This document shows, piece after piece, positions 1-64,000 of a stretch of 64,000 bases of DNA. Source of the stretch: Pseudanabaena sp. ABRG5-3 (GTDB taxonomy: Bacteria > Cyanobacteriota > Cyanobacteriia > Pseudanabaenales > Pseudanabaenaceae); the NCBI RefSeq assembly GCF_003967015.1, contig NZ_AP017562.1:1-64000 (forward strand), read 5' to 3'. The notes below the pieces were generated by a model, which was not told the DNA's origin, searched no databases, and saw only the letters and a program-made list of their open reading frames with translations. The stretch's first letter is position 1, and every line of letters starts with the position of its first letter. A program made the translations under genes and the position numbers.

Positions 1-339
1 GACAATTCATAAATTGTCCCTACTTTTTGTGTTGTATTCATTTGTTTGGCAAAAAACAGTCATAGGTCATGAAAACGTATATATGAGTTTGCCGCTTTTA
101 TCAGATATCTTGATTCAACAAATATGACACACTACCTCAAAAGTATTTGTTTGTTTCAATAACTTTTTGCTCTCACCTTACAAATACAATAATCCCTACA
201 CTACTGTTTTTTATAGCTTTTTCCATAAAGAGAATTGCTGTGAATTTTGTGTTTTTTATACAGGCTGATGTGTTTGTCCAAATATCTTGGTTAAATTTAT
301 TTAAGCACAAGTCTTCTAATTCCTAAATACCTGAAGATA
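1..339. other. Non-coding left edge with half of a palindromic dispersed repeat
   Basis: No convincing gene is seen. Bases 1-23 form most of an imperfect palindrome built on CAATTCATAAATTG and followed by CCCTAC. It closely matches the complete palindrome at 887-914, so the window edge probably cuts a second copy of that dispersed repeat. The remainder is AT-rich and lies 3' of the minus-strand merR gene. Confidence 0.5.
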
Positions 340-852
340 TTAGGGATTAAGGGTTTGTATTGTCTTAACGTTGTTTTTTGACCATTTACTACTTGATCTC
401 CTGCTAGACGGAATAATATTTTGTTGTGTCGATTCTTCTACCTTATCAACTTCAATGATGGGACAAATAATTTCTGAGTTCTTAGAGATTATTTGTTCGC
501 CAACCAATAGAGATTCTAAATCTGATTTAAGAGTCAATAACTGTTGGATCTGGCGATTAACTTCGGCAATTTTATCTTGAAGTTTTACCTTGACATGATC
601 ACAGGGTAATTCGCCTTGATCGTGAATAGAAAGAAACTCTTTGATTTCTGAAAGACTTAAGCCCAGACTTTGAGAGCGTTTAATAAAGCTAAGGCGATTA
701 AGTACATCCTTTGTAAATAATCTAAATCCGCCTTCAGTGCGTCCCGATGATTCTAGTAGACCTAGCTCCTCATAATAGCGAATTGTTTTAATGGGAATAC
801 CGCTTTCCTTAGCGATCACCCCGATTTGTTTGAGTTCCTCTTGAGCTAACAT
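340..852 (-). CDS. MerR-family metal-responsive transcriptional regulator
   Basis: This 170-residue protein has a MerR N-terminal winged helix (IKTIRYYEELGLL at about residues 21-33, GGFRLF at 41-46) and a dimerisation helix at about 85-118. Cys84 (ELPCDHV) and Cys130 in a CPIIE motif sit where MerR, CueR and ZntR proteins place their metal-binding cysteines. In the family, dimers bend promoters that have overlong spacers and activate them when metal binds. Two such promoters lie in the same block, before the HMA chaperone gene (2183-2214) and before copA (5341-5372), so it is probably their copper-responsive activator. That assignment is inferred from neighbourhood; zinc, cadmium or mercury sensing is not excluded. 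The tail after residue 140 is Ser/Asn-rich and not conserved-looking. Confidence 0.85.
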   Translation of the reverse strand: MLAQEELKQIGVIAKESGIPIKTIRYYEELGLLESSGRTEGGFRLFTKDVLNRLSFIKRSQSLGLSLSEIKEFLSIHDQGELPCDHVKVKLQDKIAEVNRQIQQLLTLKSDLESLLVGEQIISKNSEIICPIIEVDKVEESTQQNIIPSSRRSSSKWSKNNVKTIQTLNP

Positions 853-886
853 ATTTCTCTTTTCTCTCTCTATTTTTGGACCTTGA

Positions 887-914
887 GTAGGGGCAATTCA
901 TGAATTGCCCCTAC
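887..914. repeat. 28-bp perfect palindrome (dispersed repeat)
   Basis: The sequence GTAGGGGCAATTCA is followed directly by its exact reverse complement. It lies between the end of the lipoprotein gene and the start of merR, and a near copy is cut by the window start. A related palindrome is, as I recall, widespread in cyanobacterial intergenic regions. It could also act as a terminator for the lipoprotein transcript. Confidence 0.7.
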
Positions 915-939
915 ATTTAGAATTGCTACAACCATTCTA

Positions 940-1830
940 TCAATCACGCACATGAATTCCAAAATCTGCCGTGACAATTTTGCCATTGCGGTTAAACTGT
1001 CCCCAGAGCTTATATTCTCCAGATTTTGGGAACTTGGTTGCGAAAGTAACTTTCCCTGTCGAGTCATCAGCTAATGCATGGGCATGAATATAATCAGATG
1101 CAGTCAATGGCGTTGATTTTTTGATGATTACAAGATGTCCTTTTTCTCCCAAGTAGGTTTGCACGTCAGTAAGCGGCTGATTGGTAATAGGATCTTTGAG
1201 ATCAAAGGTCAAGGTCACTTTCTCACCAGCTTTTATGTGATCTTGAGAACTGGTCAAGTTGATTTGCGCTGTTCCAAATGTCTTGGTGTGATCGAAGTTA
1301 ATCGGTGTAGCCGATGGGATTTCACCACCAACTTGTGTTTTTAGAACGGAAATTTGTTCTGGAGACTGTGCTGGCTTGTAGTCACTAAACAATGTGTATT
1401 TTCCCGCCTGTGGAAAGTTTGCCGACACTTTAAATCGTCCATTGTGTTGATAGCTGGGATGAAGATGCTCAAAGAACTGAAGATCATCACTGACAACAAT
1501 TAAATGCATCAGCTTCTCTTGAAACACCTCAAATTTTTCAATTGCTGTGCCATTGAGATTTTGAACATCAATTAACAGTGGCACAGTAGTATTAGGAAGC
1601 ATATTCAGTGGAGTCGTCAACTTTGCCTTGGCTATATTAATTTTGTCCACCGATGTCTTTTTGTCGTCGTGAGATGCTTCTCCATGCTTGTTTGTGTTGG
1701 CATGATCACCATGATGATCCTTGACAATAGGTTTTGGTACTTCAGCATTGGATATGGTGGCTACTTCAGAGCAAGCTTGAGTCAATACCAAAATAGAAGT
1801 CATTGCGATCGCGGTAATTAGTTTGTTCAT
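940..1830 (-). CDS. Predicted periplasmic lipoprotein, His-rich, copper-block associated
   Basis: The start was placed at the ATG at 1830, preceded by AAGGA about 10 bases upstream; the frame stays open 25 codons further upstream. The resulting 296-residue protein begins MNKLITAIAMTSILVLTQAC, a lipoprotein signal with the lipobox cysteine at residue 20. A His/Asp stretch (KDHHGDHANTNKHGEASHDD) follows. Two beta-rich segments then resemble YtkA/FixH-like domains, with conserved-looking MHLIVVSDDLQFFEHLHP in the first and YIHAHA in the second. Proteins of this kind are common beside copper-efflux genes and probably sit on the periplasmic face of the inner membrane, but the biochemical role is unknown. 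It is probably transcribed after the HMA chaperone gene, from which a strong hairpin separates it. Confidence 0.7.
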   Translation of the reverse strand: MNKLITAIAMTSILVLTQACSEVATISNAEVPKPIVKDHHGDHANTNKHGEASHDDKKTSVDKINIAKAKLTTPLNMLPNTTVPLLIDVQNLNGTAIEKFEVFQEKLMHLIVVSDDLQFFEHLHPSYQHNGRFKVSANFPQAGKYTLFSDYKPAQSPEQISVLKTQVGGEIPSATPINFDHTKTFGTAQINLTSSQDHIKAGEKVTLTFDLKDPITNQPLTDVQTYLGEKGHLVIIKKSTPLTASDYIHAHALADDSTGKVTFATKFPKSGEYKLWGQFNRNGKIVTADFGIHVRD

Positions 1831-1877
1831 CGTAGTTATTCCTTGATTTGTAATGATGTTGCGAGTTAAAGAACGAT

Positions 1878-1911
1878 AGAAATATGCGTTCAAATCTGAA
1901 CGCATATTTCT
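1878..1911. terminator. Hairpin after the HMA chaperone gene
   Basis: There is a perfect 15-bp stem (AGAAATATGCGTTCA and its complement) with a 4-base loop, nine bases beyond the chaperone stop codon on the minus strand. It lacks a long T run. It may attenuate read-through into the lipoprotein gene. Confidence 0.6.
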
Positions 1912-1919
1912 GTAAATGA

Positions 1920-2114
1920 TTAGGCGGCTGGATAGCCAGCATTAATCAGAGCTTCTCGAATTGCCAACTCAGATGCTTGAGTTTCGACAACAATGAGTTT
2001 TGTTTTGGTGTTGGCTTGGATTTCGGCATCAGCATCAACGGTTTTAATTGCGGCTGTAACTGTATTTACACAGCTAGAACAGGCAAGAGTAGGAGTTTTG
2101 AGTTGAATCGTCAT
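1920..2114 (-). CDS. Atx1/CopZ-like copper chaperone (single HMA domain)
   Basis: The 64-residue protein is a single heavy-metal-associated domain with the metal-binding CxxC motif in TLACSSCVNTV (Cys12 and Cys15). It is full length for a stand-alone chaperone of this class, which passes Cu(I) in the cytoplasm to P1B ATPases such as the CopA encoded at 3031-5289. The C-terminal half (LIVVETQASELAIREALINAGYPAA) fits the HMA beta-alpha-beta ending. A MerR-type promoter with a 20-bp spacer lies about 70 bases upstream, so it is probably induced by metal together with copA. Copper specificity is inferred from the neighbours. Confidence 0.85.
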   Translation of the reverse strand: MTIQLKTPTLACSSCVNTVTAAIKTVDADAEIQANTKTKLIVVETQASELAIREALINAGYPAA

Positions 2115-2182
2115 GATTTTAAATAACCTCTATTGATTGACTAGAAAGAGAAACTGAATGATGACTTCTCTATCTGCAAATA

Positions 2183-2214
2183 ACTCTACATTCTCTATTC
2201 GAGTGGAGAGTCAA
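2183..2214 (-). promoter_or_regulatory. MerR-type promoter of the HMA chaperone gene
   Basis: On the minus strand a TTGACT -35 box and a TAGAGT -10 box are separated by 20 bp, longer than the usual 17 and typical of MerR-activated promoters. The -35 box, the CTCTCCA that overlaps it and the AGAGAATG further into the spacer are shared with the copA promoter at 5341-5372. Confidence 0.65.
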
Positions 2215-2226
2215 GGGGTAAAACAA

Positions 2227-2261
2227 AAAAAAGAGGCGGTGCTTAGCACCGCCTCTTTTTT
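2227..2261. terminator. Strong bidirectional-type terminator hairpin
   Basis: The stem AAAAAAGAGGCGGTGCT pairs perfectly with its complement across a single base, so the real loop is about 3 nt. It is flanked by A and T runs in both directions. It lies just beyond the stop of the cupredoxin gene on the minus strand. Confidence 0.85.
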
Positions 2262-2272
2262 GGAGAGAGCCA

Positions 2273-2956
2273 TTATTTTGCCTCGATCGCACCGCGAAAC
2301 ATATTCATACCACAGGCAAACTCATAGTTTCCTGCCTTGGGCGGCGTGAATTCGATGGTTGTGGTTTTATTGAGTTCTAGGTGCTGAGCGATGTGGAAAT
2401 CAGCGAGTCTCACTTCTTCTAAACAGCTACTAGGATCGCGGCGGAGAAAGTTGAGGCGGACAAGTTGACCCGCATTGACCACAATTCGCGAAGGTTCGTA
2501 ACCACCATCAACGACGACGGTTACTTCTTGAATGCCAGATGCAGATTCGGCTTTTTTCGACTTCGGCTTGCTGAGGAGAAACCACCAAAGCTCTGCACCG
2601 ATTAAGCCCACACCGCCCACAGTGACAAGGATTTTGTTGGTTAGTGGTTGATCGATCGCTTTGAATTCTGTAGGTTTACTAGTCTCAGTTTGCATATTGT
2701 GATCATCGGGCATTTTTTCAGAGGCGATCACACCAGAGACGGTTCCGAGTAGAAAGCCAAAGCCAACGAGGGTTCCCAAAAATGTAGCTTTCATAGTTAG
2801 TGGTTGATTGATCGCTTTGAATTCTGTAGGTTTACTAGTCTCAGGCTGCATATTGTGATCATCAGGCATTTTTTCAGAGGCGATCGCCCCAGAGATGACT
2901 CCAAATAAAAAGCCAAGCCCGACCAGAGTTCCAAAGAATGTAGCTTTTTTCAACAT
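2273..2956 (-). CDS. Membrane-anchored cupredoxin-like protein with duplicated leader
   Basis: The 227-residue protein has three parts. Residues 1-54 and 55-106 are near-identical copies of a leader with a hydrophobic segment, an IASEKMPDDHNMQ stretch and a PTEFKAI tail. About residues 107-130 form a further transmembrane segment. The C-terminal part (about 143-227) is a cupredoxin fold with candidate copper ligands in PSSCLEEV, ADFHI and FACGMNMFRG. It resembles the Cupredoxin_1 domains found beside CopA ATPases and probably binds copper outside the membrane. A second in-frame ATG at 2794 begins the second leader copy and would give a 173-residue protein of ordinary design. The duplication is therefore recent, and the natural start is uncertain. 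It lies downstream of copA and may be co-transcribed despite an intervening hairpin. Confidence 0.75.
   Translation of the reverse strand: MLKKATFFGTLVGLGFLFGVISGAIASEKMPDDHNMQPETSKPTEFKAINQPLTMKATFLGTLVGFGFLLGTVSGVIASEKMPDDHNMQTETSKPTEFKAIDQPLTNKILVTVGGVGLIGAELWWFLLSKPKSKKAESASGIQEVTVVVDGGYEPSRIVVNAGQLVRLNFLRRDPSSCLEEVRLADFHIAQHLELNKTTTIEFTPPKAGNYEFACGMNMFRGAIEAK
2639..2956 (-). repeat. Tandem duplication of the cupredoxin leader-coding segment
   Basis: Bases 2795-2956 and 2639-2794 encode 54- and 52-residue segments that differ at only a few positions. The copies are adjacent and in frame, so the leader was duplicated within the gene. Confidence 0.9.
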
Positions 2957-3004
2957 GATAGTTTCCCTTATATTTTAATGATGGTTTATGGTTCAGAATT
3001 TGGG

Positions 3005-3032
3005 AAGATGTGGCGCACAGCGCCACTATCTT
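3005..3032 (-). terminator. Hairpin overlapping the copA stop codon
   Basis: On the plus strand AAGATGTGGCGC pairs with GCGCCAC-T-ATCTT across a 3-base loop with one bulged base. It begins at the copA stop and lacks a T run. It may reduce transcription into the cupredoxin gene. Confidence 0.5.
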
Positions 3033-5289
3033 AAAAGTTGTTTTTAGGCTTGAAATTCTTCAATCGCAAAGCATTTGTCACCACTGAAACAGAACTAAAT
3101 GCCATCGCGCCGCCCGCAATGATCGGACTGAGCAACCAACCGAAGAAGGGGAAGAGAATCCCTGCGGCGATGGGAATACCTAGGATGTTATAGATGAAGG
3201 CGAAGAAGAGATTTTGGCGGATGTTTTGCATCGTGGCGCGAGATAGTTGGATAGCGGTGACAATGCCTTGCAAATCGCCCGAAATGAGCGTGATATCACT
3301 AGCAGCGATCGCCACATCTGTACCCGTTCCGATCGCAATGCCCACATCCGCTTGAGCGAGAGCAGGAGCATCGTTGATGCCATCACCGACCATCGCGACA
3401 ACTTTACCTTCGTTTTGTAAGCGCTGAATTTGAGCAGCCTTTTGATCGGGACGTACTTCCGCAAACACTCGATCAATGCCAACTTCACGGGCAATTACTT
3501 CGGCAGTGCGGCGATTGTCGCCTGTGAGCATGACTATTTCTAAGCCCATGCGTTGCAAAGTCCGAATCGCTTTCACGGAGGAAGGTTTGACAGCATCGGC
3601 AATACCCATTACGCCTTGGATTTTGCCATTGACGGCAATCCAGATCGCGGTATTACCTTTGCTCTCTAGCGTATCCCAAGTTTGTTCTAAGGAATCTGTC
3701 GTAATTCCTAATTCTTGCATCCAGCGATAGGTTCCAATTTGGACTAAATGATCACCAATGTAGCCGCGTACACCACTACCTGCGATCGCCTCAAAATCTT
3801 GAGCATCGGTCAAATCCACCTTGAGCGCATCAGCATAACGGACAATTGCTTCGGCTAAAGGATGTTCAGAATAACGTTCCACGCTTGCTGCCATGCTTAA
3901 CAATTCCAAAACCTTACCATCGGGCATTCCTGCGGTAGTCACGAAATGAGTCACACTGGGCTTGCCTTGAGTAATCGTGCCTGTTTTATCAAGAACAATT
4001 GTTTGCAAATTATGGGCTTGTTCCAAACTATCCGCACCCTTAATCAGAATTCCATTTTCTGCACCTTTGCCAGTTCCCACCATAATCGATGTGGGTGTGG
4101 CTAAGCCCAAGGCACAGGGACAGGCGATAATCAGCACGCCGACCGTAGTAATCACCGCAAGGGTGACATTGCCCATGAAGTTGTACCAGATGATAAAAGT
4201 GGAAATGGCGATCGCAATCACGATCGGTACAAATACACCCGTCACACGATCGGCAAGGCGTTGAATCGGAGCCTTAGAACCTTGAGCTTGCTGCACCAAT
4301 TTCACAATTTGCGCTAAAAAAGTGTCCTTACCTATGCGGGTAGCCCGAAACTTGAAACTACCAGTTTTATTAATGGTTGCACCGATGACTTCATCACCAA
4401 CTTGCTTCTTGACCGCAACACTTTCACCCGTCACCATCGCTTCGTCAATGGTGGAACTTCCCTCAATAATTTCGCCATCAACGGGAATCTTTTCCCCTGG
4501 ACGCACCAAGATCACATCATCGAGTTGCACTTCGGCGATCGCAATATCTATTTCTCGACCATGCCGAATCACTCGCGCTGTTTTCGCTTGCAAACCCATT
4601 AACTTTCGCATTGCTTCCGAGGTACTTCCCTTAGCGCGATTCTCAAAAAGTTTACCGAGCAGAATCAAAGTAATAATTACGGCGGATGCTTCAAAATAAA
4701 CATCAGCCGTTAAGCCCTGCGAAGTAAAAAACTCTGGCTTAATCGTGGCGAAAATAGAATATCCATAGGCAGCTCCCGTACCAGTGGCGACTAGGGTATC
4801 CATCGTGGCGGCGTGACGTTTAAAAGCTTTGGCAGCATTGATATAGAAGGCTGCACCGCACCAAAACTGCACAGGAATCGTCAAGCCCAGTTGCAACCAA
4901 GAATTATGCATCCATGCAGGAATGAATGGCAAGCTCAGCCCTGTCATCATTGGCAAGCCACCAATTACCAGAAATAGACTAATCGCACCACCAATGATCA
5001 CCTTGCGATTGAGATCATGCTCTTCCTTTCGTCTGGTTGCCTGTTCCTCGTCATCATCAACTAAGGGATTTTCTTCTTTTAACAATTGCGAAGCATAACC
5101 TGCATCAGCGATCGCCTGTTGAATACGATTCACATCAACGGCTTTGGGGTTATAGGTAACAGTGGCTTGCTCTGCCCCAAAGTTGACATTACATTGCTCC
5201 ACACCTGAGAGATTGCTAATCGCGGTTTCGATGCTATTGGCGCAGGAGGCGCAACTCATCCCTCGTAATTTCAGCGTACTCGTTTCCAT
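3031..5289 (-). CDS. copA: Cu(I)-exporting P1B-1-type ATPase CopA
   Basis: This is a full-length 752-residue P-type ATPase. An N-terminal HMA domain has the copper-binding motif [10 protein letters not shown] (Cys13, Cys16). The actuator motif VTGESV, the transmembrane CPC motif ([15 protein letters not shown]), the phosphorylation site [11 protein letters not shown], the nucleotide-binding SEHPLAEAI and the hinge [10 protein letters not shown] are all present in order. The last two membrane helices carry [11 protein letters not shown] and MAFSSVSV, the signatures of the Cu(I)-transporting P1B-1 group. It should pump Cu(I) out of the cytoplasm, supplied by the HMA chaperone encoded downstream. 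It could alternatively serve a thylakoid copper route like PacS; the association with a MerR gene favours detoxification. A MerR-type promoter lies about 50-80 bases upstream. Confidence 0.95.
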
Positions 5290-5340
5290 GTTTACCTCTT
5301 GAAACTCCTAAAAAATCAAGTCCACAACTCATCTGCCTGT

Positions 5341-5372
5341 ATCATGCATTCTCTAGTAGGGTGGAGAGTCAA
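5341..5372 (-). promoter_or_regulatory. MerR-type promoter of copA
   Basis: On the minus strand TTGACT and CATGAT are separated by 20 bp. The block TTGACTCTCCAC, with AGAGAATG further into the spacer, is shared with the chaperone promoter at 2183-2214. Both are probably operators of the MerR protein encoded at 340-852. Confidence 0.65.
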
Positions 5373-5476
5373 GGGGTAAAATAAAATATTTTAAAAGGTG
5401 GCGCTTCGCGAAACTTTGCAATCAAACCAAAATGAGGTTTAGCCAAGATATATCTATAGCCAAGCAAGTTAAGACA

Positions 5477-5531
5477 TAAAACCCAAAAGAGGGTTGCGGG
5501 GCTTCGCCCCGCAACCCTCTTTTGGGTTTTA
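5477..5531. terminator. 26-bp perfect hairpin in the copA / two-component intergenic region
   Basis: A 26-bp perfect stem beginning TAAAACCCAAAAGAGGG, with core GCGGGGC-TTC-GCCCCGC, lies in the 512-base gap between copA and the next gene. Neither flanking gene ends here, because copA starts at 5289 and transcribes away. It is therefore an orphan hairpin or a mobile palindrome rather than an obvious terminator. The rest of the gap holds the copA promoter and the direct repeat at 5683-5699. Confidence 0.6.
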
Positions 5532-5682
5532 GTTTCATCCTTACATAACTGGCTACAGCTATACGTGTAAAAAAGTACCACTTTGTCTAAAAAATATTAG
5601 CCTATAAGCTTTAAACAGTATCAACCGAGAGAAGTATAACTCCCTAACCCCAATTTAAAATTCATTCTTATATGATATGAAA

Positions 5683-5699
5683 TTTCATTCTGATTTCAT
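5683..5699 (+). promoter_or_regulatory. TTTCAT-N5-TTTCAT direct repeat, putative response-regulator site
   Basis: Two TTTCAT hexamers are spaced 11 bp apart. A further TTCATTC occurs at 5661, about two periods upstream, and a TACAGT -10-like hexamer lies 10 bp downstream. The site faces the truncated oxygenase ORF and the response-regulator gene at 6197. The same motif precedes several other metal genes in the window. Confidence 0.55.
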
Positions 5700-5801
5700 T
5701 TTCTTGGCTTACAGTAAAAATATGATGTTAATGAATGTATCGAAAAAGACTAAAAAGTCTGCGAAAAAGTGGATTAGACAGGTATGAGACTTGTATAAAT
5801 A

Positions 5802-6125
5802 ATGGTAAGACAGAGAGATGACTGGTTCCCTACTCCGATTTGGCACTTTGATATTCCAAATTATGAGCAGCTAAACAAAAAATTACTTCAAGCAATTTAT
5901 GTTGAAAAGCAAAAAAACAATCAAGGTGTCAGTTGGTCAAATGGCATAGGATGGCATAGCAAAGACTATTTACATCAACGTCTAGAATTCCAAGATATTG
6001 CCCAAGCCATTGTAACTAATGCGCTAGAGACTGGAGAAGAAATTGGCTTTGACCTGAAAAGGTTCACAATGATCCTTGGGAATTGTTGGGCAGTTATAAA
6101 TCCAAAGTTTGCTTTTGATATTTAA
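5802..6125 (+). pseudogene. Truncated 2OG-Fe(II) oxygenase-like gene
   Basis: The 107 residues begin with WFPTPIWHFDIPNYEQLN, typical of the N-terminus of a putative 2OG-Fe(II) oxygenase family of about 200 residues. The text runs as far as NCWAVINPKFAFDI and stops. In full-length members the iron-binding HxH/D region follows this point, so the iron ligands are missing. The peptide could not be an active oxygenase. It stands between a regulatory direct repeat and the response-regulator gene, and was probably left by a deletion or insertion that joined it to this promoter. The family assignment rests on pattern recognition only. Confidence 0.6.
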
Positions 6126-6196
6126 CATCAGTATAAATTTATAGTTATTAAGATAGACGGAACGAAGCACCGTTCATCCTAAAGATTGAAAATCAT

Positions 6197-6886
6197 ATGA
6201 GAATTTTGCTAGTTGAAGATGAAGAGGATCTTGGTAAGGCTCTACAACGGAGCTTGAAGCAAGAAAAATATATTGTTGACTGGGTGCAAGACGGTACGGA
6301 AGCATGGAGATATCTTACAAGTCCTGAAGTAGATTATGTGCTGGCAATTGTAGATTGGATGTTGCCAAGTTTATCAGGACTGGAAATATGTAAGCGCTTG
6401 AGATCGCAGGGTAATTCGCTGCCAGTGTTAATGTTGACAGCGAAAGATCGGATTGAAGATCGGGTGATGGGTTTAGATTCAGGAGCGGATGATTATCTCG
6501 TTAAGCCGTTTGGGATGGTTGAACTGATGGCACGGCTGAGAGCGTTGCTACGGAGACCGACTCAAGTTCAGTCACAAATCTTACAGGTGGGAAATTTGAT
6601 TCTTGATTATGGGAAGTCAACAATCGTAATTGCGAATCAGAGTGTGATCGCTGAAGGGATTATGCTGACAACTAAAGAATTTCAATTATTAGAATACTTT
6701 ATGCAACATCCCAATCAGATTCTTACTCGTGACCAGATTATGAATCGACTATGGGAATTTCAAGCAGAACCTGCTAGTAACGTCGTTGCAGCACAGATTC
6801 GTCTGTTACGAAAGAAATTAGCAGAATATAGTTGTGATATTGAGATTGAGACAATCTATGGTTGGGGATATCGCTTGAATTCATGA
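6197..6886 (+). CDS. OmpR-family response regulator (RppA/NrsR/CopR type)
   Basis: This 229-residue regulator has a receiver domain with the acidic pocket VEDEED (residues 6-11), phosphoacceptor Asp53 (IVDWMLPS), MLTAKD and the conserved lysine in LVKPFG. A winged-helix DNA-binding domain follows (about 128-229; TTKEFQLLEYFMQHPNQILTRDQI is split here as TTKEFQLLEY and ILTRDQIMNRLW). The gene overlaps the downstream kinase gene by four bases (ATGA), so the two are translationally coupled. The closest remembered relatives are the cyanobacterial RppA/NrsR and CopR regulators, which activate metal-efflux genes. It is probably one of the proteins that reads the TTTCAT direct repeats in this window. 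Confidence 0.9.
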   Translation: MRILLVEDEEDLGKALQRSLKQEKYIVDWVQDGTEAWRYLTSPEVDYVLAIVDWMLPSLSGLEICKRLRSQGNSLPVLMLTAKDRIEDRVMGLDSGADDYLVKPFGMVELMARLRALLRRPTQVQSQILQVGNLILDYGKSTIVIANQSVIAEGIMLTTKEFQLLEYFMQHPNQILTRDQIMNRLWEFQAEPASNVVAAQIRLLRKKLAEYSCDIEIETIYGWGYRLNS

Positions 6887-8220
6887 ATCACAATAAAATC
6901 TTTTTTGGAGCGCGGTTACATCTTGCAGGCTGGTATGCAGGCGTGATGGGAATCATTTTGACTCTATCAGGAGTCGGTATTTATCAGGTGATGGCTCATG
7001 CTCATTGGCAAGCGGTTGATCGCGAGTTAGAGTCAGTAGCTGGAACATTGCATGATAGTTTAGAACCTCTACTACAACAAAGCGATCGCATCGATCCGAG
7101 CGTCCAACAAATTCTTCCTAATCTTTGCATTATCGGTGAGAAATGTGAGCAAGAATCTTCCACAAGACATATTATGGGAGCGATCCAACAAGATAGCTTC
7201 TATGCCTTATTTCTGAATCAGTCTGGAACGTTGATTGCCACAGTCGGAAAACCACCAATGGGAATTGTTCCTCAGATTGGACAAGAAGCTTTGCAAACAA
7301 TTGAGGATCGAGAGGGCAACCGCTATCATCAAATCTCACTTTTACTTAAAAATAATCGTGGGAAATCATGGGGATATCTGCAAGTAGGGCGATCGCTTGC
7401 TGACTATGACCATCATCTTGAACAATCAAAACTGATATTGATCATCAGTTTACCGATTGCTTTTCTGATTGTTAGCATTGCAAGTTGGTATTTAGCGGGG
7501 ATAGCAATGAAACCAGTTTATTTCTCTTATCGCCAAATCCAGCAATTTACGGCTGATGCTGCCCATGAACTACGGACTCCACTTGCAGCAATCCGTGCCA
7601 CAGTTGAATCTACTCTTAGTAGTGATTCAATTTCAGAACTAGAGTCAAGAGATATTCTCCAAACAATCAATCGCCAAACGGTGCGGCTTTCAGAATTGGT
7701 TCAAGATTTACTTCTGCTGTCGCGGATGGACTTACAACTAATTACTTTACAAAAGCAGGTTTGCTGTTTGAATGAAATTGTTAGTGATTTAGTTGAAGAA
7801 GTCTCAGCACTTGCGATCCAGTCAGATATTGATCTAAAACTGAACTTTGCCCATGAATCTGCAATTTATGTCAATGGTAACCAAGATCAACTCTATAGAC
7901 TAATTCTTAATATTCTTATCAATGCGATTCATTACACTCCTGAGCAAGGCAAGGTTGATATATCTCTTGATCACATCGATCATCATGCGATTATCCAAAT
8001 TCATGATAATGGAATTGGTATAAGTTCCAGCGATTTACCCAACATCTTTGATCGCTTCTATCGAGTAAGTAACGATCGCTCTCGTAAAAAAGGTGGATCG
8101 GGACTAGGACTGGCGATTGCAATGGCGATCGCTAAAGCTCATGGAGGGGATATTCAAGTCAAAAGTGAGTTTGGAGAAGGTAGTACATTTATAATTAAGA
8201 TCCCTTCTACTTTTTGTTAG
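6883..8220 (+). CDS. Membrane sensor histidine kinase (RppB/NrsS/CopS type)
   Basis: The start is taken at the ATG overlapping the regulator stop, giving 445 residues. The first membrane helix (about 14-36, WYAGVMGIILTLSGVGIYQV) is followed by a periplasmic domain of about 150 residues with GTLHDSLEP and a cysteine pair in NLCIIGEKCEQ. A second helix (about 188-212) follows. The kinase core has the H-box AAHELRTPLAA, the N-box NILINAIHYTP and G-boxes DNGIGIS and GGSGLGLAIA. Members of this family sense nickel, copper or redox state at the periplasmic face. The cysteine pair, conserved in the paralogue at 16880-18250, may contribute to metal binding or form a disulphide; that is inference. Confidence 0.9.
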   Translation: MNHNKIFFGARLHLAGWYAGVMGIILTLSGVGIYQVMAHAHWQAVDRELESVAGTLHDSLEPLLQQSDRIDPSVQQILPNLCIIGEKCEQESSTRHIMGAIQQDSFYALFLNQSGTLIATVGKPPMGIVPQIGQEALQTIEDREGNRYHQISLLLKNNRGKSWGYLQVGRSLADYDHHLEQSKLILIISLPIAFLIVSIASWYLAGIAMKPVYFSYRQIQQFTADAAHELRTPLAAIRATVESTLSSDSISELESRDILQTINRQTVRLSELVQDLLLLSRMDLQLITLQKQVCCLNEIVSDLVEEVSALAIQSDIDLKLNFAHESAIYVNGNQDQLYRLILNILINAIHYTPEQGKVDISLDHIDHHAIIQIHDNGIGISSSDLPNIFDRFYRVSNDRSRKKGGSGLGLAIAMAIAKAHGGDIQVKSEFGEGSTFIIKIPSTFC

Positions 8221-8224
8221 AGCA

Positions 8225-8241
8225 TTTCACACCTATTTCAT
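8225..8241 (+). promoter_or_regulatory. TTTCAC-N5-TTTCAT direct repeat before the adaptor gene
   Basis: The two hexamers are 11 bp apart and lie immediately after the kinase stop codon, 69 bases before the adaptor start. They fit a second, internal promoter for the adaptor under the same regulator. Confidence 0.55.
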
Positions 8242-8309
8242 TTTGTTGTGAGATGCTTGGTACAAAAGTAACTTCGATAAATTTTGAGTGTAAAAATTAG
8301 ATTAAGCAA

Positions 8310-9866
8310 ATGAGAATATCTCCAAGACTTCGCGCTCCCATTCTTAAAGTACTTCTTAGTTTGATTTTGCTATCTAATCCTGCGATCGCCCTTGCTCATG
8401 CGGGACATGGCGATGAATTTAAAGGGACTAATACAACTGAAATTACGGGAATTTCAGTAGATGATGATGTTGCCAAGTCGTTGGGAATTAAAGTAGAAAC
8501 TGTGAAGATACAGCCCCTAAAATTTGGTATGCAAACTACAGGACAAATAGAGACTTTACCGAACCAACAAGTAAAAGTGACCACTCCGATCAAAGGAACA
8601 ATTGTTAATTTGCTAGTAGAGCCGGGGGCTTTAGTTCAGGCAGGTCAACCTGTGGCGATTCTATCTAGTCCAGAATTAGCTGATTTACGAGTTGGTGCGC
8701 TAGAGAAACAGGCAGAAGCAAGTGGCAACATTCTCAATGCTGAATCAAATTTACGTTTAGCTCGACAAAATCTTGAACGTCAGAAGCTACTGGTTGAAGC
8801 AGATATCCGTCAGGCTCAGACTGAATTAAATTTAGATAAGGAGCGTTATGAGCGCGATAAAGAATTATTAGAGAAAGGTGCGATCGCCCGACGACAGTTA
8901 CAAGAGTCAGAAGCAAAATTTGCTGCTGCAAGAGCCGCATTAACTAAGGCAGAAAGTCGCTTACCTTTGCTAGAAGCACAAGCACAACTAGAAAGAGCAG
9001 AAGCTGATGTCCAAGTATCTTCGGTTAAAGTCGATCTCAGTACAGCAACTTACTCGGCGCGTTTGAATCAGTTAGAGGCTAGTGCAAACTCTAATGGCAC
9101 GATTACGATCGCTGCACCAATTGACGGAGTTGTCAGTGATCGCGAAGCTACTGTTGGTGAATCAGTTGAAGAGGCGGGTAAACCGCTAATGACGATTGTA
9201 AATGATGAAAGAGTTCTGGCTAGTGCAAATATTTATGAGAAAGATATTAGCAAAATTCGTATTGGTCAACCTGTGCAGGTGAAAATCGCAGGACAGCCAT
9301 CGACTACGGTTTTTCAAGGTAAGGTGACAGTGATTGGTTCTACTGTAGAAGGACAAAGCCGTATTGTTCCCGTAAAAGCTGAGATTGGTAATGTGAAGGG
9401 ACAGTTAAAAGCAGGGATGTTTACCAATATCGAAATCCTCACAGATAGTGTGTCTATGCCAATCTTAGCGATTCCTACTGCTTCAGTGATAGAAGCAAAT
9501 GGTAAGCAGTTAGTATTTGTACAAAATGGTAAGTCCTATCAGCCAGTTGATGTAACTTTGGGAAGGACTTCGGGGGATTTAGTGGAAGTTACAAGCGGAT
9601 TGTTTGAAGGCGATCGCATTGTTACTCAGCGTGCTAATCAGCTATATGCTCAATCTTTGCGTGGAGATAATAAGCCCAAGGATGATCATAGTAATGCTAT
9701 AAAACCTGATGTATCTATCCAAAACAACTGGTGGCTGATGCTTCTAGTAGGAGGTGTTGGCGGCGGCGCAATTGTGGCGATCGCTTTTTGGTTGGGAAGG
9801 CGATCAGGTACTAAAATGGTGATTTTGCGGGAGCCTTCTACTACAAGTGATCGCATCGATAGATAG
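8310..9866 (+). CDS. Periplasmic adaptor (membrane fusion protein) of an RND metal-efflux system, CzcB/NrsB/CusB-like
   Basis: The 518-residue protein has an N-terminal signal (LKVLLSLILLSNPAIALAHA) followed by a His-containing AHAGHGDEF. A barrel-sandwich half-motif (TPIKGTIVNLLVEPGALVQ), a long helical hairpin (about 125-255) rich in Glu, Arg and Ala, the returning half (IAAPIDGVVSDREATVGE) and beta-barrel and membrane-proximal domains follow. An unusual C-terminal helix (about 470-492) ends in WLGRRSGTKMVILREPS. Such adaptors link an inner-membrane RND pump to an outer-membrane channel. No pump gene follows directly, so it probably works with the RND proteins encoded at 12196 or 34496. Part of its 3' end is duplicated at 31660-31752. 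Confidence 0.88.
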   Translation: MRISPRLRAPILKVLLSLILLSNPAIALAHAGHGDEFKGTNTTEITGISVDDDVAKSLGIKVETVKIQPLKFGMQTTGQIETLPNQQVKVTTPIKGTIVNLLVEPGALVQAGQPVAILSSPELADLRVGALEKQAEASGNILNAESNLRLARQNLERQKLLVEADIRQAQTELNLDKERYERDKELLEKGAIARRQLQESEAKFAAARAALTKAESRLPLLEAQAQLERAEADVQVSSVKVDLSTATYSARLNQLEASANSNGTITIAAPIDGVVSDREATVGESVEEAGKPLMTIVNDERVLASANIYEKDISKIRIGQPVQVKIAGQPSTTVFQGKVTVIGSTVEGQSRIVPVKAEIGNVKGQLKAGMFTNIEILTDSVSMPILAIPTASVIEANGKQLVFVQNGKSYQPVDVTLGRTSGDLVEVTSGLFEGDRIVTQRANQLYAQSLRGDNKPKDDHSNAIKPDVSIQNNWWLMLLVGGVGGGAIVAIAFWLGRRSGTKMVILREPSTTSDRIDR

Positions 9867-9910
9867 GTTAATTGAGAATAGTAAATTTGACCTTAAAATG
9901 ACTAAAAATT

Positions 9911-11305
9911 CTAATGACTGTGTAGGTGATGAATATCAGTGTAGTGAGCATGACGATGGTTTATTTGCAGATGCTCATGGGTGTGAGTGTGTGGTTCGGT
10001 TAGCAATATGACTTCAGGATGATCGTGTTGATGGTGTTGATCGTGAGTATGCTCGTGTTCATGCCAGAGATATTCATGCTGATGTTCATGGGTTTTAGGA
10101 GCCAGCAATACCTGAACTACTGTGAGAAGGGTAAACCCGATCAAGCTTCCGTAAAGAAATGACGTATTGCCTTGACTTCCCAACCAACCTGCAATGGGAT
10201 AGGAAACTGCCCACCATAGATGACTCCAAGCAAAATGTGCACCATAGACTCGTCCCTGAAAGTTAGAAGGAATCTGATCGGCGATTAAAGTCTGGGTAGG
10301 GAGATTTACTAGAACCTGTCCCATTCCTGCGATCGCCCAAAGTAGCATTAGTGGTACTAAACCAACATAATTTGCAGGTAAAATTGCGAAAGTAATCACA
10401 ACTGCACCAAACAGAATTAAAACTGTACGTTCCCATTTCTCTTTAATTGCTCCTACAGTTACCGCCGCTATGGTTGCCCCAATTCCAAAAGCAGCCATTA
10501 CCCAACCGTATTCAATGCTGCTCAGTTTGAGCGTTCCTTTGATGTAGCCTACGGTATTTACTAAAATTTGCGCTCCTGCAATCGATGCGACAAGTTGGAG
10601 AAGGAGTGCATAGCGAATAAAAGCATTAGCAAACAAGCGTGTTGTTCCCTCTTTCACATCACTAATAATTTTAGATATCTCTCCTTTTGTCGATTCTTCT
10701 AAGTTCTCATTTCGCTCTACTCTCAGTTGATTTGGAAGGGTAAAAATCAGAATCGCAGCGATCGCAAAAGAAATAGCATCTAAAAAGAATACCTGTCTTG
10801 CCCCAATCCATGCCGACACACTGCCAGCAATGCCAGGACCTAATACTCCTAGAAGTTGATAAGTTGCCGCAGAGAGAGCGATCGCTTGAGCATATTCACT
10901 TTTACCCGTGACTAGGGGGATCGTGGCTTGATAGGTAGGCGTAAAGAAGGCATTGAATACATTGAGCGCAAAGACTAGAACATAAATTTGCCAAACTGCA
11001 TTTACAAATGGCATGGTTCCCACAATCAGCATCCGCGCAGTGTGAGTGATAACGAGAATTAGTTTGCGATCTAGGCGATCGGCGATCGCACCTGCGATGG
11101 GGGAGAGAATCACAAAAGCCGTAACTCTCAAGGTCAAAGCCACAGAAAGAACTACGGCGCTATCTTTCCCTGCTAGTTCAAAAGCTAGTAGAGCTAATCC
11201 TAACCATGTTAGAGCATCACCAAATAAGCTGATAGTCTGAGCAGTGTAGAGTCTTGCAAAAGTTGAATTATTGAGACATCGTAATGATGAGGGAACCTGT
11301 GACAT
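9911..11305 (-). CDS. nrsD: MFS nickel/cobalt exporter with His-rich tail, NrsD/NreB-like
   Basis: The 464-residue protein has a 12-helix major-facilitator body, starting with FARLYTAQTISLFGDALTWL and with the GAIADRLDRKLI loop motif between helices 2 and 3. The last 60 residues contain more than 20 histidines (HEHEHTHDQHHQHDHP, HTHTHEHLQINHRHAHYTD). This architecture matches NrsD of the Synechocystis nickel-resistance operon and NreB, which expel Ni(II). The tail probably binds metal in the cytoplasm. It is convergent with the adaptor gene and follows the GH104-like gene on the same strand. A fragment of a second copy remains at 21398-21498. Nickel rather than cobalt is inferred from the family. 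Confidence 0.85.
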   Translation of the reverse strand: MSQVPSSLRCLNNSTFARLYTAQTISLFGDALTWLGLALLAFELAGKDSAVVLSVALTLRVTAFVILSPIAGAIADRLDRKLILVITHTARMLIVGTMPFVNAVWQIYVLVFALNVFNAFFTPTYQATIPLVTGKSEYAQAIALSAATYQLLGVLGPGIAGSVSAWIGARQVFFLDAISFAIAAILIFTLPNQLRVERNENLEESTKGEISKIISDVKEGTTRLFANAFIRYALLLQLVASIAGAQILVNTVGYIKGTLKLSSIEYGWVMAAFGIGATIAAVTVGAIKEKWERTVLILFGAVVITFAILPANYVGLVPLMLLWAIAGMGQVLVNLPTQTLIADQIPSNFQGRVYGAHFAWSHLWWAVSYPIAGWLGSQGNTSFLYGSLIGFTLLTVVQVLLAPKTHEHQHEYLWHEHEHTHDQHHQHDHPEVILLTEPHTHTHEHLQINHRHAHYTDIHHLHSH

Positions 11306-11343
11306 TTTGGTTGGGCTGAGATAGGTATCGATAGTTTTTAGGT

Positions 11344-12084
11344 TTAGAAAGACTCAATTTTATTGATCATGTGAGACCCACTAATTTTACTCGTAGAGGC
11401 AAGTTCTTCAGCTAAAAACTTACGATAAAGCTTGGGTAAAAAAGGTGTCATCAAATTGTCTTCAAGCCCACTTCCTAGACTAGTCCAAACACCAGATAAC
11501 TCAATTAACGCATCTTCAACCCGATCTTTCTTGAGCAAAGTTAAAATATCCACATTCCATTGATGATGATCTTTAAGCCAGCGATAGACAACGATATCTT
11601 GGTACTCAGGCTCAAAGCTATAGGTTATGCCATTTGGGGTCTCAGATGGATTGGGATGATATTTAGAAGCTTTTTCGATCCAAGTAGAGGTAAGAAATTG
11701 ATACCTCCCAGAGGCGGTGGAGCATTTTCCTTTATTTACGTTAGTTTTAATCGGAATGCATTGATTAGGATGTTGACTTAAATCGTGAACATGATCTCCA
11801 CCATATAAAAGCGCGTAGGAGTTCTTACCACTGGACTCACTTGCAGAAATAGTTCTCATCAAAGCTCGAATATAGGGATCGCCATTAGACATGACTAGTG
11901 GCGGCACATCTTCAGCTACTTTTAGATAGTTAACGTGTCTTATGACGTTCTGGGCATTTTGGAGAAACCAGAGTAAGGCAAATAGGCTCAGAATTGAAGC
12001 GAAGTCCCAAATCTTTTGACTTCTACTGTATACCCTATCTTCGCTATCTTTATTTTGTTTTTGTTTTGAACGATAAAAGAACAT
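11344..12084 (-). CDS. Membrane-anchored lysozyme-like glycosidase (GH104, lambda-R-like)
   Basis: Starting at the ATG at 12084 gives 246 residues; a TTG start 14 codons upstream is also open. One N-terminal membrane helix (WDFASILSLFALLWFLQ) anchors a catalytic domain. That domain reads MRTISASESSGKNSY, YGGDHVHDLSQHP, CSTASGRYQFL and WIEKASKYHP, the typical order of the lambda endolysin family. The glutamate in SASES is the likely catalytic residue. The substrate would be peptidoglycan. In this setting it might make room in the wall for a trans-envelope pump, or it may simply be a passenger. It sits between nrsD and the RND gene on the same strand. Confidence 0.75.
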   Translation of the reverse strand: MFFYRSKQKQNKDSEDRVYSRSQKIWDFASILSLFALLWFLQNAQNVIRHVNYLKVAEDVPPLVMSNGDPYIRALMRTISASESSGKNSYALLYGGDHVHDLSQHPNQCIPIKTNVNKGKCSTASGRYQFLTSTWIEKASKYHPNPSETPNGITYSFEPEYQDIVVYRWLKDHHQWNVDILTLLKKDRVEDALIELSGVWTSLGSGLEDNLMTPFLPKLYRKFLAEELASTSKISGSHMINKIESF

Positions 12085-12134
12085 AGAGATAATTTTTAAA
12101 CAGTCACAATAGAATCTTAAAATCAAAAAAATTT

Positions 12135-12188
12135 GACTTTAAGAACTAAATTAAGGCGAATTTGTTCCTTAGTTTAGTTCTTAAAGTC
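12135..12188 (-). terminator. 22-bp inverted repeat after the RND gene
   Basis: A 22-base arm starting GACTTTAAGAACTAAA pairs with its complement with one mismatch across a 10-base loop. It lies eight bases beyond the RND stop codon on the minus strand. The AT-rich arms could terminate transcription or act as a regulatory palindrome for the GH104 gene. Confidence 0.6.
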
Positions 12189-12195
12189 TTTATGG

Positions 12196-15100
12196 TTATG
12201 ATTTAACTAGTACTTGTGGGTTCTCATTCACCTCGAATTGCTTCTCAATGCTTAAAGATTTTTGTTTAGGAACTAGCCACTTACCAAACTTGGCGTAGAT
12301 AGCAGGAATTACCAATAGGGTCAAAATCGTAGAGGTAATCAAGCCACCCAAAACCACGATCGCTAGAGGTTGTAAGATTTCATTGCCAGCGCTACTAGAG
12401 ATCGCCAAGGGCAGCATTCCTAAAGCGGATGTGAGTGCAGTCATCAAAATGGCATTAATCCGCTCCATAGAACCTTTAAAAATTACATCTTTAAGAGACA
12501 TTCCTTGGGCAAATTTATTGTTGTAGTTATCAACTAGCAACAAGCCATTACGCACAGCAACTCCAAACAGGGTAATGAAACCAATGAGGGAGGCAATGGA
12601 AATGACACCACCAGTAAGCGCGATGGAAATAATCCCACCAACTAAAGCTAGAGGTAAGTTGATCATGATGGCGATCGAAGCAGGGATAGACTTTACAGAG
12701 AAGAACATTAACACGGCGATCACGATCGCGGCGAGAATACTGAACACTAACAGATTATTAGTAGCTCGTTCCTCTGACTCAAACTGTCCGCCATATTGGA
12801 TAAAGTATCCATTAGGCAACTGCACTTTTTGCTGAATCTGAGCTTGAATATCTTTAACAACGCTATTGAGATCCCGACCAGCAACGTTGGTAGAAACTAC
12901 GATTAGCCGTGAAACATCTTCACGATTAATTACGTTTGCGCCCATACCGTAGCCAATTTGAGCAACCTCACCGAGCGAGATCGTTTGCCCTGTTGGTGTG
13001 CTAATGGGAATCGCACTAATGTCATCGAGGCTATTACGAGACGATTCTTGCAATAGGACTACAGTATCAACTAGCTGCTGATTTTCTGATAGTTGTGAAA
13101 CGACACGACCATTCAGAGCAGTTTCGACAACATTGGATATCTGTTCCATACTCAATCCATAGGTTGCTGCCGACGTGCGGTTGTACTGAATCTGGACTTG
13201 ACGGATTGGTAATTGCGGTTCTAGTTGTAAATCTACAAGCCCAGCAACAGGCTCGATCGCATCGCGTACTTGTTCACCGATGGTTCGCAGTTGGGCAAGG
13301 TCAGAGCCATAGATTTTGACCGCGATCGCACTTCTGACACCCGATAGCACTTCATCCATACGGTGCGAAATAAATCCACCAATATTCGGAGCCACGCCAG
13401 GTAATTTGTTGAAGGCTTCCCGCAATTGCTTGATGCTTTCTTCCCGATTTTTTAGGGCAGCATCGCTTAGTTCCACATCCACATGAGCCATACTTACGCC
13501 TGCACCATCTGCATCCCCGGGGGCGCGTCCTGCTCTCACTTGCACCCACTCATATAGTGGATTGCCCTTGAGTGAGTTGGATAGTGCCATACCTGCGCGA
13601 TTGGTCATATCTAGGGATACCCCAGGGAAAAGCACCATCGAGTTAACCATTGACTTTTCCCGAAATTCGGGCAGAAAAACTCGTCCGAGGGAGGGAACAA
13701 TCACACTTGTTGCAACTAGGGCGGCAAGGGCGAAACCGATAATAATCATCGGCGATCGCATCGACAAACTTAAAAATGGACGATACAACCGTTCTGCCCA
13801 ACGTGAAACAAAAGTACCTTCTTGTGGCAAGGTTTGGTCTGCCAATAAAATTGCACAAAGAGCAGGTGAAACTGTCATCGCAACTAGAGTCGAAGCTGCA
13901 ATTGACAGCAGATATGCTAATCCCATCGGCGCAAAAATGCGACCTTCAACACCCGTCAAACTAAAAATTGGGGCAAACACAACCACGATAATCACTGTGG
14001 AAAAGATCACTGCGAGACGAACTTCTACAGAAGTGTCATACACCACCTGAAAAGGATGTTTAGGATTGCCCTCCGCTTGATTGGTTCTCAGTCCACGATA
14101 GCAGTTTTCCATGTCCACGATCGAGTCATCGACAACCGAACCAATCGCCACAACTAAACCACCTAGGGTCATGGTGTTAATGCCTAAGCCAAAGGCTTTC
14201 ATTAGCATCAACCCAATCAAAAGTGATAAAGGAATGGCAGTTAGGGTAATTACGGCGGTGCGCCAGTTCATCAGAAATAGCAACATGATCACCGATACAA
14301 TCACGATGCCTTCGATCAGCGAACCACTGACATTCTTAATTGCAGCATCGATAAAGTTAGCTTGACGGAAAGTGCGAGCAACTTGGACATCGTCAGGAAA
14401 TGTCGTTTGCAAAGACTGCATTACCGCTTCTACCTCCTTGGTGACAGTGGGCGTATCCACATCAGGCTGCTTGTTAATCATCAGCACCACCGCAGGTTTA
14501 CCGTTAAAGCTGCCATCGCCACGCTTTAACGCTGTTCCCGTTTTAACTTCAGCGACATCTCTCAGCAGAATTGGTTTGCCATTATCAACCTTGACTACTG
14601 ATTGCTGTAAGTCTTGAATTGATTTGACTTTGCCAATACCGCGTACCAATAATTCCTGACCACCGCCAATCTGGAAGCCAGCAGGTGCGTTAGAATTTGC
14701 GCCTCTAGCTGCATCAGAAACTTCAGTCAGAGAAACATTCAGCGATCGCAATTTGGCAGGATTGACTAGCACCTGATTCTGGCGTTCATCACCACCATAA
14801 ATGGTCACCTGAGTCACTCCTGGGACGGACAAAATCTGGTTTCTCAGATTCCCCTCAACCAATTGGCGCAGATCCATTAGCGAAGTTTTGCCCTGACCAT
14901 TCACCGTAAAGGCATACTGCAAAATAGTTCCCAGTGGCGAAACTAAAGGCGAAATTTCTGGCGGATGTACCCCTTCAGGAAGCTGATTTGTCACCTGCTG
15001 AAGTCTTTCTGTTACTGATTGTCTGGCTCGATAAATATCCGCATTTTGATCAAATACCACATTCACCATCGACAGCCCCACCTTAGAGGATGATCGCACA

Positions 15101-15354
15101 ATCGTTACCCCTGGCAAGCCATTAACCGCACTTTCAATCGGGATTGTAATTTGTGACTCCACTTCATCGGGCGCAAGTCCAGAAGCTTCAGTGTGAATAT
15201 CGACTTGAGGCGGTGCAAATTCAGGAAATACATCCAGAGGCATCTGCGTTACAGTAAAGACTCCCCACAAGGTAATTAAAATCGCACAAACGACAATCAG
15301 CCATCGCTGCACGATTGAGCCTTTAAGAATCTGGTTCAAAATTGAGTTAGACAT
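12196..15354 (-). CDS. Heavy-metal-efflux RND pump (HME family, CzcA/CusA/NrsA-like)
   Basis: This 1052-residue protein has the full RND plan. An N-terminal helix is followed by QMPLDVFPEFAPPQVDIHTE, a large periplasmic loop, helices 2-6, a second loop (residues about 560-860) and helices 8-12 ending in LVIPAIYAKFGKW. Helix 4 contains AIGSVVDDSIVDMENCYR, with the paired acidic residues typical of metal-transporting RND proteins. It should use the proton gradient to expel divalent or monovalent metal from periplasm or cytoplasm. It starts six bases after the short adaptor gene and is almost certainly co-transcribed with it. The metal cannot be read from the sequence; nickel/cobalt or copper are likeliest. 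Confidence 0.92.
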   Translation of the reverse strand: MSNSILNQILKGSIVQRWLIVVCAILITLWGVFTVTQMPLDVFPEFAPPQVDIHTEASGLAPDEVESQITIPIESAVNGLPGVTIVRSSSKVGLSMVNVVFDQNADIYRARQSVTERLQQVTNQLPEGVHPPEISPLVSPLGTILQYAFTVNGQGKTSLMDLRQLVEGNLRNQILSVPGVTQVTIYGGDERQNQVLVNPAKLRSLNVSLTEVSDAARGANSNAPAGFQIGGGQELLVRGIGKVKSIQDLQQSVVKVDNGKPILLRDVAEVKTGTALKRGDGSFNGKPAVVLMINKQPDVDTPTVTKEVEAVMQSLQTTFPDDVQVARTFRQANFIDAAIKNVSGSLIEGIVIVSVIMLLFLMNWRTAVITLTAIPLSLLIGLMLMKAFGLGINTMTLGGLVVAIGSVVDDSIVDMENCYRGLRTNQAEGNPKHPFQVVYDTSVEVRLAVIFSTVIIVVVFAPIFSLTGVEGRIFAPMGLAYLLSIAASTLVAMTVSPALCAILLADQTLPQEGTFVSRWAERLYRPFLSLSMRSPMIIIGFALAALVATSVIVPSLGRVFLPEFREKSMVNSMVLFPGVSLDMTNRAGMALSNSLKGNPLYEWVQVRAGRAPGDADGAGVSMAHVDVELSDAALKNREESIKQLREAFNKLPGVAPNIGGFISHRMDEVLSGVRSAIAVKIYGSDLAQLRTIGEQVRDAIEPVAGLVDLQLEPQLPIRQVQIQYNRTSAATYGLSMEQISNVVETALNGRVVSQLSENQQLVDTVVLLQESSRNSLDDISAIPISTPTGQTISLGEVAQIGYGMGANVINREDVSRLIVVSTNVAGRDLNSVVKDIQAQIQQKVQLPNGYFIQYGGQFESEERATNNLLVFSILAAIVIAVLMFFSVKSIPASIAIMINLPLALVGGIISIALTGGVISIASLIGFITLFGVAVRNGLLLVDNYNNKFAQGMSLKDVIFKGSMERINAILMTALTSALGMLPLAISSSAGNEILQPLAIVVLGGLITSTILTLLVIPAIYAKFGKWLVPKQKSLSIEKQFEVNENPQVLVKS

Positions 15355-15359
15355 CGAGC

Positions 15360-16049
15360 TTAAACGTCTCCCTGATTTTTAGAACGAGAGTTAAGCTTTA
15401 GTTTTTTGCGGCTGCTTTGACGATTTTTGAGTAGAAAAATTCCACCACCGATCAATGCCAACGCGCTACCGCCAACAACTACACCACCAACTAGCAAGTT
15501 GCTTTCTTGCGACAATACACCTTGATCACTGTGAGCAATTCCTTTAACGTGGGCTTGATTATGTTCTGCTGTACTTCGGGGAGTGGCGATCGCGGTTGCA
15601 ACTGCATTAGGACTAGCTACTGTACTGGGACTAGCTGGATCGGCTTTCTGAGTTTTGCGAGATTGGGCATAGAGAGACAAACTACCCTGAGTCACCAGTT
15701 TTTCGCCTACTGATAGACCATCAATAACTTCAATATTTTCTCCCTGAGTCTTACCAGTCTTGACTTCCACTGGCTCATAGAAGTTTTGGTACTGTACAAA
15801 TACAAGTTGTTTACCATCGGCTTCAACCAAAGATGTTACTGGAACCATCACCCCTGCGGCACTTTTTGCAGTTTGAGTGATCGGTGTAACAATAATCCCA
15901 AACTGTTGGTCGGTTTCGGAATTTATTTGTACGCGCTGAATCTTGCCTTTAGACTGAAATTCATCGCCATGTCCAACATGGGCAAAGACAGGGCTGGAAA
16001 CAGCTAAAATTCCTGCTAGGACAGCACTAACTAATGGCAATTTTTTCAT
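15360..16049 (-). CDS. Short adaptor: membrane-fusion protein lacking hairpin and lipoyl domains
   Basis: The 229-residue protein starts with a signal peptide and HVGHGDEF, the same mature N-terminus as the adaptor at 8310. It then jumps from INSETDQQFGIIVTP straight to VMVPVTSLVEADGKQLVFVQ, which aligns with residues near 390 of the full adaptor. The helical hairpin, the barrel-sandwich and most of the beta barrel are absent. The membrane-proximal part, a Ser/Pro/Ala linker and a C-terminal helix (NLLVGGVVVGGSALALIGGGIFLL) with a basic tail remain. The frame is intact, GAGGAT precedes the ATG, and it is coupled to an RND gene, so it looks selected rather than decaying. It may be an accessory metal-binding or pump-contact subunit. 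Confidence 0.8.
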   Translation of the reverse strand: MKKLPLVSAVLAGILAVSSPVFAHVGHGDEFQSKGKIQRVQINSETDQQFGIIVTPITQTAKSAAGVMVPVTSLVEADGKQLVFVQYQNFYEPVEVKTGKTQGENIEVIDGLSVGEKLVTQGSLSLYAQSRKTQKADPASPSTVASPNAVATAIATPRSTAEHNQAHVKGIAHSDQGVLSQESNLLVGGVVVGGSALALIGGGIFLLKNRQSSRKKLKLNSRSKNQGDV

Positions 16050-16109
16050 AGGATATCCTCACAATGGCAAAGGGCTTAATAAATTCTTAAGTAGCTTGCC
16101 AGAGGTGCG

Positions 16110-16126
16110 ATGAAATCGAGGTGAAA
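16110..16126 (-). promoter_or_regulatory. TTTCAC-N5-TTTCAT direct repeat in the divergent adaptor/regulator region
   Basis: On the minus strand the hexamers are 11 bp apart and point toward the short adaptor gene, about 60 bases away. The divergent response-regulator gene starts 50 bases to the right. One site could therefore control both directions. Confidence 0.55.
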
Positions 16127-16175
16127 TGCTAATTGTTTCGCTACAATCAAGCTCGTGATTAATTTACCTAGATCC

Positions 16176-16883
16176 ATGCGAATTTTGCTTGTAGAAGATG
16201 AAATAGACTTAGGAACAGCGATTAAGCAGGTTTTGATTTGCGAAAAATATGTAGTGGATTGGGTAACTGATGGCGCTCAGGCTTGGTACTATCTCGAAAA
16301 TCAATGGACAGACTATTCTGTGGCAATTTTTGATTTACTCCTGCCCAAACTATCAGGGCTTGAGCTATGTAAAAAACTGCGATCACAACAAAATCCATTG
16401 CCCGTACTTATGCTCACGGCTCTAGGACAGCCCGAAAATCGGATCGCAGGGCTAGATGCAGGAGCTGATGACTATTTGGTTAAACCCTTTGTGATGGAAG
16501 AACTTTTGGCAAGGTTACGCGCATTGCAAAGGCGATCGCCAAATTTGCAACCACAAATTCTCACCATCGGCAAATTTTCTCTGGATTATGCCAATAATGC
16601 ACTACTAGTAATGGAAGATGATCAAACATCACAGGTTATTCCCTTAACAATCAAGGAATTTCAGATTCTCACTTACCTCATGCAAAATGCTGATCGCATT
16701 ATTTCAGGCAGCAAAATTCGCAATCAACTTTGGGATCTCAATGAAGAGCCAATTAGTAATGTGGTTGCGGCGCAAATGCGTTTATTACGTCGTAAATTAT
16801 CAAGCTATGGCTGTGAATGTCCGATTGAAACGATTCCCAGTCAAGGCTATCGGTTTAATACGCAGTTCAATACACAGTCATGA
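16176..16883 (+). CDS. OmpR-family response regulator, second RppA/NrsR-type copy
   Basis: The start was set at the ATG that gives MRILLVEDEIDLG, matching its paralogue; a GTG seven codons upstream at 16155 is also open. The 235-residue protein has phosphoacceptor Asp53 (IFDLLLPKLSG), MLTALG, LVKPFVMEE and a C-terminal winged helix (LTIKEFQILTYLM, SNVVAAQMRLLRRKL). It is clearly homologous to the regulator at 6197. It overlaps the kinase gene by four bases (ATGA). Its divergent neighbours are the short adaptor and RND genes, the likely targets. Confidence 0.9.
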   Translation: MRILLVEDEIDLGTAIKQVLICEKYVVDWVTDGAQAWYYLENQWTDYSVAIFDLLLPKLSGLELCKKLRSQQNPLPVLMLTALGQPENRIAGLDAGADDYLVKPFVMEELLARLRALQRRSPNLQPQILTIGKFSLDYANNALLVMEDDQTSQVIPLTIKEFQILTYLMQNADRIISGSKIRNQLWDLNEEPISNVVAAQMRLLRRKLSSYGCECPIETIPSQGYRFNTQFNTQS

Positions 16884-18250
16884 ATACTTCCCAATTGTTT
16901 CGCCGTAGTCGGACTCGTCTTGCTCTTTGGTATGCGGGAGTGATGGCGGTGATTTTGAGTCTATCGGGATTTAGTATGTATCGCTTTCTGATTCAATCTA
17001 ATTGGGAAGCGATGGAACGAGAAATGGAGTCGATCGCAGGAACGTTACATGACAGTTTAGAGCCAATGTTACCCGCTTCAGAAGAACCAACCGCAATTTT
17101 ACGGCGGATTTTGCCAGAACTTTGTTTAGTGGACCAGCCTTGTAATGTCAGTCCTACTCTAATTCAACGGCATACAACAGGAATTAGCGATCGCAGTACA
17201 TACTACATCCGTCTATTCAATTATCAAGGTAAACTTCTCGCCTTTTCGCCCAGTCAAATACTTAAAGAATTGCCTTCAAGTTTATCTGATCATCCTTGGC
17301 AAACTTTTCAAAGTGCTAATGGAGTCCGTTATCATCAGTTCACGATTATTCTCCATAGCGATGATGCCAAGAGTCATCAGATCCAGCAACATAAAGTCAA
17401 AACTTCTTGGGGCTATTTGCAAATTGGGCGCACCTTAGAACCCTTTGATGCAGAAGTAAAGCGAATCAAAATAATTTTGGCGATTGGATTGCCGATCGCT
17501 TTGATTTTAATCGCTATTTCTAGTTGGTGGCTATCTAAACTAGCAATGCAACCGATTTACAAATCCTATCAACAACAGCAACAGTTCACCGCCAATGCTG
17601 CCCATGAATTGCGATCGCCTCTAGCCAGTCTCCTAGCCACTGTCGAAGCAATCTTACGAGTACCACAAGCTAATCCCGAAGATACGCAAACTATGCTCTA
17701 CAAAGTAGAAAAGCAAGGAAGGCGCTTGAGTAATTTAATTGCTGACCTACTTCTGCTGTCTAGTCTTGAGCAAAATTCATCTCCAAAAAAATTTCGATCC
17801 TGCTGTTTAAATGATTTAGTAAGTGACTTGACCGAAGAAATGTCAGAACTTGCCACTGCTTCGGATATTCACTTAACTAGTCAAGTTCCTTCTATAGAAA
17901 TTTATGTACTTGGTAATGAATCACAACTTTATCGACTAGTATCAAATCTCATTGCTAATGCAATTCAATACAGTCCTGCTCAAGGATCTGTGCATATCAG
18001 TTTAGAAGTCCAAGACCACAATGCTGTTATCGCTGTGCAAGATACAGGGATTGGCATTCCCAAGTCTGAGCAAAATCGAATTTTTGATCGCTTCTATCGA
18101 GTCGATGGCGATCGCTCTCGCAAAACGGGAGGAACGGGTTTAGGCTTGGCGATCGCACAGGCGATCGTGCATCATCACCAAGGTCAAATTACTGTCAAAA
18201 GCGAGCAGGAACAAGGCAGTTTATTCATGATTCACTTACCTTGTCACTAA
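16880..18250 (+). CDS. Membrane sensor histidine kinase, second RppB/NrsS-type copy
   Basis: The 456-residue kinase has a first membrane helix (LALWYAGVMAVILSLSGFSM), then GTLHDSLEP and a periplasmic cysteine pair in ELCLVDQPCN at the same place as in the kinase at 6883. A second helix lies at about residues 196-218. The H-box is NAAHELRSPLAS, the N-box LIANAIQYSP, and the G-boxes DTGIGIP and GGTGLGLAIA are intact. It is translationally coupled to its regulator. About 260 bases of its 3' end are duplicated at 18741-18998, beyond ynfA. Confidence 0.9.
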   Translation: MNTSQLFRRSRTRLALWYAGVMAVILSLSGFSMYRFLIQSNWEAMEREMESIAGTLHDSLEPMLPASEEPTAILRRILPELCLVDQPCNVSPTLIQRHTTGISDRSTYYIRLFNYQGKLLAFSPSQILKELPSSLSDHPWQTFQSANGVRYHQFTIILHSDDAKSHQIQQHKVKTSWGYLQIGRTLEPFDAEVKRIKIILAIGLPIALILIAISSWWLSKLAMQPIYKSYQQQQQFTANAAHELRSPLASLLATVEAILRVPQANPEDTQTMLYKVEKQGRRLSNLIADLLLLSSLEQNSSPKKFRSCCLNDLVSDLTEEMSELATASDIHLTSQVPSIEIYVLGNESQLYRLVSNLIANAIQYSPAQGSVHISLEVQDHNAVIAVQDTGIGIPKSEQNRIFDRFYRVDGDRSRKTGGTGLGLAIAQAIVHHHQGQITVKSEQEQGSLFMIHLPCH

Positions 18251-18308
18251 GTTGTTGCTAGTTCAGAAGTAGCATAAGGCTATTCACGAACCTCAGGTAT
18301 ATGAAATC

Positions 18309-18638
18309 TTAATTTCTAGGCGCATACATAATTATCAGCGTTCCCATAAGTGCCACGGTTGCTCCGATAATATCAAACTTATCAGGTGGTATTTTATCTA
18401 TCCCCCATCCCCAAAAAAGGGCAATTAATAAGAACATTCCACTATAAGCAGCTTGTACTCGACCGAAACTAGAAGGCTGAAACGTTGGCAAAATGCCATA
18501 GATAACTAGTACTATTGCTCCCGTTAAACCATACCAAATGCTTCTATTCTCTCGTAGCCATAACCAAATCAAATAAGCACCACCCAATTCAAATAATCCC
18601 GTTATTACAAAAAACAATAAAGATCTAAAAATATTCAT
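18309..18638 (-). CDS. YnfA/UPF0060-family small membrane protein
   Basis: The 109-residue protein has four hydrophobic helices. It starts LLFFVITGLFELGGAYLIW and contains RVQAAYSGMFLLIALFWGW and FDIIGATVALMGTLIIMY, which match the UPF0060 (YnfA) family at full family length. These proteins resemble small-multidrug-resistance-type transporters, but their substrate is unsettled. It lies between the histidine kinase gene and a duplicate of that gene's 3' end, so it probably entered or moved with the rearrangement. Confidence 0.88.
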   Translation of the reverse strand: MNIFRSLLFFVITGLFELGGAYLIWLWLRENRSIWYGLTGAIVLVIYGILPTFQPSSFGRVQAAYSGMFLLIALFWGWGIDKIPPDKFDIIGATVALMGTLIIMYAPRN

Positions 18639-18740
18639 CTAATTTCTTGTTTCTTAATAAAAAATAAAATCTTGATTGGAGGTGGCGGTCAAAAACTTGT
18701 AGTTTCCTACTCTATACTAGTATTAGTCCGTACACTACAT

Positions 18741-18998
18741 TCCTGCTCAAGTAGATGAGAAGACCATGATCACAATACTATTATCGCTGTGAAAGATATA
18801 GGAACTGGAATTCCCAAGGCTGAGCAAAATCAAATTTTTGATCGCTTCTATCGAGTCGATGGTGATCGCTCTCGCAAAACGGGAGGAACGGGTTTAGGCT
18901 TGGCGATCGTACAGGCGATCGTGCATCATCACCAAGGTCAGATCACTGTCAAAAGCGAGCAGGAACAAGGCAGTTTATTCATGATTCACTTACCATGC
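18741..18998 (+). pseudogene. Duplicated 3' fragment of the histidine kinase gene
   Basis: The sequence matches about 17973-18238 of the kinase at 16880-18250 and carries the same G-box region (GDRSRKTGGTGLGLAIVQA). Divergence is low toward the end and higher at its 5' side. A 94-codon frame is open from GTG at 18789, but it lacks the H-box, N-box and membrane part. It is best read as a remnant. It runs into the 3' end of the ZIP gene on the opposite strand. Confidence 0.85.
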
Positions 18999-18999
18999 T

Positions 19000-20175
19000 T
19001 TAAGCACTCACCAACAGCGCTGTTCCATACATCACGGCTAGACCCAGACCAAATCCCGCCAAACTCGATTTAGATAACCACGAACTATCTTGCTTTTGGG
19101 CGGTGCGAGTTAGATACGACCCAACCTCGACAATTACTTGTAACACGGCTCCTGCTCCAATACTCAAAAACAGTACGGCAAAAATTGGCATAAACGCGAA
19201 TGCTCCGATCCAAGTGCCAATCACCGCAGGTAGCCCCGCTAAAGCGACTAAACCAATCAAGATTCTGAGTTTTGGGCGGAGGTCAATGAGCGGAGCCGCA
19301 ATGCCAATTCCTTCAGTAATGTTGTGCAGCGTAAAACCAATCACAAGCAGAGATCCTAAAGCCGCTTCTCCAACTGCAAAAGCAGCCCCGATCGCCAATC
19401 CTTCTCCTAAATTGTGAATACCAATGCCTAAAGCCATGTATGTCGATAACTTAGTTCCTTCTGGAGATTTACCAGCTCGTCTACCAATCATAAAGACTGT
19501 TAAGAAGCTAGCCGCAGTAATCAACCAAACCAGTGTACTGCCTGAAAAAGCTGTAGCGACTTTCGTTGCTTTCTCAATTGCTTCTAGAAGGGTATCAACA
19601 AACAAGAAACCCAACATACCGAGAGTCAGCGCCAATAAAAATTTCATGCCCTGACCACTCAGTGCTTTTAAGGCAGGGTAGAACATCATTCCCAAACCAA
19701 CAGGGACAATTCCGACATACAATCCTAATAAGGCAAAGCTCAACAAGCGATTGCCCGAAATCGTGGGAGTTTGCACCGCGACTTCGATTTTATGCTCAAA
19801 CGCTGCGCCCGTATTCGTCAACAAATTAATATGATGAGCTTCTCCCTCTACCCATTGATAAGGCAGCCGAATCCAAGCACTCGAAAGCCGAGGCAACTCA
19901 CCTGCTGGATCTTGTGTAAATTGCCAATATGCTCCATCGATTTGCACTTGAGCAATTTGCATCGGTTGTGAGCCATCAGCACGAACGGAAAGGGAAATGC
20001 CTTTCTCATCTAAAACTGTCTGTTCTACGGTGAGTTTTTCTACGGGTGGTGCAGAACTCTTCAACAGTGCTAGTGGATTTGTCGTTAGAAAAATACCAAT
20101 TAATGCAGTAATCAAAACTAGGGGAAGAATCACCCAAAGCCAAGTATTTTGTTTGTGCAGTTTTTGCTCATTCAT
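19000..20175 (-). CDS. ZIP-family divalent metal transporter with extra N-terminal domain
   Basis: The 391-residue protein opens with a membrane helix (WLWVILPLVLITALIGIFL). About 110 residues of beta-rich, presumably periplasmic sequence follow, including QIAQVQIDGAYWQF and SSAWIRLPYQWVEG. The ZIP body contains the metal-site helices HNLGEGLAIGAA and HNITEGIGIAAP. ZIP proteins usually import Zn, Fe or Mn into the cytoplasm. The start overlaps the stop of the upstream multicopper oxidase by four bases, so the two are coupled. The N-terminal domain is unusual for the family and may be a contact site for the oxidase or a metal-donating surface; that is inference. Confidence 0.85.
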   Translation of the reverse strand: MNEQKLHKQNTWLWVILPLVLITALIGIFLTTNPLALLKSSAPPVEKLTVEQTVLDEKGISLSVRADGSQPMQIAQVQIDGAYWQFTQDPAGELPRLSSAWIRLPYQWVEGEAHHINLLTNTGAAFEHKIEVAVQTPTISGNRLLSFALLGLYVGIVPVGLGMMFYPALKALSGQGMKFLLALTLGMLGFLFVDTLLEAIEKATKVATAFSGSTLVWLITAASFLTVFMIGRRAGKSPEGTKLSTYMALGIGIHNLGEGLAIGAAFAVGEAALGSLLVIGFTLHNITEGIGIAAPLIDLRPKLRILIGLVALAGLPAVIGTWIGAFAFMPIFAVLFLSIGAGAVLQVIVEVGSYLTRTAQKQDSSWLSKSSLAGFGLGLAVMYGTALLVSA

Positions 20176-21269
20176 GCCATTACCTCAAAAGCAGCCATCC
20201 AACCTAATTCGAGAAATTCAGACTGATGGGCATGGAACATATAGTTTCCAGCCTCAAAGTCTTTAAAAGAAAACTCTAAAATGCCGCGCTGGGCTTGGAT
20301 CATCGATACCGTATCGATTATGCGATGGGTCGGGGTGAGCGTTGTGCCGTGATCGTAGAAATCAAAGAAATTAGCATGAAGATGAAAAGAATTGAGCGGG
20401 TCAAATTCAACCACATTGATCAGATAAATCCGAATTGGGCGATCGCGTTCAACCCGAATCGGACGCTTCATAAACTCGAAGGGAATCGTGTTGATCGCAT
20501 AGACTTCATTCTTCTCGTCAAAATTAGTGTCAAAAGCATTCATCACCATTAGAAATTCTTGCCAATTGGCATTTTCAGGGGTTCCTAGTTGCCGAGATTT
20601 CGCCACCGCTTGCTGTTCGGGATGCTTTTGAGGATCGGGGTCAACAATAAATGCTCCATACATTCCTTTATGCATATGGCGTTTAAATGGAACCGAGTGA
20701 CAGTGATATAAATGACAACCAAATGGTTTTGCCTCAAACTCATAGGTGACTTCCATCTCAGGAAATGCTTCGAGTGTCCCCGCAATTCCATCTTGACGCG
20801 CTGAATGAATGCCGTGAAAGTGAATTGTGTGTGGATGAGATCCAGAATTCTTGAAGTTAATTCGCACGCGATCTCCCTCTGTGACTCGGATTGTTGGTCC
20901 AGGTACTCGACCGTTGTATGTCCAAGCTGGATACTTTATGCCAGGGGCAATTTCAATTTCTTTTTCTTTTACAACAATGTTGTATTCCCGCAGTGTTTGA
21001 CCATTAGACAACTGCGAGACTTTCCCTCCATCCCAATCGGTTAACATTTTGCGCGGGTCAAATCCATTTTTAGTCGAATCTACATCTCCGACCATCATGT
21101 TACCGCCATGCACCATGCCTGACTGGGACATATCCATCCCTTTCTGATTGCTCTTTGATAAGTCGGGAGATTGAGCAAACGCATTGGCAGGAAATAACTT
21201 ACCGAAAAGAGTTCCAGCCCCTAGTAAGCCTGCTCCAAGGAGCGATCGCCGAATTGAATTGGGTTCCAT
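20172..21269 (-). CDS. Multicopper oxidase, two-domain/nitrite-reductase-like architecture
   Basis: The 365-residue protein has a twin-arginine-like signal (SIRRSLLGAGLLGAG) and a Met/His-rich linker (KGMDMSQSGMVHGGNMM). Copper-binding motifs occur in order: HTIHFHGIH, GCHLYHCHSVPFKRHMHKGM, SFHLHANFFDF and NYMFHAHQSEFLELGWM. The type-1 copper set (Cys-His-Met) lies in the first domain and the second half supplies the remaining histidines. The length and order fit two-domain copper oxidases rather than three-domain CueO. It may oxidise Cu(I), Fe(II) or Mn(II) in the periplasm. The coupled ZIP gene suggests oxidase and transporter act on the same metal. Confidence 0.85.
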   Translation of the reverse strand: MEPNSIRRSLLGAGLLGAGTLFGKLFPANAFAQSPDLSKSNQKGMDMSQSGMVHGGNMMVGDVDSTKNGFDPRKMLTDWDGGKVSQLSNGQTLREYNIVVKEKEIEIAPGIKYPAWTYNGRVPGPTIRVTEGDRVRINFKNSGSHPHTIHFHGIHSARQDGIAGTLEAFPEMEVTYEFEAKPFGCHLYHCHSVPFKRHMHKGMYGAFIVDPDPQKHPEQQAVAKSRQLGTPENANWQEFLMVMNAFDTNFDEKNEVYAINTIPFEFMKRPIRVERDRPIRIYLINVVEFDPLNSFHLHANFFDFYDHGTTLTPTHRIIDTVSMIQAQRGILEFSFKDFEAGNYMFHAHQSEFLELGWMAAFEVMA

Positions 21270-21299
21270 AAAAAATACTATGGTTAAGCAACCTTAAGC

Positions 21300-21379
21300 C
21301 ATAAAAAGTTTTCATAATCGTTTCATTATTTATGATATCACAGTCATAAAAAGTTTTCATAATCGTTTCATTATTTGTG
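21300..21379 (+). repeat. Two 35-bp direct repeats, each with a TTTCAT-N5-TTTCAT core
   Basis: The segments 21300-21334 and 21345-21379 differ at only one position (TATG versus TGTG near the end). Each contains TTTTCATAATCGTTTCAT, the same 11-bp-period motif found before other metal genes here. The motif faces the plus strand, opposite to the multicopper oxidase gene that starts at 21269. Tandem copies 45 bp apart suggest a strong regulator-binding array. Confidence 0.7.
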
Positions 21380-21397
21380 TGGTAACAGCAATCATCT

Positions 21398-21498
21398 CGG
21401 CGATCGCACCTGCGATGGGGAGAGAATCACAAAAGCTCTTACTCTCAGGGTCGGAGCCACAGAAAGGACTACAGCACTATCTTTCCCTGCTAGTTCAT
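21398..21498 (-). pseudogene. Fragment of an NrsD-like exporter gene
   Basis: About 100 bases closely match 11078-11180 inside nrsD, encoding the ELAGKDSAVVLSVALTLRV region and the following AGAIAD loop. A one-base deletion breaks the frame. It lies just beyond the coaT stop codon and marks a lost or rearranged second exporter gene. Confidence 0.85.
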
Positions 21499-21520
21499 AC
21501 GCATTATTCTGCTCTTATAG

Positions 21521-23455
21521 TTATCTGTTACGCAGTAATCTTAGTCCACTAAGTGTTACCAAGACTGTAGATCCTTCGTGCCCAATAACACCGATGGGTA
21601 GAGTAATTCCGCCTACAAAGTTTGCAATTACTAGCACAGCAAGAAAGCTAAGCGCGAATATGATATTTTGCTTCACAATGACCTGAGACCGTCTTCCTAA
21701 TTCAATAGCAGAGGCAAGTTTTTCCAATCGGTCTGCCATTAAAACGACATCGGCAGTTTCAAGTGCAACATCACTTCCAGTTACACCCATAGCAATTCCT
21801 ACCGATGCTTGAGCTAGAGCAGGAGCATCATTAATCCCATCACCAACCATAGCGACAGTTTGGTATTGTTTTTGGAGTTGTTGCACTACATACACCTTAT
21901 CCTCAGGTAGGAGATCGGCATATACCAGATCGATTCCTAAATTTTGAGCAATACTGTCTGCTGTGCGCTGATTGTCACCCGTCAGCATTACAATTTGCCT
22001 AATTCCTAAGTGTCTAAGATGCGAGATCGCTTGAGATGCTCCTGCTCTAACTGTATCAGCAACGGCAATAATTCCGAGAACTGAGCCATCGTAACCAACC
22101 CAAATAACTGTTTTGCCTTCCTTTTCCAATTTATAACAATGTTGCTCTAGCTCAATTGCATCAGACTTCATAAGTTTTTGGACAAAGGTACCATTGCCAA
22201 CTACGGCTATTCGATTCTCAATTTCTCCAGTAATGCCTTGACCAGCATGAGCTTGAACGTTCAGTCCTTCACTCCATTGTAAGCCCTTTTCTTTTGCTGC
22301 TTGTACAATTGCTATACCAATGGGATGTTCTGAAAGACTCTCTAAGGCGGCGGCAACTTCTAGTAATATCTCTTCTGATATTTCTGATGTTTCTGCTGTT
22401 ACAATCTGGACAACTTTAGGTTTCCCAATTGTTAGGGTTCCAGTTTTGTCAAAGGCGATCGCTTTTACACGTCCCATTAATTCTAGAGTCGCCCCACTCT
22501 TAAACAGAATTCCTTGCCTTGCCCCATTAGCAATTCCCGATAATAAAGTTGGCATAATCGCTGCCATCAATGCACAGGGCGAAGCTACCACCAAAAAGAT
22601 CAATGCTCGATAGATCGTAATTGACCAATCCCAACCCAAAACAAAAGGCGGTAATGTTGCTAATAAAACTCCTACAATCACGATTGCTTTAGCATAGCTC
22701 CGCTCAAACCGTTCGATTAGTTGCTGAGAGGGAGGTCTTTCAGTCTGAGCTTGTTCTACTAAGCGAATTACTCGCTGAATTAGACTACTTTCTGGTGGCT
22801 GATGGATTTCAATCCTTAAAGCTCCGTAGCCATTGATCGTACCTGCGAAAACTTCATCACCTACTGTTTTTTCAACAGGCATAGATTCGCCTGTAATTGA
22901 TGCTTGATTGAGTGTGCTAAATCCTTCAATCACTAAACCGTCAGTGGGTACTAACTCTCCTGGTTTGAGAATTACTAGATCGCCAATTTTTAGCTCTGAG
23001 ATTGGCACGATTTGCTCAATACCAAGCCGCATAACTCTCGCCGTATCTGAGGTCAAACTCATTAGCCCGCGAATACTGCGCTCAGTTCGCTGCATAGCAT
23101 AACCTTCTAGTGCACCACTAACAGCAAAAATTAGAATCAAAACTGCCCCATCAATAATCTGGTAGTAGTCTCGTTGCCATAACCTAAGTGTTGCCGCACT
23201 CAAAGCAGCCACGATCATCAGCAAATCAACATCTAGTTCTCTTTCTTTCCATAACGTAGTCAATCCGTCTCGCGCACTCTCAAACCCACCGACAACATAG
23301 GCTATAGGTAAAATCAGTAAAGCCAGTCCAATCCAACCTGCATTTAGTGCTAACCAGCCTAGTAAAACAAAGAGAGCGCAGATAGCTGCTGCAATAGCAT
23401 CGGGATGATTTTTAAATAGTGCAGGAAAGTTTGGAAAATGAATCTTGGGAGACAT
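21521..23455 (-). CDS. coaT: Cobalt-exporting P1B-4-type ATPase CoaT
   Basis: The 644-residue P-type ATPase has no N-terminal HMA domain. Its transmembrane metal motif is SPC (VVASPCALMAAIMPTL) instead of CPC, the hallmark of the P1B-4/CoaT group. The actuator TGESM, the phosphorylation motif DKTGTLTIGKP, the SEHPIGIAIV nucleotide motif and [10 protein letters not shown] are intact. In Synechocystis the homologue exports cobalt under control of the divergent CoaR gene. Here a CoaR homologue is divergent too, with an 82-base intergenic region holding a MerR-type promoter. Some P1B-4 pumps prefer iron or zinc, but the paired regulator supports cobalt. Confidence 0.93.
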   Translation of the reverse strand: MSPKIHFPNFPALFKNHPDAIAAAICALFVLLGWLALNAGWIGLALLILPIAYVVGGFESARDGLTTLWKERELDVDLLMIVAALSAATLRLWQRDYYQIIDGAVLILIFAVSGALEGYAMQRTERSIRGLMSLTSDTARVMRLGIEQIVPISELKIGDLVILKPGELVPTDGLVIEGFSTLNQASITGESMPVEKTVGDEVFAGTINGYGALRIEIHQPPESSLIQRVIRLVEQAQTERPPSQQLIERFERSYAKAIVIVGVLLATLPPFVLGWDWSITIYRALIFLVVASPCALMAAIMPTLLSGIANGARQGILFKSGATLELMGRVKAIAFDKTGTLTIGKPKVVQIVTAETSEISEEILLEVAAALESLSEHPIGIAIVQAAKEKGLQWSEGLNVQAHAGQGITGEIENRIAVVGNGTFVQKLMKSDAIELEQHCYKLEKEGKTVIWVGYDGSVLGIIAVADTVRAGASQAISHLRHLGIRQIVMLTGDNQRTADSIAQNLGIDLVYADLLPEDKVYVVQQLQKQYQTVAMVGDGINDAPALAQASVGIAMGVTGSDVALETADVVLMADRLEKLASAIELGRRSQVIVKQNIIFALSFLAVLVIANFVGGITLPIGVIGHEGSTVLVTLSGLRLLRNR

Positions 23456-23484
23456 CTAAATTTGATTGCAATAGGAATTTTCTT

Positions 23485-23516
23485 ACTCTAAACCTTGACA
23501 TTAATGTTAAGGTCAA
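23485..23516 (-). promoter_or_regulatory. MerR-type coaT promoter and CoaR operator
   Basis: On the minus strand TTGACC and TAGAGT are separated by 20 bp. The spacer and -35 region carry an inverted repeat, TTGACCTTAACATTAATGTCAA. This is the expected geometry for activation of coaT by cobalt-bound CoaR. Confidence 0.75.
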
Positions 23517-23537
23517 GTGATTGCATAAAATAGCAGT

Positions 23538-24656
23538 ATGGCAACTCAGCATCTAACCATCAAAGAACTAACAGAGAAGGTTGGCGGGGGCATTACACCG
23601 CGTATGGTGAGGCATTATCATCTTTTGGGACTATTGCCGCAGCCTATCAGATCGTCTGGTAACTATAGGCTTTATGCAGAGCATGATGTTCAACGACTTA
23701 GGCGGATTGTGGCATTGAAACAGCAGGGCTTCCAGCTTTCGCATATTCATCAATTACTAGACACATCCCCTGATCCTGAAATTACTCAAGGTCTGATGAT
23801 GCAACTTCAGCAACAGTATCAAAGAGTAATGCAGCAAATTGTCCATCTAAGGCAAACAGCATCTGCACTGGAGAGTCTACTAGGACGAGATCGGAATTGT
23901 CAGATTGTACAAGCTGAGGCGATCGCCCAACTGAAGCTATTAGAAATAGAGACACAGATGGGCTTAGGAAATATCGAAAAGATCTGGCAGGGTCTAGATG
24001 CAAATGTTTGCTTTCACCCCGAATCATTTCAAGAATCCTTACAGCAACTACTACCAGATCTATCCGACCGTTCTGAAATTGAGGTGGATTTACTGTCAAA
24101 ACTAGTACTTGCCTGTGGTGATGTCAGTTTAGTATCTTTTGTACGATTGAGCAGAGATGCGATCGGCTCAGCACGCAATGCTCTTAAATCTGGATGTCAA
24201 ATTGTGACTGATGTTCCTGTTATCAGCACCGCATTAGATCTAACAAGAATTACGCATCTGGGTTGTGTGGTTGAGACTTTAATTAATAATCCTCATATCA
24301 GCACTGCACCTGAAGCTGAGCAAGCATTCTGGCAAGAAGCTATGTGGCAAGAGCGTCTACAGCAATTATCTGAAGGTTGTATATTGGTTATTGGTTATGC
24401 ACCTTCAATTCTTTTAGCAGTGTGTGAGGCAATCTCTAACCAGAAACTTCGCCCCTCACTGGTGATTGGAATGCCGCTTGGTTTTAGCCATGCTCCTGCT
24501 GCCAAGCGTACACTCATGCAACTTGACATTCCATTTATCACGATTGATAGCGCGTTAGGTGGTGGTTTACTATCAGCCACAGCATTAAATTCTTTAGTTG
24601 AAACGTTGATTGAAAAACCAGATTGCCACTGCTATCTGAGTTTGTCAGCTAATTAA
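23538..24656 (+). CDS. coaR: Cobalt-sensing MerR/precorrin-isomerase fusion regulator CoaR
   Basis: The 372-residue protein begins with a MerR winged helix (PRMVRHYHLLGLLPQP, residues 21-36; GNYRLYAEHDVQRL) and a coiled dimerisation helix to about residue 130. The rest resembles precorrin-8x methylmutase (CbiC/CobH), with VITDVPVISTALD-like text (residues near 220), NNPHISTAPEAEQ, IGYAPSILLAV and IGMPLGFSHAPAAK. The C-terminus ends CHCYLSLSAN, and a Cys-His-Cys ending is the known cobalt-binding feature of Synechocystis CoaR. It should activate the divergent coaT promoter when Co(II) is high. The isomerase-like domain may link sensing to corrin-ring intermediates. Confidence 0.93.
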   Translation: MATQHLTIKELTEKVGGGITPRMVRHYHLLGLLPQPIRSSGNYRLYAEHDVQRLRRIVALKQQGFQLSHIHQLLDTSPDPEITQGLMMQLQQQYQRVMQQIVHLRQTASALESLLGRDRNCQIVQAEAIAQLKLLEIETQMGLGNIEKIWQGLDANVCFHPESFQESLQQLLPDLSDRSEIEVDLLSKLVLACGDVSLVSFVRLSRDAIGSARNALKSGCQIVTDVPVISTALDLTRITHLGCVVETLINNPHISTAPEAEQAFWQEAMWQERLQQLSEGCILVIGYAPSILLAVCEAISNQKLRPSLVIGMPLGFSHAPAAKRTLMQLDIPFITIDSALGGGLLSATALNSLVETLIEKPDCHCYLSLSAN

Positions 24657-24716
24657 TAATTATTCTTAGCTTCAGAAATCTACTTTTATGATACATGAGT
24701 AGTTCTTTGTCAATTA

Positions 24717-25562
24717 CTATGCACGACTACCTTTTTTGGAAACTGTGTCGGGAAACCGTCGCCGCAATCCGTATAGCCAAACTAAACCCAAAATACCTAA
24801 TGAGATCGCCACAAGACTGATGATTTGGGCAGTACGCAGTGATCCAAACATCAGGCTATCTGTCCGCAAACCTTCAATCCAAAAGCGTCCTAGACTATAG
24901 GCGATCGCATAAGTCATAGTTAACGTCCCAGTTCTGATTTTGGGAAATCTGAAGAATAGAAACATTAAGATTGCAAATACACCCACATTCCAGACTGATT
25001 CATATAGAAATGTGGGATGGAAGTAAGACTCACTTACAAATTCAGGGGGACGACGATCAACGGGAATAAATAATTTCCAAGGGAGATCGGTGGGTGTACC
25101 AAAAGCCTCAGAATTAAAGAAATTTCCCCAACGCCCGATCGCTTGCCCTAAAATCAGCGCAGGCATAATAATATCCGCCATTAACCATGCTGAGATTTTT
25201 TGACGTTGACAAAAAATAATTGTGGCAACTGCACCGCCAATAATTGCACCATGAATCGCGATGCCGCCTTCCCAGATTGCAAAAGCCTTATACCAAGGTT
25301 GATTTTGGAAGCGTTGCCATTCAAATAAAACATAGTATAGACGGGCGCAGGGAATAGCTCCAACCACCAACCAAATTACGAGATTGCCGACTATATCTGG
25401 ATCAATACCACGTTTTTTTGCAAGTTTTTGGGCTAACAGTGTGCCGATAACAACTGCGGAGGCAATCAGCATTCCGTACCAACGGATCGAAAGCGATCCG
25501 ATTCCAAAAGCGATCGGTCCTGGAGATGTAAACTCAAATGCAAATGGTATGAAGTTAAGCAT
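24717..25562 (-). CDS. lgt: Prolipoprotein diacylglyceryl transferase Lgt
   Basis: The start was placed at the ATG at 25562 ([11 protein letters not shown]); an alternative TTG lies 16 codons upstream. The 281-residue membrane enzyme has [16 protein letters not shown] at its first helix, the HGAIIGG histidine, the signature [13 protein letters not shown] and [12 protein letters not shown], all typical of Lgt at full length. It transfers diacylglycerol from phosphatidylglycerol to the lipobox cysteine of prolipoproteins. Several lipoproteins are encoded nearby (940, 37634, 38277), though Lgt is normally a housekeeping function. It is convergent with coaR and lies after the VKOR gene on the same strand. 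Confidence 0.95.
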
Positions 25563-25638
25563 TAGAAATGATGTTGTGTGAATTTGAAACAAGAATCTAT
25601 GTAAAAACAAAAAATACTATAAACAACATTTTTGAACA

Positions 25639-26679
25639 TTAATGATCAGGCAGCATATAGAGAAAGTTTCGATCGCCTTGATATCCTGACAAATCCGCAA
25701 GTTTTTCGAGCTTTTGCTCACCTTGATAAAACTTGCCATTAATATCCCATGAAGGCACTGTTTGAATTTTGGCTGCTTCACAGAGTTGAGGCTGAGCATT
25801 CTTGCCATCGGCTAAGCATTCAATCCAGTTCAACTCAGCTAAAGCTTCTTTACCAAAAAGTTGCTTTTGTTTGTAGCAATGAGGACAGGTGTAGAGAACA
25901 TACATCTTTGCACCTGTTTGCTTGAGATGCTTAGCTAGAGAAATTTCGGCAGCACCTGAAGTTGTCGTAACTTCCCAGCCTATTCCCTTTTTAGGTCTTG
26001 TTGTCGGTGTTTGGACAATTTGTTTACCTGTAGTAGCATCAACGGGTAGAGTCGCGCTAGCGATCGGTTTATTCACACTTCCATAAATAGCCAGAGTTCC
26101 CACAATTGTAAGCATGGCAATGATCGCACCTGTAAAGAATAATTTGCCGATGTCTTCCCATTTGCGACCGATGATAGAGAACACAAATAAACTAGTAGAT
26201 AGCAATGCAGAAGCGATGCAGTAAATGCAAGCAGCCTGAATTACCGTCACCAACAAATAAATTAAGTAGCCACTAAATATCATCATCGCAGTACCACCCA
26301 TAAAGAGTAGTAATCCTGTCCAGTGATCTAGCTTAGTACGCAGTTCTTTTTGTTCTTGCTTAACCAATAAGGGCGCGATCGCAAAAACAGTCATACTGGC
26401 ATATCCCAAACAGCCAAATAGAGATAACGGTAAGCCAAAAAGTTTGGCATAGGGAGACGTAAGCACAACATCACAAGCATTCGTTGGACAAGCTACTGAA
26501 GATTGGGAAAAACTGACAAAGGTTAGATATGCCGTAATAACCAAGCCCAATGTAGAAATACTAGCCATGATCGGACGTTGATATCGCTGTAACCAACTAT
26601 GAGATCGCGCTTGATTGCGAAGTTCTTTGACTTTTTGAGCAGTGGATGAGATTGAATCTTCAGGAATATTTTCGCTCAT
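25639..26679 (-). CDS. VKOR-thioredoxin fusion (disulphide-bond-forming membrane protein)
   Basis: The 346-residue protein has a vitamin-K-epoxide-reductase domain of five helices. It carries the loop cysteines ACPTNACDVV, the conserved LPLSLFGCLGYA and the active-site CIYC (QAACIYCIASAL). A linker leads to a C-terminal thioredoxin-like domain with CPHC in YVLYTCPHCYKQK and a cis-proline loop VPSWDINGK. Cyanobacteria use this fusion to make disulphides in lumenal and periplasmic proteins, passing electrons to quinone. It is full length. It may support folding of the cysteine-containing metal proteins nearby, but that link is inference. Confidence 0.93.
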   Translation of the reverse strand: MSENIPEDSISSTAQKVKELRNQARSHSWLQRYQRPIMASISTLGLVITAYLTFVSFSQSSVACPTNACDVVLTSPYAKLFGLPLSLFGCLGYASMTVFAIAPLLVKQEQKELRTKLDHWTGLLLFMGGTAMMIFSGYLIYLLVTVIQAACIYCIASALLSTSLFVFSIIGRKWEDIGKLFFTGAIIAMLTIVGTLAIYGSVNKPIASATLPVDATTGKQIVQTPTTRPKKGIGWEVTTTSGAAEISLAKHLKQTGAKMYVLYTCPHCYKQKQLFGKEALAELNWIECLADGKNAQPQLCEAAKIQTVPSWDINGKFYQGEQKLEKLADLSGYQGDRNFLYMLPDH

Positions 26680-26701
26680 AATTTTTTCAATATTTAAAGA
26701 T

Positions 26702-26732
26702 TATTTCAAAACCCTAGTCGCATTAGTGATCG
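26702..26732 (-). repeat. Remnant of the ziaA 3' end, direct repeat flanking the methyltransferase gene
   Basis: The 31 bases match 27510-27540, the 3' end of the zinc ATPase gene, with two differences. They lie on the far side of the methyltransferase gene. The methyltransferase is therefore bracketed by copies of the same sequence. Confidence 0.85.
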
Positions 26733-26830
26733 TCAGATTAACGACTTAACGACTAAAACTAAACGTGATCTATAGTGAAGCATGAGTGCAGGGAATCGAA
26801 TTCGTGTACATAGATAATTTTCGATACCTT

Positions 26831-27445
26831 TTAACATTTGCGAAAGTAGCAATATATAAACTTTTGCTCTATTCCAAATGGCGTTTTGTGGGATTCATTG
26901 GTGGTATGCACTAAATCAAAGTTATTCCCAAACTCGTTATGCAAGCTATCAGAATTGTAACGAACGATTTCTAATCCGCTACAACGCGATGGCCCATCAA
27001 TAGCGAAAGTAGCAATAACAACATGACCACCAGTTTTAACTGAAGACATGACAGTTTTTACATATTGCTGACGGTCGGCAGCGTTGGTGAGAAAGTGGAA
27101 AACAGCACGATCATGCCAGACATCATAAAAATTATGCGGCAGTTGAACTTGAGTAATGTCGGCTACTAGCCAATTAATAACTTCTGATTGAGAGCCAATT
27201 CGTTCTCGTGCTAACTGAAGGGCTACTGATGAAATGTCTAGAACTGTGATGTTATGATAATTCCTAGCCAATAAGTTATCCGCTAAAGTGGAAGCCCCAC
27301 CACCAATATCGATAATTTGACCTGATTTATCAACATTGGAGGGCTCGATAAACTGCAACGAAACTTCAGGATGTTCCTGAAACCAGCTTACCTCTGTAGA
27401 ATCTTTTGTTTCGTAAACGTTTTCCCAGTGAGTTTTAGTTTCCAT
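26831..27445 (-). CDS. Class I SAM-dependent methyltransferase
   Basis: The 204-residue protein has a seven-strand methyltransferase core. The SAM-binding loop is IIDIGGGASTLADNLL (residues 44-59), the acidic end of strand 2 is ITVLDIS, and a later WLVADITQV supplies the adenine-binding acid. The N-terminus HWENVYETKDSTEVSWFQEHP is typical of a small family of uncharacterised methyltransferases. The substrate is unknown; small-molecule or metalloid thiol methylation are possibilities given the surroundings. It lies downstream of ziaA on the same strand, flanked by 31-base direct repeats derived from ziaA. Confidence 0.85.
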   Translation of the reverse strand: METKTHWENVYETKDSTEVSWFQEHPEVSLQFIEPSNVDKSGQIIDIGGGASTLADNLLARNYHNITVLDISSVALQLARERIGSQSEVINWLVADITQVQLPHNFYDVWHDRAVFHFLTNAADRQQYVKTVMSSVKTGGHVVIATFAIDGPSRCSGLEIVRYNSDSLHNEFGNNFDLVHTTNESHKTPFGIEQKFIYCYFRKC

Positions 27446-27508
27446 GTTTTTATATGTAGCTAGGGTGAATAAGTTTGCTATTCTAGGCTTCGCATGGTTA
27501 CTTGAAAT

Positions 27509-29467
27509 CTATTTCAAAACTCTAGTCGCATTAGCGATCGCGGCTAAAGCCACACCAACATCCGCAAAAACTGCTTCCCACATAGTTGCCACGCCGAAAG
27601 CTCCAAGCACGAGGAATACGGCTTTGATACTCAATGCGAAGATGATATTTTGCCAGACAATACTGTGGGTTTTACGCGCAATTTGAATTGCTTCGGCAAT
27701 CTTGCTAGGAGAATCATTCATAATCACCACATCTGCCGTTTCGATCGCGGCATCGGAACCCAAACCACCCATCGCCATACCAACATCCGCTCTGGCTAGT
27801 ACTGGCGCATCATTGATGCCATCACCAACATAGATGATTTTTTCGTTTTTGCCTGATTTACTGAGAATCTCCTCGAAAGCCTTGACTTTACCTTCTGGCA
27901 ACAATTCTGCTACATAGGAATCGAGTCCTAATCTGCCAGCGATATCAGCAGCGACACCATCGTTATCACCAGAGAGCATAATCACTCGCTTGATGCCAAT
28001 CTGGTGCAAAGCTTGAATTGCTTTTACTGCATCATCTTTAATTTCATCAGCAGCGATGATGTAACCTGCGTATTTCGTATCTATGGCAAGATGAACTACA
28101 CTGCCAGAGACTTGACAAGTATCATGAACAATATTTTCTCGATGGAGCAGGCGATCATTACCTGCAATCACAAGGCGATCTCCAACCATCGCCCGAATGC
28201 CATGCCCTGCAATTTCTTCATAATCAGTAACTTTGGTTAAATCCAGTTCTCCTTTATATGCTTCTTTAATCGATTGCGCGATCGGATGTGTAGACTGCGC
28301 TTCGATATGAGCAGCAATAGATAATAATTCATCTTGGCTAAATCCATTCGCAGTTACAATCTGCGTGACGAGAAAGGTTCCCTTCGTCAAAGTTCCTGTT
28401 TTATCGGAAACAACCGTTTTCACATCGTTCAATACATCTAAGAATGTCGAACCTTTAATTAAAATGCCTTTCTTTGCCGCCCCACCAATGCCGCCAAAGT
28501 AGCCTAGAGGAATACTAATCACCAGACCACAAGGACAAGAAATCACCAAAATTACTAAGGCGCGATATACCCATTCAGCCGAAGTTGCGTTGGGAATAAC
28601 TAGGGGTGGAATAATGGCGATCGCCAAAGAAACAAACACTACAATTGGTGTATAGATCTTCGCGAACTTGGTAATTAATTTCTCAGTTTCTGCCTTTTTG
28701 CTACTAGCATTTTCTACTAGGTCAAGAATTTTAGCGATCGAAGATTCTCCAAATAATTTGGTGACTTGAATGTCCAAAATCCCAGTTTTATTGATCGTTC
28801 CTGCAAGGGAAACATCACCTACTTTGACAGAACGCGGCACAGATTCACCTGTGAGAGCAGAAGTATCGATTTGAGAAGTTCCGTCAATTATAGTGCCATC
28901 AAGGGGAATCTTTTCTCCTGCGGTCACCGTAATCACGTCGCCGATCTTGACTTTGTTAGGAGAAGTCTTGGTAATCACACCATTCACTTTCAGATTGGCA
29001 TAGTCGGGACGGACTTCTAAAACGGCTTTAATTGATCGCCTTGAATTGCCGACAGCATAGTCTTGAAACAGTTCTCCCACCTTAAAAAACAGCATCACGC
29101 CGACAGCTTCAGGTAATTGATGAATAGCGATTGCCCCTAATGTGGCAATGGTCATCAAGAAATTCTCATCAAAAAATCTGCCTTTGAGAATATTCTTGCC
29201 CGCGATCGTCAGCACATTCCAACCACTTAATAAATATGCAGGAATCAGAACCAAATACTCGGCAAAAGCATAAGGAGTATTATGCAGAGGTTCGTTGTAA
29301 ATAGAACCCAACAACAACAGGGCAGTCACCACAACCACTGGAATTACTTCCTTTTTAAGATCGAACTCACTAGACCCATGACTATGATCGTGGTCGTCAT
29401 CATCATGGACATGATCGTGATTCTTGTGATTTTTCGGCTCATCTTCACCGCAACAACTACTTGACAT
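27509..29467 (-). CDS. ziaA: Zinc/cadmium-exporting P1B-2-type ATPase ZiaA
   Basis: The ATG at 29467 was chosen over an upstream TTG because it leaves the operator outside the gene. The 652-residue pump has the transmembrane motif CPCGLVISIPLGYFGG, phosphorylation site SDKTGTLTKG, STHPIAQSI and [12 protein letters not shown] final-helix aspartate in FADVGVALAAIANATR is typical of Zn/Cd/Pb pumps. The N-terminus lacks the usual HMA domain. It has instead a CC pair (SSSCCGEDEPK) and a His/Asp cluster (HDHVHDDDDHDHSHG), so metal capture is probably by this short tail. It follows the ziaR repressor gene on the same strand. It should export Zn(II) and perhaps Cd(II). Confidence 0.9.
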   Translation of the reverse strand: MSSSCCGEDEPKNHKNHDHVHDDDDHDHSHGSSEFDLKKEVIPVVVVTALLLLGSIYNEPLHNTPYAFAEYLVLIPAYLLSGWNVLTIAGKNILKGRFFDENFLMTIATLGAIAIHQLPEAVGVMLFFKVGELFQDYAVGNSRRSIKAVLEVRPDYANLKVNGVITKTSPNKVKIGDVITVTAGEKIPLDGTIIDGTSQIDTSALTGESVPRSVKVGDVSLAGTINKTGILDIQVTKLFGESSIAKILDLVENASSKKAETEKLITKFAKIYTPIVVFVSLAIAIIPPLVIPNATSAEWVYRALVILVISCPCGLVISIPLGYFGGIGGAAKKGILIKGSTFLDVLNDVKTVVSDKTGTLTKGTFLVTQIVTANGFSQDELLSIAAHIEAQSTHPIAQSIKEAYKGELDLTKVTDYEEIAGHGIRAMVGDRLVIAGNDRLLHRENIVHDTCQVSGSVVHLAIDTKYAGYIIAADEIKDDAVKAIQALHQIGIKRVIMLSGDNDGVAADIAGRLGLDSYVAELLPEGKVKAFEEILSKSGKNEKIIYVGDGINDAPVLARADVGMAMGGLGSDAAIETADVVIMNDSPSKIAEAIQIARKTHSIVWQNIIFALSIKAVFLVLGAFGVATMWEAVFADVGVALAAIANATRVLK

Positions 29468-29484
29468 ACTAAACCCTGAATATC

Positions 29485-29498
29485 TGAACAACTATTCA
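29485..29498 (-). promoter_or_regulatory. SmtB/ZiaR-type operator before ziaA
   Basis: TGAACA-AC-TATTCA forms the imperfect inverted repeat of the classic 12-2-12 SmtB/ZiaR site and is flanked by ATATC. It lies 18 bases before the ziaA start and 18 bases after the ziaR stop. ZiaR bound here would block ziaA transcription until zinc releases it. Confidence 0.75.
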
Positions 29499-29515
29499 AT
29501 AGATTAGCAGAAAAA

Positions 29516-29920
29516 CTAACTAGTTTGTGGATAGACTTCTTTCAAATGATTGGCAACTTCTCGGTAAAGATTGACAATATGCTCATCTGCAAGGCTGTAG
29601 TAAACATTACGCCCTTCTTTACGGTACGTGACCAATCTCGCTGATCGCAAAATTCGCAGTTGATGGGACACCGCAGAATCACTCATTTTCATCGCTACAG
29701 CCAAATCACAAACACATAATTCTTGTCCTGCCAGAGCAGATATGAGCCGCAGTCGATGAGGGTCGGACAGCACCGCAAAAAAATCTGCCATCTGTTGTGC
29801 TTGTTTGGGCGAGAATATCTCAGACTGACAAGCAACCACCTTATCTAGATGCACCAGATGAATCTCACAGTTTGGTGCATCATCAGTTTTTATAGGCTGT
29901 GTTTTCGACTTGGCTGGCAT
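29516..29920 (-). CDS. ziaR: ArsR/SmtB-family zinc-responsive repressor ZiaR
   Basis: The 134-residue winged-helix repressor has metal-site residues at both known places. ELCVCDLA lies in the alpha-3 region, and DEHIVNLYREVANHLKE supplies the alpha-5 Asp/His and His/Glu ligands. The recognition helix is MSDSAVSHQLRILRSARLV. Extra cysteines in the N-terminal arm (Cys18, Cys31) resemble ZiaR of Synechocystis. It should dimerise, bind the inverted repeat before ziaA and leave it when Zn(II) binds. In Synechocystis the gene is divergent from ziaA; here the two are tandem, regulator first. Confidence 0.9.
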   Translation of the reverse strand: MPAKSKTQPIKTDDAPNCEIHLVHLDKVVACQSEIFSPKQAQQMADFFAVLSDPHRLRLISALAGQELCVCDLAVAMKMSDSAVSHQLRILRSARLVTYRKEGRNVYYSLADEHIVNLYREVANHLKEVYPQTS

Positions 29921-29932
29921 GGCAATAAAAAT

Positions 29933-29947
29933 TGATAATCATTTTCA
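29933..29947 (-). promoter_or_regulatory. Fur/Zur-box-like palindrome before ziaR
   Basis: TGATAATCATTTTCA differs at one position from the palindrome TGATAAT-N-ATTATCA, which I recall as the cyanobacterial Zur box. It lies 12 bases upstream of the ziaR start. A Fur-family repressor could bind here; it could also be chance in AT-rich DNA. Confidence 0.4.
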
Positions 29948-30001
29948 ACTTTAATCTTACCAGAGCCTTATTTTTACTTTGAACCTTATTTAGTCTTTAA
30001 G

Positions 30002-31486
30002 CTATGCTTCCATATCCACAATCCCCATCATGCCAAGATCTTCATGATCAAGTACATGACAGTGATATACAGTTTTCCCCGCAAAATCGCGGAACGGAAT
30101 CCGAATCCGTACTGTTTCCTTGCCACCAACTCGTAGCGTATCTTTCCATGATCGGTAGGGATCTGGCTTGCCATTGCGATCAATGACTTGGAAAGGATTT
30201 ATGTGTAAATGAAACGAGTGTTCCATACCATCAGGATCTACGTTTGCAATCTCCCAATCTTCAGTAGTCCCTAATTTGACGGCAGTATCCACTCGATTCA
30301 TATCAAAGGTTTTGCCATTAAGTAGAAATGTCATTTGCATCCCCATTCCTGTTCCCATTGCCATTGACATTTCGATACGGCGAGTTTTGACTGGTTGAGG
30401 TAATATTTCAACAGGAATAAGTTTTTGTGGTAATGGAAGTGGATTTGCCAACGAGTCTTTATAAGCGATTGTAGCAATAACTTGGGTTGTGCTAGATCCA
30501 GTTACAGGATTACCCATCATCATGCCACCATTATTCATGCCACCCATCATCGCAAATCCGCCTCGATCGTAAGGTAAATTTAGCAATCGATATTGTTCGG
30601 GAGTGCGATCGCCTCGAACTAATACTTCTGCGCGTTCGCCAGGGGATAACAGTAGTTCTTTTAGCTCGACAGGTTCGGCGATCGCACCACCGTCAGTAGC
30701 AATCAAGTAAAACGGATGATCTTCGAGACTGAGACGATAAAAACGGGATGTTGAAGCATTGATCATCCGAAAGCGCAACAAACCGCCAGAGGCTAAAGAA
30801 AATGTGGGATTTACTTGTCCATTAACGGTAAGAATTGCTCCTTCCCGTCCGCGCATAACATCCATATGATTGGGAACAGGAATTTTGCCATTCGCATCAA
30901 GGGCAAAATCTTTCAAAAACAAAAACTCTTCTTTAGCAGCTCGAATTTCAGGAATTTCATCCAATGCACCACGCACAATAAAGATGCCTCCTAAGCCACC
31001 AAAGACTTGTTCTGCAACCATTTCATGGATATGGGGATGATAGAAAAATGTTCCCGCAGGATGATTTTTCGGTAGGGTAAATTCATAGGTTTCAGTTTCA
31101 CCAGAGGGAACTGCAAGAAAAGCATTGTCAGCTTTTCCTGTGGGCGGAATGTGTAACCCGTGATAATGAAGGTTTGAGGTTTGAGATAACTTGTTAGTAA
31201 AACGGATGCGAACAGAGTCCCCAGCTTTTGCTTCTAATCTTGGTCCTGGAATTTGTCCGTTATAGGTCAATAAGCTGCCCTGTTGTTGCCCCAATTCGAT
31301 GAGACTGGGTCGTGCTTCTAAAGCCACATCTAATAAACCGTCGGAATTAGTTGTAAATACTTCAGCACCATTAGTTTTTTGAGGCAGTGACATTGAGGTA
31401 CTAGCCAAATTGCATTGGGTTAAGAGTACAGATCCAGTAGCACCAGCACTAAGGGAGAGAAACCGACGGCGATTGATGAAATTCAT
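30002..31486 (-). CDS. CueO/laccase-like three-domain multicopper oxidase
   Basis: The 494-residue protein begins with a twin-arginine signal (NRRRFLSLSAGATGS). Copper motifs appear in order: LHYHGLHIPP, TFFYHPHIHEMVAEQ, HSFHLHINPFQV and VYHCHVLDHEDLGMMG, which supply type 1, 2 and 3 sites. A Met/Gly-rich insert (GGFAMMGGMNNGGMMM) resembles the extra Cu(I)-binding region of CueO. It is exported folded by the Tat system and probably oxidises Cu(I) to the less harmful Cu(II) in the periplasm. A TTTCAT direct repeat and a -10-like AT-rich stretch lie about 100 bases upstream, suggesting control by the local response regulators. Confidence 0.9.
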   Translation of the reverse strand: MNFINRRRFLSLSAGATGSVLLTQCNLASTSMSLPQKTNGAEVFTTNSDGLLDVALEARPSLIELGQQQGSLLTYNGQIPGPRLEAKAGDSVRIRFTNKLSQTSNLHYHGLHIPPTGKADNAFLAVPSGETETYEFTLPKNHPAGTFFYHPHIHEMVAEQVFGGLGGIFIVRGALDEIPEIRAAKEEFLFLKDFALDANGKIPVPNHMDVMRGREGAILTVNGQVNPTFSLASGGLLRFRMINASTSRFYRLSLEDHPFYLIATDGGAIAEPVELKELLLSPGERAEVLVRGDRTPEQYRLLNLPYDRGGFAMMGGMNNGGMMMGNPVTGSSTTQVIATIAYKDSLANPLPLPQKLIPVEILPQPVKTRRIEMSMAMGTGMGMQMTFLLNGKTFDMNRVDTAVKLGTTEDWEIANVDPDGMEHSFHLHINPFQVIDRNGKPDPYRSWKDTLRVGGKETVRIRIPFRDFAGKTVYHCHVLDHEDLGMMGIVDMEA

Positions 31487-31603
31487 ATATATTCAGGCTA
31501 TGAGCCATGACAAAAAGAGTTGAGAACTAATGGCATAGAGACTTGATTGAAGGGGTTAATGTATCTTTAGCCATTACCTTTATATCTAGTTTGACTTGGA
31601 GCA

Positions 31604-31620
31604 ATGAAATCAGCATGAAA
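31604..31620 (-). promoter_or_regulatory. TTTCAT-N5-TTTCAT direct repeat before the CueO-like oxidase
   Basis: On the minus strand two TTTCAT hexamers sit 11 bp apart and face the oxidase gene. An AGATATAAAGG stretch downstream on that strand could hold the -10 element. The spacing and orientation match the other sites. Confidence 0.6.
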
Positions 31621-31659
31621 TCTCGTGTTTGCTTACAAAGCTTAATAAGCTGCGTGGCG

Positions 31660-31752
31660 ATCGCTTTTTGGTTAGGAGGGCGATCGGGTACTAAAATGGT
31701 GATTTTGCGGGAGCCTTCCCGTGAGAAATCTAATACAAGCGATCGCCATTAG
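31660..31752 (+). pseudogene. 3' remnant of a second adaptor gene
   Basis: The bases encode AIAFWLGGRSGTKMVILREPS, nearly the same as the C-terminus of the adaptor at 8310-9866, followed by a stop. Nothing upstream resembles the rest of the adaptor. The 357-base gap between the oxidase and the next gene holds only this remnant, a direct repeat and a degenerate GCGATCGC-rich repeat. Confidence 0.88.
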
Positions 31753-31811
31753 AAGATAGATTTTTAATGCGATCGCCTAGAAATCGCGAATCACAGGAAT
31801 AGCGAGAGACC
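31739..31811 (+). repeat. GCGATCGC-rich repeat, left copy
   Basis: About 70 bases, containing two GCGATCGC octamers followed by AATCGCGAATCACAGGAATAG, recur in degenerate form at 34341-34411. The two copies bracket a 2.5-kb segment with two unrecognised genes and an IS. The pair suggests insertion next to the old adaptor stop codon. Confidence 0.6.
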
Positions 31812-31843
31812 AGCAAAGCTTTTAATAATTAATATAGGTCAAA

Positions 31844-32323
31844 ATGATTAATATGAAAGACTTTTTTAGAAATAGCAACTTATTAGACTGCCTTGCCCTG
31901 AGACAATTGTCCCATATCAAGGGAAATTGGGAGTTAATTTGGGATCATGAAAACGAAGAGTACGAATCAGAAGAAAATAGCTACGCAGAAGAGGTTAATC
32001 AACTTATTGAAGAATTAGGCTTGGTCGAACCGCCAGAAAAATACCATGTAAATGAAGATGGTCTTGCAGAATATGTTATAGCTAATCTCAACTGGGAAAT
32101 TAATAAGGTTAATGGTCGGTGGGTCGGTGCAGAATATGCATTAATACTGGAACAAGGTGGATTTCATGATATTGATGAAACAAATCTAATATTAGCTGCT
32201 GCTGGGAGAATTAAGGCTGCAATGGATAGGAATCAAAATCATTTTGATGATATGGAGCAATCGCATCAAAAAATGCTTGCAGATGTGATTGCAATAATCC
32301 TTTATCATCGAAAAAGTCCATAA
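31844..32323 (+). CDS. Uncharacterised acidic protein
   Basis: The 159-residue protein is not recognised. It is acidic, with clusters such as DHENEEYESEENSYAEEV, and has no signal peptide or membrane segment. A conserved-looking core reads NEDGLAEYVIANLNWEINKVNGRWVG, split here as NEDGLAEYVIANL and NWEINKVNGRW. The C-terminal half is helical. Its size and charge resemble immunity or antitoxin proteins, but that is only a resemblance. Together with the split gene that follows, it lies between two copies of a GCGATCGC-rich repeat, so it was probably acquired as a unit. Confidence 0.55.
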   Translation: MINMKDFFRNSNLLDCLALRQLSHIKGNWELIWDHENEEYESEENSYAEEVNQLIEELGLVEPPEKYHVNEDGLAEYVIANLNWEINKVNGRWVGAEYALILEQGGFHDIDETNLILAAAGRIKAAMDRNQNHFDDMEQSHQKMLADVIAIILYHRKSP

Positions 32324-32491
32324 GAGAAGTTCACCCAGCAGGAACCTTGTTATTAAAATTTTTGATTGCTTTATCTTACAAACTATGAAATATTTATCTT
32401 GTTTGGTGTTTATCGTTCCATCTGCTTAGCAATCAAGGAGAAATTAATTGAGTTATCTGGCTAAGGAAGCGTCAAATTTATACTTTGAGAT

Positions 32492-33551
32492 GGCGTTGTT
32501 GCATAAAAAGGGGATGAGAAGGTAAATTAGATAAAGATCAGGAGATGGAGTCCCAGCTAATGAAAGAGAAATATCAGGTTCGCAACTGGGCAGAGTATAA
32601 CGCAGGGCTGAAACAAAGAGGAAGTCTAACCTTTTGGATTAGCGAAGAAGTAATCGAAAGCTGGTTAAATCAAACATTAAGTGGGAAACGGGGTGCATCA
32701 AATGATTACAGTGACATAGCAATAGCGACATTTATCACAGTCAAAGCGGTATATCAACAAGCAGGGAGACAAACACAAGGATTATTAGTGTCACTATTTG
32801 CCTTGATGGGAATAGATTTGCCAGTGCCAGACCACAGCACCGTATCAAGACGGACAGCAAGTTTAATCGTGACCTTACCAGTAATCCCCAAAGAGGAAGC
32901 AGTGCATTTAGTAGTTGATTCGACAGGGATCAAAGTTTACGGCGAAGGGGAATGGAAAACACGGCAGCATGGGATTAGTAAGAGACGGACATGGCGCAAA
33001 TTACACCTTGGAGCCGATGAATCAACAGGAGAAATACTGGCTGCGGTTGTCACCACGAATGATTGCCACGATGGTGAAGTACTCGCCGATATTCTCGAAG
33101 GGATCGATGCTGAAATCGCTCAAGTTTCCGCAGATGGAGCTTACGACCATCGCCATTGTTATGACGAGATTGTTCAACATGGCGCTAAAGCTGTGATTCC
33201 TCCCCGCAAAGATGCCAAAATCTGGCAGCATGGCAATACCAATGCGCCTCACCATCCCCGTGACCAAAACCTGCGCTATATCCGTAAACATGGGCGTAAA
33301 AAATGGAAACGTGACTCAGGTTATCATCGACGTTCTTTAGCAGAAACCACGATGTTTCGTTTCAAAAAAATCTTTGGTGCTACTTTATGTTCTCGAACAT
33401 TTGACAATCAGGCGGTTGAGTTGTTCATCAAATGTGCTGCTCTTAATCGCATGATTCAACTTGCTAAACCTCTCTCCTCTCCTGTTACTCGTTAATTATC
33501 TATCCTAAGCTCCTCAATCTTCTGTCTTCTTTTTATTCACGCAACAAAGCC
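32492..33551 (+). mobile_element. IS5-family element (IS903-like), complete, 1060 bp
   Basis: The ends GGCGTTGTTGC and GCAACAAAGCC form terminal inverted repeats. Identical 9-bp sequences CTTTGAGAT flank the element at 32483-32491 and 33552-33560. The 9-bp duplication and the GGCTTTGTTGC-like end are typical of the IS903 group. The element is intact and interrupts an uncharacterised gene. Confidence 0.92.
32545..33495 (+). CDS. IS5-family (IS903-like) DDE transposase
   Basis: The 316-residue transposase starts with NWAEYNAGLKQRGSLTFWIS, typical of the IS903 group. The catalytic acids are the Asp in HLVVDSTGIKVYGEGEW, the Asp in VSADGAYDHRHCY, and the Glu in RSLAETTMFRFKK. A second ATG at 32560 is also preceded by GGAG and may be the true start. 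The gene nearly fills the element, and no frameshift or stop interrupts it, so the copy could be active. Confidence 0.93.
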   Translation: MESQLMKEKYQVRNWAEYNAGLKQRGSLTFWISEEVIESWLNQTLSGKRGASNDYSDIAIATFITVKAVYQQAGRQTQGLLVSLFALMGIDLPVPDHSTVSRRTASLIVTLPVIPKEEAVHLVVDSTGIKVYGEGEWKTRQHGISKRRTWRKLHLGADESTGEILAAVVTTNDCHDGEVLADILEGIDAEIAQVSADGAYDHRHCYDEIVQHGAKAVIPPRKDAKIWQHGNTNAPHHPRDQNLRYIRKHGRKKWKRDSGYHRRSLAETTMFRFKKIFGATLCSRTFDNQAVELFIKCAALNRMIQLAKPLSSPVTR

Positions 33552-34125
33552 CTTTGAGATATCGCGATTTCACTTTCATGCTGATAAATTAAGCTGGACT
33601 CACTACTTAGATAGAATGGTTGCGCTAACAAAAATGTGCGACCAAAATGATCCTGTATTTAAGAGAGCGAAGCAGATTCTCATTGCAGAAGAATGGAATA
33701 TCGATGATGAATGGCTCTCTGAAAATGAAGGATTTAACAAAGCTAGTACTGACGAAGGTGATGCCGATAGCAATGATGAGATCCAGCAAGGTCTTACCCG
33801 TGACAGAAACAACTATTTACAGTTTTTATCTAAAATAAAAGGACTCAACGAATGGGTGTTCCACCAGTACGATGCAGATTTTCATCCTTCCATTCCTCAC
33901 GGACACTTTAAAGGTAAAAAGCAGCCAAAGTTAGATGCATACTTAGGCTGGATATACAGAGGCTCCAAGCAGGATAATAGACTAAGTAGAGATCTGATAA
34001 TTGAACTTTGGAATGATGATGAATTTCGGCTCTTCGCGCATACAGCGATAGAGTGGTACATGGGAGAGTTCCCAAACTATAACTGGCGAATCACCAATCC
34101 TCTGATGTTGCCGAGGCGTAGATAA

Positions 34126-34495
34126 TGGCTAACAAATCACTGCACCCTAAAGGTCTTTAGAATAGTTTCATCACCCAAAGGTACTGAGAGCGGGTGGGCT
34201 TAACCGTTATACCTAACCGATAAATCCGGCAAGTTTGGCTGTTTCTAGTCGAGATTAGGCAAGCATAAATAGTTGGATTGGTTGATGAGTTCTGATAAGT
34301 TATTGACGATTGCATTTGCATCAATAATTATTTGTCTTTGGCGATCGCCTTTAGTAGATAGACGCTTGTGCGATCGCCAAAAAATCACGACTCACAGTAA
34401 TAGCGATCACCTATCGCCGCTCTAATTTCATAGTGGTTTCATAATTCTATGACAGTATAGTTTGACGTTTAAGTTGCTGTAATAATCGAATCACC
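34126..34495 (+). other. 370-base intergenic region before the RND gene
   Basis: It holds the right copy of the GCGATCGC-rich repeat (34341-34411), then the TTTCAT direct repeat (34426-34442) and a TATAGT -10-like hexamer at 34456. No gene is seen. The first 200 bases carry no recognisable signal. Confidence 0.5.
34426..34442 (+). promoter_or_regulatory. TTTCAT-N5-TTTCAT direct repeat before the second RND gene
   Basis: Two exact TTTCAT hexamers are 11 bp apart, followed 13 bases later by TATAGT, and 53 bases before the RND start. The arrangement fits activation by an OmpR-type regulator. Confidence 0.65.
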
Positions 34496-37400
34496 ATGCT
34501 GAGTTCCATTATTAAATGGGCGATCGCCCGCCGTTGGTTGGTGATTGTCGGAGCGATGATTCTTAGTATTTGGATATTTCGTACGATTGTCCAAATGCCT
34601 TTGGACGTATTCCCTCCCTTTGCACCACCGCAAGTTGAAATTCAAACTGAAGCCGCAGGATTAGCACCCGAAGAAGTGGAATCACTGGTGACATTGCCCA
34701 TTGAGAGCGCGATTAATGGCACTGCTGGAGTGAGTGCGGTGCGGTCTTCGAGTGCTGCTAGTATCTCAGTGGTGCGCGTAATTTTTAATTGGGGAACTGA
34801 TATTTATCAAGCGAGACAGTTGGTAACAGAGCGATTACAGTCGGCTCGGAGTAAATTGCCAGCATCAGTGGAGACTCCACAAATTGCTCCTATTAGTTCG
34901 CCTATCGGCACAATTATTACCTATGCGTTTACATCGCAAAATAATGACTTAATGGAAACGCGGCGACTTGTGGATTGGCAAGTTACAAATCGCTTGTTAG
35001 CCGTACCAGGAGTAGCACAGGTAATTGTTTTTGGTGGTGATGTGCGGCAATATCAAGTGCTTGTTGCTCCTGAAAAGCTACAAGCCTTTAATGTCTCACT
35101 TCAGGATGTATCAGATGCCGTGGCGGCGGCGAATGTGAATGCTCCAGGGGGATATTTGATTACGCCCGATCGCGAAAAATTGATTCGCGGTATTGGGCGC
35201 ATTGAGGATATTGAAGATCTCAAACAATCAGTAATTAAGGCTCGTAATGGTGTGCCTGTAAGGATTAGCGATGTTGCTGATGTAAAAATTGGTGCGGCGG
35301 TGAAGCGTGGGGATGCCAGTGTCAACACCCAGAAGGCAGTAGTGGCAATCATCAATAAACAGCCGCAAGCGGATACGCCCACCGTCACCCGTGCCGTAGA
35401 AGCTGCGATGAATGAGTTGAAAGTAGGATTGCCCACAAGTATTCAAGTTGAAACTACTTTCCTTCAAGAGGCTTACATTGATGCATCGATTGAAAATGTC
35501 AAGGAAGCATTAGTCGAAGGCAGTATTATTGTGGCGCTGGTTTTAATTCCATTTTTGATGAATTGGCGAAACTTAGCCGTATGTTTAGCAGCTTTGCCTT
35601 TGTCTTTGTTGATTGGAGTGTTAGCGCTCAACTGGCTAGGACAAGGTTTAAATACAATGACCTTGGGTGGTTTAGCGGTGGCGATCGGCTCGGCAGTGGA
35701 TGATGCGATTGTTGATGCCGAGAATGTGTACCGATGCCTCCGCGAAAATAAGCATTCCGACAATCCTCGCCCCGTTTTAGAAGTGGTTTTTGATGGCTGT
35801 CAGGAAGTCCGCGATTCCGTATTTGGAGCCACGATTATCACGATTGTGGTGTTTTCACCGATCTTTGCGCTCACGGGTGTGGAAGGTAGCATTTTTATTC
35901 CGATGGGTTTGGGTTACTTAGCCGCAGTATTAGCATCTAGTTTTGTGGCGCTTACGGTTACGCCTGCTCTCTGTGCCATTTTGCTGCCTCACGGACATTT
36001 ACCCGAACGGGAACCTTGGGTAGCGCGATTTTTCAAAAAACTATATTTACCGCTCATCAAATTTGCGATGCGCCGATCGCAGATAATCATTGCGATCGCG
36101 GCGGCAAGCTTGCTCATATCAGCGATCGTTGTGCCATCCTTTGGGCGCATCTTTTTGCCAGAATTTCAGGAACAGTCTCTGGTTAATACCTTACTGCTCT
36201 ACCCCGGCTCATCCCTAGAAGCAACCAATAGCGCAGGCTCAGTCCTAGAGAATAAGCTAAAAGACAATCCCAACTTCCGCAATATTCAAGTGCGTTCGGG
36301 AAGAGCAGAAGGTGATGCCGATGCCGCAGGGGTGAACTTGGCGCATGTTGATGTGGAGTTGAGTGAAGTTGGCATGAAAGATCGAAAAGCAAGTATCGAT
36401 TTATTGCGCCAAGAGTTTGGGAAGGTGATCGGTGCTGCGCCTAATGTGGGTGGATTTATTTCGCACCGCATGGATGAAGTGTTGTCAGGGGTCAGAAGTG
36501 CGATCGCTGTCAAAATATTTGGTGCAGATTTAGCGCAACTGCGGATACTTGGACAGCAGGTAAATGATGTGATGCGATCGGTTGAAGGTGTAGTCGATCT
36601 GCAACTTGAACCGCAGATTCCAGTGGAGCAAGTGCAGATTCAGTTTGATCGCATGGGGGCGGCAAGGTATGGATTAACTGTGGGTAAGCTTTCGGAAACC
36701 ATTGAAATAGCGCTGAATGGTCTAGTGGTTTCTCAAGTTTTAGAGCAGCAGCAAACTTTTGATCTAGTTGTGTGGCTCAAGCCTGAAGCCCGCAAGAGTA
36801 TAGATACCATCGGTAATTTAATGGTTGATACATCCGATGGTAATAAAATTCCCCTAGCTCAAGTAGCAAAGCTGATCGACGGGAAGGGAGCAAATACAAT
36901 TAATCGTGAGAATGTCTCTCGATTGCTGGTGGTCGCTGCCAATGCACAGGGGCGAGATTTGCGATCGGTGGTCAGTGATATTCAGGCAAAAGTCAAAGAG
37001 CAGATCCAAATCCCTACGGGTTACTACATCCAATATGCAGGACAATTTGAAGCTGAAGGAAGAGCATCTCAGAATATTTTGCTGTTTAGCGCGATCGCCT
37101 TTGTTGCCATCACCGTAATCATGTATCTTTCGGTGAAATCCATCGCATCCACAGTGATGATTATGATCAATCTACCTTTAGCCTTAGTAGGCGGCGTGAT
37201 TGCCGTAGCACTAACGGGAAGAGTTTTGTCGATCGCTTCATTAGTCGGATTTGTGACCTTGTTTGGAGTTGCTACTCGCAATGGTTTATTGTTAGTCGAT
37301 AACTACAACACCAAATTTGCATCGGGAATGCCCCTAAAAGATTTGCTGATTCAAGGCTCAATGGAACGACTTAACGCGATTCTGATGACTGCTTTCACTT

Positions 37401-37573
37401 CAGCATTAGGATTAGCACCATTAGTCGTAGCAGGTGGTGCGGGGAAGGAGTTATTACAACCATTATCAATTGTCGTTTTGGGGGGACTGTTCACATCTAC
37501 CGCCTTAACTTTGTTAGTATTACCAGCTTTGTACTCTCAATTTGGAAAGTACCTGATTCCCAAACCCAAGTAG
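34496..37573 (+). CDS. Heavy-metal-efflux RND pump, second copy (HME family)
   Basis: The 1025-residue protein is collinear with the pump at 12196: QMPLDVFPPFAPPQVEIQTE after helix 1, AIGSAVDDAIVDAENVYR in helix 4 and LVLPALYSQFGKY at the end. The acidic pair in helix 4 is kept. It should form a trimer in the inner membrane and expel metal ions by proton exchange. No adaptor gene is adjacent; only the adaptor remnant at 31660-31752 lies upstream, beyond inserted DNA. It probably borrows the adaptor encoded at 8310. A lipoprotein gene follows 60 bases downstream and is likely co-transcribed. A TTTCAT direct repeat lies in its promoter region. Confidence 0.92.
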   Translation: MLSSIIKWAIARRWLVIVGAMILSIWIFRTIVQMPLDVFPPFAPPQVEIQTEAAGLAPEEVESLVTLPIESAINGTAGVSAVRSSSAASISVVRVIFNWGTDIYQARQLVTERLQSARSKLPASVETPQIAPISSPIGTIITYAFTSQNNDLMETRRLVDWQVTNRLLAVPGVAQVIVFGGDVRQYQVLVAPEKLQAFNVSLQDVSDAVAAANVNAPGGYLITPDREKLIRGIGRIEDIEDLKQSVIKARNGVPVRISDVADVKIGAAVKRGDASVNTQKAVVAIINKQPQADTPTVTRAVEAAMNELKVGLPTSIQVETTFLQEAYIDASIENVKEALVEGSIIVALVLIPFLMNWRNLAVCLAALPLSLLIGVLALNWLGQGLNTMTLGGLAVAIGSAVDDAIVDAENVYRCLRENKHSDNPRPVLEVVFDGCQEVRDSVFGATIITIVVFSPIFALTGVEGSIFIPMGLGYLAAVLASSFVALTVTPALCAILLPHGHLPEREPWVARFFKKLYLPLIKFAMRRSQIIIAIAAASLLISAIVVPSFGRIFLPEFQEQSLVNTLLLYPGSSLEATNSAGSVLENKLKDNPNFRNIQVRSGRAEGDADAAGVNLAHVDVELSEVGMKDRKASIDLLRQEFGKVIGAAPNVGGFISHRMDEVLSGVRSAIAVKIFGADLAQLRILGQQVNDVMRSVEGVVDLQLEPQIPVEQVQIQFDRMGAARYGLTVGKLSETIEIALNGLVVSQVLEQQQTFDLVVWLKPEARKSIDTIGNLMVDTSDGNKIPLAQVAKLIDGKGANTINRENVSRLLVVAANAQGRDLRSVVSDIQAKVKEQIQIPTGYYIQYAGQFEAEGRASQNILLFSAIAFVAITVIMYLSVKSIASTVMIMINLPLALVGGVIAVALTGRVLSIASLVGFVTLFGVATRNGLLLVDNYNTKFASGMPLKDLLIQGSMERLNAILMTAFTSALGLAPLVVAGGAGKELLQPLSIVVLGGLFTSTALTLLVLPALYSQFGKYLIPKPK

Positions 37574-37633
37574 AATACGCAATACAAAGCGCCGTACATT
37601 CTATTCTTTTACATAAGGAAATCAAGAAAATCT

Positions 37634-38122
37634 ATGCAATTATTTCAACCGATTCTTCTCAGTTTGGCTAGTTTAGCTTTACTAGCAGCCTGTACTAACA
37701 GCACTCCAACTACAAGCTCAACACCTGCAACTACAGTAGCTAAAGTTGAGACAGCTAAAGCAACTTCTACGCCTAGCGCTCCAAAATCTGAAACTAAGCA
37801 TGGCGCTCCCCAAAAAGGAGGACAGGTGATTGAGTCGGGAGTCTATCATTTAGAGTTGGTTGTCGCACCTGAAGAGAATGGGATTCATTTGGATTTCTTT
37901 TTGCAAAAAGGTGACACCCATGAAGCAATTCCCGATGCTAAGGTAACGGCTCAAGTCCAGCTACCTGATGGCACTCAAAAGAATCTTGATCTAAAATACG
38001 ATGTCCCTGAAAAGCACTATACATTAGTGCTATCAGGTAAAGCGGTGGGCGAGTATAAAGTCGTGATTTTGTCAGATATTAATGGTGAAAAGGTAAACGG
38101 GCGATTTAACTTTAAGTTGTAG
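37634..38122 (+). CDS. Predicted lipoprotein following the RND pump
   Basis: The 162-residue protein has a lipoprotein signal ending LALLAAC (lipobox Cys20) and a Ser/Thr/Pro-rich linker to about residue 60. A beta-rich domain follows: KHGAPQKGGQVIESGVYHLELVVAPEENG in two parts, HLDFFLQKGD and KVVILSDINGEKVNG. This domain is common next to metal RND genes in cyanobacteria and resembles YtkA-like beta sandwiches. It might bind metal at the pump's periplasmic side through the histidines near residues 57 and 70. The function is not established. Confidence 0.75.
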   Translation: MQLFQPILLSLASLALLAACTNSTPTTSSTPATTVAKVETAKATSTPSAPKSETKHGAPQKGGQVIESGVYHLELVVAPEENGIHLDFFLQKGDTHEAIPDAKVTAQVQLPDGTQKNLDLKYDVPEKHYTLVLSGKAVGEYKVVILSDINGEKVNGRFNFKL

Positions 38123-38189
38123 TCACGTTCTTCTAAAAATAGAGATCAGGAAGGAGGAAATATCTTTCCCCTCTATTTCTTGATATCTA

Positions 38190-38219
38190 AAATCGAGCTA
38201 CCTTAAAATAGCTCGATTT
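38190..38219 (+). terminator. Hairpin overlapping the DUF305 promoter
   Basis: AAATCGAGCTA pairs perfectly with TAGCTCGATTT across eight bases, and the right arm enters the first TTTCAT hexamer. It may end the RND-lipoprotein transcript. Confidence 0.55.
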
Positions 38220-38233
38220 CATCTTGATTTCAT
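38217..38233 (+). promoter_or_regulatory. TTTCAT-N5-TTTCAT direct repeat before the DUF305 gene
   Basis: Exact hexamers lie 11 bp apart, followed after 10 bases by a TAAACT -10-like hexamer, and 43 bases before the chosen ATG. The same layout occurs at 5683-5699. Confidence 0.6.
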
Positions 38234-38276
38234 CATCTGGCTTTAAACTATTCAGTAACTAAGAAATTTGAGTTCT

Positions 38277-38996
38277 ATGAATTTCACTAAATTGAACATC
38301 CTATCTCACAGTTTGGGTCTAGTAGCAATTATCTCGATTGCAACTGGAGCTTTAGCAGCCTGTTCCACAACAACTCCAGAAACATCTGCTTCTACTTCTA
38401 CTGTTGCGATTAAACCTAGCTCTAAGCCTGCGGCTGAGACGGCAATGCCTAACATGGATAATACGCATAATATGAGCAATATGCATATGACAATGGATTT
38501 AGGACCAGCCGATGCTAATTTTGACCTTCGATTTATTGATGGTATGATTCCGCATCACAAAGGTGCAGTTGAAATGGCAAAAGAAGCTCAACAAAAATCA
38601 CAGCGTCCTGAAATTAAAAAACTAGCCGATGAGATCATTACCGCTCAAGCTAAAGAGATTACTGAACTACAGACTTGGCGTAAGCAATGGTATCCCAATG
38701 TTAGCAACAAGCCAATGGCACATAATGCTCAAATGGGACATATGATGGAGATGAGCGATGAACAAATGAAAGGCATGATGATGAGCCAAGACTTAGGGGC
38801 GAAAGATGCTGAATTTGATCTACGCTTTATCAATGCAATGATTCCCCATCATGAGAGTGCGGTGATAATGGCGAAAGATGCTTTAGCTAAGTCAACTCGT
38901 CCCGAAATCAAGAAGCTTGCACAGGATATTATTTCTTCTCAGCAAGCAGAAATCAAACAAATGCAAGAATGGAAGCAAGCTTGGTATAAAAAATAA
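38277..38996 (+). CDS. DUF305 periplasmic copper-binding protein, CopM-like
   Basis: The ATG at 38277 was preferred to a TTG three codons earlier. The 239-residue protein has a signal with lipobox-like ALAAC, a Met/His-rich linker (NMDNTHNMSNMHMTMD) and two DUF305 units. Each unit carries a paired-histidine motif, FIDGMIPHHKGAVEMA and FINAMIPHHESAVIMA, and each ends in a Trp-rich helix (WRKQWYP, WKQAWYKK). A second Met/His cluster (HNAQMGHMMEMSDEQMKGMM) joins them. The Synechocystis DUF305 protein CopM binds copper outside the cell membrane and is controlled by CopRS. A comparable role under the local regulators is likely. Confidence 0.88.
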   Translation: MNFTKLNILSHSLGLVAIISIATGALAACSTTTPETSASTSTVAIKPSSKPAAETAMPNMDNTHNMSNMHMTMDLGPADANFDLRFIDGMIPHHKGAVEMAKEAQQKSQRPEIKKLADEIITAQAKEITELQTWRKQWYPNVSNKPMAHNAQMGHMMEMSDEQMKGMMMSQDLGAKDAEFDLRFINAMIPHHESAVIMAKDALAKSTRPEIKKLAQDIISSQQAEIKQMQEWKQAWYKK

Positions 38997-38998
38997 TA

Positions 38999-39041
38999 GA
39001 AATTAGGGGAGGCGGCGCGAAGCGCCGCCTCCCCTAATTTC
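38999..39041. terminator. 20-bp perfect hairpin after the DUF305 gene
   Basis: GAAATTAGGGGAGGCGGCGC pairs exactly with its complement across GAA, directly after the stop codon. No T run follows. The core resembles the hairpins at 2227 and 5477. Confidence 0.75.
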
Positions 39042-39099
39042 TACATTCTTTAATGCGTCTGAATAATGAGCTTAAAAGTAGATTTCGAGAAACCAGTCA

Positions 39100-40167
39100 A
39101 TGAATGATCAGAAGCCAAATAATCAGGAAAGCGGAAAATTGAAAGAACCGCAAGATTCCAGTAGGTCTGGGATGAAAATGATGATGGTGATGATGATCGC
39201 GTGTTGTGCTATTCCGATCGCTTTGATCTTTTTTACAGGAGGAAGTTTAGGTTGGTGGCTAGGACGCTCTAACCAACAAACATCTAGCACTCAGCCAACT
39301 ACTCAACCAAGCAATCTCCAAACATCGCCAAAGTTGGCTGATAATGTCACGCTAACTCCTGCCCAAAATTGGCAAACAGATAACCACATTCATGGATTAA
39401 CCGTTAACCCTGAAAACCCAAATATTATCTATGTGGCAAGTCATAATGGATTGCTACAACGTTCTGAAGCAGGACAGTGGTTTTTAGTGGGTAAAGACCG
39501 ATCCGACTATATGGGTTTTACTAGCGATCGCACTAACGGTCAACGCTTTTACTCTAGCGGACATCCTGCTATTGGCGGCAATCTTGGCTTTCGCATCAGT
39601 GAGAATGGAGGTGAAGATTGGCAGTTTATCTCAATGGAAGGAGTGGATTTTCATGTTTTAGGTATCTCTCCTAGTAATCCTAAAGTTCTTTATGGTTGGG
39701 CTAGTTCGGGTGCAAAAGGTTTATTTGTCAGTTCCGATAGTGGTAAAACTTGGACTCAACCTAAGATGACAGGACTAACGGATGCTCCTTTCGATCTAGT
39801 TGTCGATCCTGAGAAGCCCGATCGCGTCTTTGCGACCACTCGTTCAGGTATATTTGAGAGCGTAAATCGTGGTGATGACTGGACTGCGATCGGTGAAACT
39901 CAAACTTCGCCAATTCTGGCTTTGAATTTAGTTAAGCAAGGCGATCGCATAGTCATGTACTGCTATCGCTTTGACAAATTAAATTCTGGTATCTATCTTA
40001 GTAATGATGAAGGTAAGAACTGGGAGAAACTTTGGTTAGAAACTGATGGAGTGATCGTCAAGCTAGCAGTCGCTCCTAGCAATTCCCAAATTCTTTATGC
40101 TGCCAACGAAAAGAATCAAGTTTTTCAATCTCAAGATGCTGGCAAAACTTGGAAAGCACTGAACTGA
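39100..40167 (+). CDS. Membrane-anchored BNR/sortilin-type beta-propeller protein
   Basis: The 355-residue protein has one membrane helix (MMMVMMIACCAIPIALIFF), a Thr/Gln/Ser linker and a propeller domain. The propeller has Asp-box repeats SENGGEDWQ, SSDSGKTWT, SNDEGKNWE and SQDAGKTWK. It resembles the F510_1955 family (BNR-repeat, sortilin-like) often found with copper and multicopper-oxidase genes. No enzymatic residues can be assigned. It is probably periplasmic and may bind a protein or metal partner. It lies after the DUF305 gene but beyond a strong hairpin. Confidence 0.75.
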   Translation: MNDQKPNNQESGKLKEPQDSSRSGMKMMMVMMIACCAIPIALIFFTGGSLGWWLGRSNQQTSSTQPTTQPSNLQTSPKLADNVTLTPAQNWQTDNHIHGLTVNPENPNIIYVASHNGLLQRSEAGQWFLVGKDRSDYMGFTSDRTNGQRFYSSGHPAIGGNLGFRISENGGEDWQFISMEGVDFHVLGISPSNPKVLYGWASSGAKGLFVSSDSGKTWTQPKMTGLTDAPFDLVVDPEKPDRVFATTRSGIFESVNRGDDWTAIGETQTSPILALNLVKQGDRIVMYCYRFDKLNSGIYLSNDEGKNWEKLWLETDGVIVKLAVAPSNSQILYAANEKNQVFQSQDAGKTWKALN

Positions 40168-40190
40168 AAATGAGTAAAGTTACACTTGAT

Positions 40191-40664
40191 TTACGGGGAA
40201 TGTGCTGTACTCAACATATAACGTTTAGCCATATATAGAACTAGCGGTGGCAAGATTATCCATTGCAATAGTGGCAGCCAACTAATGTCAATGACTGGCA
40301 CGAGAAACACTGAAACGCCGTAAAGTTTGGCAATGTGGATGCGATAAACTTCTGTAATGAGGGTGTATATCCAACCTAGAGCCGTAAATAGTAATGTTGA
40401 TTTCCAATTACTTCTGAGCATCCATTTGCGAGATCGATATAACCCAGCTACCATCCATCCACTAATCACAGTAATTACTCCATCTCCTACAGTGCAGTGG
40501 GTAATGTAGTTCACCTTGTCTGATAAAGTAGGCATCGCGTAGAAGTCAAAGTAGGGTGATTCCCAAACTTCATAAACGAAGTGCAGTAAAAAGGCGAATA
40601 AAAACAAGTTTGTTTCTTGTGCAGCTAAAATTCGATCTATCCATTGGGTTAATAACTTTTTCAT
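40191..40664 (-). CDS. Uncharacterised multi-pass membrane protein
   Basis: The 157-residue protein has about four or five hydrophobic helices (LFLFAFLLHFVYEVWE, YITHCTVGDGVITVISGWMV, LLFTALGWIYTLITEVYRI, LLQWIILPPLVLYM). Polar residues within the helices (Glu, His, Asp, Glu) are suggestive of a channel or metal path, but no family was recognised. It faces an AT-rich palindromic promoter region at 40713-40762 that could hold a Fur-type site. Confidence 0.6.
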   Translation of the reverse strand: MKKLLTQWIDRILAAQETNLFLFAFLLHFVYEVWESPYFDFYAMPTLSDKVNYITHCTVGDGVITVISGWMVAGLYRSRKWMLRSNWKSTLLFTALGWIYTLITEVYRIHIAKLYGVSVFLVPVIDISWLPLLQWIILPPLVLYMAKRYMLSTAHSP

Positions 40665-40712
40665 TGTAAGTCTATTGGTTTGAACTATTTACTTTAAAAT
40701 TCAAGATGGAGT

Positions 40713-40762
40713 TTGATAATTGTTGATAATATTAATTATCATCAAGTGATAATAATTAATAT
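40713..40762. promoter_or_regulatory. AT-rich palindromic array with TGATAAT half-sites
   Basis: Three TGATAAT and one ATTATCA half-site occur within 41 bases (40714-40754). AATATTAATTATCA pairs with TGATAAT-AAT-TAATATT across five bases. The half-sites resemble Fur/Zur boxes, although their spacing is not the canonical one. The array lies about 50 bases upstream of the membrane protein at 40191-40664. Confidence 0.35.
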
Positions 40763-40798
40763 TAAGTGGAAAGAGGAACTAGTTTTTTGAGTTTTGAG

Positions 40799-40840
40799 AA
40801 TCAATCTCCAATAGCATAGCAGCGCTTTTAGAGATTGATT
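40799..40840 (-). terminator. Hairpin beyond the SDR gene
   Basis: AATCAATCTC pairs perfectly with GAGATTGATT across 22 bases, about 100 bases past the SDR stop on the minus strand. It is a weak terminator candidate because of the long loop. Confidence 0.35.
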
Positions 40841-40936
40841 TACACAGAGGTCTTGAACCGTTTTACTGTCGATCTAAAATCAAGCTTCAATTTGTATCGT
40901 GGAGCCGAAAGCCCATCCCATGATTTAGGATTATAT

Positions 40937-41920
40937 TCAAATTTTTGGAGACTTAAGAATTGCTAAAAGGATTAACCACCACGGAACTCGAAGATCTGGA
41001 ATTAACTTGGCTCTAGATTTAAGCATCGGTAAACCTTGTGGCAATAAAAATCTGAGGGATCGTAACGAAGCAGGGCAATGACCATATTCATCAACTACTC
41101 CATAATAATTTGCTAGTTCCGCCACAATTTGAACTTTACCATTTCTCTGCATCAGGTTCGAGTCATTACATAGGGCAGCAATAACTCTACCGACAAATAA
41201 AGGAGTTTCCCAATTAAACTTATCAGCGATCGCACTGACACCAAGATTGCTCTCAGTACCCTCAAGGCTTTCGCCCGCCAACTGATGAAACTGTTCAGTG
41301 CCGACAATCCCCGGCCAAAGTGAAATTGAAGCAACATTAAAAGGCTTTAGTTCAACAGCCATCTCAGCCGCAAGGCGATCGCAAGCAGATTTACCAGTAC
41401 CATAGGCAACACCAAAGATAGGAGCTAAGCCACCCCAAGAAGAAATCGTCACGTTCAAACCTTGCTTGCGTTGGGTCATCATCTTCGCAGCAAAATGACT
41501 TGCCACATAGTGACTTCGCAAACCGACTTGATTACAAGCATCCCAAAGACTAAGATCCGATTCCCAAAATGGTTTACCCGTGGCATCAATTAGCGATCGC
41601 ACGCCACCATAAGCATTATTCACCAATAGATCCAATTGTCCATTTTGTTCCCGATTAATTTGCTCAAATAGAGATTTAATTTGCTTATCATCACTGTGAT
41701 CAACGGGAACTACAACACAAATCCCACCTGCTTTTTCGACTGCGGATTTAGTTTCTAGCAAGCTTCCCGAAATAGAATCTATAGAATCTGTCTGATTCAC
41801 ACTACGCCCTGTGATATAAACCAGCGCACCAGATTCACCCAAACCAATAGCAATACCTTTTCCAATTCCCCGTGAAGCCCCTGTTACCAAGGCAACTTTC
41901 CCTTTTAAATTTCCTGCCAT
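40937..41920 (-). CDS. Short-chain dehydrogenase/reductase (DHRS1-like)
   Basis: The 327-residue protein has the NAD(P)-binding TGASRGIGKGIA (residues 14-25), LVYITGRSV for NADP binding, NNAYGGV and the catalytic YGTGK pair with an upstream Ser (TISSWGG). The order and the C-terminal extension match the DHRS1-like group of classical SDRs. The substrate is unknown, as for most members. It has no obvious link to metal handling and may mark the end of the island. An IS element lies 46 bases upstream of its start and may have altered its promoter. Confidence 0.88.
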   Translation of the reverse strand: MAGNLKGKVALVTGASRGIGKGIAIGLGESGALVYITGRSVNQTDSIDSISGSLLETKSAVEKAGGICVVVPVDHSDDKQIKSLFEQINREQNGQLDLLVNNAYGGVRSLIDATGKPFWESDLSLWDACNQVGLRSHYVASHFAAKMMTQRKQGLNVTISSWGGLAPIFGVAYGTGKSACDRLAAEMAVELKPFNVASISLWPGIVGTEQFHQLAGESLEGTESNLGVSAIADKFNWETPLFVGRVIAALCNDSNLMQRNGKVQIVAELANYYGVVDEYGHCPASLRSLRFLLPQGLPMLKSRAKLIPDLRVPWWLILLAILKSPKI

Positions 41921-41965
41921 GATAAACCATCTCCATTTTGCGAACCACTTTCCAATTATCGCTTA

Positions 41966-42879
41966 GAGCGTGTTTGAGAAGTTTTCGGGGGTAAAAAAGG
42001 TAGAAAAAAGCTCCCAAAGGTATAGCCTGTCAATATAGAAAAACAAAGACAGACCTATGGAAGCAACAAAGAAATCATACCCCACAGACCTAACCGATAG
42101 CCAATGGGAATTGGTAAAAGACTTGATTCCTGCCGCAGGAACAGGAGGACGAAAAAGGACAGTAGATATTAGAGCCGTACTCAGTGCTATTTTCTACATC
42201 AACGCCGCAGGATGTGCATGGCGAATGCTGCCCCACAACTTTCCTGTATGGCAGACTGTCTATCATTACTTTCGCCAATGGCGAATTACCAACACATGGC
42301 AAGAGATCAACGCTAAATTACAACAATGGTATCGAGTTAGTGAAGGAAGAGAAGCAACGCCCAGTGCAGGTTGTATTGACAGTCAATCAACCAAAATTGC
42401 TAGTCGATTAGCATCTCCAGAAGCTGTTGGTATTGATGGCAACAAATTGGTCAATGGTCGCAAACGTAATCTGCTTGTGGATACTCTGGGTCTAATGATG
42501 ATCGTGGTAGTTACGGCGGCAAATGTCAATGACCGTAAGGGTGCAACCATGATTTTGGATAATCTTAACCAAAGGCGTGACCAATTCCCTCGTCTATCAA
42601 CGATTTGGGTGGATCGTGGCTATAGCGGTAAAGCTTTCATTCTGGCGATTCTGCATACTTTTTACTGGTGTTTACAGGTTGTCGTTCCTCCTGTTGGGCA
42701 AAAAGGCTTTGTTGTCCAACAGAAGCGCTGGGTTGTCGAACGTACATTTGCTTGGTTTTCTCGCTTTCGTCGCCTCACCAGAGAATACGAACTTTTACCT
42801 GAAACTTCTGAGGCTTTTTTCTATGTCAGCATGATTCAAATCCTCCTCAATCGTCTTGCTTAACTTCTCAAACACTCTC
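41966..42879 (+). mobile_element. IS5-family element (IS427/IS1031-like), complete, 914 bp
   Basis: Terminal inverted repeats GAGCGTGTTTGAGAAGTT and GAGAGTGTTTGAGAAGTT (right end read in reverse) agree at 17 of 18 positions. A TTA target duplication lies on both sides (41963-41965 and 42880-42882). The element separates the SDR gene from the IS630 fragment. Confidence 0.88.
42057..42863 (+). CDS. IS5-family DDE transposase
   Basis: The 268-residue transposase begins KSYPTDLTDSQWELVKDLIP and contains CAWRMLPHNFPVWQTVYHYF. The catalytic acids are in AGCIDSQSTK, IWVDRGYSG and WVVERTFAWFSRFRR. The frame is uninterrupted, which is notable because many members of this group need a frameshift. It nearly fills the element. 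Confidence 0.92.
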   Translation: MEATKKSYPTDLTDSQWELVKDLIPAAGTGGRKRTVDIRAVLSAIFYINAAGCAWRMLPHNFPVWQTVYHYFRQWRITNTWQEINAKLQQWYRVSEGREATPSAGCIDSQSTKIASRLASPEAVGIDGNKLVNGRKRNLLVDTLGLMMIVVVTAANVNDRKGATMILDNLNQRRDQFPRLSTIWVDRGYSGKAFILAILHTFYWCLQVVVPPVGQKGFVVQQKRWVVERTFAWFSRFRRLTREYELLPETSEAFFYVSMIQILLNRLA

Positions 42880-42882
42880 TTA

Positions 42883-43138
42883 CCAATGAACTAGTGATCG
42901 GCATGACCAGTCTCTCGTATTGTTTGATTTTCCCTCTCTCATCTCCAACAATAGCTACAAAATATGCTGAATCTTCCCTATGAAATATTTCCAGAGATTA
43001 GTTGAGAAGATTATGCTTATAAAATTTGTGTTACATAAAACATTCTAGTCAGGAAAGTTAACAAATAATTGTCCGACAAAAGTAATGATTAGCAAAAAAG
43101 TAGCCCTACGCCAAACTTTACAAAACGTTATTTGAAAC
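42883..43138. other. Intergenic region between two transposon relics
   Basis: No gene, hairpin or repeat of note was seen. It is AT-rich sequence between the IS5-family element and the IS630 fragment. Confidence 0.4.
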
Positions 43139-43387
43139 ATGGAAAGACTAAAAATCACCCTCACTAACACCGATTATCGCCAATGTGTGGCTCTATGCCT
43201 AAAAGGTAATAGTCATGCATCAACCATCAATCGCGCACAGGTATTACTAGCTCTGCATGACGGAGCTGACATCTCAGAAGTAATGCGAGTACTGCGGGTT
43301 AAAAGAACCCGTCTATGGCGATTGCGGAAGCAATACCTGCAAGGTGGATTAAATGATGCCTTAGCAGATCGGCGGCGGCGATCGTGA
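43139..43387 (+). pseudogene. N-terminal fragment of an IS630-family transposase
   Basis: The 82 residues form a helix-turn-helix region (RAQVLLALHDGADISEVMRVLRV, given here as RAQVLLALHDGADISEV and MRVLRVKRTRLWRLRKQY), typical of IS630-type transposases. The catalytic DDE domain is absent, and the frame stops just after DRRRRS. It is a relic at the left border of the transfer operon. Confidence 0.8.
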
Positions 43388-43563
43388 TGTTTCAAATACA
43401 GCCTAAATCGACAGTGAGTATGCTGTTCGGTTATTGACGAGAAAAGAACTATCAATCAGAATGCTTTTCAAAAGCAGAGCTTCAAGGGCAAGGAGATCGC
43501 CTTGCTGTCTGTGGCTTCTGTCTATCTATGCATCACATCTCAAATTTTTCCTAGCGAAACACT

Positions 43564-44145
43564 ATGAAAACCTATCTAAGTAATCCTATGAGAATTACCC
43601 ATAGTCCCCACCGCAGCAACTTCCTCAACCAAATTCAAAATTCCCAGTTAGCCGCATTGACTGCTGCGATTGTGGGAATCGTCATCACCTTTACTTGCTC
43701 TAAAGGGATGTATCTCACGGCGCTACTAGCCTTGATTGGTTTGCTGATAGCCTTCCCAAAAGTATTGCTGATGCTCTATGGCAAATTCGAGCAAATGATT
43801 CGGCATTCCAAGTACAGTCCCGTTTTATTACTGGGCATCGCCATTGGCTTCCTGATTGGTTTACTGTTGATTTTTACAGTGGAGCCAGCCCAAGCCCAGT
43901 TTTTCAATAGAACTCAGACATGGATGACAGGTGCAATTCCTGGTATCGACACAGGCCTAGTTGCTTTGATTTTCAATGTGTTGCGAGCCTTGTTTGTAAT
44001 CTATCTGGGAATTGGACTAGTAAAAGTGATTCAATCAGCTAGAAACGATGATGATTGGCAGCAAATGGCGAGAACACCGCTAATTCTGGTTGTAACGGTG
44101 ACAATGGGCGACATTTTGGCTGGCATTATCACAGGTGCAGCCTAA
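43564..44145 (+). CDS. Candidate pilin-type subunit (VirB2/TrbC-like) of the transfer apparatus
   Basis: The 193-residue protein has two early hydrophobic segments and then FTVEPAQAQFFNR, which looks like a signal-peptidase site after AQA. The part after this site (about 83 residues) has two helices, TGLVALIFNVLRALFVIYLG and TPLILVVTVTMGDILAGIITG, split by a short polar loop. This is the layout of VirB2/TrbC pilins. The long N-terminal part is unusual. It is the first gene of a tightly packed operon and precedes VirB3- and VirB4-like genes, which is the standard order. The assignment rests on layout and position, not on sequence identity. Confidence 0.6.
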   Translation: MKTYLSNPMRITHSPHRSNFLNQIQNSQLAALTAAIVGIVITFTCSKGMYLTALLALIGLLIAFPKVLLMLYGKFEQMIRHSKYSPVLLLGIAIGFLIGLLLIFTVEPAQAQFFNRTQTWMTGAIPGIDTGLVALIFNVLRALFVIYLGIGLVKVIQSARNDDDWQQMARTPLILVVTVTMGDILAGIITGAA

Positions 44146-44149
44146 AGCT

Positions 44150-44470
44150 ATGGCAGAAGAGTATAAATTCCGTAAGGTCAATGCCATTCTGGGCGCAAGT
44201 CCCAAGATTGGTCCATTTCCCACTGAGTTAATCATTCCTTGGTCAATCATCAGTTTTACCCTGTTCATGATTTGCTACGTGGTTCTTAATCTGCCGTGGT
44301 TATGGGTATTGCTAATTGTGGCTTGGGGCAATGCGACATGGTGGATCTTGACAGGTTCAAAACCCTATCGATTTTTATCAAAATTTATCCCTGTGCCGCG
44401 ATGGACGCGCGGTGTTTATCAGTACAGAGGAATGCGTAAGCAGGAGGTCAGAAAGTATGCAGAGCGCTAG
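44150..44470 (+). CDS. VirB3-like inner-membrane protein
   Basis: The ATG at 44150, five bases after the upstream stop, gives 106 residues; a GTG at 44135 is also open. Two adjacent helices (LIIPWSIISFTLFMICYVVL and LPWLWVLLIVAWGNATWWIL) follow a short cytoplasmic N-terminus, and the C-terminus is basic. Size, topology and location directly before the VirB4-type ATPase gene fit VirB3. It overlaps the next gene by 14 bases. Confidence 0.6.
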   Translation: MAEEYKFRKVNAILGASPKIGPFPTELIIPWSIISFTLFMICYVVLNLPWLWVLLIVAWGNATWWILTGSKPYRFLSKFIPVPRWTRGVYQYRGMRKQEVRKYAER

Positions 44471-47204
44471 TCAGAAAAGATATAAACACTTTGAAAAAGA
44501 GCTTGCTGCGGAATGTCTGCTCAAGTTCGAGTTGCGCGGTCGTGCTGTCAGTTGCTTTGTCCTCAAGCAAGGTCAATCGTCATTAGAGTCATTGCAGTTT
44601 GTATTTGGTTGGGAGTCAAAGGGGATTCATACGACGCTATCAACAGAGCAGGAGGAATCACTATTTGAGGCGATTCAGTCAGGCTTGAAGGATATTCCTG
44701 ATGGTGAAAAGCTGACGGTGCATTTTGGTTCGGTTAGCTCCGACAGCGATCGCCAACAGCAACTCCAAGAACTCTACGAACAAGCAGATACACCGCAACT
44801 CAAGTTTCTAGTGATGGGTGAAAAGCAGAGAGTACAGGAGTTAGCCAAGTCAGGACTACGCAAACCAAAATTCCTAAGACTTTATGCTACCTATACCCTG
44901 CGTGGTTCCACGGCTGAAGGCAATGATGGTCTTGAAAAAGCACTGGCGTGGGTACAGAAGCTATCGCAGCAATTGATGGGTCAGGAAAAGCAAATTGAGC
45001 AAGAGCGTCATGAGATTGCTTTTGCTAAAGCCTTTACCGATGGTTTCTTGAACTGGGAACAGATTCTGGTGAATCGCATGGGTTTAGACCTGCGCCCAAT
45101 GACTGAGCAGGAACTATGGGAGCATCTCTGGCGGCAATTTAATAGCAGCAATCCTCCTGCAATTCCACAATTGTTGGTGATGTCCGAGCGAGGTGTGGAG
45201 GAGCGCATCAATACGCAGGTGCATCTGAAAACATTACTGCTAGAGCGTCCCGATTCGATTCCCTTTGCTGATAATGGCTTTGTCCATCTCAAGGGTGAAT
45301 ATATCGGTGTACTCACCTTTATGGATAAACCAGGGGGCTGGGTATCGAAGGGTAAGCAGATGCGCTATCTATGGGAAGCGATCGCCCGCGACTCTGTGGC
45401 AAATACGGAAGTATTCTGTCAGTTTACGAGGGCAAATGAAACCATTGTCAAAGCGAATATGCAGAGGGTGACGAAGCAAAGCATTGTCTCGCAAGAGCAG
45501 TCTGCTTCCTTGAATAACATCAATGTCAATGCGTCGCTGAAACAGCAAAAAGCTGTCAAAGCACAGGAAGCGCTCTATGAGGGAGCCATGCCAATTAATG
45601 TAGCCGTAGCAGTCTTAATTCGTCGCCCTAACTTAATTGCCCTTGATGATGCCTGTCGCTATTTTTGCAGTTGCTTCCAGCGTCCTGCATGGGTCGAGCG
45701 CGAGACTGAGTATGCGTGGCTAATGTGGAAACAAACTTTACCCGTGACCGTGGGTAATCTGTTGGCGCAACCATTCCCCCGTCGCCATGTTTATCTATCC
45801 GATGAAGCAGTTGCCTTTACGGGTTGTGTGATGCCCAGATCGGTTGATGAGACGGGCTTTGAACTAATTACCGAAGAAGGTGGGATGCCTTTGTATATCG
45901 ATGTGCGAAAGCATCGCAATATTGGCATTTTTGCCACCACCCGTGCGGGTAAGTCGGTATTAGTATCGGCTGTCCTGTCCCAAGCCCTCTGTCATAATCA
46001 GCAAATTGTGGCGCTAGACTTCCCTAAGCCCGATGGTACGAGTACGTTTACAGACTACACCCATTTCATCGGTGAACTGGGTGCCTATTTCGACATTAGC
46101 AAAGAGTCTTCAAACTTGCTCGAATTACCAGATCTGCGAGCCTTTGACTCCGAACAAGCAGAAGAACGGCTACGAGATTTCAAATCCTTCGTGGAATCAG
46201 CCCTGATGACAATGGTATTCGGGGCAAGCCAGCATGACCTGTCCTCATCGGAAAGACAACTGCGGCAATTGATTCGGGCGCTGTTAGTGCCTGTAGTTAA
46301 TAGTTTCTTTGACGATGAACAAATTAAAGCCAGATACGACAAAGCGATCGCCGATGGATTTGGTACAGAGGCATGGAGCAATATGCCCACGCTGTCAGAT
46401 TTTCTCGATTACTTTTTGACGGAGGGCAAAGCGGATATTACATCTGATGTTGCCGATAGCGAACAGATCGATCAGGCGACCAATCAAATTGTGATTCAGC
46501 TACGATTCTGGCTTAACTCCAGAATTGGTCGCGCTATTTCCCGTCCATCGACTTTTCGCAGTGATGCGAGACTATTGGTGTTTGCCCTGCGAAACCTATC
46601 GGAAGCTGAGGATGCCGCAATTTTAGCTTTATCGGCATATTCCGCCGCTCTGAGGCGTGCCTTATCATCCCCAGCCAGCATCCTGTTTATTGATGAAGCG
46701 CCAATTCTATTTGAATATCCCACCATTTCCGAAATGGTGGCAAGGCTCTGTGCCAATGGAGCCAAGGCGGGCATCAAGGTAATTATTTCCGCCCAAGACC
46801 CTGACACGATCGCTAGATCTCCCTCCGCACCGAAAATCCTGCAAAACCTATCCACCAGATTGATTGGTCGCATCCAACCATCGGCAGTGGATAGTTTTGT
46901 CAGCATCCTCAAATATCCCAGAGAGGTGATTGCCCAGAATTCGGAAGAGCGATTCTTCCCAAAACGCGAGGCGATCTATTCGCAATGGTTGTTAGATGAT
47001 GCGGGTATTTATACGTTCGTGCGCTTTTTCCCTAGCTATATCCAACTGGGCGTAGTGGCAAATAATCCCGATGAGCAGGAGGCGCGTACTGCTTACATGC
47101 TGGCGATGGCAGATCCCTACAAAGGTTTAGCTGCATTCTCGCGTGAGATGGCAAGTGCTTTGAGGGATGGGCGCAAGCTGAAACTACCCAAATTGGCTGC
47201 TTGA
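44457..47204 (+). CDS. VirB4/TraC-type conjugation ATPase
   Basis: The ATG at 44457 follows GGAGG at a good distance, giving 915 residues. The C-terminal half is a P-loop ATPase with Walker A ATTRAGKSVLVSAVLSQ at about residue 495, Walker B ILFIDEAPILFEYP and the later motif KVIISAQDPDTI. The N-terminal half contains the region typical of VirB4/TraC proteins (RPNLIALDDACRYF, WLMWKQTLPVTVGNLL). VirB4 proteins power pilus assembly and substrate movement at the cytoplasmic face. The GxxxxGKS loop is slightly non-standard (TTRAGKS) but intact. Confidence 0.9.
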   Translation: MQSASQKRYKHFEKELAAECLLKFELRGRAVSCFVLKQGQSSLESLQFVFGWESKGIHTTLSTEQEESLFEAIQSGLKDIPDGEKLTVHFGSVSSDSDRQQQLQELYEQADTPQLKFLVMGEKQRVQELAKSGLRKPKFLRLYATYTLRGSTAEGNDGLEKALAWVQKLSQQLMGQEKQIEQERHEIAFAKAFTDGFLNWEQILVNRMGLDLRPMTEQELWEHLWRQFNSSNPPAIPQLLVMSERGVEERINTQVHLKTLLLERPDSIPFADNGFVHLKGEYIGVLTFMDKPGGWVSKGKQMRYLWEAIARDSVANTEVFCQFTRANETIVKANMQRVTKQSIVSQEQSASLNNINVNASLKQQKAVKAQEALYEGAMPINVAVAVLIRRPNLIALDDACRYFCSCFQRPAWVERETEYAWLMWKQTLPVTVGNLLAQPFPRRHVYLSDEAVAFTGCVMPRSVDETGFELITEEGGMPLYIDVRKHRNIGIFATTRAGKSVLVSAVLSQALCHNQQIVALDFPKPDGTSTFTDYTHFIGELGAYFDISKESSNLLELPDLRAFDSEQAEERLRDFKSFVESALMTMVFGASQHDLSSSERQLRQLIRALLVPVVNSFFDDEQIKARYDKAIADGFGTEAWSNMPTLSDFLDYFLTEGKADITSDVADSEQIDQATNQIVIQLRFWLNSRIGRAISRPSTFRSDARLLVFALRNLSEAEDAAILALSAYSAALRRALSSPASILFIDEAPILFEYPTISEMVARLCANGAKAGIKVIISAQDPDTIARSPSAPKILQNLSTRLIGRIQPSAVDSFVSILKYPREVIAQNSEERFFPKREAIYSQWLLDDAGIYTFVRFFPSYIQLGVVANNPDEQEARTAYMLAMADPYKGLAAFSREMASALRDGRKLKLPKLAA

Positions 47205-47238
47205 TTTCAAATCACTAGAAACTAATCCCCACACCGCC

Positions 47239-48204
47239 ATGAACAAGCCAAACACTCATCAGATTGCAATCATCAGCCTCGCAACCTGTTCGCTTGTGCT
47301 ATTTAGTCCCCACCCTGCGGCTGCTCAAGTGCCATTACCACCCGAACTCACAGGATTAATCCAGCAGGTCAATCAACTGATTACCTCGATTAATTCTGGC
47401 GATTTCTTAAAAGCGCAGATGGACAAGCTACTTGGTCAGTACTTACCACAGGTACAAGCCGCCATTACTCAGTCAATCGGGCAACTGGGATTACCAGATC
47501 CCAGTAAAGCCGAAGCCACTGTCCTCGCTCAGATCGAGGGAGCATTTAATAGTGCGGGGCTAAATGGCACATCGATCAATCAAGGTGTTGTCACCTCGGC
47601 AATTACGAATACCTCGATCCAAAATGTATTGGGAGAAGAGGGGCAAGCAAGGCTGAAGAAAACCCTTGAAGATATGCTCGTCAATGCTCAGAACGTTGGA
47701 CAGCTATCTTTGAATACGACTACAGGCGCAGCCAACAGCAACGCGATCGCGGATGTCTCCCAGCAGATCGCGGCAAATTCTGTCACCTTTGCTCAGAACT
47801 CATTGTCCCGTTTCCAACAGGTAGATGGCTTGTCACAGCAGGCGCAAGCTGCTGTATCGACACAGGATGTCCTCAAGATTGTGGCGCAACAGAATGCGGG
47901 TAATTCGGCAATCCTTGCCAATATCGCATCTCAGTTTGGTAACAATGCCAATCAGGTTGGGAATGTCGCTAATCAACTGGGATTGCTATCAAACCAGAAC
48001 TCACAGGTTGCCGAACAGAATAGCCAACGCGCTCAGATTGATGCCCAACAGTTAGCGTTGCAAGTGCAGCAAACTCAACAGGGAGCAACATCTCTGCTCA
48101 ATCTCGACCAGATTAATGCCGCCCTCAAGGGCGATCGCCAAGATCGGCTGATCGAGCGTAACTCCACCGTGCAACAACGGATGCCCTATACCTTTTTAAG
48201 ATAG
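47239..48204 (+). CDS. Secreted helical protein, candidate VirB5/TrbJ-like subunit
   Basis: The 321-residue protein has a clear signal peptide ending HPAAAQ. It is then mostly Gln/Asn/Ala-rich helix, with coiled-coil-like text (NNANQVGNVANQLGLLSNQN, QLALQVQQTQQGATSLL). VirB5/TrbJ pilus-tip proteins are helical, secreted and encoded after VirB4, as here. The sequence has no specific family motif I can name, so the call rests on position and structure. Confidence 0.5.
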   Translation: MNKPNTHQIAIISLATCSLVLFSPHPAAAQVPLPPELTGLIQQVNQLITSINSGDFLKAQMDKLLGQYLPQVQAAITQSIGQLGLPDPSKAEATVLAQIEGAFNSAGLNGTSINQGVVTSAITNTSIQNVLGEEGQARLKKTLEDMLVNAQNVGQLSLNTTTGAANSNAIADVSQQIAANSVTFAQNSLSRFQQVDGLSQQAQAAVSTQDVLKIVAQQNAGNSAILANIASQFGNNANQVGNVANQLGLLSNQNSQVAEQNSQRAQIDAQQLALQVQQTQQGATSLLNLDQINAALKGDRQDRLIERNSTVQQRMPYTFLR

Positions 48205-48215
48205 CGAGATAACCG

Positions 48216-49253
48216 ATGCTGATTGCTCAAGCGATTGTCAATAATTCTGAAGAGGTATCGCTAGCGGTACAAGGTGCATGGCAAAACACTTGGGAACTCG
48301 CCTTTAATGGCACTCTTTATCAAGCACTCACCAATCTGGGATTGATCGTTGCCGTGGCTTCGCTGTTGCTATGGACAATCCAATTCACTAAAAACTTGAT
48401 TGATGACCAGAGCTATCGGCAGTTTGGCGAGCTAATTTGGCCCGTGATTGTGATTGTGCTGCTCACTAATGGTGGTCAAAACCTGATCGGACTTACCAAT
48501 GGGATGCGGACGGTGATTAACAATGCCAATAACTCGGTCTTAGGTGCAATTACCTCAACAGCCCAATTGGAGAAAACCCTATCAGCCTTGGCTGATTTCT
48601 CGGTCGCTCAAGAACAAATTATTGCTTACCGTCAGCAATGTAATGGGTTTACCAAAAATGAGGAGATGCAGGTTTGCTTGCAAGAGGTAAATACCAAAGC
48701 TCAGGCTTTGCTCGGTAATTATCAATCTAACTATGGTGCGGTTGCGGCTGCTCTGGTTGGCAAGTTACAAAAACAAATCCAGAAGGCAAGTGAAAATCCT
48801 CTCGAGGCGGCTAGCAATCTCTTCCCTGGCACGGTGATTTCAAGGTCAATCATGCTGGCAGCGATCGAGACTTTTATGGTAGCGATGCAGTCCGCATTTC
48901 AGGCTTTGATTGAAGTCGGTTTTCTACTCACAGGGTTACTCGGTCCTCTGGCGGTTGGTGCTTCCTTACTGCCGATTGGAGCAAAGCCACTCTATGCATG
49001 GATGACAGGATTCTGGTCATTGGGCATGGCAAAGCTGAGCTTGAACATTGTCACAGGACTTGCCGCCACAGCGATCGCCGCTTCAGCACAGATGGATACG
49101 CTCTCGATCGCAATTGTTCTCGGACTACTTGCACCAATTCTGGCGCTATCCCTATCGGCGGGTGGTGGCATGGCAATATTTAGCGCCATTCTCTCGGCGG
49201 CAAGCGCAGCCGCTTCCGCAGGTTTAAATATCGGTCTACGCATTTCTAGGTAA
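48216..49253 (+). CDS. Polytopic membrane protein, VirB6/TrbL-like
   Basis: The 345-residue protein has at least five hydrophobic helices, two near the N-terminus and a cluster from about residue 205. A helical loop with a cysteine pair (QQCNGFTKNEEMQVCLQE) separates them. The C-terminal half (IEVGFLLTGLLGPLAVGASL, AKLSLNIVTGLAATAIAAS) is typical of VirB6/TrbL proteins, which form part of the inner-membrane channel. It is in the expected position of the operon. Confidence 0.65.
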   Translation: MLIAQAIVNNSEEVSLAVQGAWQNTWELAFNGTLYQALTNLGLIVAVASLLLWTIQFTKNLIDDQSYRQFGELIWPVIVIVLLTNGGQNLIGLTNGMRTVINNANNSVLGAITSTAQLEKTLSALADFSVAQEQIIAYRQQCNGFTKNEEMQVCLQEVNTKAQALLGNYQSNYGAVAAALVGKLQKQIQKASENPLEAASNLFPGTVISRSIMLAAIETFMVAMQSAFQALIEVGFLLTGLLGPLAVGASLLPIGAKPLYAWMTGFWSLGMAKLSLNIVTGLAATAIAASAQMDTLSIAIVLGLLAPILALSLSAGGGMAIFSAILSAASAAASAGLNIGLRISR

Positions 49254-49258
49254 TTCCC

Positions 49259-50092
49259 ATGAACTCATATCCAAATCCAGAAGTGAATACAGAAACAAAA
49301 CCAGAAACAGATGAAACTAATGCTTTCCATCGCTTTATTCCTGATGGTCTATCCAACAGTAGTAAAGCCAAAACTCCTAAAGACGTACTGGTGGTATCGA
49401 TTTTGTTCGGCATACTTGGCTTATCGGCGCTCAATAGTCTAGGGCTGATCGCTCTGATTGGTGCATATGTCTCCCTTGCTTCCCAGAAACCACCTACGCT
49501 CGTACAGTTGTCGGGCGGTAAAGCAATTACGGCGATCGCTAGTGAGAATAAAACCAGATCTCCTGAAGTGGTGAAGCAGTTTGTTACCCAGCAGGTGATG
49601 GCATTGATGACATGGACGGGGGAACTACCCTCTGATGCTAGTCAAAATGGCAAGCCGCTTTTGGATACTGGCGTGGAAGTTACTGCGGACAAGGGCTTGA
49701 AAAAGAAAATCACCACCACTGCATGGCAAGCTAGCTTTGCTTTTTCTGAAGACTTCCGCAAGGGATTGCTCTCGTCAATCGCGGAACTCACGCCGATCGA
49801 GGTGTTTTCAGGCGGCAGCAAGGTAATTCTAGTGCCGCAGACGATTACGGCTCCTGAGGAGATTGAGAAAGGGAAGTGGAAAGTTAATCTGGTGGCAAAT
49901 CTAGTTACTTTCAGTCCCCTCAATCAAGTTGGCGAATCGGTTCCCTTTAATAAGGAAATCTTCATTCAGGCGATCGATGTGCCGAATCTGAAAGCCGATG
50001 CTTCACCTCTGGAGCAAGCCATTTTCAAAGTGAGATCCTCTGGGCTAGAAATCTATGCCATGCGGGATCTCACCAGAAATGATTTGAAATAA
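49259..50092 (+). CDS. Single-pass protein, VirB8/TraE-like
   Basis: The 277-residue protein has a cytoplasmic tail of about 40 residues, one membrane helix (DVLVVSILFGILGLSALNSL and following GLIALIGAYVSL) and a periplasmic domain with alternating strands (KKKITTTAWQASFAFSEDF, KWKVNLVANLVTFSP). The topology and domain size match VirB8/TraE, the assembly nucleus of type IV secretion. The start is five bases after the upstream stop. Confidence 0.6.
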   Translation: MNSYPNPEVNTETKPETDETNAFHRFIPDGLSNSSKAKTPKDVLVVSILFGILGLSALNSLGLIALIGAYVSLASQKPPTLVQLSGGKAITAIASENKTRSPEVVKQFVTQQVMALMTWTGELPSDASQNGKPLLDTGVEVTADKGLKKKITTTAWQASFAFSEDFRKGLLSSIAELTPIEVFSGGSKVILVPQTITAPEEIEKGKWKVNLVANLVTFSPLNQVGESVPFNKEIFIQAIDVPNLKADASPLEQAIFKVRSSGLEIYAMRDLTRNDLK

Positions 50093-50123
50093 CTTTTCCC
50101 TGTCGATACTTCAAGGAGTTGTA

Positions 50124-51623
50124 ATGATTACCGAAGTTCAAGAACCACAATCAGTAAGCGTAACCGATGAAATTGACTTTGCTCGGTTAACTGGATTTCA
50201 ACCCGATGTCACCGATGATGCGGGCTTGGCGATCGATGATTTTAGTGAAGACCCAGATCCAGAGCAACATCGGACGATACGCGGTATTGTTGGTAGTCCT
50301 TTTTCTAAGATTGCTTTAGTTGGTGGGGTTGGTTCTCTAGGATTTTTGCTGATGGGGCTATTCATGAATAGCATTATGTCGCCATCTAATGCCAAGCAAT
50401 TAACGGCTAAATCCAATGATGAAAAGCTTGCCCTAACCTCGACCACCGATCCTAAGGATGCCGAAATTGCCAAGTTTAAAACGGATTTAGCTTTAGGTAG
50501 TCAGCTTTCTGCGGGTAAATCAAAAACACTGCGTCCAAGCAATCTACCAAAGTCAGATGCATTGGCTTCTAAAGGTGACTCCAAAGACAAGTTAGAAGCC
50601 AATCCTGTACAGTCTGCCGATCTCCCAACCGTCTCACCCGTGAGAAATCTATCGGCTCCGCCCCTTGAGCCAATACCAATGCGACAGGTGATGTCACAGC
50701 CTACCCCTGTAATGCTTCCGCCTCGTAACTTTTCTGCTAGTCCCCCTGAATCTAAAAATCCCGCCGATGAATGGCAGAGACTGGCAAGCATTGGCAGTTA
50801 TGGCAATTTGGCTGCGCCTACGGAAATACCGCGCGCGATCGCGATCGCTCCTGTTGCTACGAATAATGTAAACAATCCCAATTCTGCAATTCCTCCGATT
50901 GAGAAGACACCTTTAAATTCACTCACCAACTACCTCGCGCAAGCGGAAAAATCCTTACCAAAAGCTACACCTGCGAATACTTTGCTGGTTGGGACGACAG
51001 CCAAAGCCGCTTTAAAAACATCGGTCGTGTTCTCCACCGATGGTAGTCGGATTATGGGTAGCGCTCCTGGACTTGTTCCCAAATTTATTGTCACGCTCCA
51101 AGAGCCAATTGCAACGGCGGATGGTAAGCCTGTGATTCCTGCGGATGCGGTTTTAATCGTCACCGCCCGTCCCCTCGATGCTAAATCAGGACTAGCTGAA
51201 TTGGATGTGGTTGGTATAGCGATTAATGGTCGCGAGTTGATTCCGCCACCTAATGCGATTACCTTGCGTGGTGCAGAAGGTTCGCCTCTAGTCGCGGACA
51301 AGTACTTCGATCGCGGGTCAGAAATTAGCGGTATGGATGTGGCGAGCTTCATTACTTCGGCATTAGCGGAAGTTGGCAAACTTACCAACAGTCCCACGAC
51401 TACTAGCAGCATCTCATCCATTGGCGGTAGTGCCACGGTCAGTACCGCGCCGCCGCCGAACTATCTTGGTGCGGCGATCAGTGGTGGCTTTGGCGTTCTC
51501 TCGGAAACTTTGAATCGGCGCAGTCAACAGGCGATGGAGGATATTAAAACCCGTCCTAATGTCTTTTTTATCCCCGCAGGCAAGGAACTGCAAGTGTTTG
51601 TCAATCAAACTGTGACTTTCTAG
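50124..51623 (+). CDS. VirB10/TrbI-like channel protein
   Basis: The 499-residue protein has a cytoplasmic N-terminus, one membrane helix (IALVGGVGSLGFLLMGLF at about residues 63-80), a Pro/Ser/Ala-rich linker of about 200 residues and a C-terminal beta-barrel-type domain. The barrel part includes IMGSAPGLVPKFIVTLQEP, IPADAVLIVTARPLD and the conserved-type ending FFIPAGKELQVFVNQTV, which is characteristic of VirB10. These proteins span both membranes and gate the channel. AAGGAG precedes the ATG. Confidence 0.8.
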   Translation: MITEVQEPQSVSVTDEIDFARLTGFQPDVTDDAGLAIDDFSEDPDPEQHRTIRGIVGSPFSKIALVGGVGSLGFLLMGLFMNSIMSPSNAKQLTAKSNDEKLALTSTTDPKDAEIAKFKTDLALGSQLSAGKSKTLRPSNLPKSDALASKGDSKDKLEANPVQSADLPTVSPVRNLSAPPLEPIPMRQVMSQPTPVMLPPRNFSASPPESKNPADEWQRLASIGSYGNLAAPTEIPRAIAIAPVATNNVNNPNSAIPPIEKTPLNSLTNYLAQAEKSLPKATPANTLLVGTTAKAALKTSVVFSTDGSRIMGSAPGLVPKFIVTLQEPIATADGKPVIPADAVLIVTARPLDAKSGLAELDVVGIAINGRELIPPPNAITLRGAEGSPLVADKYFDRGSEISGMDVASFITSALAEVGKLTNSPTTTSSISSIGGSATVSTAPPPNYLGAAISGGFGVLSETLNRRSQQAMEDIKTRPNVFFIPAGKELQVFVNQTVTF

Positions 51624-51663
51624 CTAATACCAATCTTCTATCAACAGATCGAGTTCTACGGTT

Positions 51664-52239
51664 ATGAACCTTTTGCCATGTCGAAAATATGCCATTTCAG
51701 GGATAGTCGCAGGTCTAGTCTTGTCACTACCCGCGATCGCTCATGCCGAGACGATCTTTCCTGCCAAGCGGCAGATTGGTGTCAGTCAGGCGATGGGTGT
51801 AAGCGGCGTAACCTCGGTAGTTAACCTGTCGCCAATGCAATCTCTCAATATCAGCTTCATCAAGACGGGCGAGATTATCAAAAAGGTGTGGTTGGGCAAT
51901 CCTTCTAAGGTGGTCATGGACTATGACAGTCCCCTCTGTAAAGACGGTGCAAAAGACAGCAATTGCGGGGCAACGGTAATTAATTTGCGGCAACTCGACC
52001 AACCGATTGATTTGGATATGAATTTACCTGCCTCGGCAAGAGGAGATCTCACTTCCCTAACTGTGATCACCACGGGCGCAGGGGGACTGAGAAATCTCTA
52101 TCAGTTTCAATTAGTCCTGAATGTCCCCACTCCTGCCTACAGCATTTTGGAAGTCGTTCCCGATGCTCAAATCCCTCGCCTTGCTCCGCTTACACCGAAT
52201 GCCCCTGCTCAAACGAATAAAACCTCGTTGGATTTCTAA
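51664..52239 (+). CDS. Periplasmic VirB9/TraK-like protein
   Basis: The 191-residue protein has a signal peptide ending AIAHAE and a beta-rich domain (QSLNISFIKTGEIIKKVWLG, SKVVMDYDSPLC, LYQFQLVLNVPTP). The repeated strand pattern and the cysteine pair (PLCKDGAKDSNCG) fit a TraK/VirB9 N-terminal domain. The gene follows the VirB10-like gene, whereas VirB9 usually precedes VirB10, so the order is swapped. The assignment is tentative. Confidence 0.5.
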   Translation: MNLLPCRKYAISGIVAGLVLSLPAIAHAETIFPAKRQIGVSQAMGVSGVTSVVNLSPMQSLNISFIKTGEIIKKVWLGNPSKVVMDYDSPLCKDGAKDSNCGATVINLRQLDQPIDLDMNLPASARGDLTSLTVITTGAGGLRNLYQFQLVLNVPTPAYSILEVVPDAQIPRLAPLTPNAPAQTNKTSLDF

Positions 52240-52241
52240 TT

Positions 52242-53516
52242 ATGTTGTATAAACGTATCATCCAAATAACGGCGTTAGCGATCTCCTCTGCGGCGATCGC
52301 TATTTCTAATATTGATTTTGCGACTGCTCAAGGACTACCCCTGACCACACAGCCAATGGGGAATGCTCAATCAGTGATGATTCCTGATTTTACGCAAATC
52401 AGTTTCGAGAATTTACCGAAAATCCAAGTTACCACCCAGTTACAGCAACAGCTATCGCGATTACTTTCTCCAAATGCCTTAACCAGTCTGGCGATCGGTA
52501 GTTTCGTCAGCCCAGATCGCTACCTGACAGTAGGTTCGCTTCAGTCTCTGGGTCTGGAGCAGATGAGTTTACAGGTGATCGCTAGTCGTGCTGGTGTTTC
52601 TCTCAACAATGTCAGTCTCGGTCAACTAGGCGAACTCACCTCACAGCAAACGATTAGTAGTTTATTGCAGTCGCTGCCAGATTTAAGCAGTCAGCCCCTG
52701 AGCCAAGTCCAACCCATCCTCGAGCTAGTTACTCAAAAATCTGGAGTCGCCAATCTCGCTATTCTGAATGATGAATTATCTGGCTTTACCGTGGGGCAGT
52801 TGGTTAACGCTTTTCCAGATCTTGGCAATTTATCCTTGGGCAGTCTTGGGGAACAGCTTAATAGCTATAGCCTTGAATCGATTGCGGGATTTGCTCAGTT
52901 GCCATTAGGCAATATTCAAGGTGCTTCGGGCGTGGTTTTATCGGATTTGAATGCTACGGGGTTGGGGAAACTCAGCCTTTCCCAATTTCCCAATGCACCT
53001 GCGTTACTGCCCAATGTCAGGTTTGGCATGGTCGATATTGCCCTTGGCAATAGGGAAAAGAATCGCATCAATCCAATTAGTGGCGGCGTTACTGAGGCTG
53101 GATTTCAAGCGGTGAGTTGTGATGGTAATAATGATTGCCCGCATATTGAGGTTACGGACTTTGCGGGTGGTTACTATACTGGCAAGCAATGGATGACTGC
53201 ATCGCAGCAAGTACCCGATGGCTATGGCTTTCTAGGTGGTCTATTCGGCAATCGCGGACCAGCAGGCAATCATCCCTTTGGTGATGCGTTTCGCGTCACT
53301 ATTGAATCCCTAGATGAGGCATCAGGCACAATTACCCTCGGTCTGCGATTTCGCTGGTGTCAGCGATCGTGGTTTGTGGATTTAGGTTGTACTCCCTACA
53401 TTACGCCTCCCTTGCCCTTGGTTGTTCTCCAAGAAAAAAGTGCGATTCCCTATGCCGTTCCCAGTAATGCGGCGGTTAATTCATCTATTTCCACTAGCAA
53501 ACCTTTCAGCAAATAG
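52242..53516 (+). CDS. Secreted protein of the transfer operon, unrecognised
   Basis: The 424-residue protein has a signal peptide ending DFATAQ. Residues 60-250 are a run of Leu/Ser-rich short repeats (LGQLGELTSQQTISSLLQSL, LSLGSLGEQLNSYSLESIAG), resembling a helical solenoid. The C-terminal domain (about 270-424) has four or more cysteines (VSCDGNNDCPHIEV, FRWCQRS, LGCTPYI) and aromatic/Gly-rich strands (GGYYTGKQWM). No family was recognised. It starts two bases after the VirB9-like gene and may be an outer-membrane or cell-surface part of the apparatus. Confidence 0.6.
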   Translation: MLYKRIIQITALAISSAAIAISNIDFATAQGLPLTTQPMGNAQSVMIPDFTQISFENLPKIQVTTQLQQQLSRLLSPNALTSLAIGSFVSPDRYLTVGSLQSLGLEQMSLQVIASRAGVSLNNVSLGQLGELTSQQTISSLLQSLPDLSSQPLSQVQPILELVTQKSGVANLAILNDELSGFTVGQLVNAFPDLGNLSLGSLGEQLNSYSLESIAGFAQLPLGNIQGASGVVLSDLNATGLGKLSLSQFPNAPALLPNVRFGMVDIALGNREKNRINPISGGVTEAGFQAVSCDGNNDCPHIEVTDFAGGYYTGKQWMTASQQVPDGYGFLGGLFGNRGPAGNHPFGDAFRVTIESLDEASGTITLGLRFRWCQRSWFVDLGCTPYITPPLPLVVLQEKSAIPYAVPSNAAVNSSISTSKPFSK

Positions 53517-53522
53517 ATTGCC

Positions 53523-55454
53523 ATGAATTTTCTGATGTTTTGGTTTAGCCAAAAAAACCTCCCCAAGAGACTCTTTTTGCTGGCGATCGCGGTTTTGATA
53601 ACTTTCCTAGTTCCACTAGAGATGGCACGTTCACAGGAAGTTAATAGTTCTGCCACATCAACAGAGAAAACCTCGACAGTTAACGGTATGCCTCCAGAAT
53701 TTGCTGCCATTGCTAATCAGCTATTCACGCCCACAGGTGGAATTATTGCGGCTTGTGCCATCGGCATGGTCTTCTTGAGCATGAACGGTGGCGGCAATAG
53801 TAAAAATAAGTTGGCTAATGCTCACTGGGCAAATGGTGCGGAGCTTGCGGCGGCACGGAAAAAAGCTAAGGAACAGATTAATCGGCGCGAACGGAATAAG
53901 CTGTCTCTGTTTATCGTTAAGCCTAAATTGATTTTTCCGCCCGAATTGATTTCTCGCCCAGGGGTGGCTACACCCAATCACGAACTACCTATTGCGGGAC
54001 AAAAGCCCAAAGTGATTCAGGTATCGCAAGCGGATCGGACGATCTGGCTTCCTGATGCTAATCGTGGCATTGCGGTACTGGGTGGTACTGGTTCGGGTAA
54101 AACCTATGGCGTGATCGATCCTGCGATTCGTAGTGCGATCGATCAGGGGTTTCCGATAATTCTCTATGATTATAAATATGCTGAACAGTCGTCACGAATT
54201 GCAGGAGTGGCGGCGGCAGCAGGTTATCAAGTTAGCATCTTTGCCCCTAGTTTCCCTGAAAGTGGCATCTGTAATCCTCTCGATTTTATTCGTGATGCTG
54301 CGGATGTGGATATGGCGCGACAGGTAGCGATCGTCCTGAATCGTAACTTCAAATCGGGTGGCAAAGGTAGTGAAGATCCTTTCTTTACTAACAGTGGCGA
54401 CCAATTGATTCAAGCGGTGCTGTTACTAGCAAAGACCACACCCTATCCTGACATTATTTTCTGTGCCAAAGCATTAGGTGCGAATAATCTTCCTGCCAGA
54501 GTCCAGAATGCGAACTTACCAACTTGGGTGGAAACTAGCTTTGGGCAGTTGATTTCGATGGCGGATTCTGAGAAAACTGTTGCTTCTGTTATTTCAACTG
54601 CGAGTATTCTCTTTAGCCGTTTCATGTCTCCTGATATCCTCAGCGTTTTCTGTGGCAAGACGACGATTCCTTTGCAGTTGAAAGGCAAGCAATTGCTGAT
54701 TATCGGTATGAAGCGGGAAAAACAGGATGTGGTTGCACCCTTGTTGGCGACAGTTTTACATATGATTGTCACCCGTAATGTCGTGTCCACTAAACGCGAA
54801 GATCCCCTACTAGTGGCGATCGACGAGTTGCCAACTTTGTATTTGCCGAGCCTTGTCCAATGGCTGAACGTTCACCGTGAGGATGGCTTGTCCTGTATGT
54901 TGGGTTTCCAGAATCTCGTGCAGCTTGAAGAAACCTATGGCAAAGAGGTATCAAGGGCGATCTTTGGCGGCTGTGCGACTAAAGCGATTTTCAATCCCCT
55001 TGAACCTGAATCAGCGAAGATTTTCTCTGACTATCTCGGTGATGAGCATTTGAAATACAAATCTAAATCCCGTAGTTCGGGCGGTGGTCGGACTAGCACC
55101 AGTACCTCGGATCAGGAACGCACCCGCAAACTATTTGCGCCAGAGGATTTTCTCAAATTACCGCAAGGTAATTGTATTCTTATCTCTCCTGGCTATAGCT
55201 CTAAAAAAGAAGCAAATGTGCCTCGACGTTGCCATATCAAAATCCCTAAAGTTGATGCAGAGAGAGCAGATAAAAGCAAGTCTAAATGGGAGTCCCTAAA
55301 AGTTAGGTTGGCTAAATCTGGTAGTCAAGTACCGATTACAGATGCGGCGATCACTTTGCGTAAGGATTACTTTCAAGAGCACTTTCCTTTACCTGCGAAA
55401 GATGTGACCAATGCTCCCAAGTCCACTATCCCTGCTTGGGCTGATGGTTTATAG
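53523..55454 (+). CDS. VirD4/TraG-type coupling protein
   Basis: The 643-residue protein has an N-terminal membrane region (LFLLAIAVLITFLVPLEMA and GGIIAACAIGMVFLSM). The ATPase domain carries Walker A VLGGTGSGKTYGV at about residue 190 and Walker B LLVAIDELPTLYLP. The regions NPLDFIRDAADVDMARQVAI and MLGFQNLVQLEETYG are typical of coupling proteins. Coupling proteins bring the relaxase-DNA complex to the channel and pump DNA. Their presence points to conjugation rather than protein secretion alone. Confidence 0.9.
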   Translation: MNFLMFWFSQKNLPKRLFLLAIAVLITFLVPLEMARSQEVNSSATSTEKTSTVNGMPPEFAAIANQLFTPTGGIIAACAIGMVFLSMNGGGNSKNKLANAHWANGAELAAARKKAKEQINRRERNKLSLFIVKPKLIFPPELISRPGVATPNHELPIAGQKPKVIQVSQADRTIWLPDANRGIAVLGGTGSGKTYGVIDPAIRSAIDQGFPIILYDYKYAEQSSRIAGVAAAAGYQVSIFAPSFPESGICNPLDFIRDAADVDMARQVAIVLNRNFKSGGKGSEDPFFTNSGDQLIQAVLLLAKTTPYPDIIFCAKALGANNLPARVQNANLPTWVETSFGQLISMADSEKTVASVISTASILFSRFMSPDILSVFCGKTTIPLQLKGKQLLIIGMKREKQDVVAPLLATVLHMIVTRNVVSTKREDPLLVAIDELPTLYLPSLVQWLNVHREDGLSCMLGFQNLVQLEETYGKEVSRAIFGGCATKAIFNPLEPESAKIFSDYLGDEHLKYKSKSRSSGGGRTSTSTSDQERTRKLFAPEDFLKLPQGNCILISPGYSSKKEANVPRRCHIKIPKVDAERADKSKSKWESLKVRLAKSGSQVPITDAAITLRKDYFQEHFPLPAKDVTNAPKSTIPAWADGL

Positions 55455-55463
55455 AGGTAAATT

Positions 55464-56699
55464 ATGGTTTTTATGCAGTCATCGGAAGCATCTCAGGCTA
55501 ATGCTCAGCAATTGGCGATCGCCCAAACTACGATTGAAGCTTTGGCAGAACTACTGAGTCAATTGCTAAGCAAACAGGAAGATCTATTGCACAATCCTGA
55601 TGGCAATAAACAACAGACTGATGCTCCATCATCAGAATTCAGTGATGCGGAGTGGGATCGGGTATCCCAACAATGGGAGCAGGACATCATGGATGATTGG
55701 TGGCGCAGATATCAGGCTGCTCCAGATCGCTCGGCTAATCCTGATGCTTCACAGGCTTTGACTGTCACCTTGAATAATCCTCGTGATAAAGGTGATCCAG
55801 ATTTTGCGATGCTTCCCAATGCACCCATTCAGCCATCACCTTTATCTGGTGGTAATCTACCGCCACTTCCTCAATCCTCACAGGCAACCTTGCCAGTTCC
55901 TGTGGAACAGAACTATATCGATGTGGAATGGCGAGAACTCCCCAAAATAGAGTTAGCCGAGTTACTACGGCGAGATTTAGATGGGGATGGGATTACTGAT
56001 GTGGATGAACTGCGGATGGGACTCAATCCTCGCAGCATTGATACTGATGGTGATGGTATCAGCGATCGTGATGAGTTGGGACGTTCTAACCCTCTGTCGT
56101 TTGATGATTTCAGGCAACAGGTGATGGCGGCGGTGTCGGTGGCCCTAGTTGCAAAATTGGGTGTCGATGGCAAGTATGAGGCGGAAAACTATCGCATTCA
56201 ATCTCAGGACAATCTCTATGAGATTTCTAATCTGGATGGTGAGGCGATCGCTAAGTTTGAACTGCTAAGCGATCGGGCTGTGTTTACGGAGGATCGGACT
56301 ACTGTTGATCAACAGATTGACTTTACTAAAACTGCTTTTAGAACAACCACTGTGGATATTGCGAGTTTGACTCAAAATCAGGGTTATCTCACGGCGATCG
56401 ATAAACTGGGAGATCTTGCTCCTGCTGGGGCTAGGGGTGTAGTGGTCGTTGAAAATGCCCTTAATGAGACTGGTCAGGAGTCGTTTAAAGGCGAATATTA
56501 CAATTTCCAAAGAAATCAGGATGGTGATATTGCCATTGTCAATAACCATACTGGCGAAGATATTTTACGAACTACTGAAGGTCAAATCTCTCTGAATACT
56601 ATGACTCCAAATGATTTAAACAATTTTCAGCAAGCATTTCAACGGATGAATTTGCCTCAGCCCATGCTAGAGCAATCTAGCCCAGATTTAGAGCGTTAG
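55464..56699 (+). CDS. Uncharacterised protein with acidic calcium-binding-type repeats
   Basis: The 411-residue protein has no signal peptide. After a Gln-rich helical N-terminus and a Pro-rich linker it carries two adjacent acidic motifs, DLDGDGITDVDELRMGLNP and DTDGDGISDRDELGRSNPLS. These match the thrombospondin-type-3/dockerin-like Ca-binding consensus. The C-terminal half has related units (YEISNLDGEAIAKFELL, YNFQRNQDGDIAIVNNHTGE) ending in a helix with DLNNFQQAFQRM. The next protein ends in a similar unit. The repeats are usually extracellular; if this protein stays in the cytoplasm, that is odd. It lies between coupling-protein and topoisomerase genes. Confidence 0.65.
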   Translation: MVFMQSSEASQANAQQLAIAQTTIEALAELLSQLLSKQEDLLHNPDGNKQQTDAPSSEFSDAEWDRVSQQWEQDIMDDWWRRYQAAPDRSANPDASQALTVTLNNPRDKGDPDFAMLPNAPIQPSPLSGGNLPPLPQSSQATLPVPVEQNYIDVEWRELPKIELAELLRRDLDGDGITDVDELRMGLNPRSIDTDGDGISDRDELGRSNPLSFDDFRQQVMAAVSVALVAKLGVDGKYEAENYRIQSQDNLYEISNLDGEAIAKFELLSDRAVFTEDRTTVDQQIDFTKTAFRTTTVDIASLTQNQGYLTAIDKLGDLAPAGARGVVVVENALNETGQESFKGEYYNFQRNQDGDIAIVNNHTGEDILRTTEGQISLNTMTPNDLNNFQQAFQRMNLPQPMLEQSSPDLER

Positions 56700-56708
56700 G
56701 TAAAAGCA

Positions 56709-57416
56709 ATGATTACTGCGAACCCAGAGCTTGATATGGCTCAGTTCATGGCTGTGTTTAACCAAGTTGTTGAACTGCATAGCATCCATATTTTAGCGAT
56801 CGCTGAACGAGAAATGTCATCTAGTAATTTGATGGATTTGACGATGATAGATAAAGATGATGTATTTGATGAAGCATGGGAACTATCTCAGGCGCGGCAC
56901 AAAAGCACCGATCCTAATTCTGGTGCTAATGATGCTCAACAGGTGAATGCTGTTATTCCAGAACAAACCCAGAGCAATTATGCAACGCAAATTCAGAATT
57001 TGGCTCTATCAATGTTTGATGGTTTGAGTAGTCTGTGTAAAGATAACTCTGACAGTAAATCCGAAGATATTGCAACTGCTGCTATTCCTAGTCCTCCTAG
57101 TCAAATTACTGAGGCAGAAAGAGATCTGAAACTAGCGCGGGATTGTCGCGAACTGTTGCAAGTAAAAGGCAGAGATGATGGCAATAATCTTATTTTTGAA
57201 CGTCCTGATGGCAAGGGAAATTACAAGTTTAGTTTAGAGAAAGCTTCAGATACAATGACATTGAATGCAAAGGATCGTCCTGTCAATCCGATTCTGGTTG
57301 AGTCGCAGGGTATAGTCGTGGAATCTCACGTTACCGATCTTGATGCGGCAAATATTGCTAGAGCCGTGGAAATGTTAAATGCACAGCAGTCTAAACCTCT
57401 TGAAAACCAGAAATAG
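56709..57416 (+). CDS. Uncharacterised transfer-operon protein
   Basis: The 235-residue protein has a helical N-terminus (MAQFMAVFNQVVELHSIHIL), a low-complexity Ser/Asp/Asn middle and a C-terminal unit (LIFERPDGKGNYKFSLEKAS, GIVVESHVTDLDAANIARAV). This unit looks distantly related to the end of the preceding protein. It has no signal or membrane segment. It is co-directional with its neighbours, with gaps of 9 and 37 bases. It may handle DNA or the coupling complex together with them; this is guessed from position. Confidence 0.55.
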   Translation: MITANPELDMAQFMAVFNQVVELHSIHILAIAEREMSSSNLMDLTMIDKDDVFDEAWELSQARHKSTDPNSGANDAQQVNAVIPEQTQSNYATQIQNLALSMFDGLSSLCKDNSDSKSEDIATAAIPSPPSQITEAERDLKLARDCRELLQVKGRDDGNNLIFERPDGKGNYKFSLEKASDTMTLNAKDRPVNPILVESQGIVVESHVTDLDAANIARAVEMLNAQQSKPLENQK

Positions 57417-57453
57417 TTCCATTTAGCGATAATGTTTACTGAGGTACAAAAAT

Positions 57454-59706
57454 ATGAAAAAGCTGTTACTCGTTGAATCTCCATCCAAGTGCAAAACCAT
57501 CCAAGCTATCCTCGGTAGTGAATGGCAAGTGGAAGCTTCCTTTGGTCACTTTACGGAACTTGCCAAAGATGGTGAAGATAGCTTGGGCTTTACCATGCAT
57601 TCAGATACCAACAAAATTGAATGTCGCTATCAATTGACCGAAGGTAAGGGTCAACAGGTGGTTACTAAACTTCGGGCGGCTGTGAAGAATGCTTCAGAAG
57701 TTGTACTTGCTACCGATGGCGATCGCGAGGGTGAGGGGATAGCATGGCATTTACAACAGCAACTGCATCTTCGTAATCCCAAACGCGCTGTCTATAACCA
57801 GATTACGCCTACGGCGGTTAAAGCAGCGATCGCCAATGCTCATCAGTTAGATTTGAACCTGATTTCGGCTCAGAGAGCGAGACAATGTTTGGATCGGTTG
57901 ATTGGGTTTAAGGTTTCACCGCTTGTGCGTCGTACTAGCGGCGGTAGCTCGGCTGGTCGGGTGCAGTCAGTGGCTTTGCACATCGTCTGTCAGCGTGAAC
58001 GGGAAATTAATACCTTTGTACCAATTACTTACTGGTCGGTATGGACGGAATATGCTGAAGGCTTCACAGCTTTTTATGCGGGTAGTAGTGAGATTGAACC
58101 TGTGCTTGACGATCAGGATGTCACCGATGACGCAGCAGAAGTGAATGCCGAATCTACGGTTGAGTCAAAACGGGTATTGTCGGAAGCGGAAGCTACCAGA
58201 ATTATTCAAGTAGCCCGTAATCATCCCCATATCGTTCGGGAAGCTACGGGTGTGACTGCTCAGAAATCACCGTTACCGCCTTTCATTACCAGTTCGCTCC
58301 AGCAAGCAGCTTCCGTGAGATTAGGGCTATCACCTGAAGAGACGATGAAGGTGGCTCAGGAATTGTTTGAAGGTGTCGATTTGCCTCAAGGTCGGAAAGG
58401 GTTGATTACCTATCACCGCACTGATAGTACTAGTCTTGCTCCTGAGTTTTGTGCTGAGGTAAAGGAATGGCTATCAAAACATGATCCTGATAATGTCCCT
58501 AAGAAAACTACTCGTCATCGTGAACAAGCTAATGCTCAATCCGCCCATGAAGCGATTCGTCCGACCTATTTGAGTATTACTCCAAAAACGGTTAGAGATC
58601 ATCTCAGTGCGAAGCAACATCAACTCTATGAGTTAATCTGGCGTAGAGCCGTTGCTTCTCAATGTGCTAATGCTTTGATTCAAAAAAGTCGGGTGATTAT
58701 TCAGGCTGGTTCGACGCTCTGGCAGACTAGGGGTAGTATTCTTACCTTTGCAGGTTATACGCGCTATTGGAATGATTTGAGTAAGGATAAACATATTCCT
58801 GCTTTAACAAGTGGTCAGACCTTAGCTTTAGCGAATGCAGGTTTTACGCAGAAACAAACTCAACCTCCTGCTAGGTATAGCGAGGCGAAGTTAGTACAGG
58901 TGCTAGAGCGTCAGGGTGTGGGTAGACCGAGTACTTTTGCCGCGATCGTGAAGACGCTTAAAGATAGAACCTATGTGTTACTCAAGGGTAAGGTTCTCGA
59001 ACCTTCAGCTTTAGGAATGTCTACGGATGAGGTGTTGCATAAGACTTTTCCCGATCTGCTCAGAGCCGATTTTACCGCAGGGATGGAGACGACTTTGGAT
59101 GAAATCTCGGTGGGTAAGTTGGAGTGGCAAAGCTATTTGATTGGTTGGCATCAGTCCTATTTTCAGCCAATGCTGGCGAGGGCATATACAAATCTCGGTG
59201 CGGATTTACAGCCAAGCGATCGCAAAAATGAGCTTTCGGATGTGGCTTGTCCTGCTTGTAATCATCCGCTCAGTAAGATTCCTTCTAAGAAGGTGAGTGG
59301 TGGGCATTTTCTCAAGTGTGAGCATGGCTGTGAGAATCTGGTGATGTTTTGGAGCGATCGCCGTAATCAGTGGGAGATTCCTCAACCGAAGGGTGAGAAT
59401 GCAGTGACGGCTGAGGTGACTAGTTTTGCTTGTCCTGTCTGTGGCAAGCCTTTGGCTAAGTTTCCATACAATAAGGATGGTGTGGATAAGGTGATGTTGA
59501 AGTGTGCGGATGTTCAGGCGCGTCAACGCAAGGATCATGCGGATGTGGTCTTTTTCTGGTCTTCTCAGGAGAAGTGGTGGTCGAAGAAGTTTGGTGATTT
59601 GGATGAGGCGGCTAAGCCGAATTTGGGTAAGGTCGCAACTGGGAAGGAAAAGAAAACTTCTCAGAGAAAGCCTAAACAATTATCAAGTAAAGTTGCTACA
59701 GAATAA
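57454..59706 (+). CDS. topA: Type IA DNA topoisomerase (TopA-like) of the transfer region
   Basis: The 750-residue enzyme has an N-terminal Toprim domain (LLVESPSKCKTIQAILG, ATDGDREGEGIAWHL). The type IA core has RVQSVALHIVCQRE and the catalytic tyrosine in GLITYHRTDSTSLA, followed by the nearby SAHEAIRPT. Two C-terminal zinc ribbons follow (CPACNHPLSKIP with CEHGCE; CPVCGKPLAKFP with a later Cys). It relaxes negative supercoils and may resolve strands during transfer. It differs from a chromosomal TopA in its short zinc part and in lying at the end of a conjugation operon. Many conjugative plasmids encode such enzymes. Confidence 0.93.
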   Translation: MKKLLLVESPSKCKTIQAILGSEWQVEASFGHFTELAKDGEDSLGFTMHSDTNKIECRYQLTEGKGQQVVTKLRAAVKNASEVVLATDGDREGEGIAWHLQQQLHLRNPKRAVYNQITPTAVKAAIANAHQLDLNLISAQRARQCLDRLIGFKVSPLVRRTSGGSSAGRVQSVALHIVCQREREINTFVPITYWSVWTEYAEGFTAFYAGSSEIEPVLDDQDVTDDAAEVNAESTVESKRVLSEAEATRIIQVARNHPHIVREATGVTAQKSPLPPFITSSLQQAASVRLGLSPEETMKVAQELFEGVDLPQGRKGLITYHRTDSTSLAPEFCAEVKEWLSKHDPDNVPKKTTRHREQANAQSAHEAIRPTYLSITPKTVRDHLSAKQHQLYELIWRRAVASQCANALIQKSRVIIQAGSTLWQTRGSILTFAGYTRYWNDLSKDKHIPALTSGQTLALANAGFTQKQTQPPARYSEAKLVQVLERQGVGRPSTFAAIVKTLKDRTYVLLKGKVLEPSALGMSTDEVLHKTFPDLLRADFTAGMETTLDEISVGKLEWQSYLIGWHQSYFQPMLARAYTNLGADLQPSDRKNELSDVACPACNHPLSKIPSKKVSGGHFLKCEHGCENLVMFWSDRRNQWEIPQPKGENAVTAEVTSFACPVCGKPLAKFPYNKDGVDKVMLKCADVQARQRKDHADVVFFWSSQEKWWSKKFGDLDEAAKPNLGKVATGKEKKTSQRKPKQLSSKVATE

Positions 59707-59740
59707 GTAAAAAACTAGCAAGATAGCTTTCAAGATCAAT

Positions 59741-60070
59741 CTAATTAACAATTTTCACGTACTTAAGCCGTTGCAGGGCTACCTTAATACGCTGATTGAA
59801 GGGTAAATCTTCAGCTAGTTCATGCAGCAATTTATGCAAATCTCTGTAAGTTGTCTGATTCACCTCTATGGGTTTCTCAGTTGGTTCCCACAGTCCTAAT
59901 TCTGGTTGAGTATCGGGGTAGTGGAAAATCTGAGATTTCCAGCTACATGATAAACACCACCAATAGAGCCAAGGCTCGCGATCTGGTTCGTCTGGTTGGA
60001 CATAATCGCAAACCTCAGACAAGTTGCGATCACCGCAATTAGGGCATGGGGGCCAATCTGACATGTTCAT
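59741..60070 (-). CDS. Small zinc-ribbon protein
   Basis: The ATG at 60070 starts three bases after the upstream stop and gives 109 residues; the ATGs at 60085 and 60064 are alternatives. Two Cys pairs, CPNCGDR and CLSCSWK, form a zinc ribbon, and the helical C-terminal part reads LHKLLHELAEDLPFNQRIKV. The function is unknown; DNA, RNA or protein binding is possible. It is convergent with topA and directly follows the small membrane protein gene. Confidence 0.6.
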   Translation of the reverse strand: MNMSDWPPCPNCGDRNLSEVCDYVQPDEPDREPWLYWWCLSCSWKSQIFHYPDTQPELGLWEPTEKPIEVNQTTYRDLHKLLHELAEDLPFNQRIKVALQRLKYVKIVN

Positions 60071-60072
60071 AA

Positions 60073-60279
60073 CTATTTTGGGCATCTAGGATCGTTAAAG
60101 GGAATCACCGTCATATCTCCATTGGGGGCAAATTGCACAATGCACCCTTGCAATCCCAAATCAACATCAACATCATTCAAAGGATTTTGCTGAGCTTGCC
60201 AATACGTCAAGGCTGCGATTGCGGCTAATCCTATCACTACAGCAGCAAGAACTTTAAGCCAGTTGATGTTTGTTTCCAT
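60073..60279 (-). CDS. Small single-pass membrane protein
   Basis: From the ATG at 60279 the product has 68 residues: one helix (WLKVLAAVVIGLAAIAALTY) and a short outer domain with two cysteines (LQGCIVQFAPNGDMTVIPF and a late DPRCP). No family was recognised. Its stop nearly touches the start of the zinc-ribbon gene, so the two are probably co-transcribed. Confidence 0.55.
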   Translation of the reverse strand: METNINWLKVLAAVVIGLAAIAALTYWQAQQNPLNDVDVDLGLQGCIVQFAPNGDMTVIPFNDPRCPK

Positions 60280-60373
60280 ATTTTTATCTGTAAAATATTT
60301 CAAGATTTTAAACAAAATATTTTATTTTTTCACAAAAAAACTAAAATATTTTGTGCATAACTTATTGTTTTTT

Positions 60374-60907
60374 ATGAAAAAAAATCTAGTTGCACTGATA
60401 TTTGGAGTGGCGATTATTTGTCCTCTAACTGAAAATCCTGTTAATGCTCATGGAGGTCGTACTAATGCGGCTGGATGTCATAATGATAGAAAAAATGGTG
60501 GGTATCACTGTCACAATAGTGGAACTAGCACTACACCTTCTGCACCTACGACTGTTTGTACAACTATATCAAAAACTTTTTCTCAAGTTGATTTAATAAA
60601 AGAAGATAATTCAAGTTTTAAATCAGGCAGGATTCGTGATTTCAAGAAAATTGAATCTAAGTTAAAAGGTAATCTAGGAGTTTTAATTAGCTATACAGTA
60701 GATAATTTTTCAGTCAAAAAGTTTGACCATAAAAACTCAAAAATTGGGGCTATTTTTTCTTTTGGAAACAATAAACAATGGGTTTCTATTACAAAAGTAG
60801 AAGAACTAAATAATGGTGGTTATAGGTTCTTTATATCTCCTAATTCTTTTGGAATTAATAAGGTTGTTATCCAAGAAACTCAAGAAAATAAACAGGTTTG
60901 TAATTAA
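60374..60907 (+). CDS. Secreted protein with YHYH-type motif
   Basis: The ATG at 60374 (MKKNLVALIFGVAIICPLTE) begins a signal peptide ending VNAH. The mature N-terminus reads HGGRTNAAGCHNDRKNGGYH followed by CH, the short His/Cys motif of YHYH-type proteins. The rest is Lys/Asn-rich and beta-like (FGNNKQWVSITKVEELNNG). It could bind metal with the histidine cluster. Its AT-rich coding is unlike its neighbours and hints at transfer. Confidence 0.7.
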   Translation: MKKNLVALIFGVAIICPLTENPVNAHGGRTNAAGCHNDRKNGGYHCHNSGTSTTPSAPTTVCTTISKTFSQVDLIKEDNSSFKSGRIRDFKKIESKLKGNLGVLISYTVDNFSVKKFDHKNSKIGAIFSFGNNKQWVSITKVEELNNGGYRFFISPNSFGINKVVIQETQENKQVCN

Positions 60908-60912
60908 CAAAT

Positions 60913-60964
60913 AAGCAAACAACAACAGCCCTAACTAATCAGTTAGGGTTGTTGTTGTTTGCTT
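60913..60964 (+). terminator. 24-bp terminator hairpin after the YHYH-type gene
   Basis: The arm AAGCAAACAACAACA-GCCCTAACT pairs with its complement across AATC with only a G-U pair. It begins five bases after the stop codon. Confidence 0.8.
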
Positions 60965-61302
60965 GGCGATCTCTATTCTAGAATAGTATTTTACATTTTT
61001 TACATGTGTCCTGCTGAGATACTAAGCCTAGCCATAAAAAGCCGTCTTTATAAGCAAAGTAATCTTAAGGTGTCGAAGGATGTTGAGTATACTTGCCATC
61101 ATAAAACAACAACCACTTTCAAATGAGTAAGGGGGTAGGATGAATTAAATATAAGATAGCCACGCCTCAAACTGTTGCTGTAACAGAAAATCATTGTAAG
61201 TTTAATTACGCCTACCTACTTAAGGGTATTACAAAGTTGTTGAACGATAATAGTCAACTCTAATTAACTATTGCTTTTCACTATAGAATCTTTATTCACA
61301 GC
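60965..61302. other. Intergenic region before the methyltransferase gene
   Basis: No gene was found in 338 bases. A TATAGAAT -10-like sequence lies about 20 bases before the methyltransferase start. No repeat or attachment site was recognised. Confidence 0.4.
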
Positions 61303-61920
61303 ATGGAAAAACACGAACAGATCACGATCGCAGAATATGAACTTACCGCAGAGTCCTATCGCGTCGGCACTTGGGAGCATGACGTATCCCAAAATCGTGA
61401 AGCTTTGATCGAAGCCATGCCTAGAGTACCAGGCAAAATTTTGGATCTTGGTTGTGGTCCAGGCAGAGATCTAGTTGCATTTCAGGCTATGGGGCATACA
61501 GTAACAGGACTAGATGCTACTCCGTCATTTGTAGAAATGGCGAAACAGGCGGCTGGTTGCCTAGTATGGGAACAAAGTTTTTTAAGTCTCGATCTCCCGA
61601 ATGATCACTTTGATGGGATCTTTGCCAATGCTTCGCTAATCCATGTACCCAAAACCGAAATGCTTCGTGTGCTTAAGCATTTACATTATGCCCTGTGCGA
61701 TCGCGGAATTTTAGTGATGTCGATGGTACGAGGCTATCATGAAGGTTTTACCGAAAGACCTACGGGTTATCGCTATGTGAGTGGCTGGGAATATGAAACC
61801 CTAGCTCCGAAACTTTTAGAAGCACAATTTCAAATTCTTAGGCATTATTATCGTCCAACAGGTATGCCTATCGAAAGTCAATCATGGTTGGTTTTCGTTG
61901 CTCAAAAAGTCATTATTTGA
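61303..61920 (+). CDS. Class I SAM-dependent methyltransferase
   Basis: The 205-residue protein has the SAM-binding loop KILDLGCGPGRDLVAFQAMG, a strand-2 acid in VTGLDATPSF and HFDGIFANASLIHVPK. It is a typical small-molecule methyltransferase of the Methyltransf_11/25 kind. The substrate is unknown. The next gene starts 13 bases downstream, so both may act together. Confidence 0.88.
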   Translation: MEKHEQITIAEYELTAESYRVGTWEHDVSQNREALIEAMPRVPGKILDLGCGPGRDLVAFQAMGHTVTGLDATPSFVEMAKQAAGCLVWEQSFLSLDLPNDHFDGIFANASLIHVPKTEMLRVLKHLHYALCDRGILVMSMVRGYHEGFTERPTGYRYVSGWEYETLAPKLLEAQFQILRHYYRPTGMPIESQSWLVFVAQKVII

Positions 61921-61933
61921 GATATACACACAT

Positions 61934-62395
61934 ATGAGTCAACAGAAAATATATGGAAAACTGCTCCAAGGGCATCAGATTGCTTCTGGCAGATCCTCAA
62001 ACAGCCCATACCAAGCAGGCACGATCCATACACAAACACCCTTTTTTAAAGAGTTAGGGCTTGATTTGTCACCTTACTTTAGTGGCACTCTCAACGTAGA
62101 TATTTCACCTTATATCTGCATCATGAACAGCCCACAGTTCACTTTTCGGCAGGTGAATTGGACAGAGGCTCATCCACCTGAAGACTTTTCATTTTCCCGA
62201 TGTCCAGTCATTTATAACGATGAAAGCTACGATGGTTGGGTCTACCATCCACATCCAGAAACGAAAATTCGACATTTTCACAATCCTTCAGTGATGGAGT
62301 TGGTTGCAGTTCCTATTCCCAAGATTAAATATGGCGATCTTCTGCAACTATTAATCAATCCTTTGGAGATTGACATTGTTGAACCCATAACCTAG
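61934..62395 (+). CDS. Uncharacterised protein resembling CTP-dependent riboflavin kinase
   Basis: The ATG at 61934 gives 153 residues. The N-terminal part GKLLQGHQIASGRSS, the LGLDLSPYFSGTLNVDISP core and the ending IPKIKYGDLLQLLINP recall the archaeal RibK (DUF120) barrel, in which GTLNV and a late DGD-type motif are conserved. Here the late motif is only KYGD, so activity is uncertain. It follows a methyltransferase gene by 13 bases. The resemblance is a weak, by-eye call. Confidence 0.5.
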   Translation: MSQQKIYGKLLQGHQIASGRSSNSPYQAGTIHTQTPFFKELGLDLSPYFSGTLNVDISPYICIMNSPQFTFRQVNWTEAHPPEDFSFSRCPVIYNDESYDGWVYHPHPETKIRHFHNPSVMELVAVPIPKIKYGDLLQLLINPLEIDIVEPIT

Positions 62396-62405
62396 CTTTT
62401 CTATC

Positions 62406-62510
62406 ATGCAAATTATCCTTGAAGTAGTCGCCTCGGCGAAAACCTATAACGATTGGGTGATCGAATCCTCCAGTCTCGTTACTCTTAGAGCATTAGCTAC
62501 AATTCGCTAA
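62406..62510 (+). CDS. Possible 34-residue ORF
   Basis: An ATG frame encodes MQIILEVVASAKTYNDWVIE and 14 more residues before a stop, ten bases after the preceding gene. There is no clear ribosome-binding site and no known family. It is listed only as a possibility in an otherwise empty 220-base gap. Confidence 0.15.
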   Translation: MQIILEVVASAKTYNDWVIESSSLVTLRALATIR

Positions 62511-62615
62511 AGATCATGCATACAAGCACTTACAGACATCAGCACAACCAATACACCTAAAAATATATGCCTAAAAAGCATTAGAATTGATACTACAGTA
62601 TAATCATTTAAGCCA

Positions 62616-62948
62616 ATGAAACTTCCAAACGGGGACAGAGCCGAACTGGGAGATAAACTCGAACGCTACTGTCTGAACTATGAACATCAGAAAGGTAAAC
62701 ATAAAGCCCTACTTTTTGAAAAACGTCTTGGTATTACCATCGCTAATAAAGAACTTCTAGAAATGTCTCTAAAAGAAGCTGCCATTGAAGGCGAAGCTGA
62801 ACTTTACAAGGTAGATCAATATGGAACTCACTATGATCTCGCATTTGAACTTCATACTGATGTTGGTGAATCACTAATTCTGAGTTGTTGGATTATCAAA
62901 ATTACTGAAGACTTTCCACGCCTTACCAATACTTACCCTATTGATTAG
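62616..62948 (+). CDS. DUF6883-like protein
   Basis: The 110-residue protein starts MKLPNGDRAELGDKLERYCL and continues with NYEHQKGKHKALLFEKRLGI, text that recurs in a common cyanobacterial family I recall as DUF6883. It ends in a strand/turn (LSCWIIKITEDFPRLTNTYP). The function is unknown; the domain also appears in predicted toxin polypeptides. The next small gene starts ten bases after its stop, and such pairs recur. Confidence 0.7.
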   Translation: MKLPNGDRAELGDKLERYCLNYEHQKGKHKALLFEKRLGITIANKELLEMSLKEAAIEGEAELYKVDQYGTHYDLAFELHTDVGESLILSCWIIKITEDFPRLTNTYPID

Positions 62949-62958
62949 AAAAACAACT

Positions 62959-63201
62959 ATGAACGAAATTCAAGAATATGACCTTGTTGCTTTAACAGAA
63001 GATGCGATAGCTACGCATAAAGTCACTCATCAGCAAATTCTCCTGCGAAGAGGACAAATGGGAACAGTTTTAATGTCCTTTGATAACAAAGCATTTCTAA
63101 TCGACTTTACCGATAAAAAAGGAGATACCTTTGCTATGGAAACAATCGAACCTGTCAAGCTACTACGCCTCATTAATGAACCTGAATTAGTCTGTTCATG
63201 A
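62959..63201 (+). CDS. DUF4926-like protein
   Basis: The ATG at 62959 gives 80 residues starting MNEIQEYDLVALTEDAIATH, with LLRRGQMGTVLMSFDNKAFL and ending in a strand. It matches the small DUF4926 family, which often accompanies DUF6883-like genes. It may be an antitoxin or partner, which is a guess from the pairing. Confidence 0.7.
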   Translation: MNEIQEYDLVALTEDAIATHKVTHQQILLRRGQMGTVLMSFDNKAFLIDFTDKKGDTFAMETIEPVKLLRLINEPELVCS

Positions 63202-63214
63202 CTATTCCCAACCC

Positions 63215-64000
63215 ATGACCTTCACAGCAGTCCTAGAGAACATAGCTAGATCAACCATCGCCACAAAAATAGGCGATAAGCTCAAAACAGCCAAAAGCAT
63301 ATCCCTATCAGGACTATCACGTTTAGGCAAAGGACTGGTCAGCACTCACCTCTGTCAACAACAAACCAAACCATTACTCATCGTCACCGCCACCGTCGAA
63401 GAAGCAACCCGATGGGCTTTACAACTCCAGTCCATGTCATGGCGCGTCTATCTATATCAACCCCTTGATACATTTCCCTACGAATCTAGCCAAATAGATT
63501 TAGAAACTGCTTGGACAAGGATTGAGATATTAGCAGAGCTGCTTGCCAAACCACAGCATAACTTAGCGATCGCTACCACCATTAACGCTCTACAGCCCCA
63601 TCTACCATCCACTCAAGTATTCCAAAAACATAGCATCTATCTCAATATCGGCGATTCGCAATCGGTTAAATTACTAGCTGCTGCTTTGGCAAGATTAGGA
63701 TATGTGGAAGTTAAAGAAGTAAAGGAATCAAAACAATGGAGCCGTAAAGGATTTAGTTTTGAAGTATTTCCAGTTAATCGAAATCTACCAGTGCGCCTAA
63801 GCTGCAATCGCGGTACTGTCGAGAAAATCAGAGAGTTTGACCCCACTAATCCTAAAAGCTTCACTGACCTATCCAGCATCGCGATCGCCCCTGTCGATTT
63901 GCATGAGTTGAACTCATCTCACAAAGCCACATTACTGCATTACTTACCCAAAAACTTTATTGTCACTATTGATGAATCCGAACAATGCCAGAGTTATGGA
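63215..64000 (+). CDS. mfd: Transcription-repair coupling factor Mfd, N-terminal part (cut by window)
   Basis: From the ATG at 63215 the frame stays open to the window end (262 codons). ISLSGLSRLGKGLVSTHL, PLLIVTATVEEATRWALQLQ, YLYQPLDTFPYESS and the UvrB-homology text IATTINALQPHLP and EVFPVNRNLPVRL match the N-terminal UvrB-like region of cyanobacterial Mfd. Mfd removes stalled RNA polymerase and recruits UvrA. The helicase domains lie beyond the edge. The gene is normally chromosomal. It starts 13 bases after the DUF4926 gene. Confidence 0.85.
   Translation, partial: MTFTAVLENIARSTIATKIGDKLKTAKSISLSGLSRLGKGLVSTHLCQQQTKPLLIVTATVEEATRWALQLQSMSWRVYLYQPLDTFPYESSQIDLETAWTRIEILAELLAKPQHNLAIATTINALQPHLPSTQVFQKHSIYLNIGDSQSVKLLAAALARLGYVEVKEVKESKQWSRKGFSFEVFPVNRNLPVRLSCNRGTVEKIREFDPTNPKSFTDLSSIAIAPVDLHELNSSHKATLLHYLPKNFIVTIDESEQCQSYG

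Follow-up and report, generated by a model that had tools for sequence, protein, structure and literature searches.

The gene at 15360-16049 (minus strand) of the window, by which we mean the whole 64,000-nucleotide stretch of DNA that was analyzed, encodes an NrsB-type adaptor of 229 residues that appears to be reduced to an N-terminal metal motif, a membrane-proximal domain (MPD), and a C-terminal transmembrane (TM) helix. The gene has been kept next to the same metal pump in many cyanobacteria, and its product therefore seems to be a functional pump subunit, though one that is unable to reach the outer membrane on its own. We put the probability at roughly 60% that it is a metal-presenting, pump-activating subunit without a conduit, a reading in which we infer docking, metal binding, activation, and nickel as the substrate.

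The open reading frame is intact, begins with ATG, and is preceded by a ribosome-binding site of the GAGGA type. Residues 1-23 (15981..16049; this and all further features of the protein lie on the minus strand) form a signal peptide with an AxA-type site, at which cleavage would occur just before His24; the residue at position -1 to this conserved His is Ala or Ser in 64 of 66 distinct relatives. The preliminary description had claimed a whole frame, a signal peptide, and a ribosome-binding site, all of which hold, and a coupling to the RND gene six bases away. The RND gene does lie directly downstream, but it starts at 15354, leaving a gap of 5 nt rather than 6. The mature protein would open with HVGHGDEF (residues 24-31, 15957..15980), a candidate metal site; in an alignment of 17 relatives H24 and G26-F31 are invariant, and the invariant columns number 40 in all, far above chance. 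The predicted MPD consists of an N-terminal strand and short helix (residues 36-62, 15864..15944), placed by the structural model and a contiguous match to 5a4g, and a C-terminal beta-meander (residues 65-134, 15648..15857), placed by BLASTP, TIGR00999 (E = 1.5e-12), the model, and a match to CusB and ZneB. A variable linker containing some His follows (residues 135-184, 15498..15647), recognized from the alignment and a dN/dS above that of the core, and then a TM segment assigned by hydropathy (residues 185-207, 15429..15497), which is found in 62 of the 66 distinct relatives and is followed by Lys or Arg in 61. Pfam places no HlyD or other adaptor domain (lipoyl, beta-barrel, or alpha-hairpin) in the short protein, and a match to SepZ (E = 0.023) was under its cut-off and was discarded. 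The NCBIfam matches (47 bits to TIGR00999 and 35 bits to TIGR01730, against cut-offs of 319 and 95) fall on the C-terminal ends of the adaptor models, so the short protein acts like part of an adaptor and not like a complete family member.

The two-ended resemblance to the 518-residue adaptor encoded at 8310..9866 (plus strand), together with the loss of about 320 residues in between, had been pointed out before and is borne out by BLASTP. Residues 69-130 align with adaptor residues 388-449 (52% identity over 62 residues, E = 1e-17), residues 22-54 align with adaptor residues 28-62 (AHVGHGDEF versus AHAGHGDEF, E = 4e-4), and the stretch of about 320 adaptor residues that separates these blocks has no counterpart in the short protein. 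An alignment to the whole 518-residue adaptor had set the short N-terminal strand on the barrel end; this placement was rejected, since both the fragments taken separately and the contiguous match to SilB favor the N-terminal one. Pfam finds clear HlyD_D23 and HlyD_3 matches in the full-length protein. Other genomes have one cluster that holds a full-adaptor gene, a CopA-like RND gene, a two-component pair, and FixH-like and DUF305 genes. Because the 518-residue adaptor is CopB-like and gene order elsewhere pairs it with the RND protein encoded at 34496, it is, as judged from sequence and gene order, a relative of the short protein that belongs to a cop system and not its parent copy. The RND tree places the 34496 protein with 100% support in the CopA clade, which comprises 18 CopA rows and G054, and the protein encoded from 12196 in a short-adaptor clade (95%); the tree of the MPD was built on 76 columns only. 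We note that the cop-type system of the window appears split: the CopB-like adaptor and RppAB genes lie at 6197-9866 and the remaining cop genes, encoding the CopA-like RND, FixH-like, and DUF305 proteins, at 34496-38996, 25 kb further on, past the nrs genes and other metal genes.

AlphaFold2 (AF2) gave no usable model of the whole 229-residue protein (pLDDT 37), but the core, residues 24-136, was modeled with a pLDDT of 80 and a pTM of 0.69 and is predicted to fold as the RND-docking MPD. In VIA-align, the core model superposes on CusB of the CusBA complex over 97 residues at 2.1 A (Z 12.9), and the matched CusB range, 80-393, takes in both chain ends around the missing middle; ZneB follows with Z 12.2. 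The first Foldseek match is 5a4g, described as the SilB N-terminal metal-binding site plus MPD, and the sequence-profile match to this entry is unbroken across the junction. No CusF chain is among the matches listed in the profile and structure searches, an absence that is not proof. CusB, ZneB, and SilB share the MPD fold, its N- plus C-terminal make-up, and the N-terminal metal site with the short protein, but they also have barrel, lipoyl, and hairpin modules, none of which the short protein retains, and it has a C-terminal TM helix in addition. The 5a4g construct, in which the metal site is joined to the MPD, has nearly the layout of the short protein, although it was designed and is not natural. 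Natural adaptors with a module missing have been described (PMC3807786, PMC4158417): BesA of Borrelia is without the hairpin only, and EmrA is without the MPD, the very domain that the short protein keeps.

On the evidence of gene order, the short gene opens a nickel operon of the nrsBACD type that is divergent from an NrsRS/RppAB two-component system, an identity that the preliminary description had not recognized and that we add here. Downstream on the minus strand lie the partner NrsA-type HME RND transporter (12196..15354, 1052 residues; a member of the CusA/CzcA family by TIGR00914, E = 6.7e-243, with ZneA and CusA as its best solved relatives), an NrsC-like gene (11344..12126, annotated as a glycoside hydrolase family member in relatives), and an NrsD-like MFS exporter with a His-rich C-terminus (9911..11305, MFS_1, E = 1e-36). 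On the plus strand are the NrsR/RppA-type response regulator (16155..16883, NF041734, E = 3e-113) and the NrsS/RppB-type histidine kinase (16880..18250, NF041735, E = 4e-206). The order nrsB-nrsA-nrsC-nrsD with divergent nrsRS recurs on two plasmids, pPg_05 of P. galeata and pSYLC of Synechocystis 6714, a synteny that also supports the NrsC- and NrsD-like assignments. Because the layout is that of nrsRS-nrsBACD, the short product is taken to be NrsB-type. The nrsBACD operon of Synechocystis PCC 6803 (slr0793-slr0796) is arranged in this order too and likewise has two-component genes running divergently, a likeness drawn through the layout and the 6714 homologue; the same short form occurs on pSYLC and in a further Synechocystis genome (L083). 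According to one account of Synechocystis (PMC4284471), nrsBACD confers nickel resistance, with nickel induction and a nickel-sensitive mutant reported, NrsD of strain 6803 has a histidine-rich C-terminus, and nrsBAC is described simply as an RND efflux system. NrsA and CopA of strain 6803 have been classed as HME5 RND proteins (PMC7060636). The passages of literature found, to which the original nrsBACD description of 2000 does not belong, make no mention of a shortened NrsB.

The short form next to RND genes was sought in relatives, a search proposed in the preliminary description, and was recovered from 65 of the 388 cyanobacterial genomes in the sample, representing 37 of 160 genera and many families of the class; every strong match in the phylum sample falls in this one class. 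Among the 67 short genes with enough flanking sequence, 64 have an RND gene directly downstream (median gap 6 nt), and of the three that do not, two are tandem copies that precede a second short gene. Viral contigs yielded no relatives. Matches on non-cyanobacterial plasmids were rejected as short forms, since those checked are longer adaptors; two annotated ones adjoin TolC genes.

We propose that the NrsB-type subunit is an adaptor reduced to its metal motif and MPD, with its own C-terminal helix anchoring it to the inner membrane. The exported protein would begin at His24 with HxGHGDEF and, once in the periplasm, bind Ni(II) or an ion like it. The same motif occurs in copper-system adaptors, so that alone it is no sign of nickel. 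The MPD, the transporter-recognition part of adaptors (PMC4446572), would dock on the periplasmic face of the neighboring NrsA trimer, and the ion would be handed over and/or the pump switched on, as the corresponding parts of CusB do for CusA. The CusB N-terminus alone has been reported to bind metal and confer partial resistance (PMC4446572). Because the barrel, lipoyl, and hairpin modules are gone, the short protein would provide no conduit to TolC. An exit conduit, where needed, would be the job of another adaptor, as may be the case in Synechococcus-like genomes with a short adaptor-RND-full adaptor operon; in other genomes the pump may work with no dedicated conduit.

A different assignment of roles, in which the RND trimer always operates together with a full adaptor made elsewhere, is in our estimate unlikely, though it is the strongest competitor. 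Of the two adaptor sites on each pump subunit, one would then be taken by the short protein and the other by the full adaptor, which would build the conduit. In favor of this assignment, the short-RND-full order is found in one operon at eight of the 11 loci (L092, L093, L094, L097, L149-L152) of the f2 genomes, small ones that are putatively Synechococcus-like, as judged from genome size. The full adaptor of these operons has an N-terminal TM segment and is without HxGHGDEF, and the operon arrangement suggests a division of labor between the two adaptors. A CopB-like full adaptor is also close by in the window (8310-9866), as it is in G004 and G012, and the docking domains of the RND protein are still present. 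TriABC, which requires two adaptors (PMC4446572, PMC8277102), is a precedent for such a pump; these are reported as two membrane fusion proteins, and neither is described as MPD-only in the literature found. Against this assignment, a full adaptor is absent from the neighborhood of most non-f2 loci, and at least ten non-f2 genomes with the short form (G028, G058, G064, G191, G208, G299, G303, G328, G347, and G386) have no strong match to a CopB-like full adaptor by profile. In six of these that were searched for RND genes (G028, G058, G299, G303, G347, and G386) NrsA is the only close HME-RND protein, and in G058 it is the only RND protein at E <= 1e-50, with no HME adaptor. Generic full-length adaptors are present in all genomes checked and could pair with NrsA in trans. 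The genome from which the window comes has one TolC-type outer-membrane factor gene, far from the nrs operon. With subdomain borders taken over from AcrB by alignment, the docking subdomain DC of the RND protein diverges 1.53-fold [1.23-1.90] relative to the rest of the protein in pumps with short adaptors and 0.95-fold [0.73-1.21] in those with full adaptors at matched divergence; subdomain DN has no excess divergence in the NrsA group. This rate signal is suggestive only, because the docking subdomains of f2 pumps with a full adaptor in the operon are fast as well and because the borders were carried over from AcrB.

We consider it improbable that the protein instead acts on its own in the periplasm, as a metal chaperone or as a co-sensor for the divergent NrsRS, keeping the MPD fold but not docking on the pump. 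The invariant N-terminal His motif and the position of the gene between nrsR and nrsA would suit such a role, but the tight linkage is to the RND gene (64 of 67), it persists at loci where no divergent RppA was found nearby (L086, L095, L096, L101, L106, L150, and L155), and the pump-docking domain is the most conserved part of the protein. Selection among homologues, which the preliminary description had named as a check, has not relaxed: pairwise dN/dS is 0.03-0.24 for the core and 0.05-0.12 for the RND protein, with the linker and tail looser, and on these values the core is under purifying selection. A decaying gene or one-strain internal deletion of a full adaptor, which the missing middle might bring to mind, is refuted by the occurrence of the same form across many families, by the core dN/dS, and by the start, signal peptide, and TM anchor that are intact in relatives. 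The earlier view of a functional mini-adaptor or metal-binding pump subunit, rather than a dead gene, gains support from the distribution, RND linkage, dN/dS, and predicted MPD fold. For the metal-presenting, pump-activating subunit that we favor, a broader generalization is tentative and in our judgment somewhat short of even odds: a conduit-free, two-part inner-membrane HME-RND class may be widespread in cyanobacteria, with the adaptor serving as a metal-sensing on-switch that was reduced at least twice. A candidate second reduction is a 208-residue short form in G054 (L099, 4762-8573), which lies beside an RND gene inside the CopA clade (97-100% support) and is by its own sequence closest to full adaptors (57% to that of the window) and not to the short family. 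An independent shortening of a CopB-type adaptor there is tentative because it is seen in one fragmented assembly and not in relatives.

Efflux-pump reviews present the adaptor as the connector of pump and outer-membrane channel, and the MPD is proposed to present cargo and couple energy (PMC4446572). A natural adaptor made of a metal tip and an MPD only would separate the switch role from the conduit role, and the activation of a metal RND pump without a conduit becomes directly testable. Being small, the short adaptor also lends itself to structural studies of how adaptor and pump make contact.

Several minor observations concern other copies and the surroundings of the gene. On Stanieria and Chondrocystis plasmids (L048 9553-9963, L049 9553-9963) two short adaptor genes stand in tandem, the first of which (136 residues) encodes the MPD alone, with neither linker nor TM helix. 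P. galeata has a second, chromosomal short adaptor-RND pair (L106 8942-9526), whose short protein is without a clear TM segment. In G028 (L102 10440-14823) the short adaptor is intact, and about 1.26 kb of additional sequence divides the RND gene behind it into two pieces. In the window, a 94-residue fragment at 18789-19073 matches the C-terminus of the histidine kinase encoded at 16880-18250 with 91% identity and is a duplicated 3' piece. Genes at 43564-59706 resemble, by eye, conjugation or type IV secretion parts and a topoisomerase, and this conjugation-like run suggests that the 152-kb contig is a plasmid.
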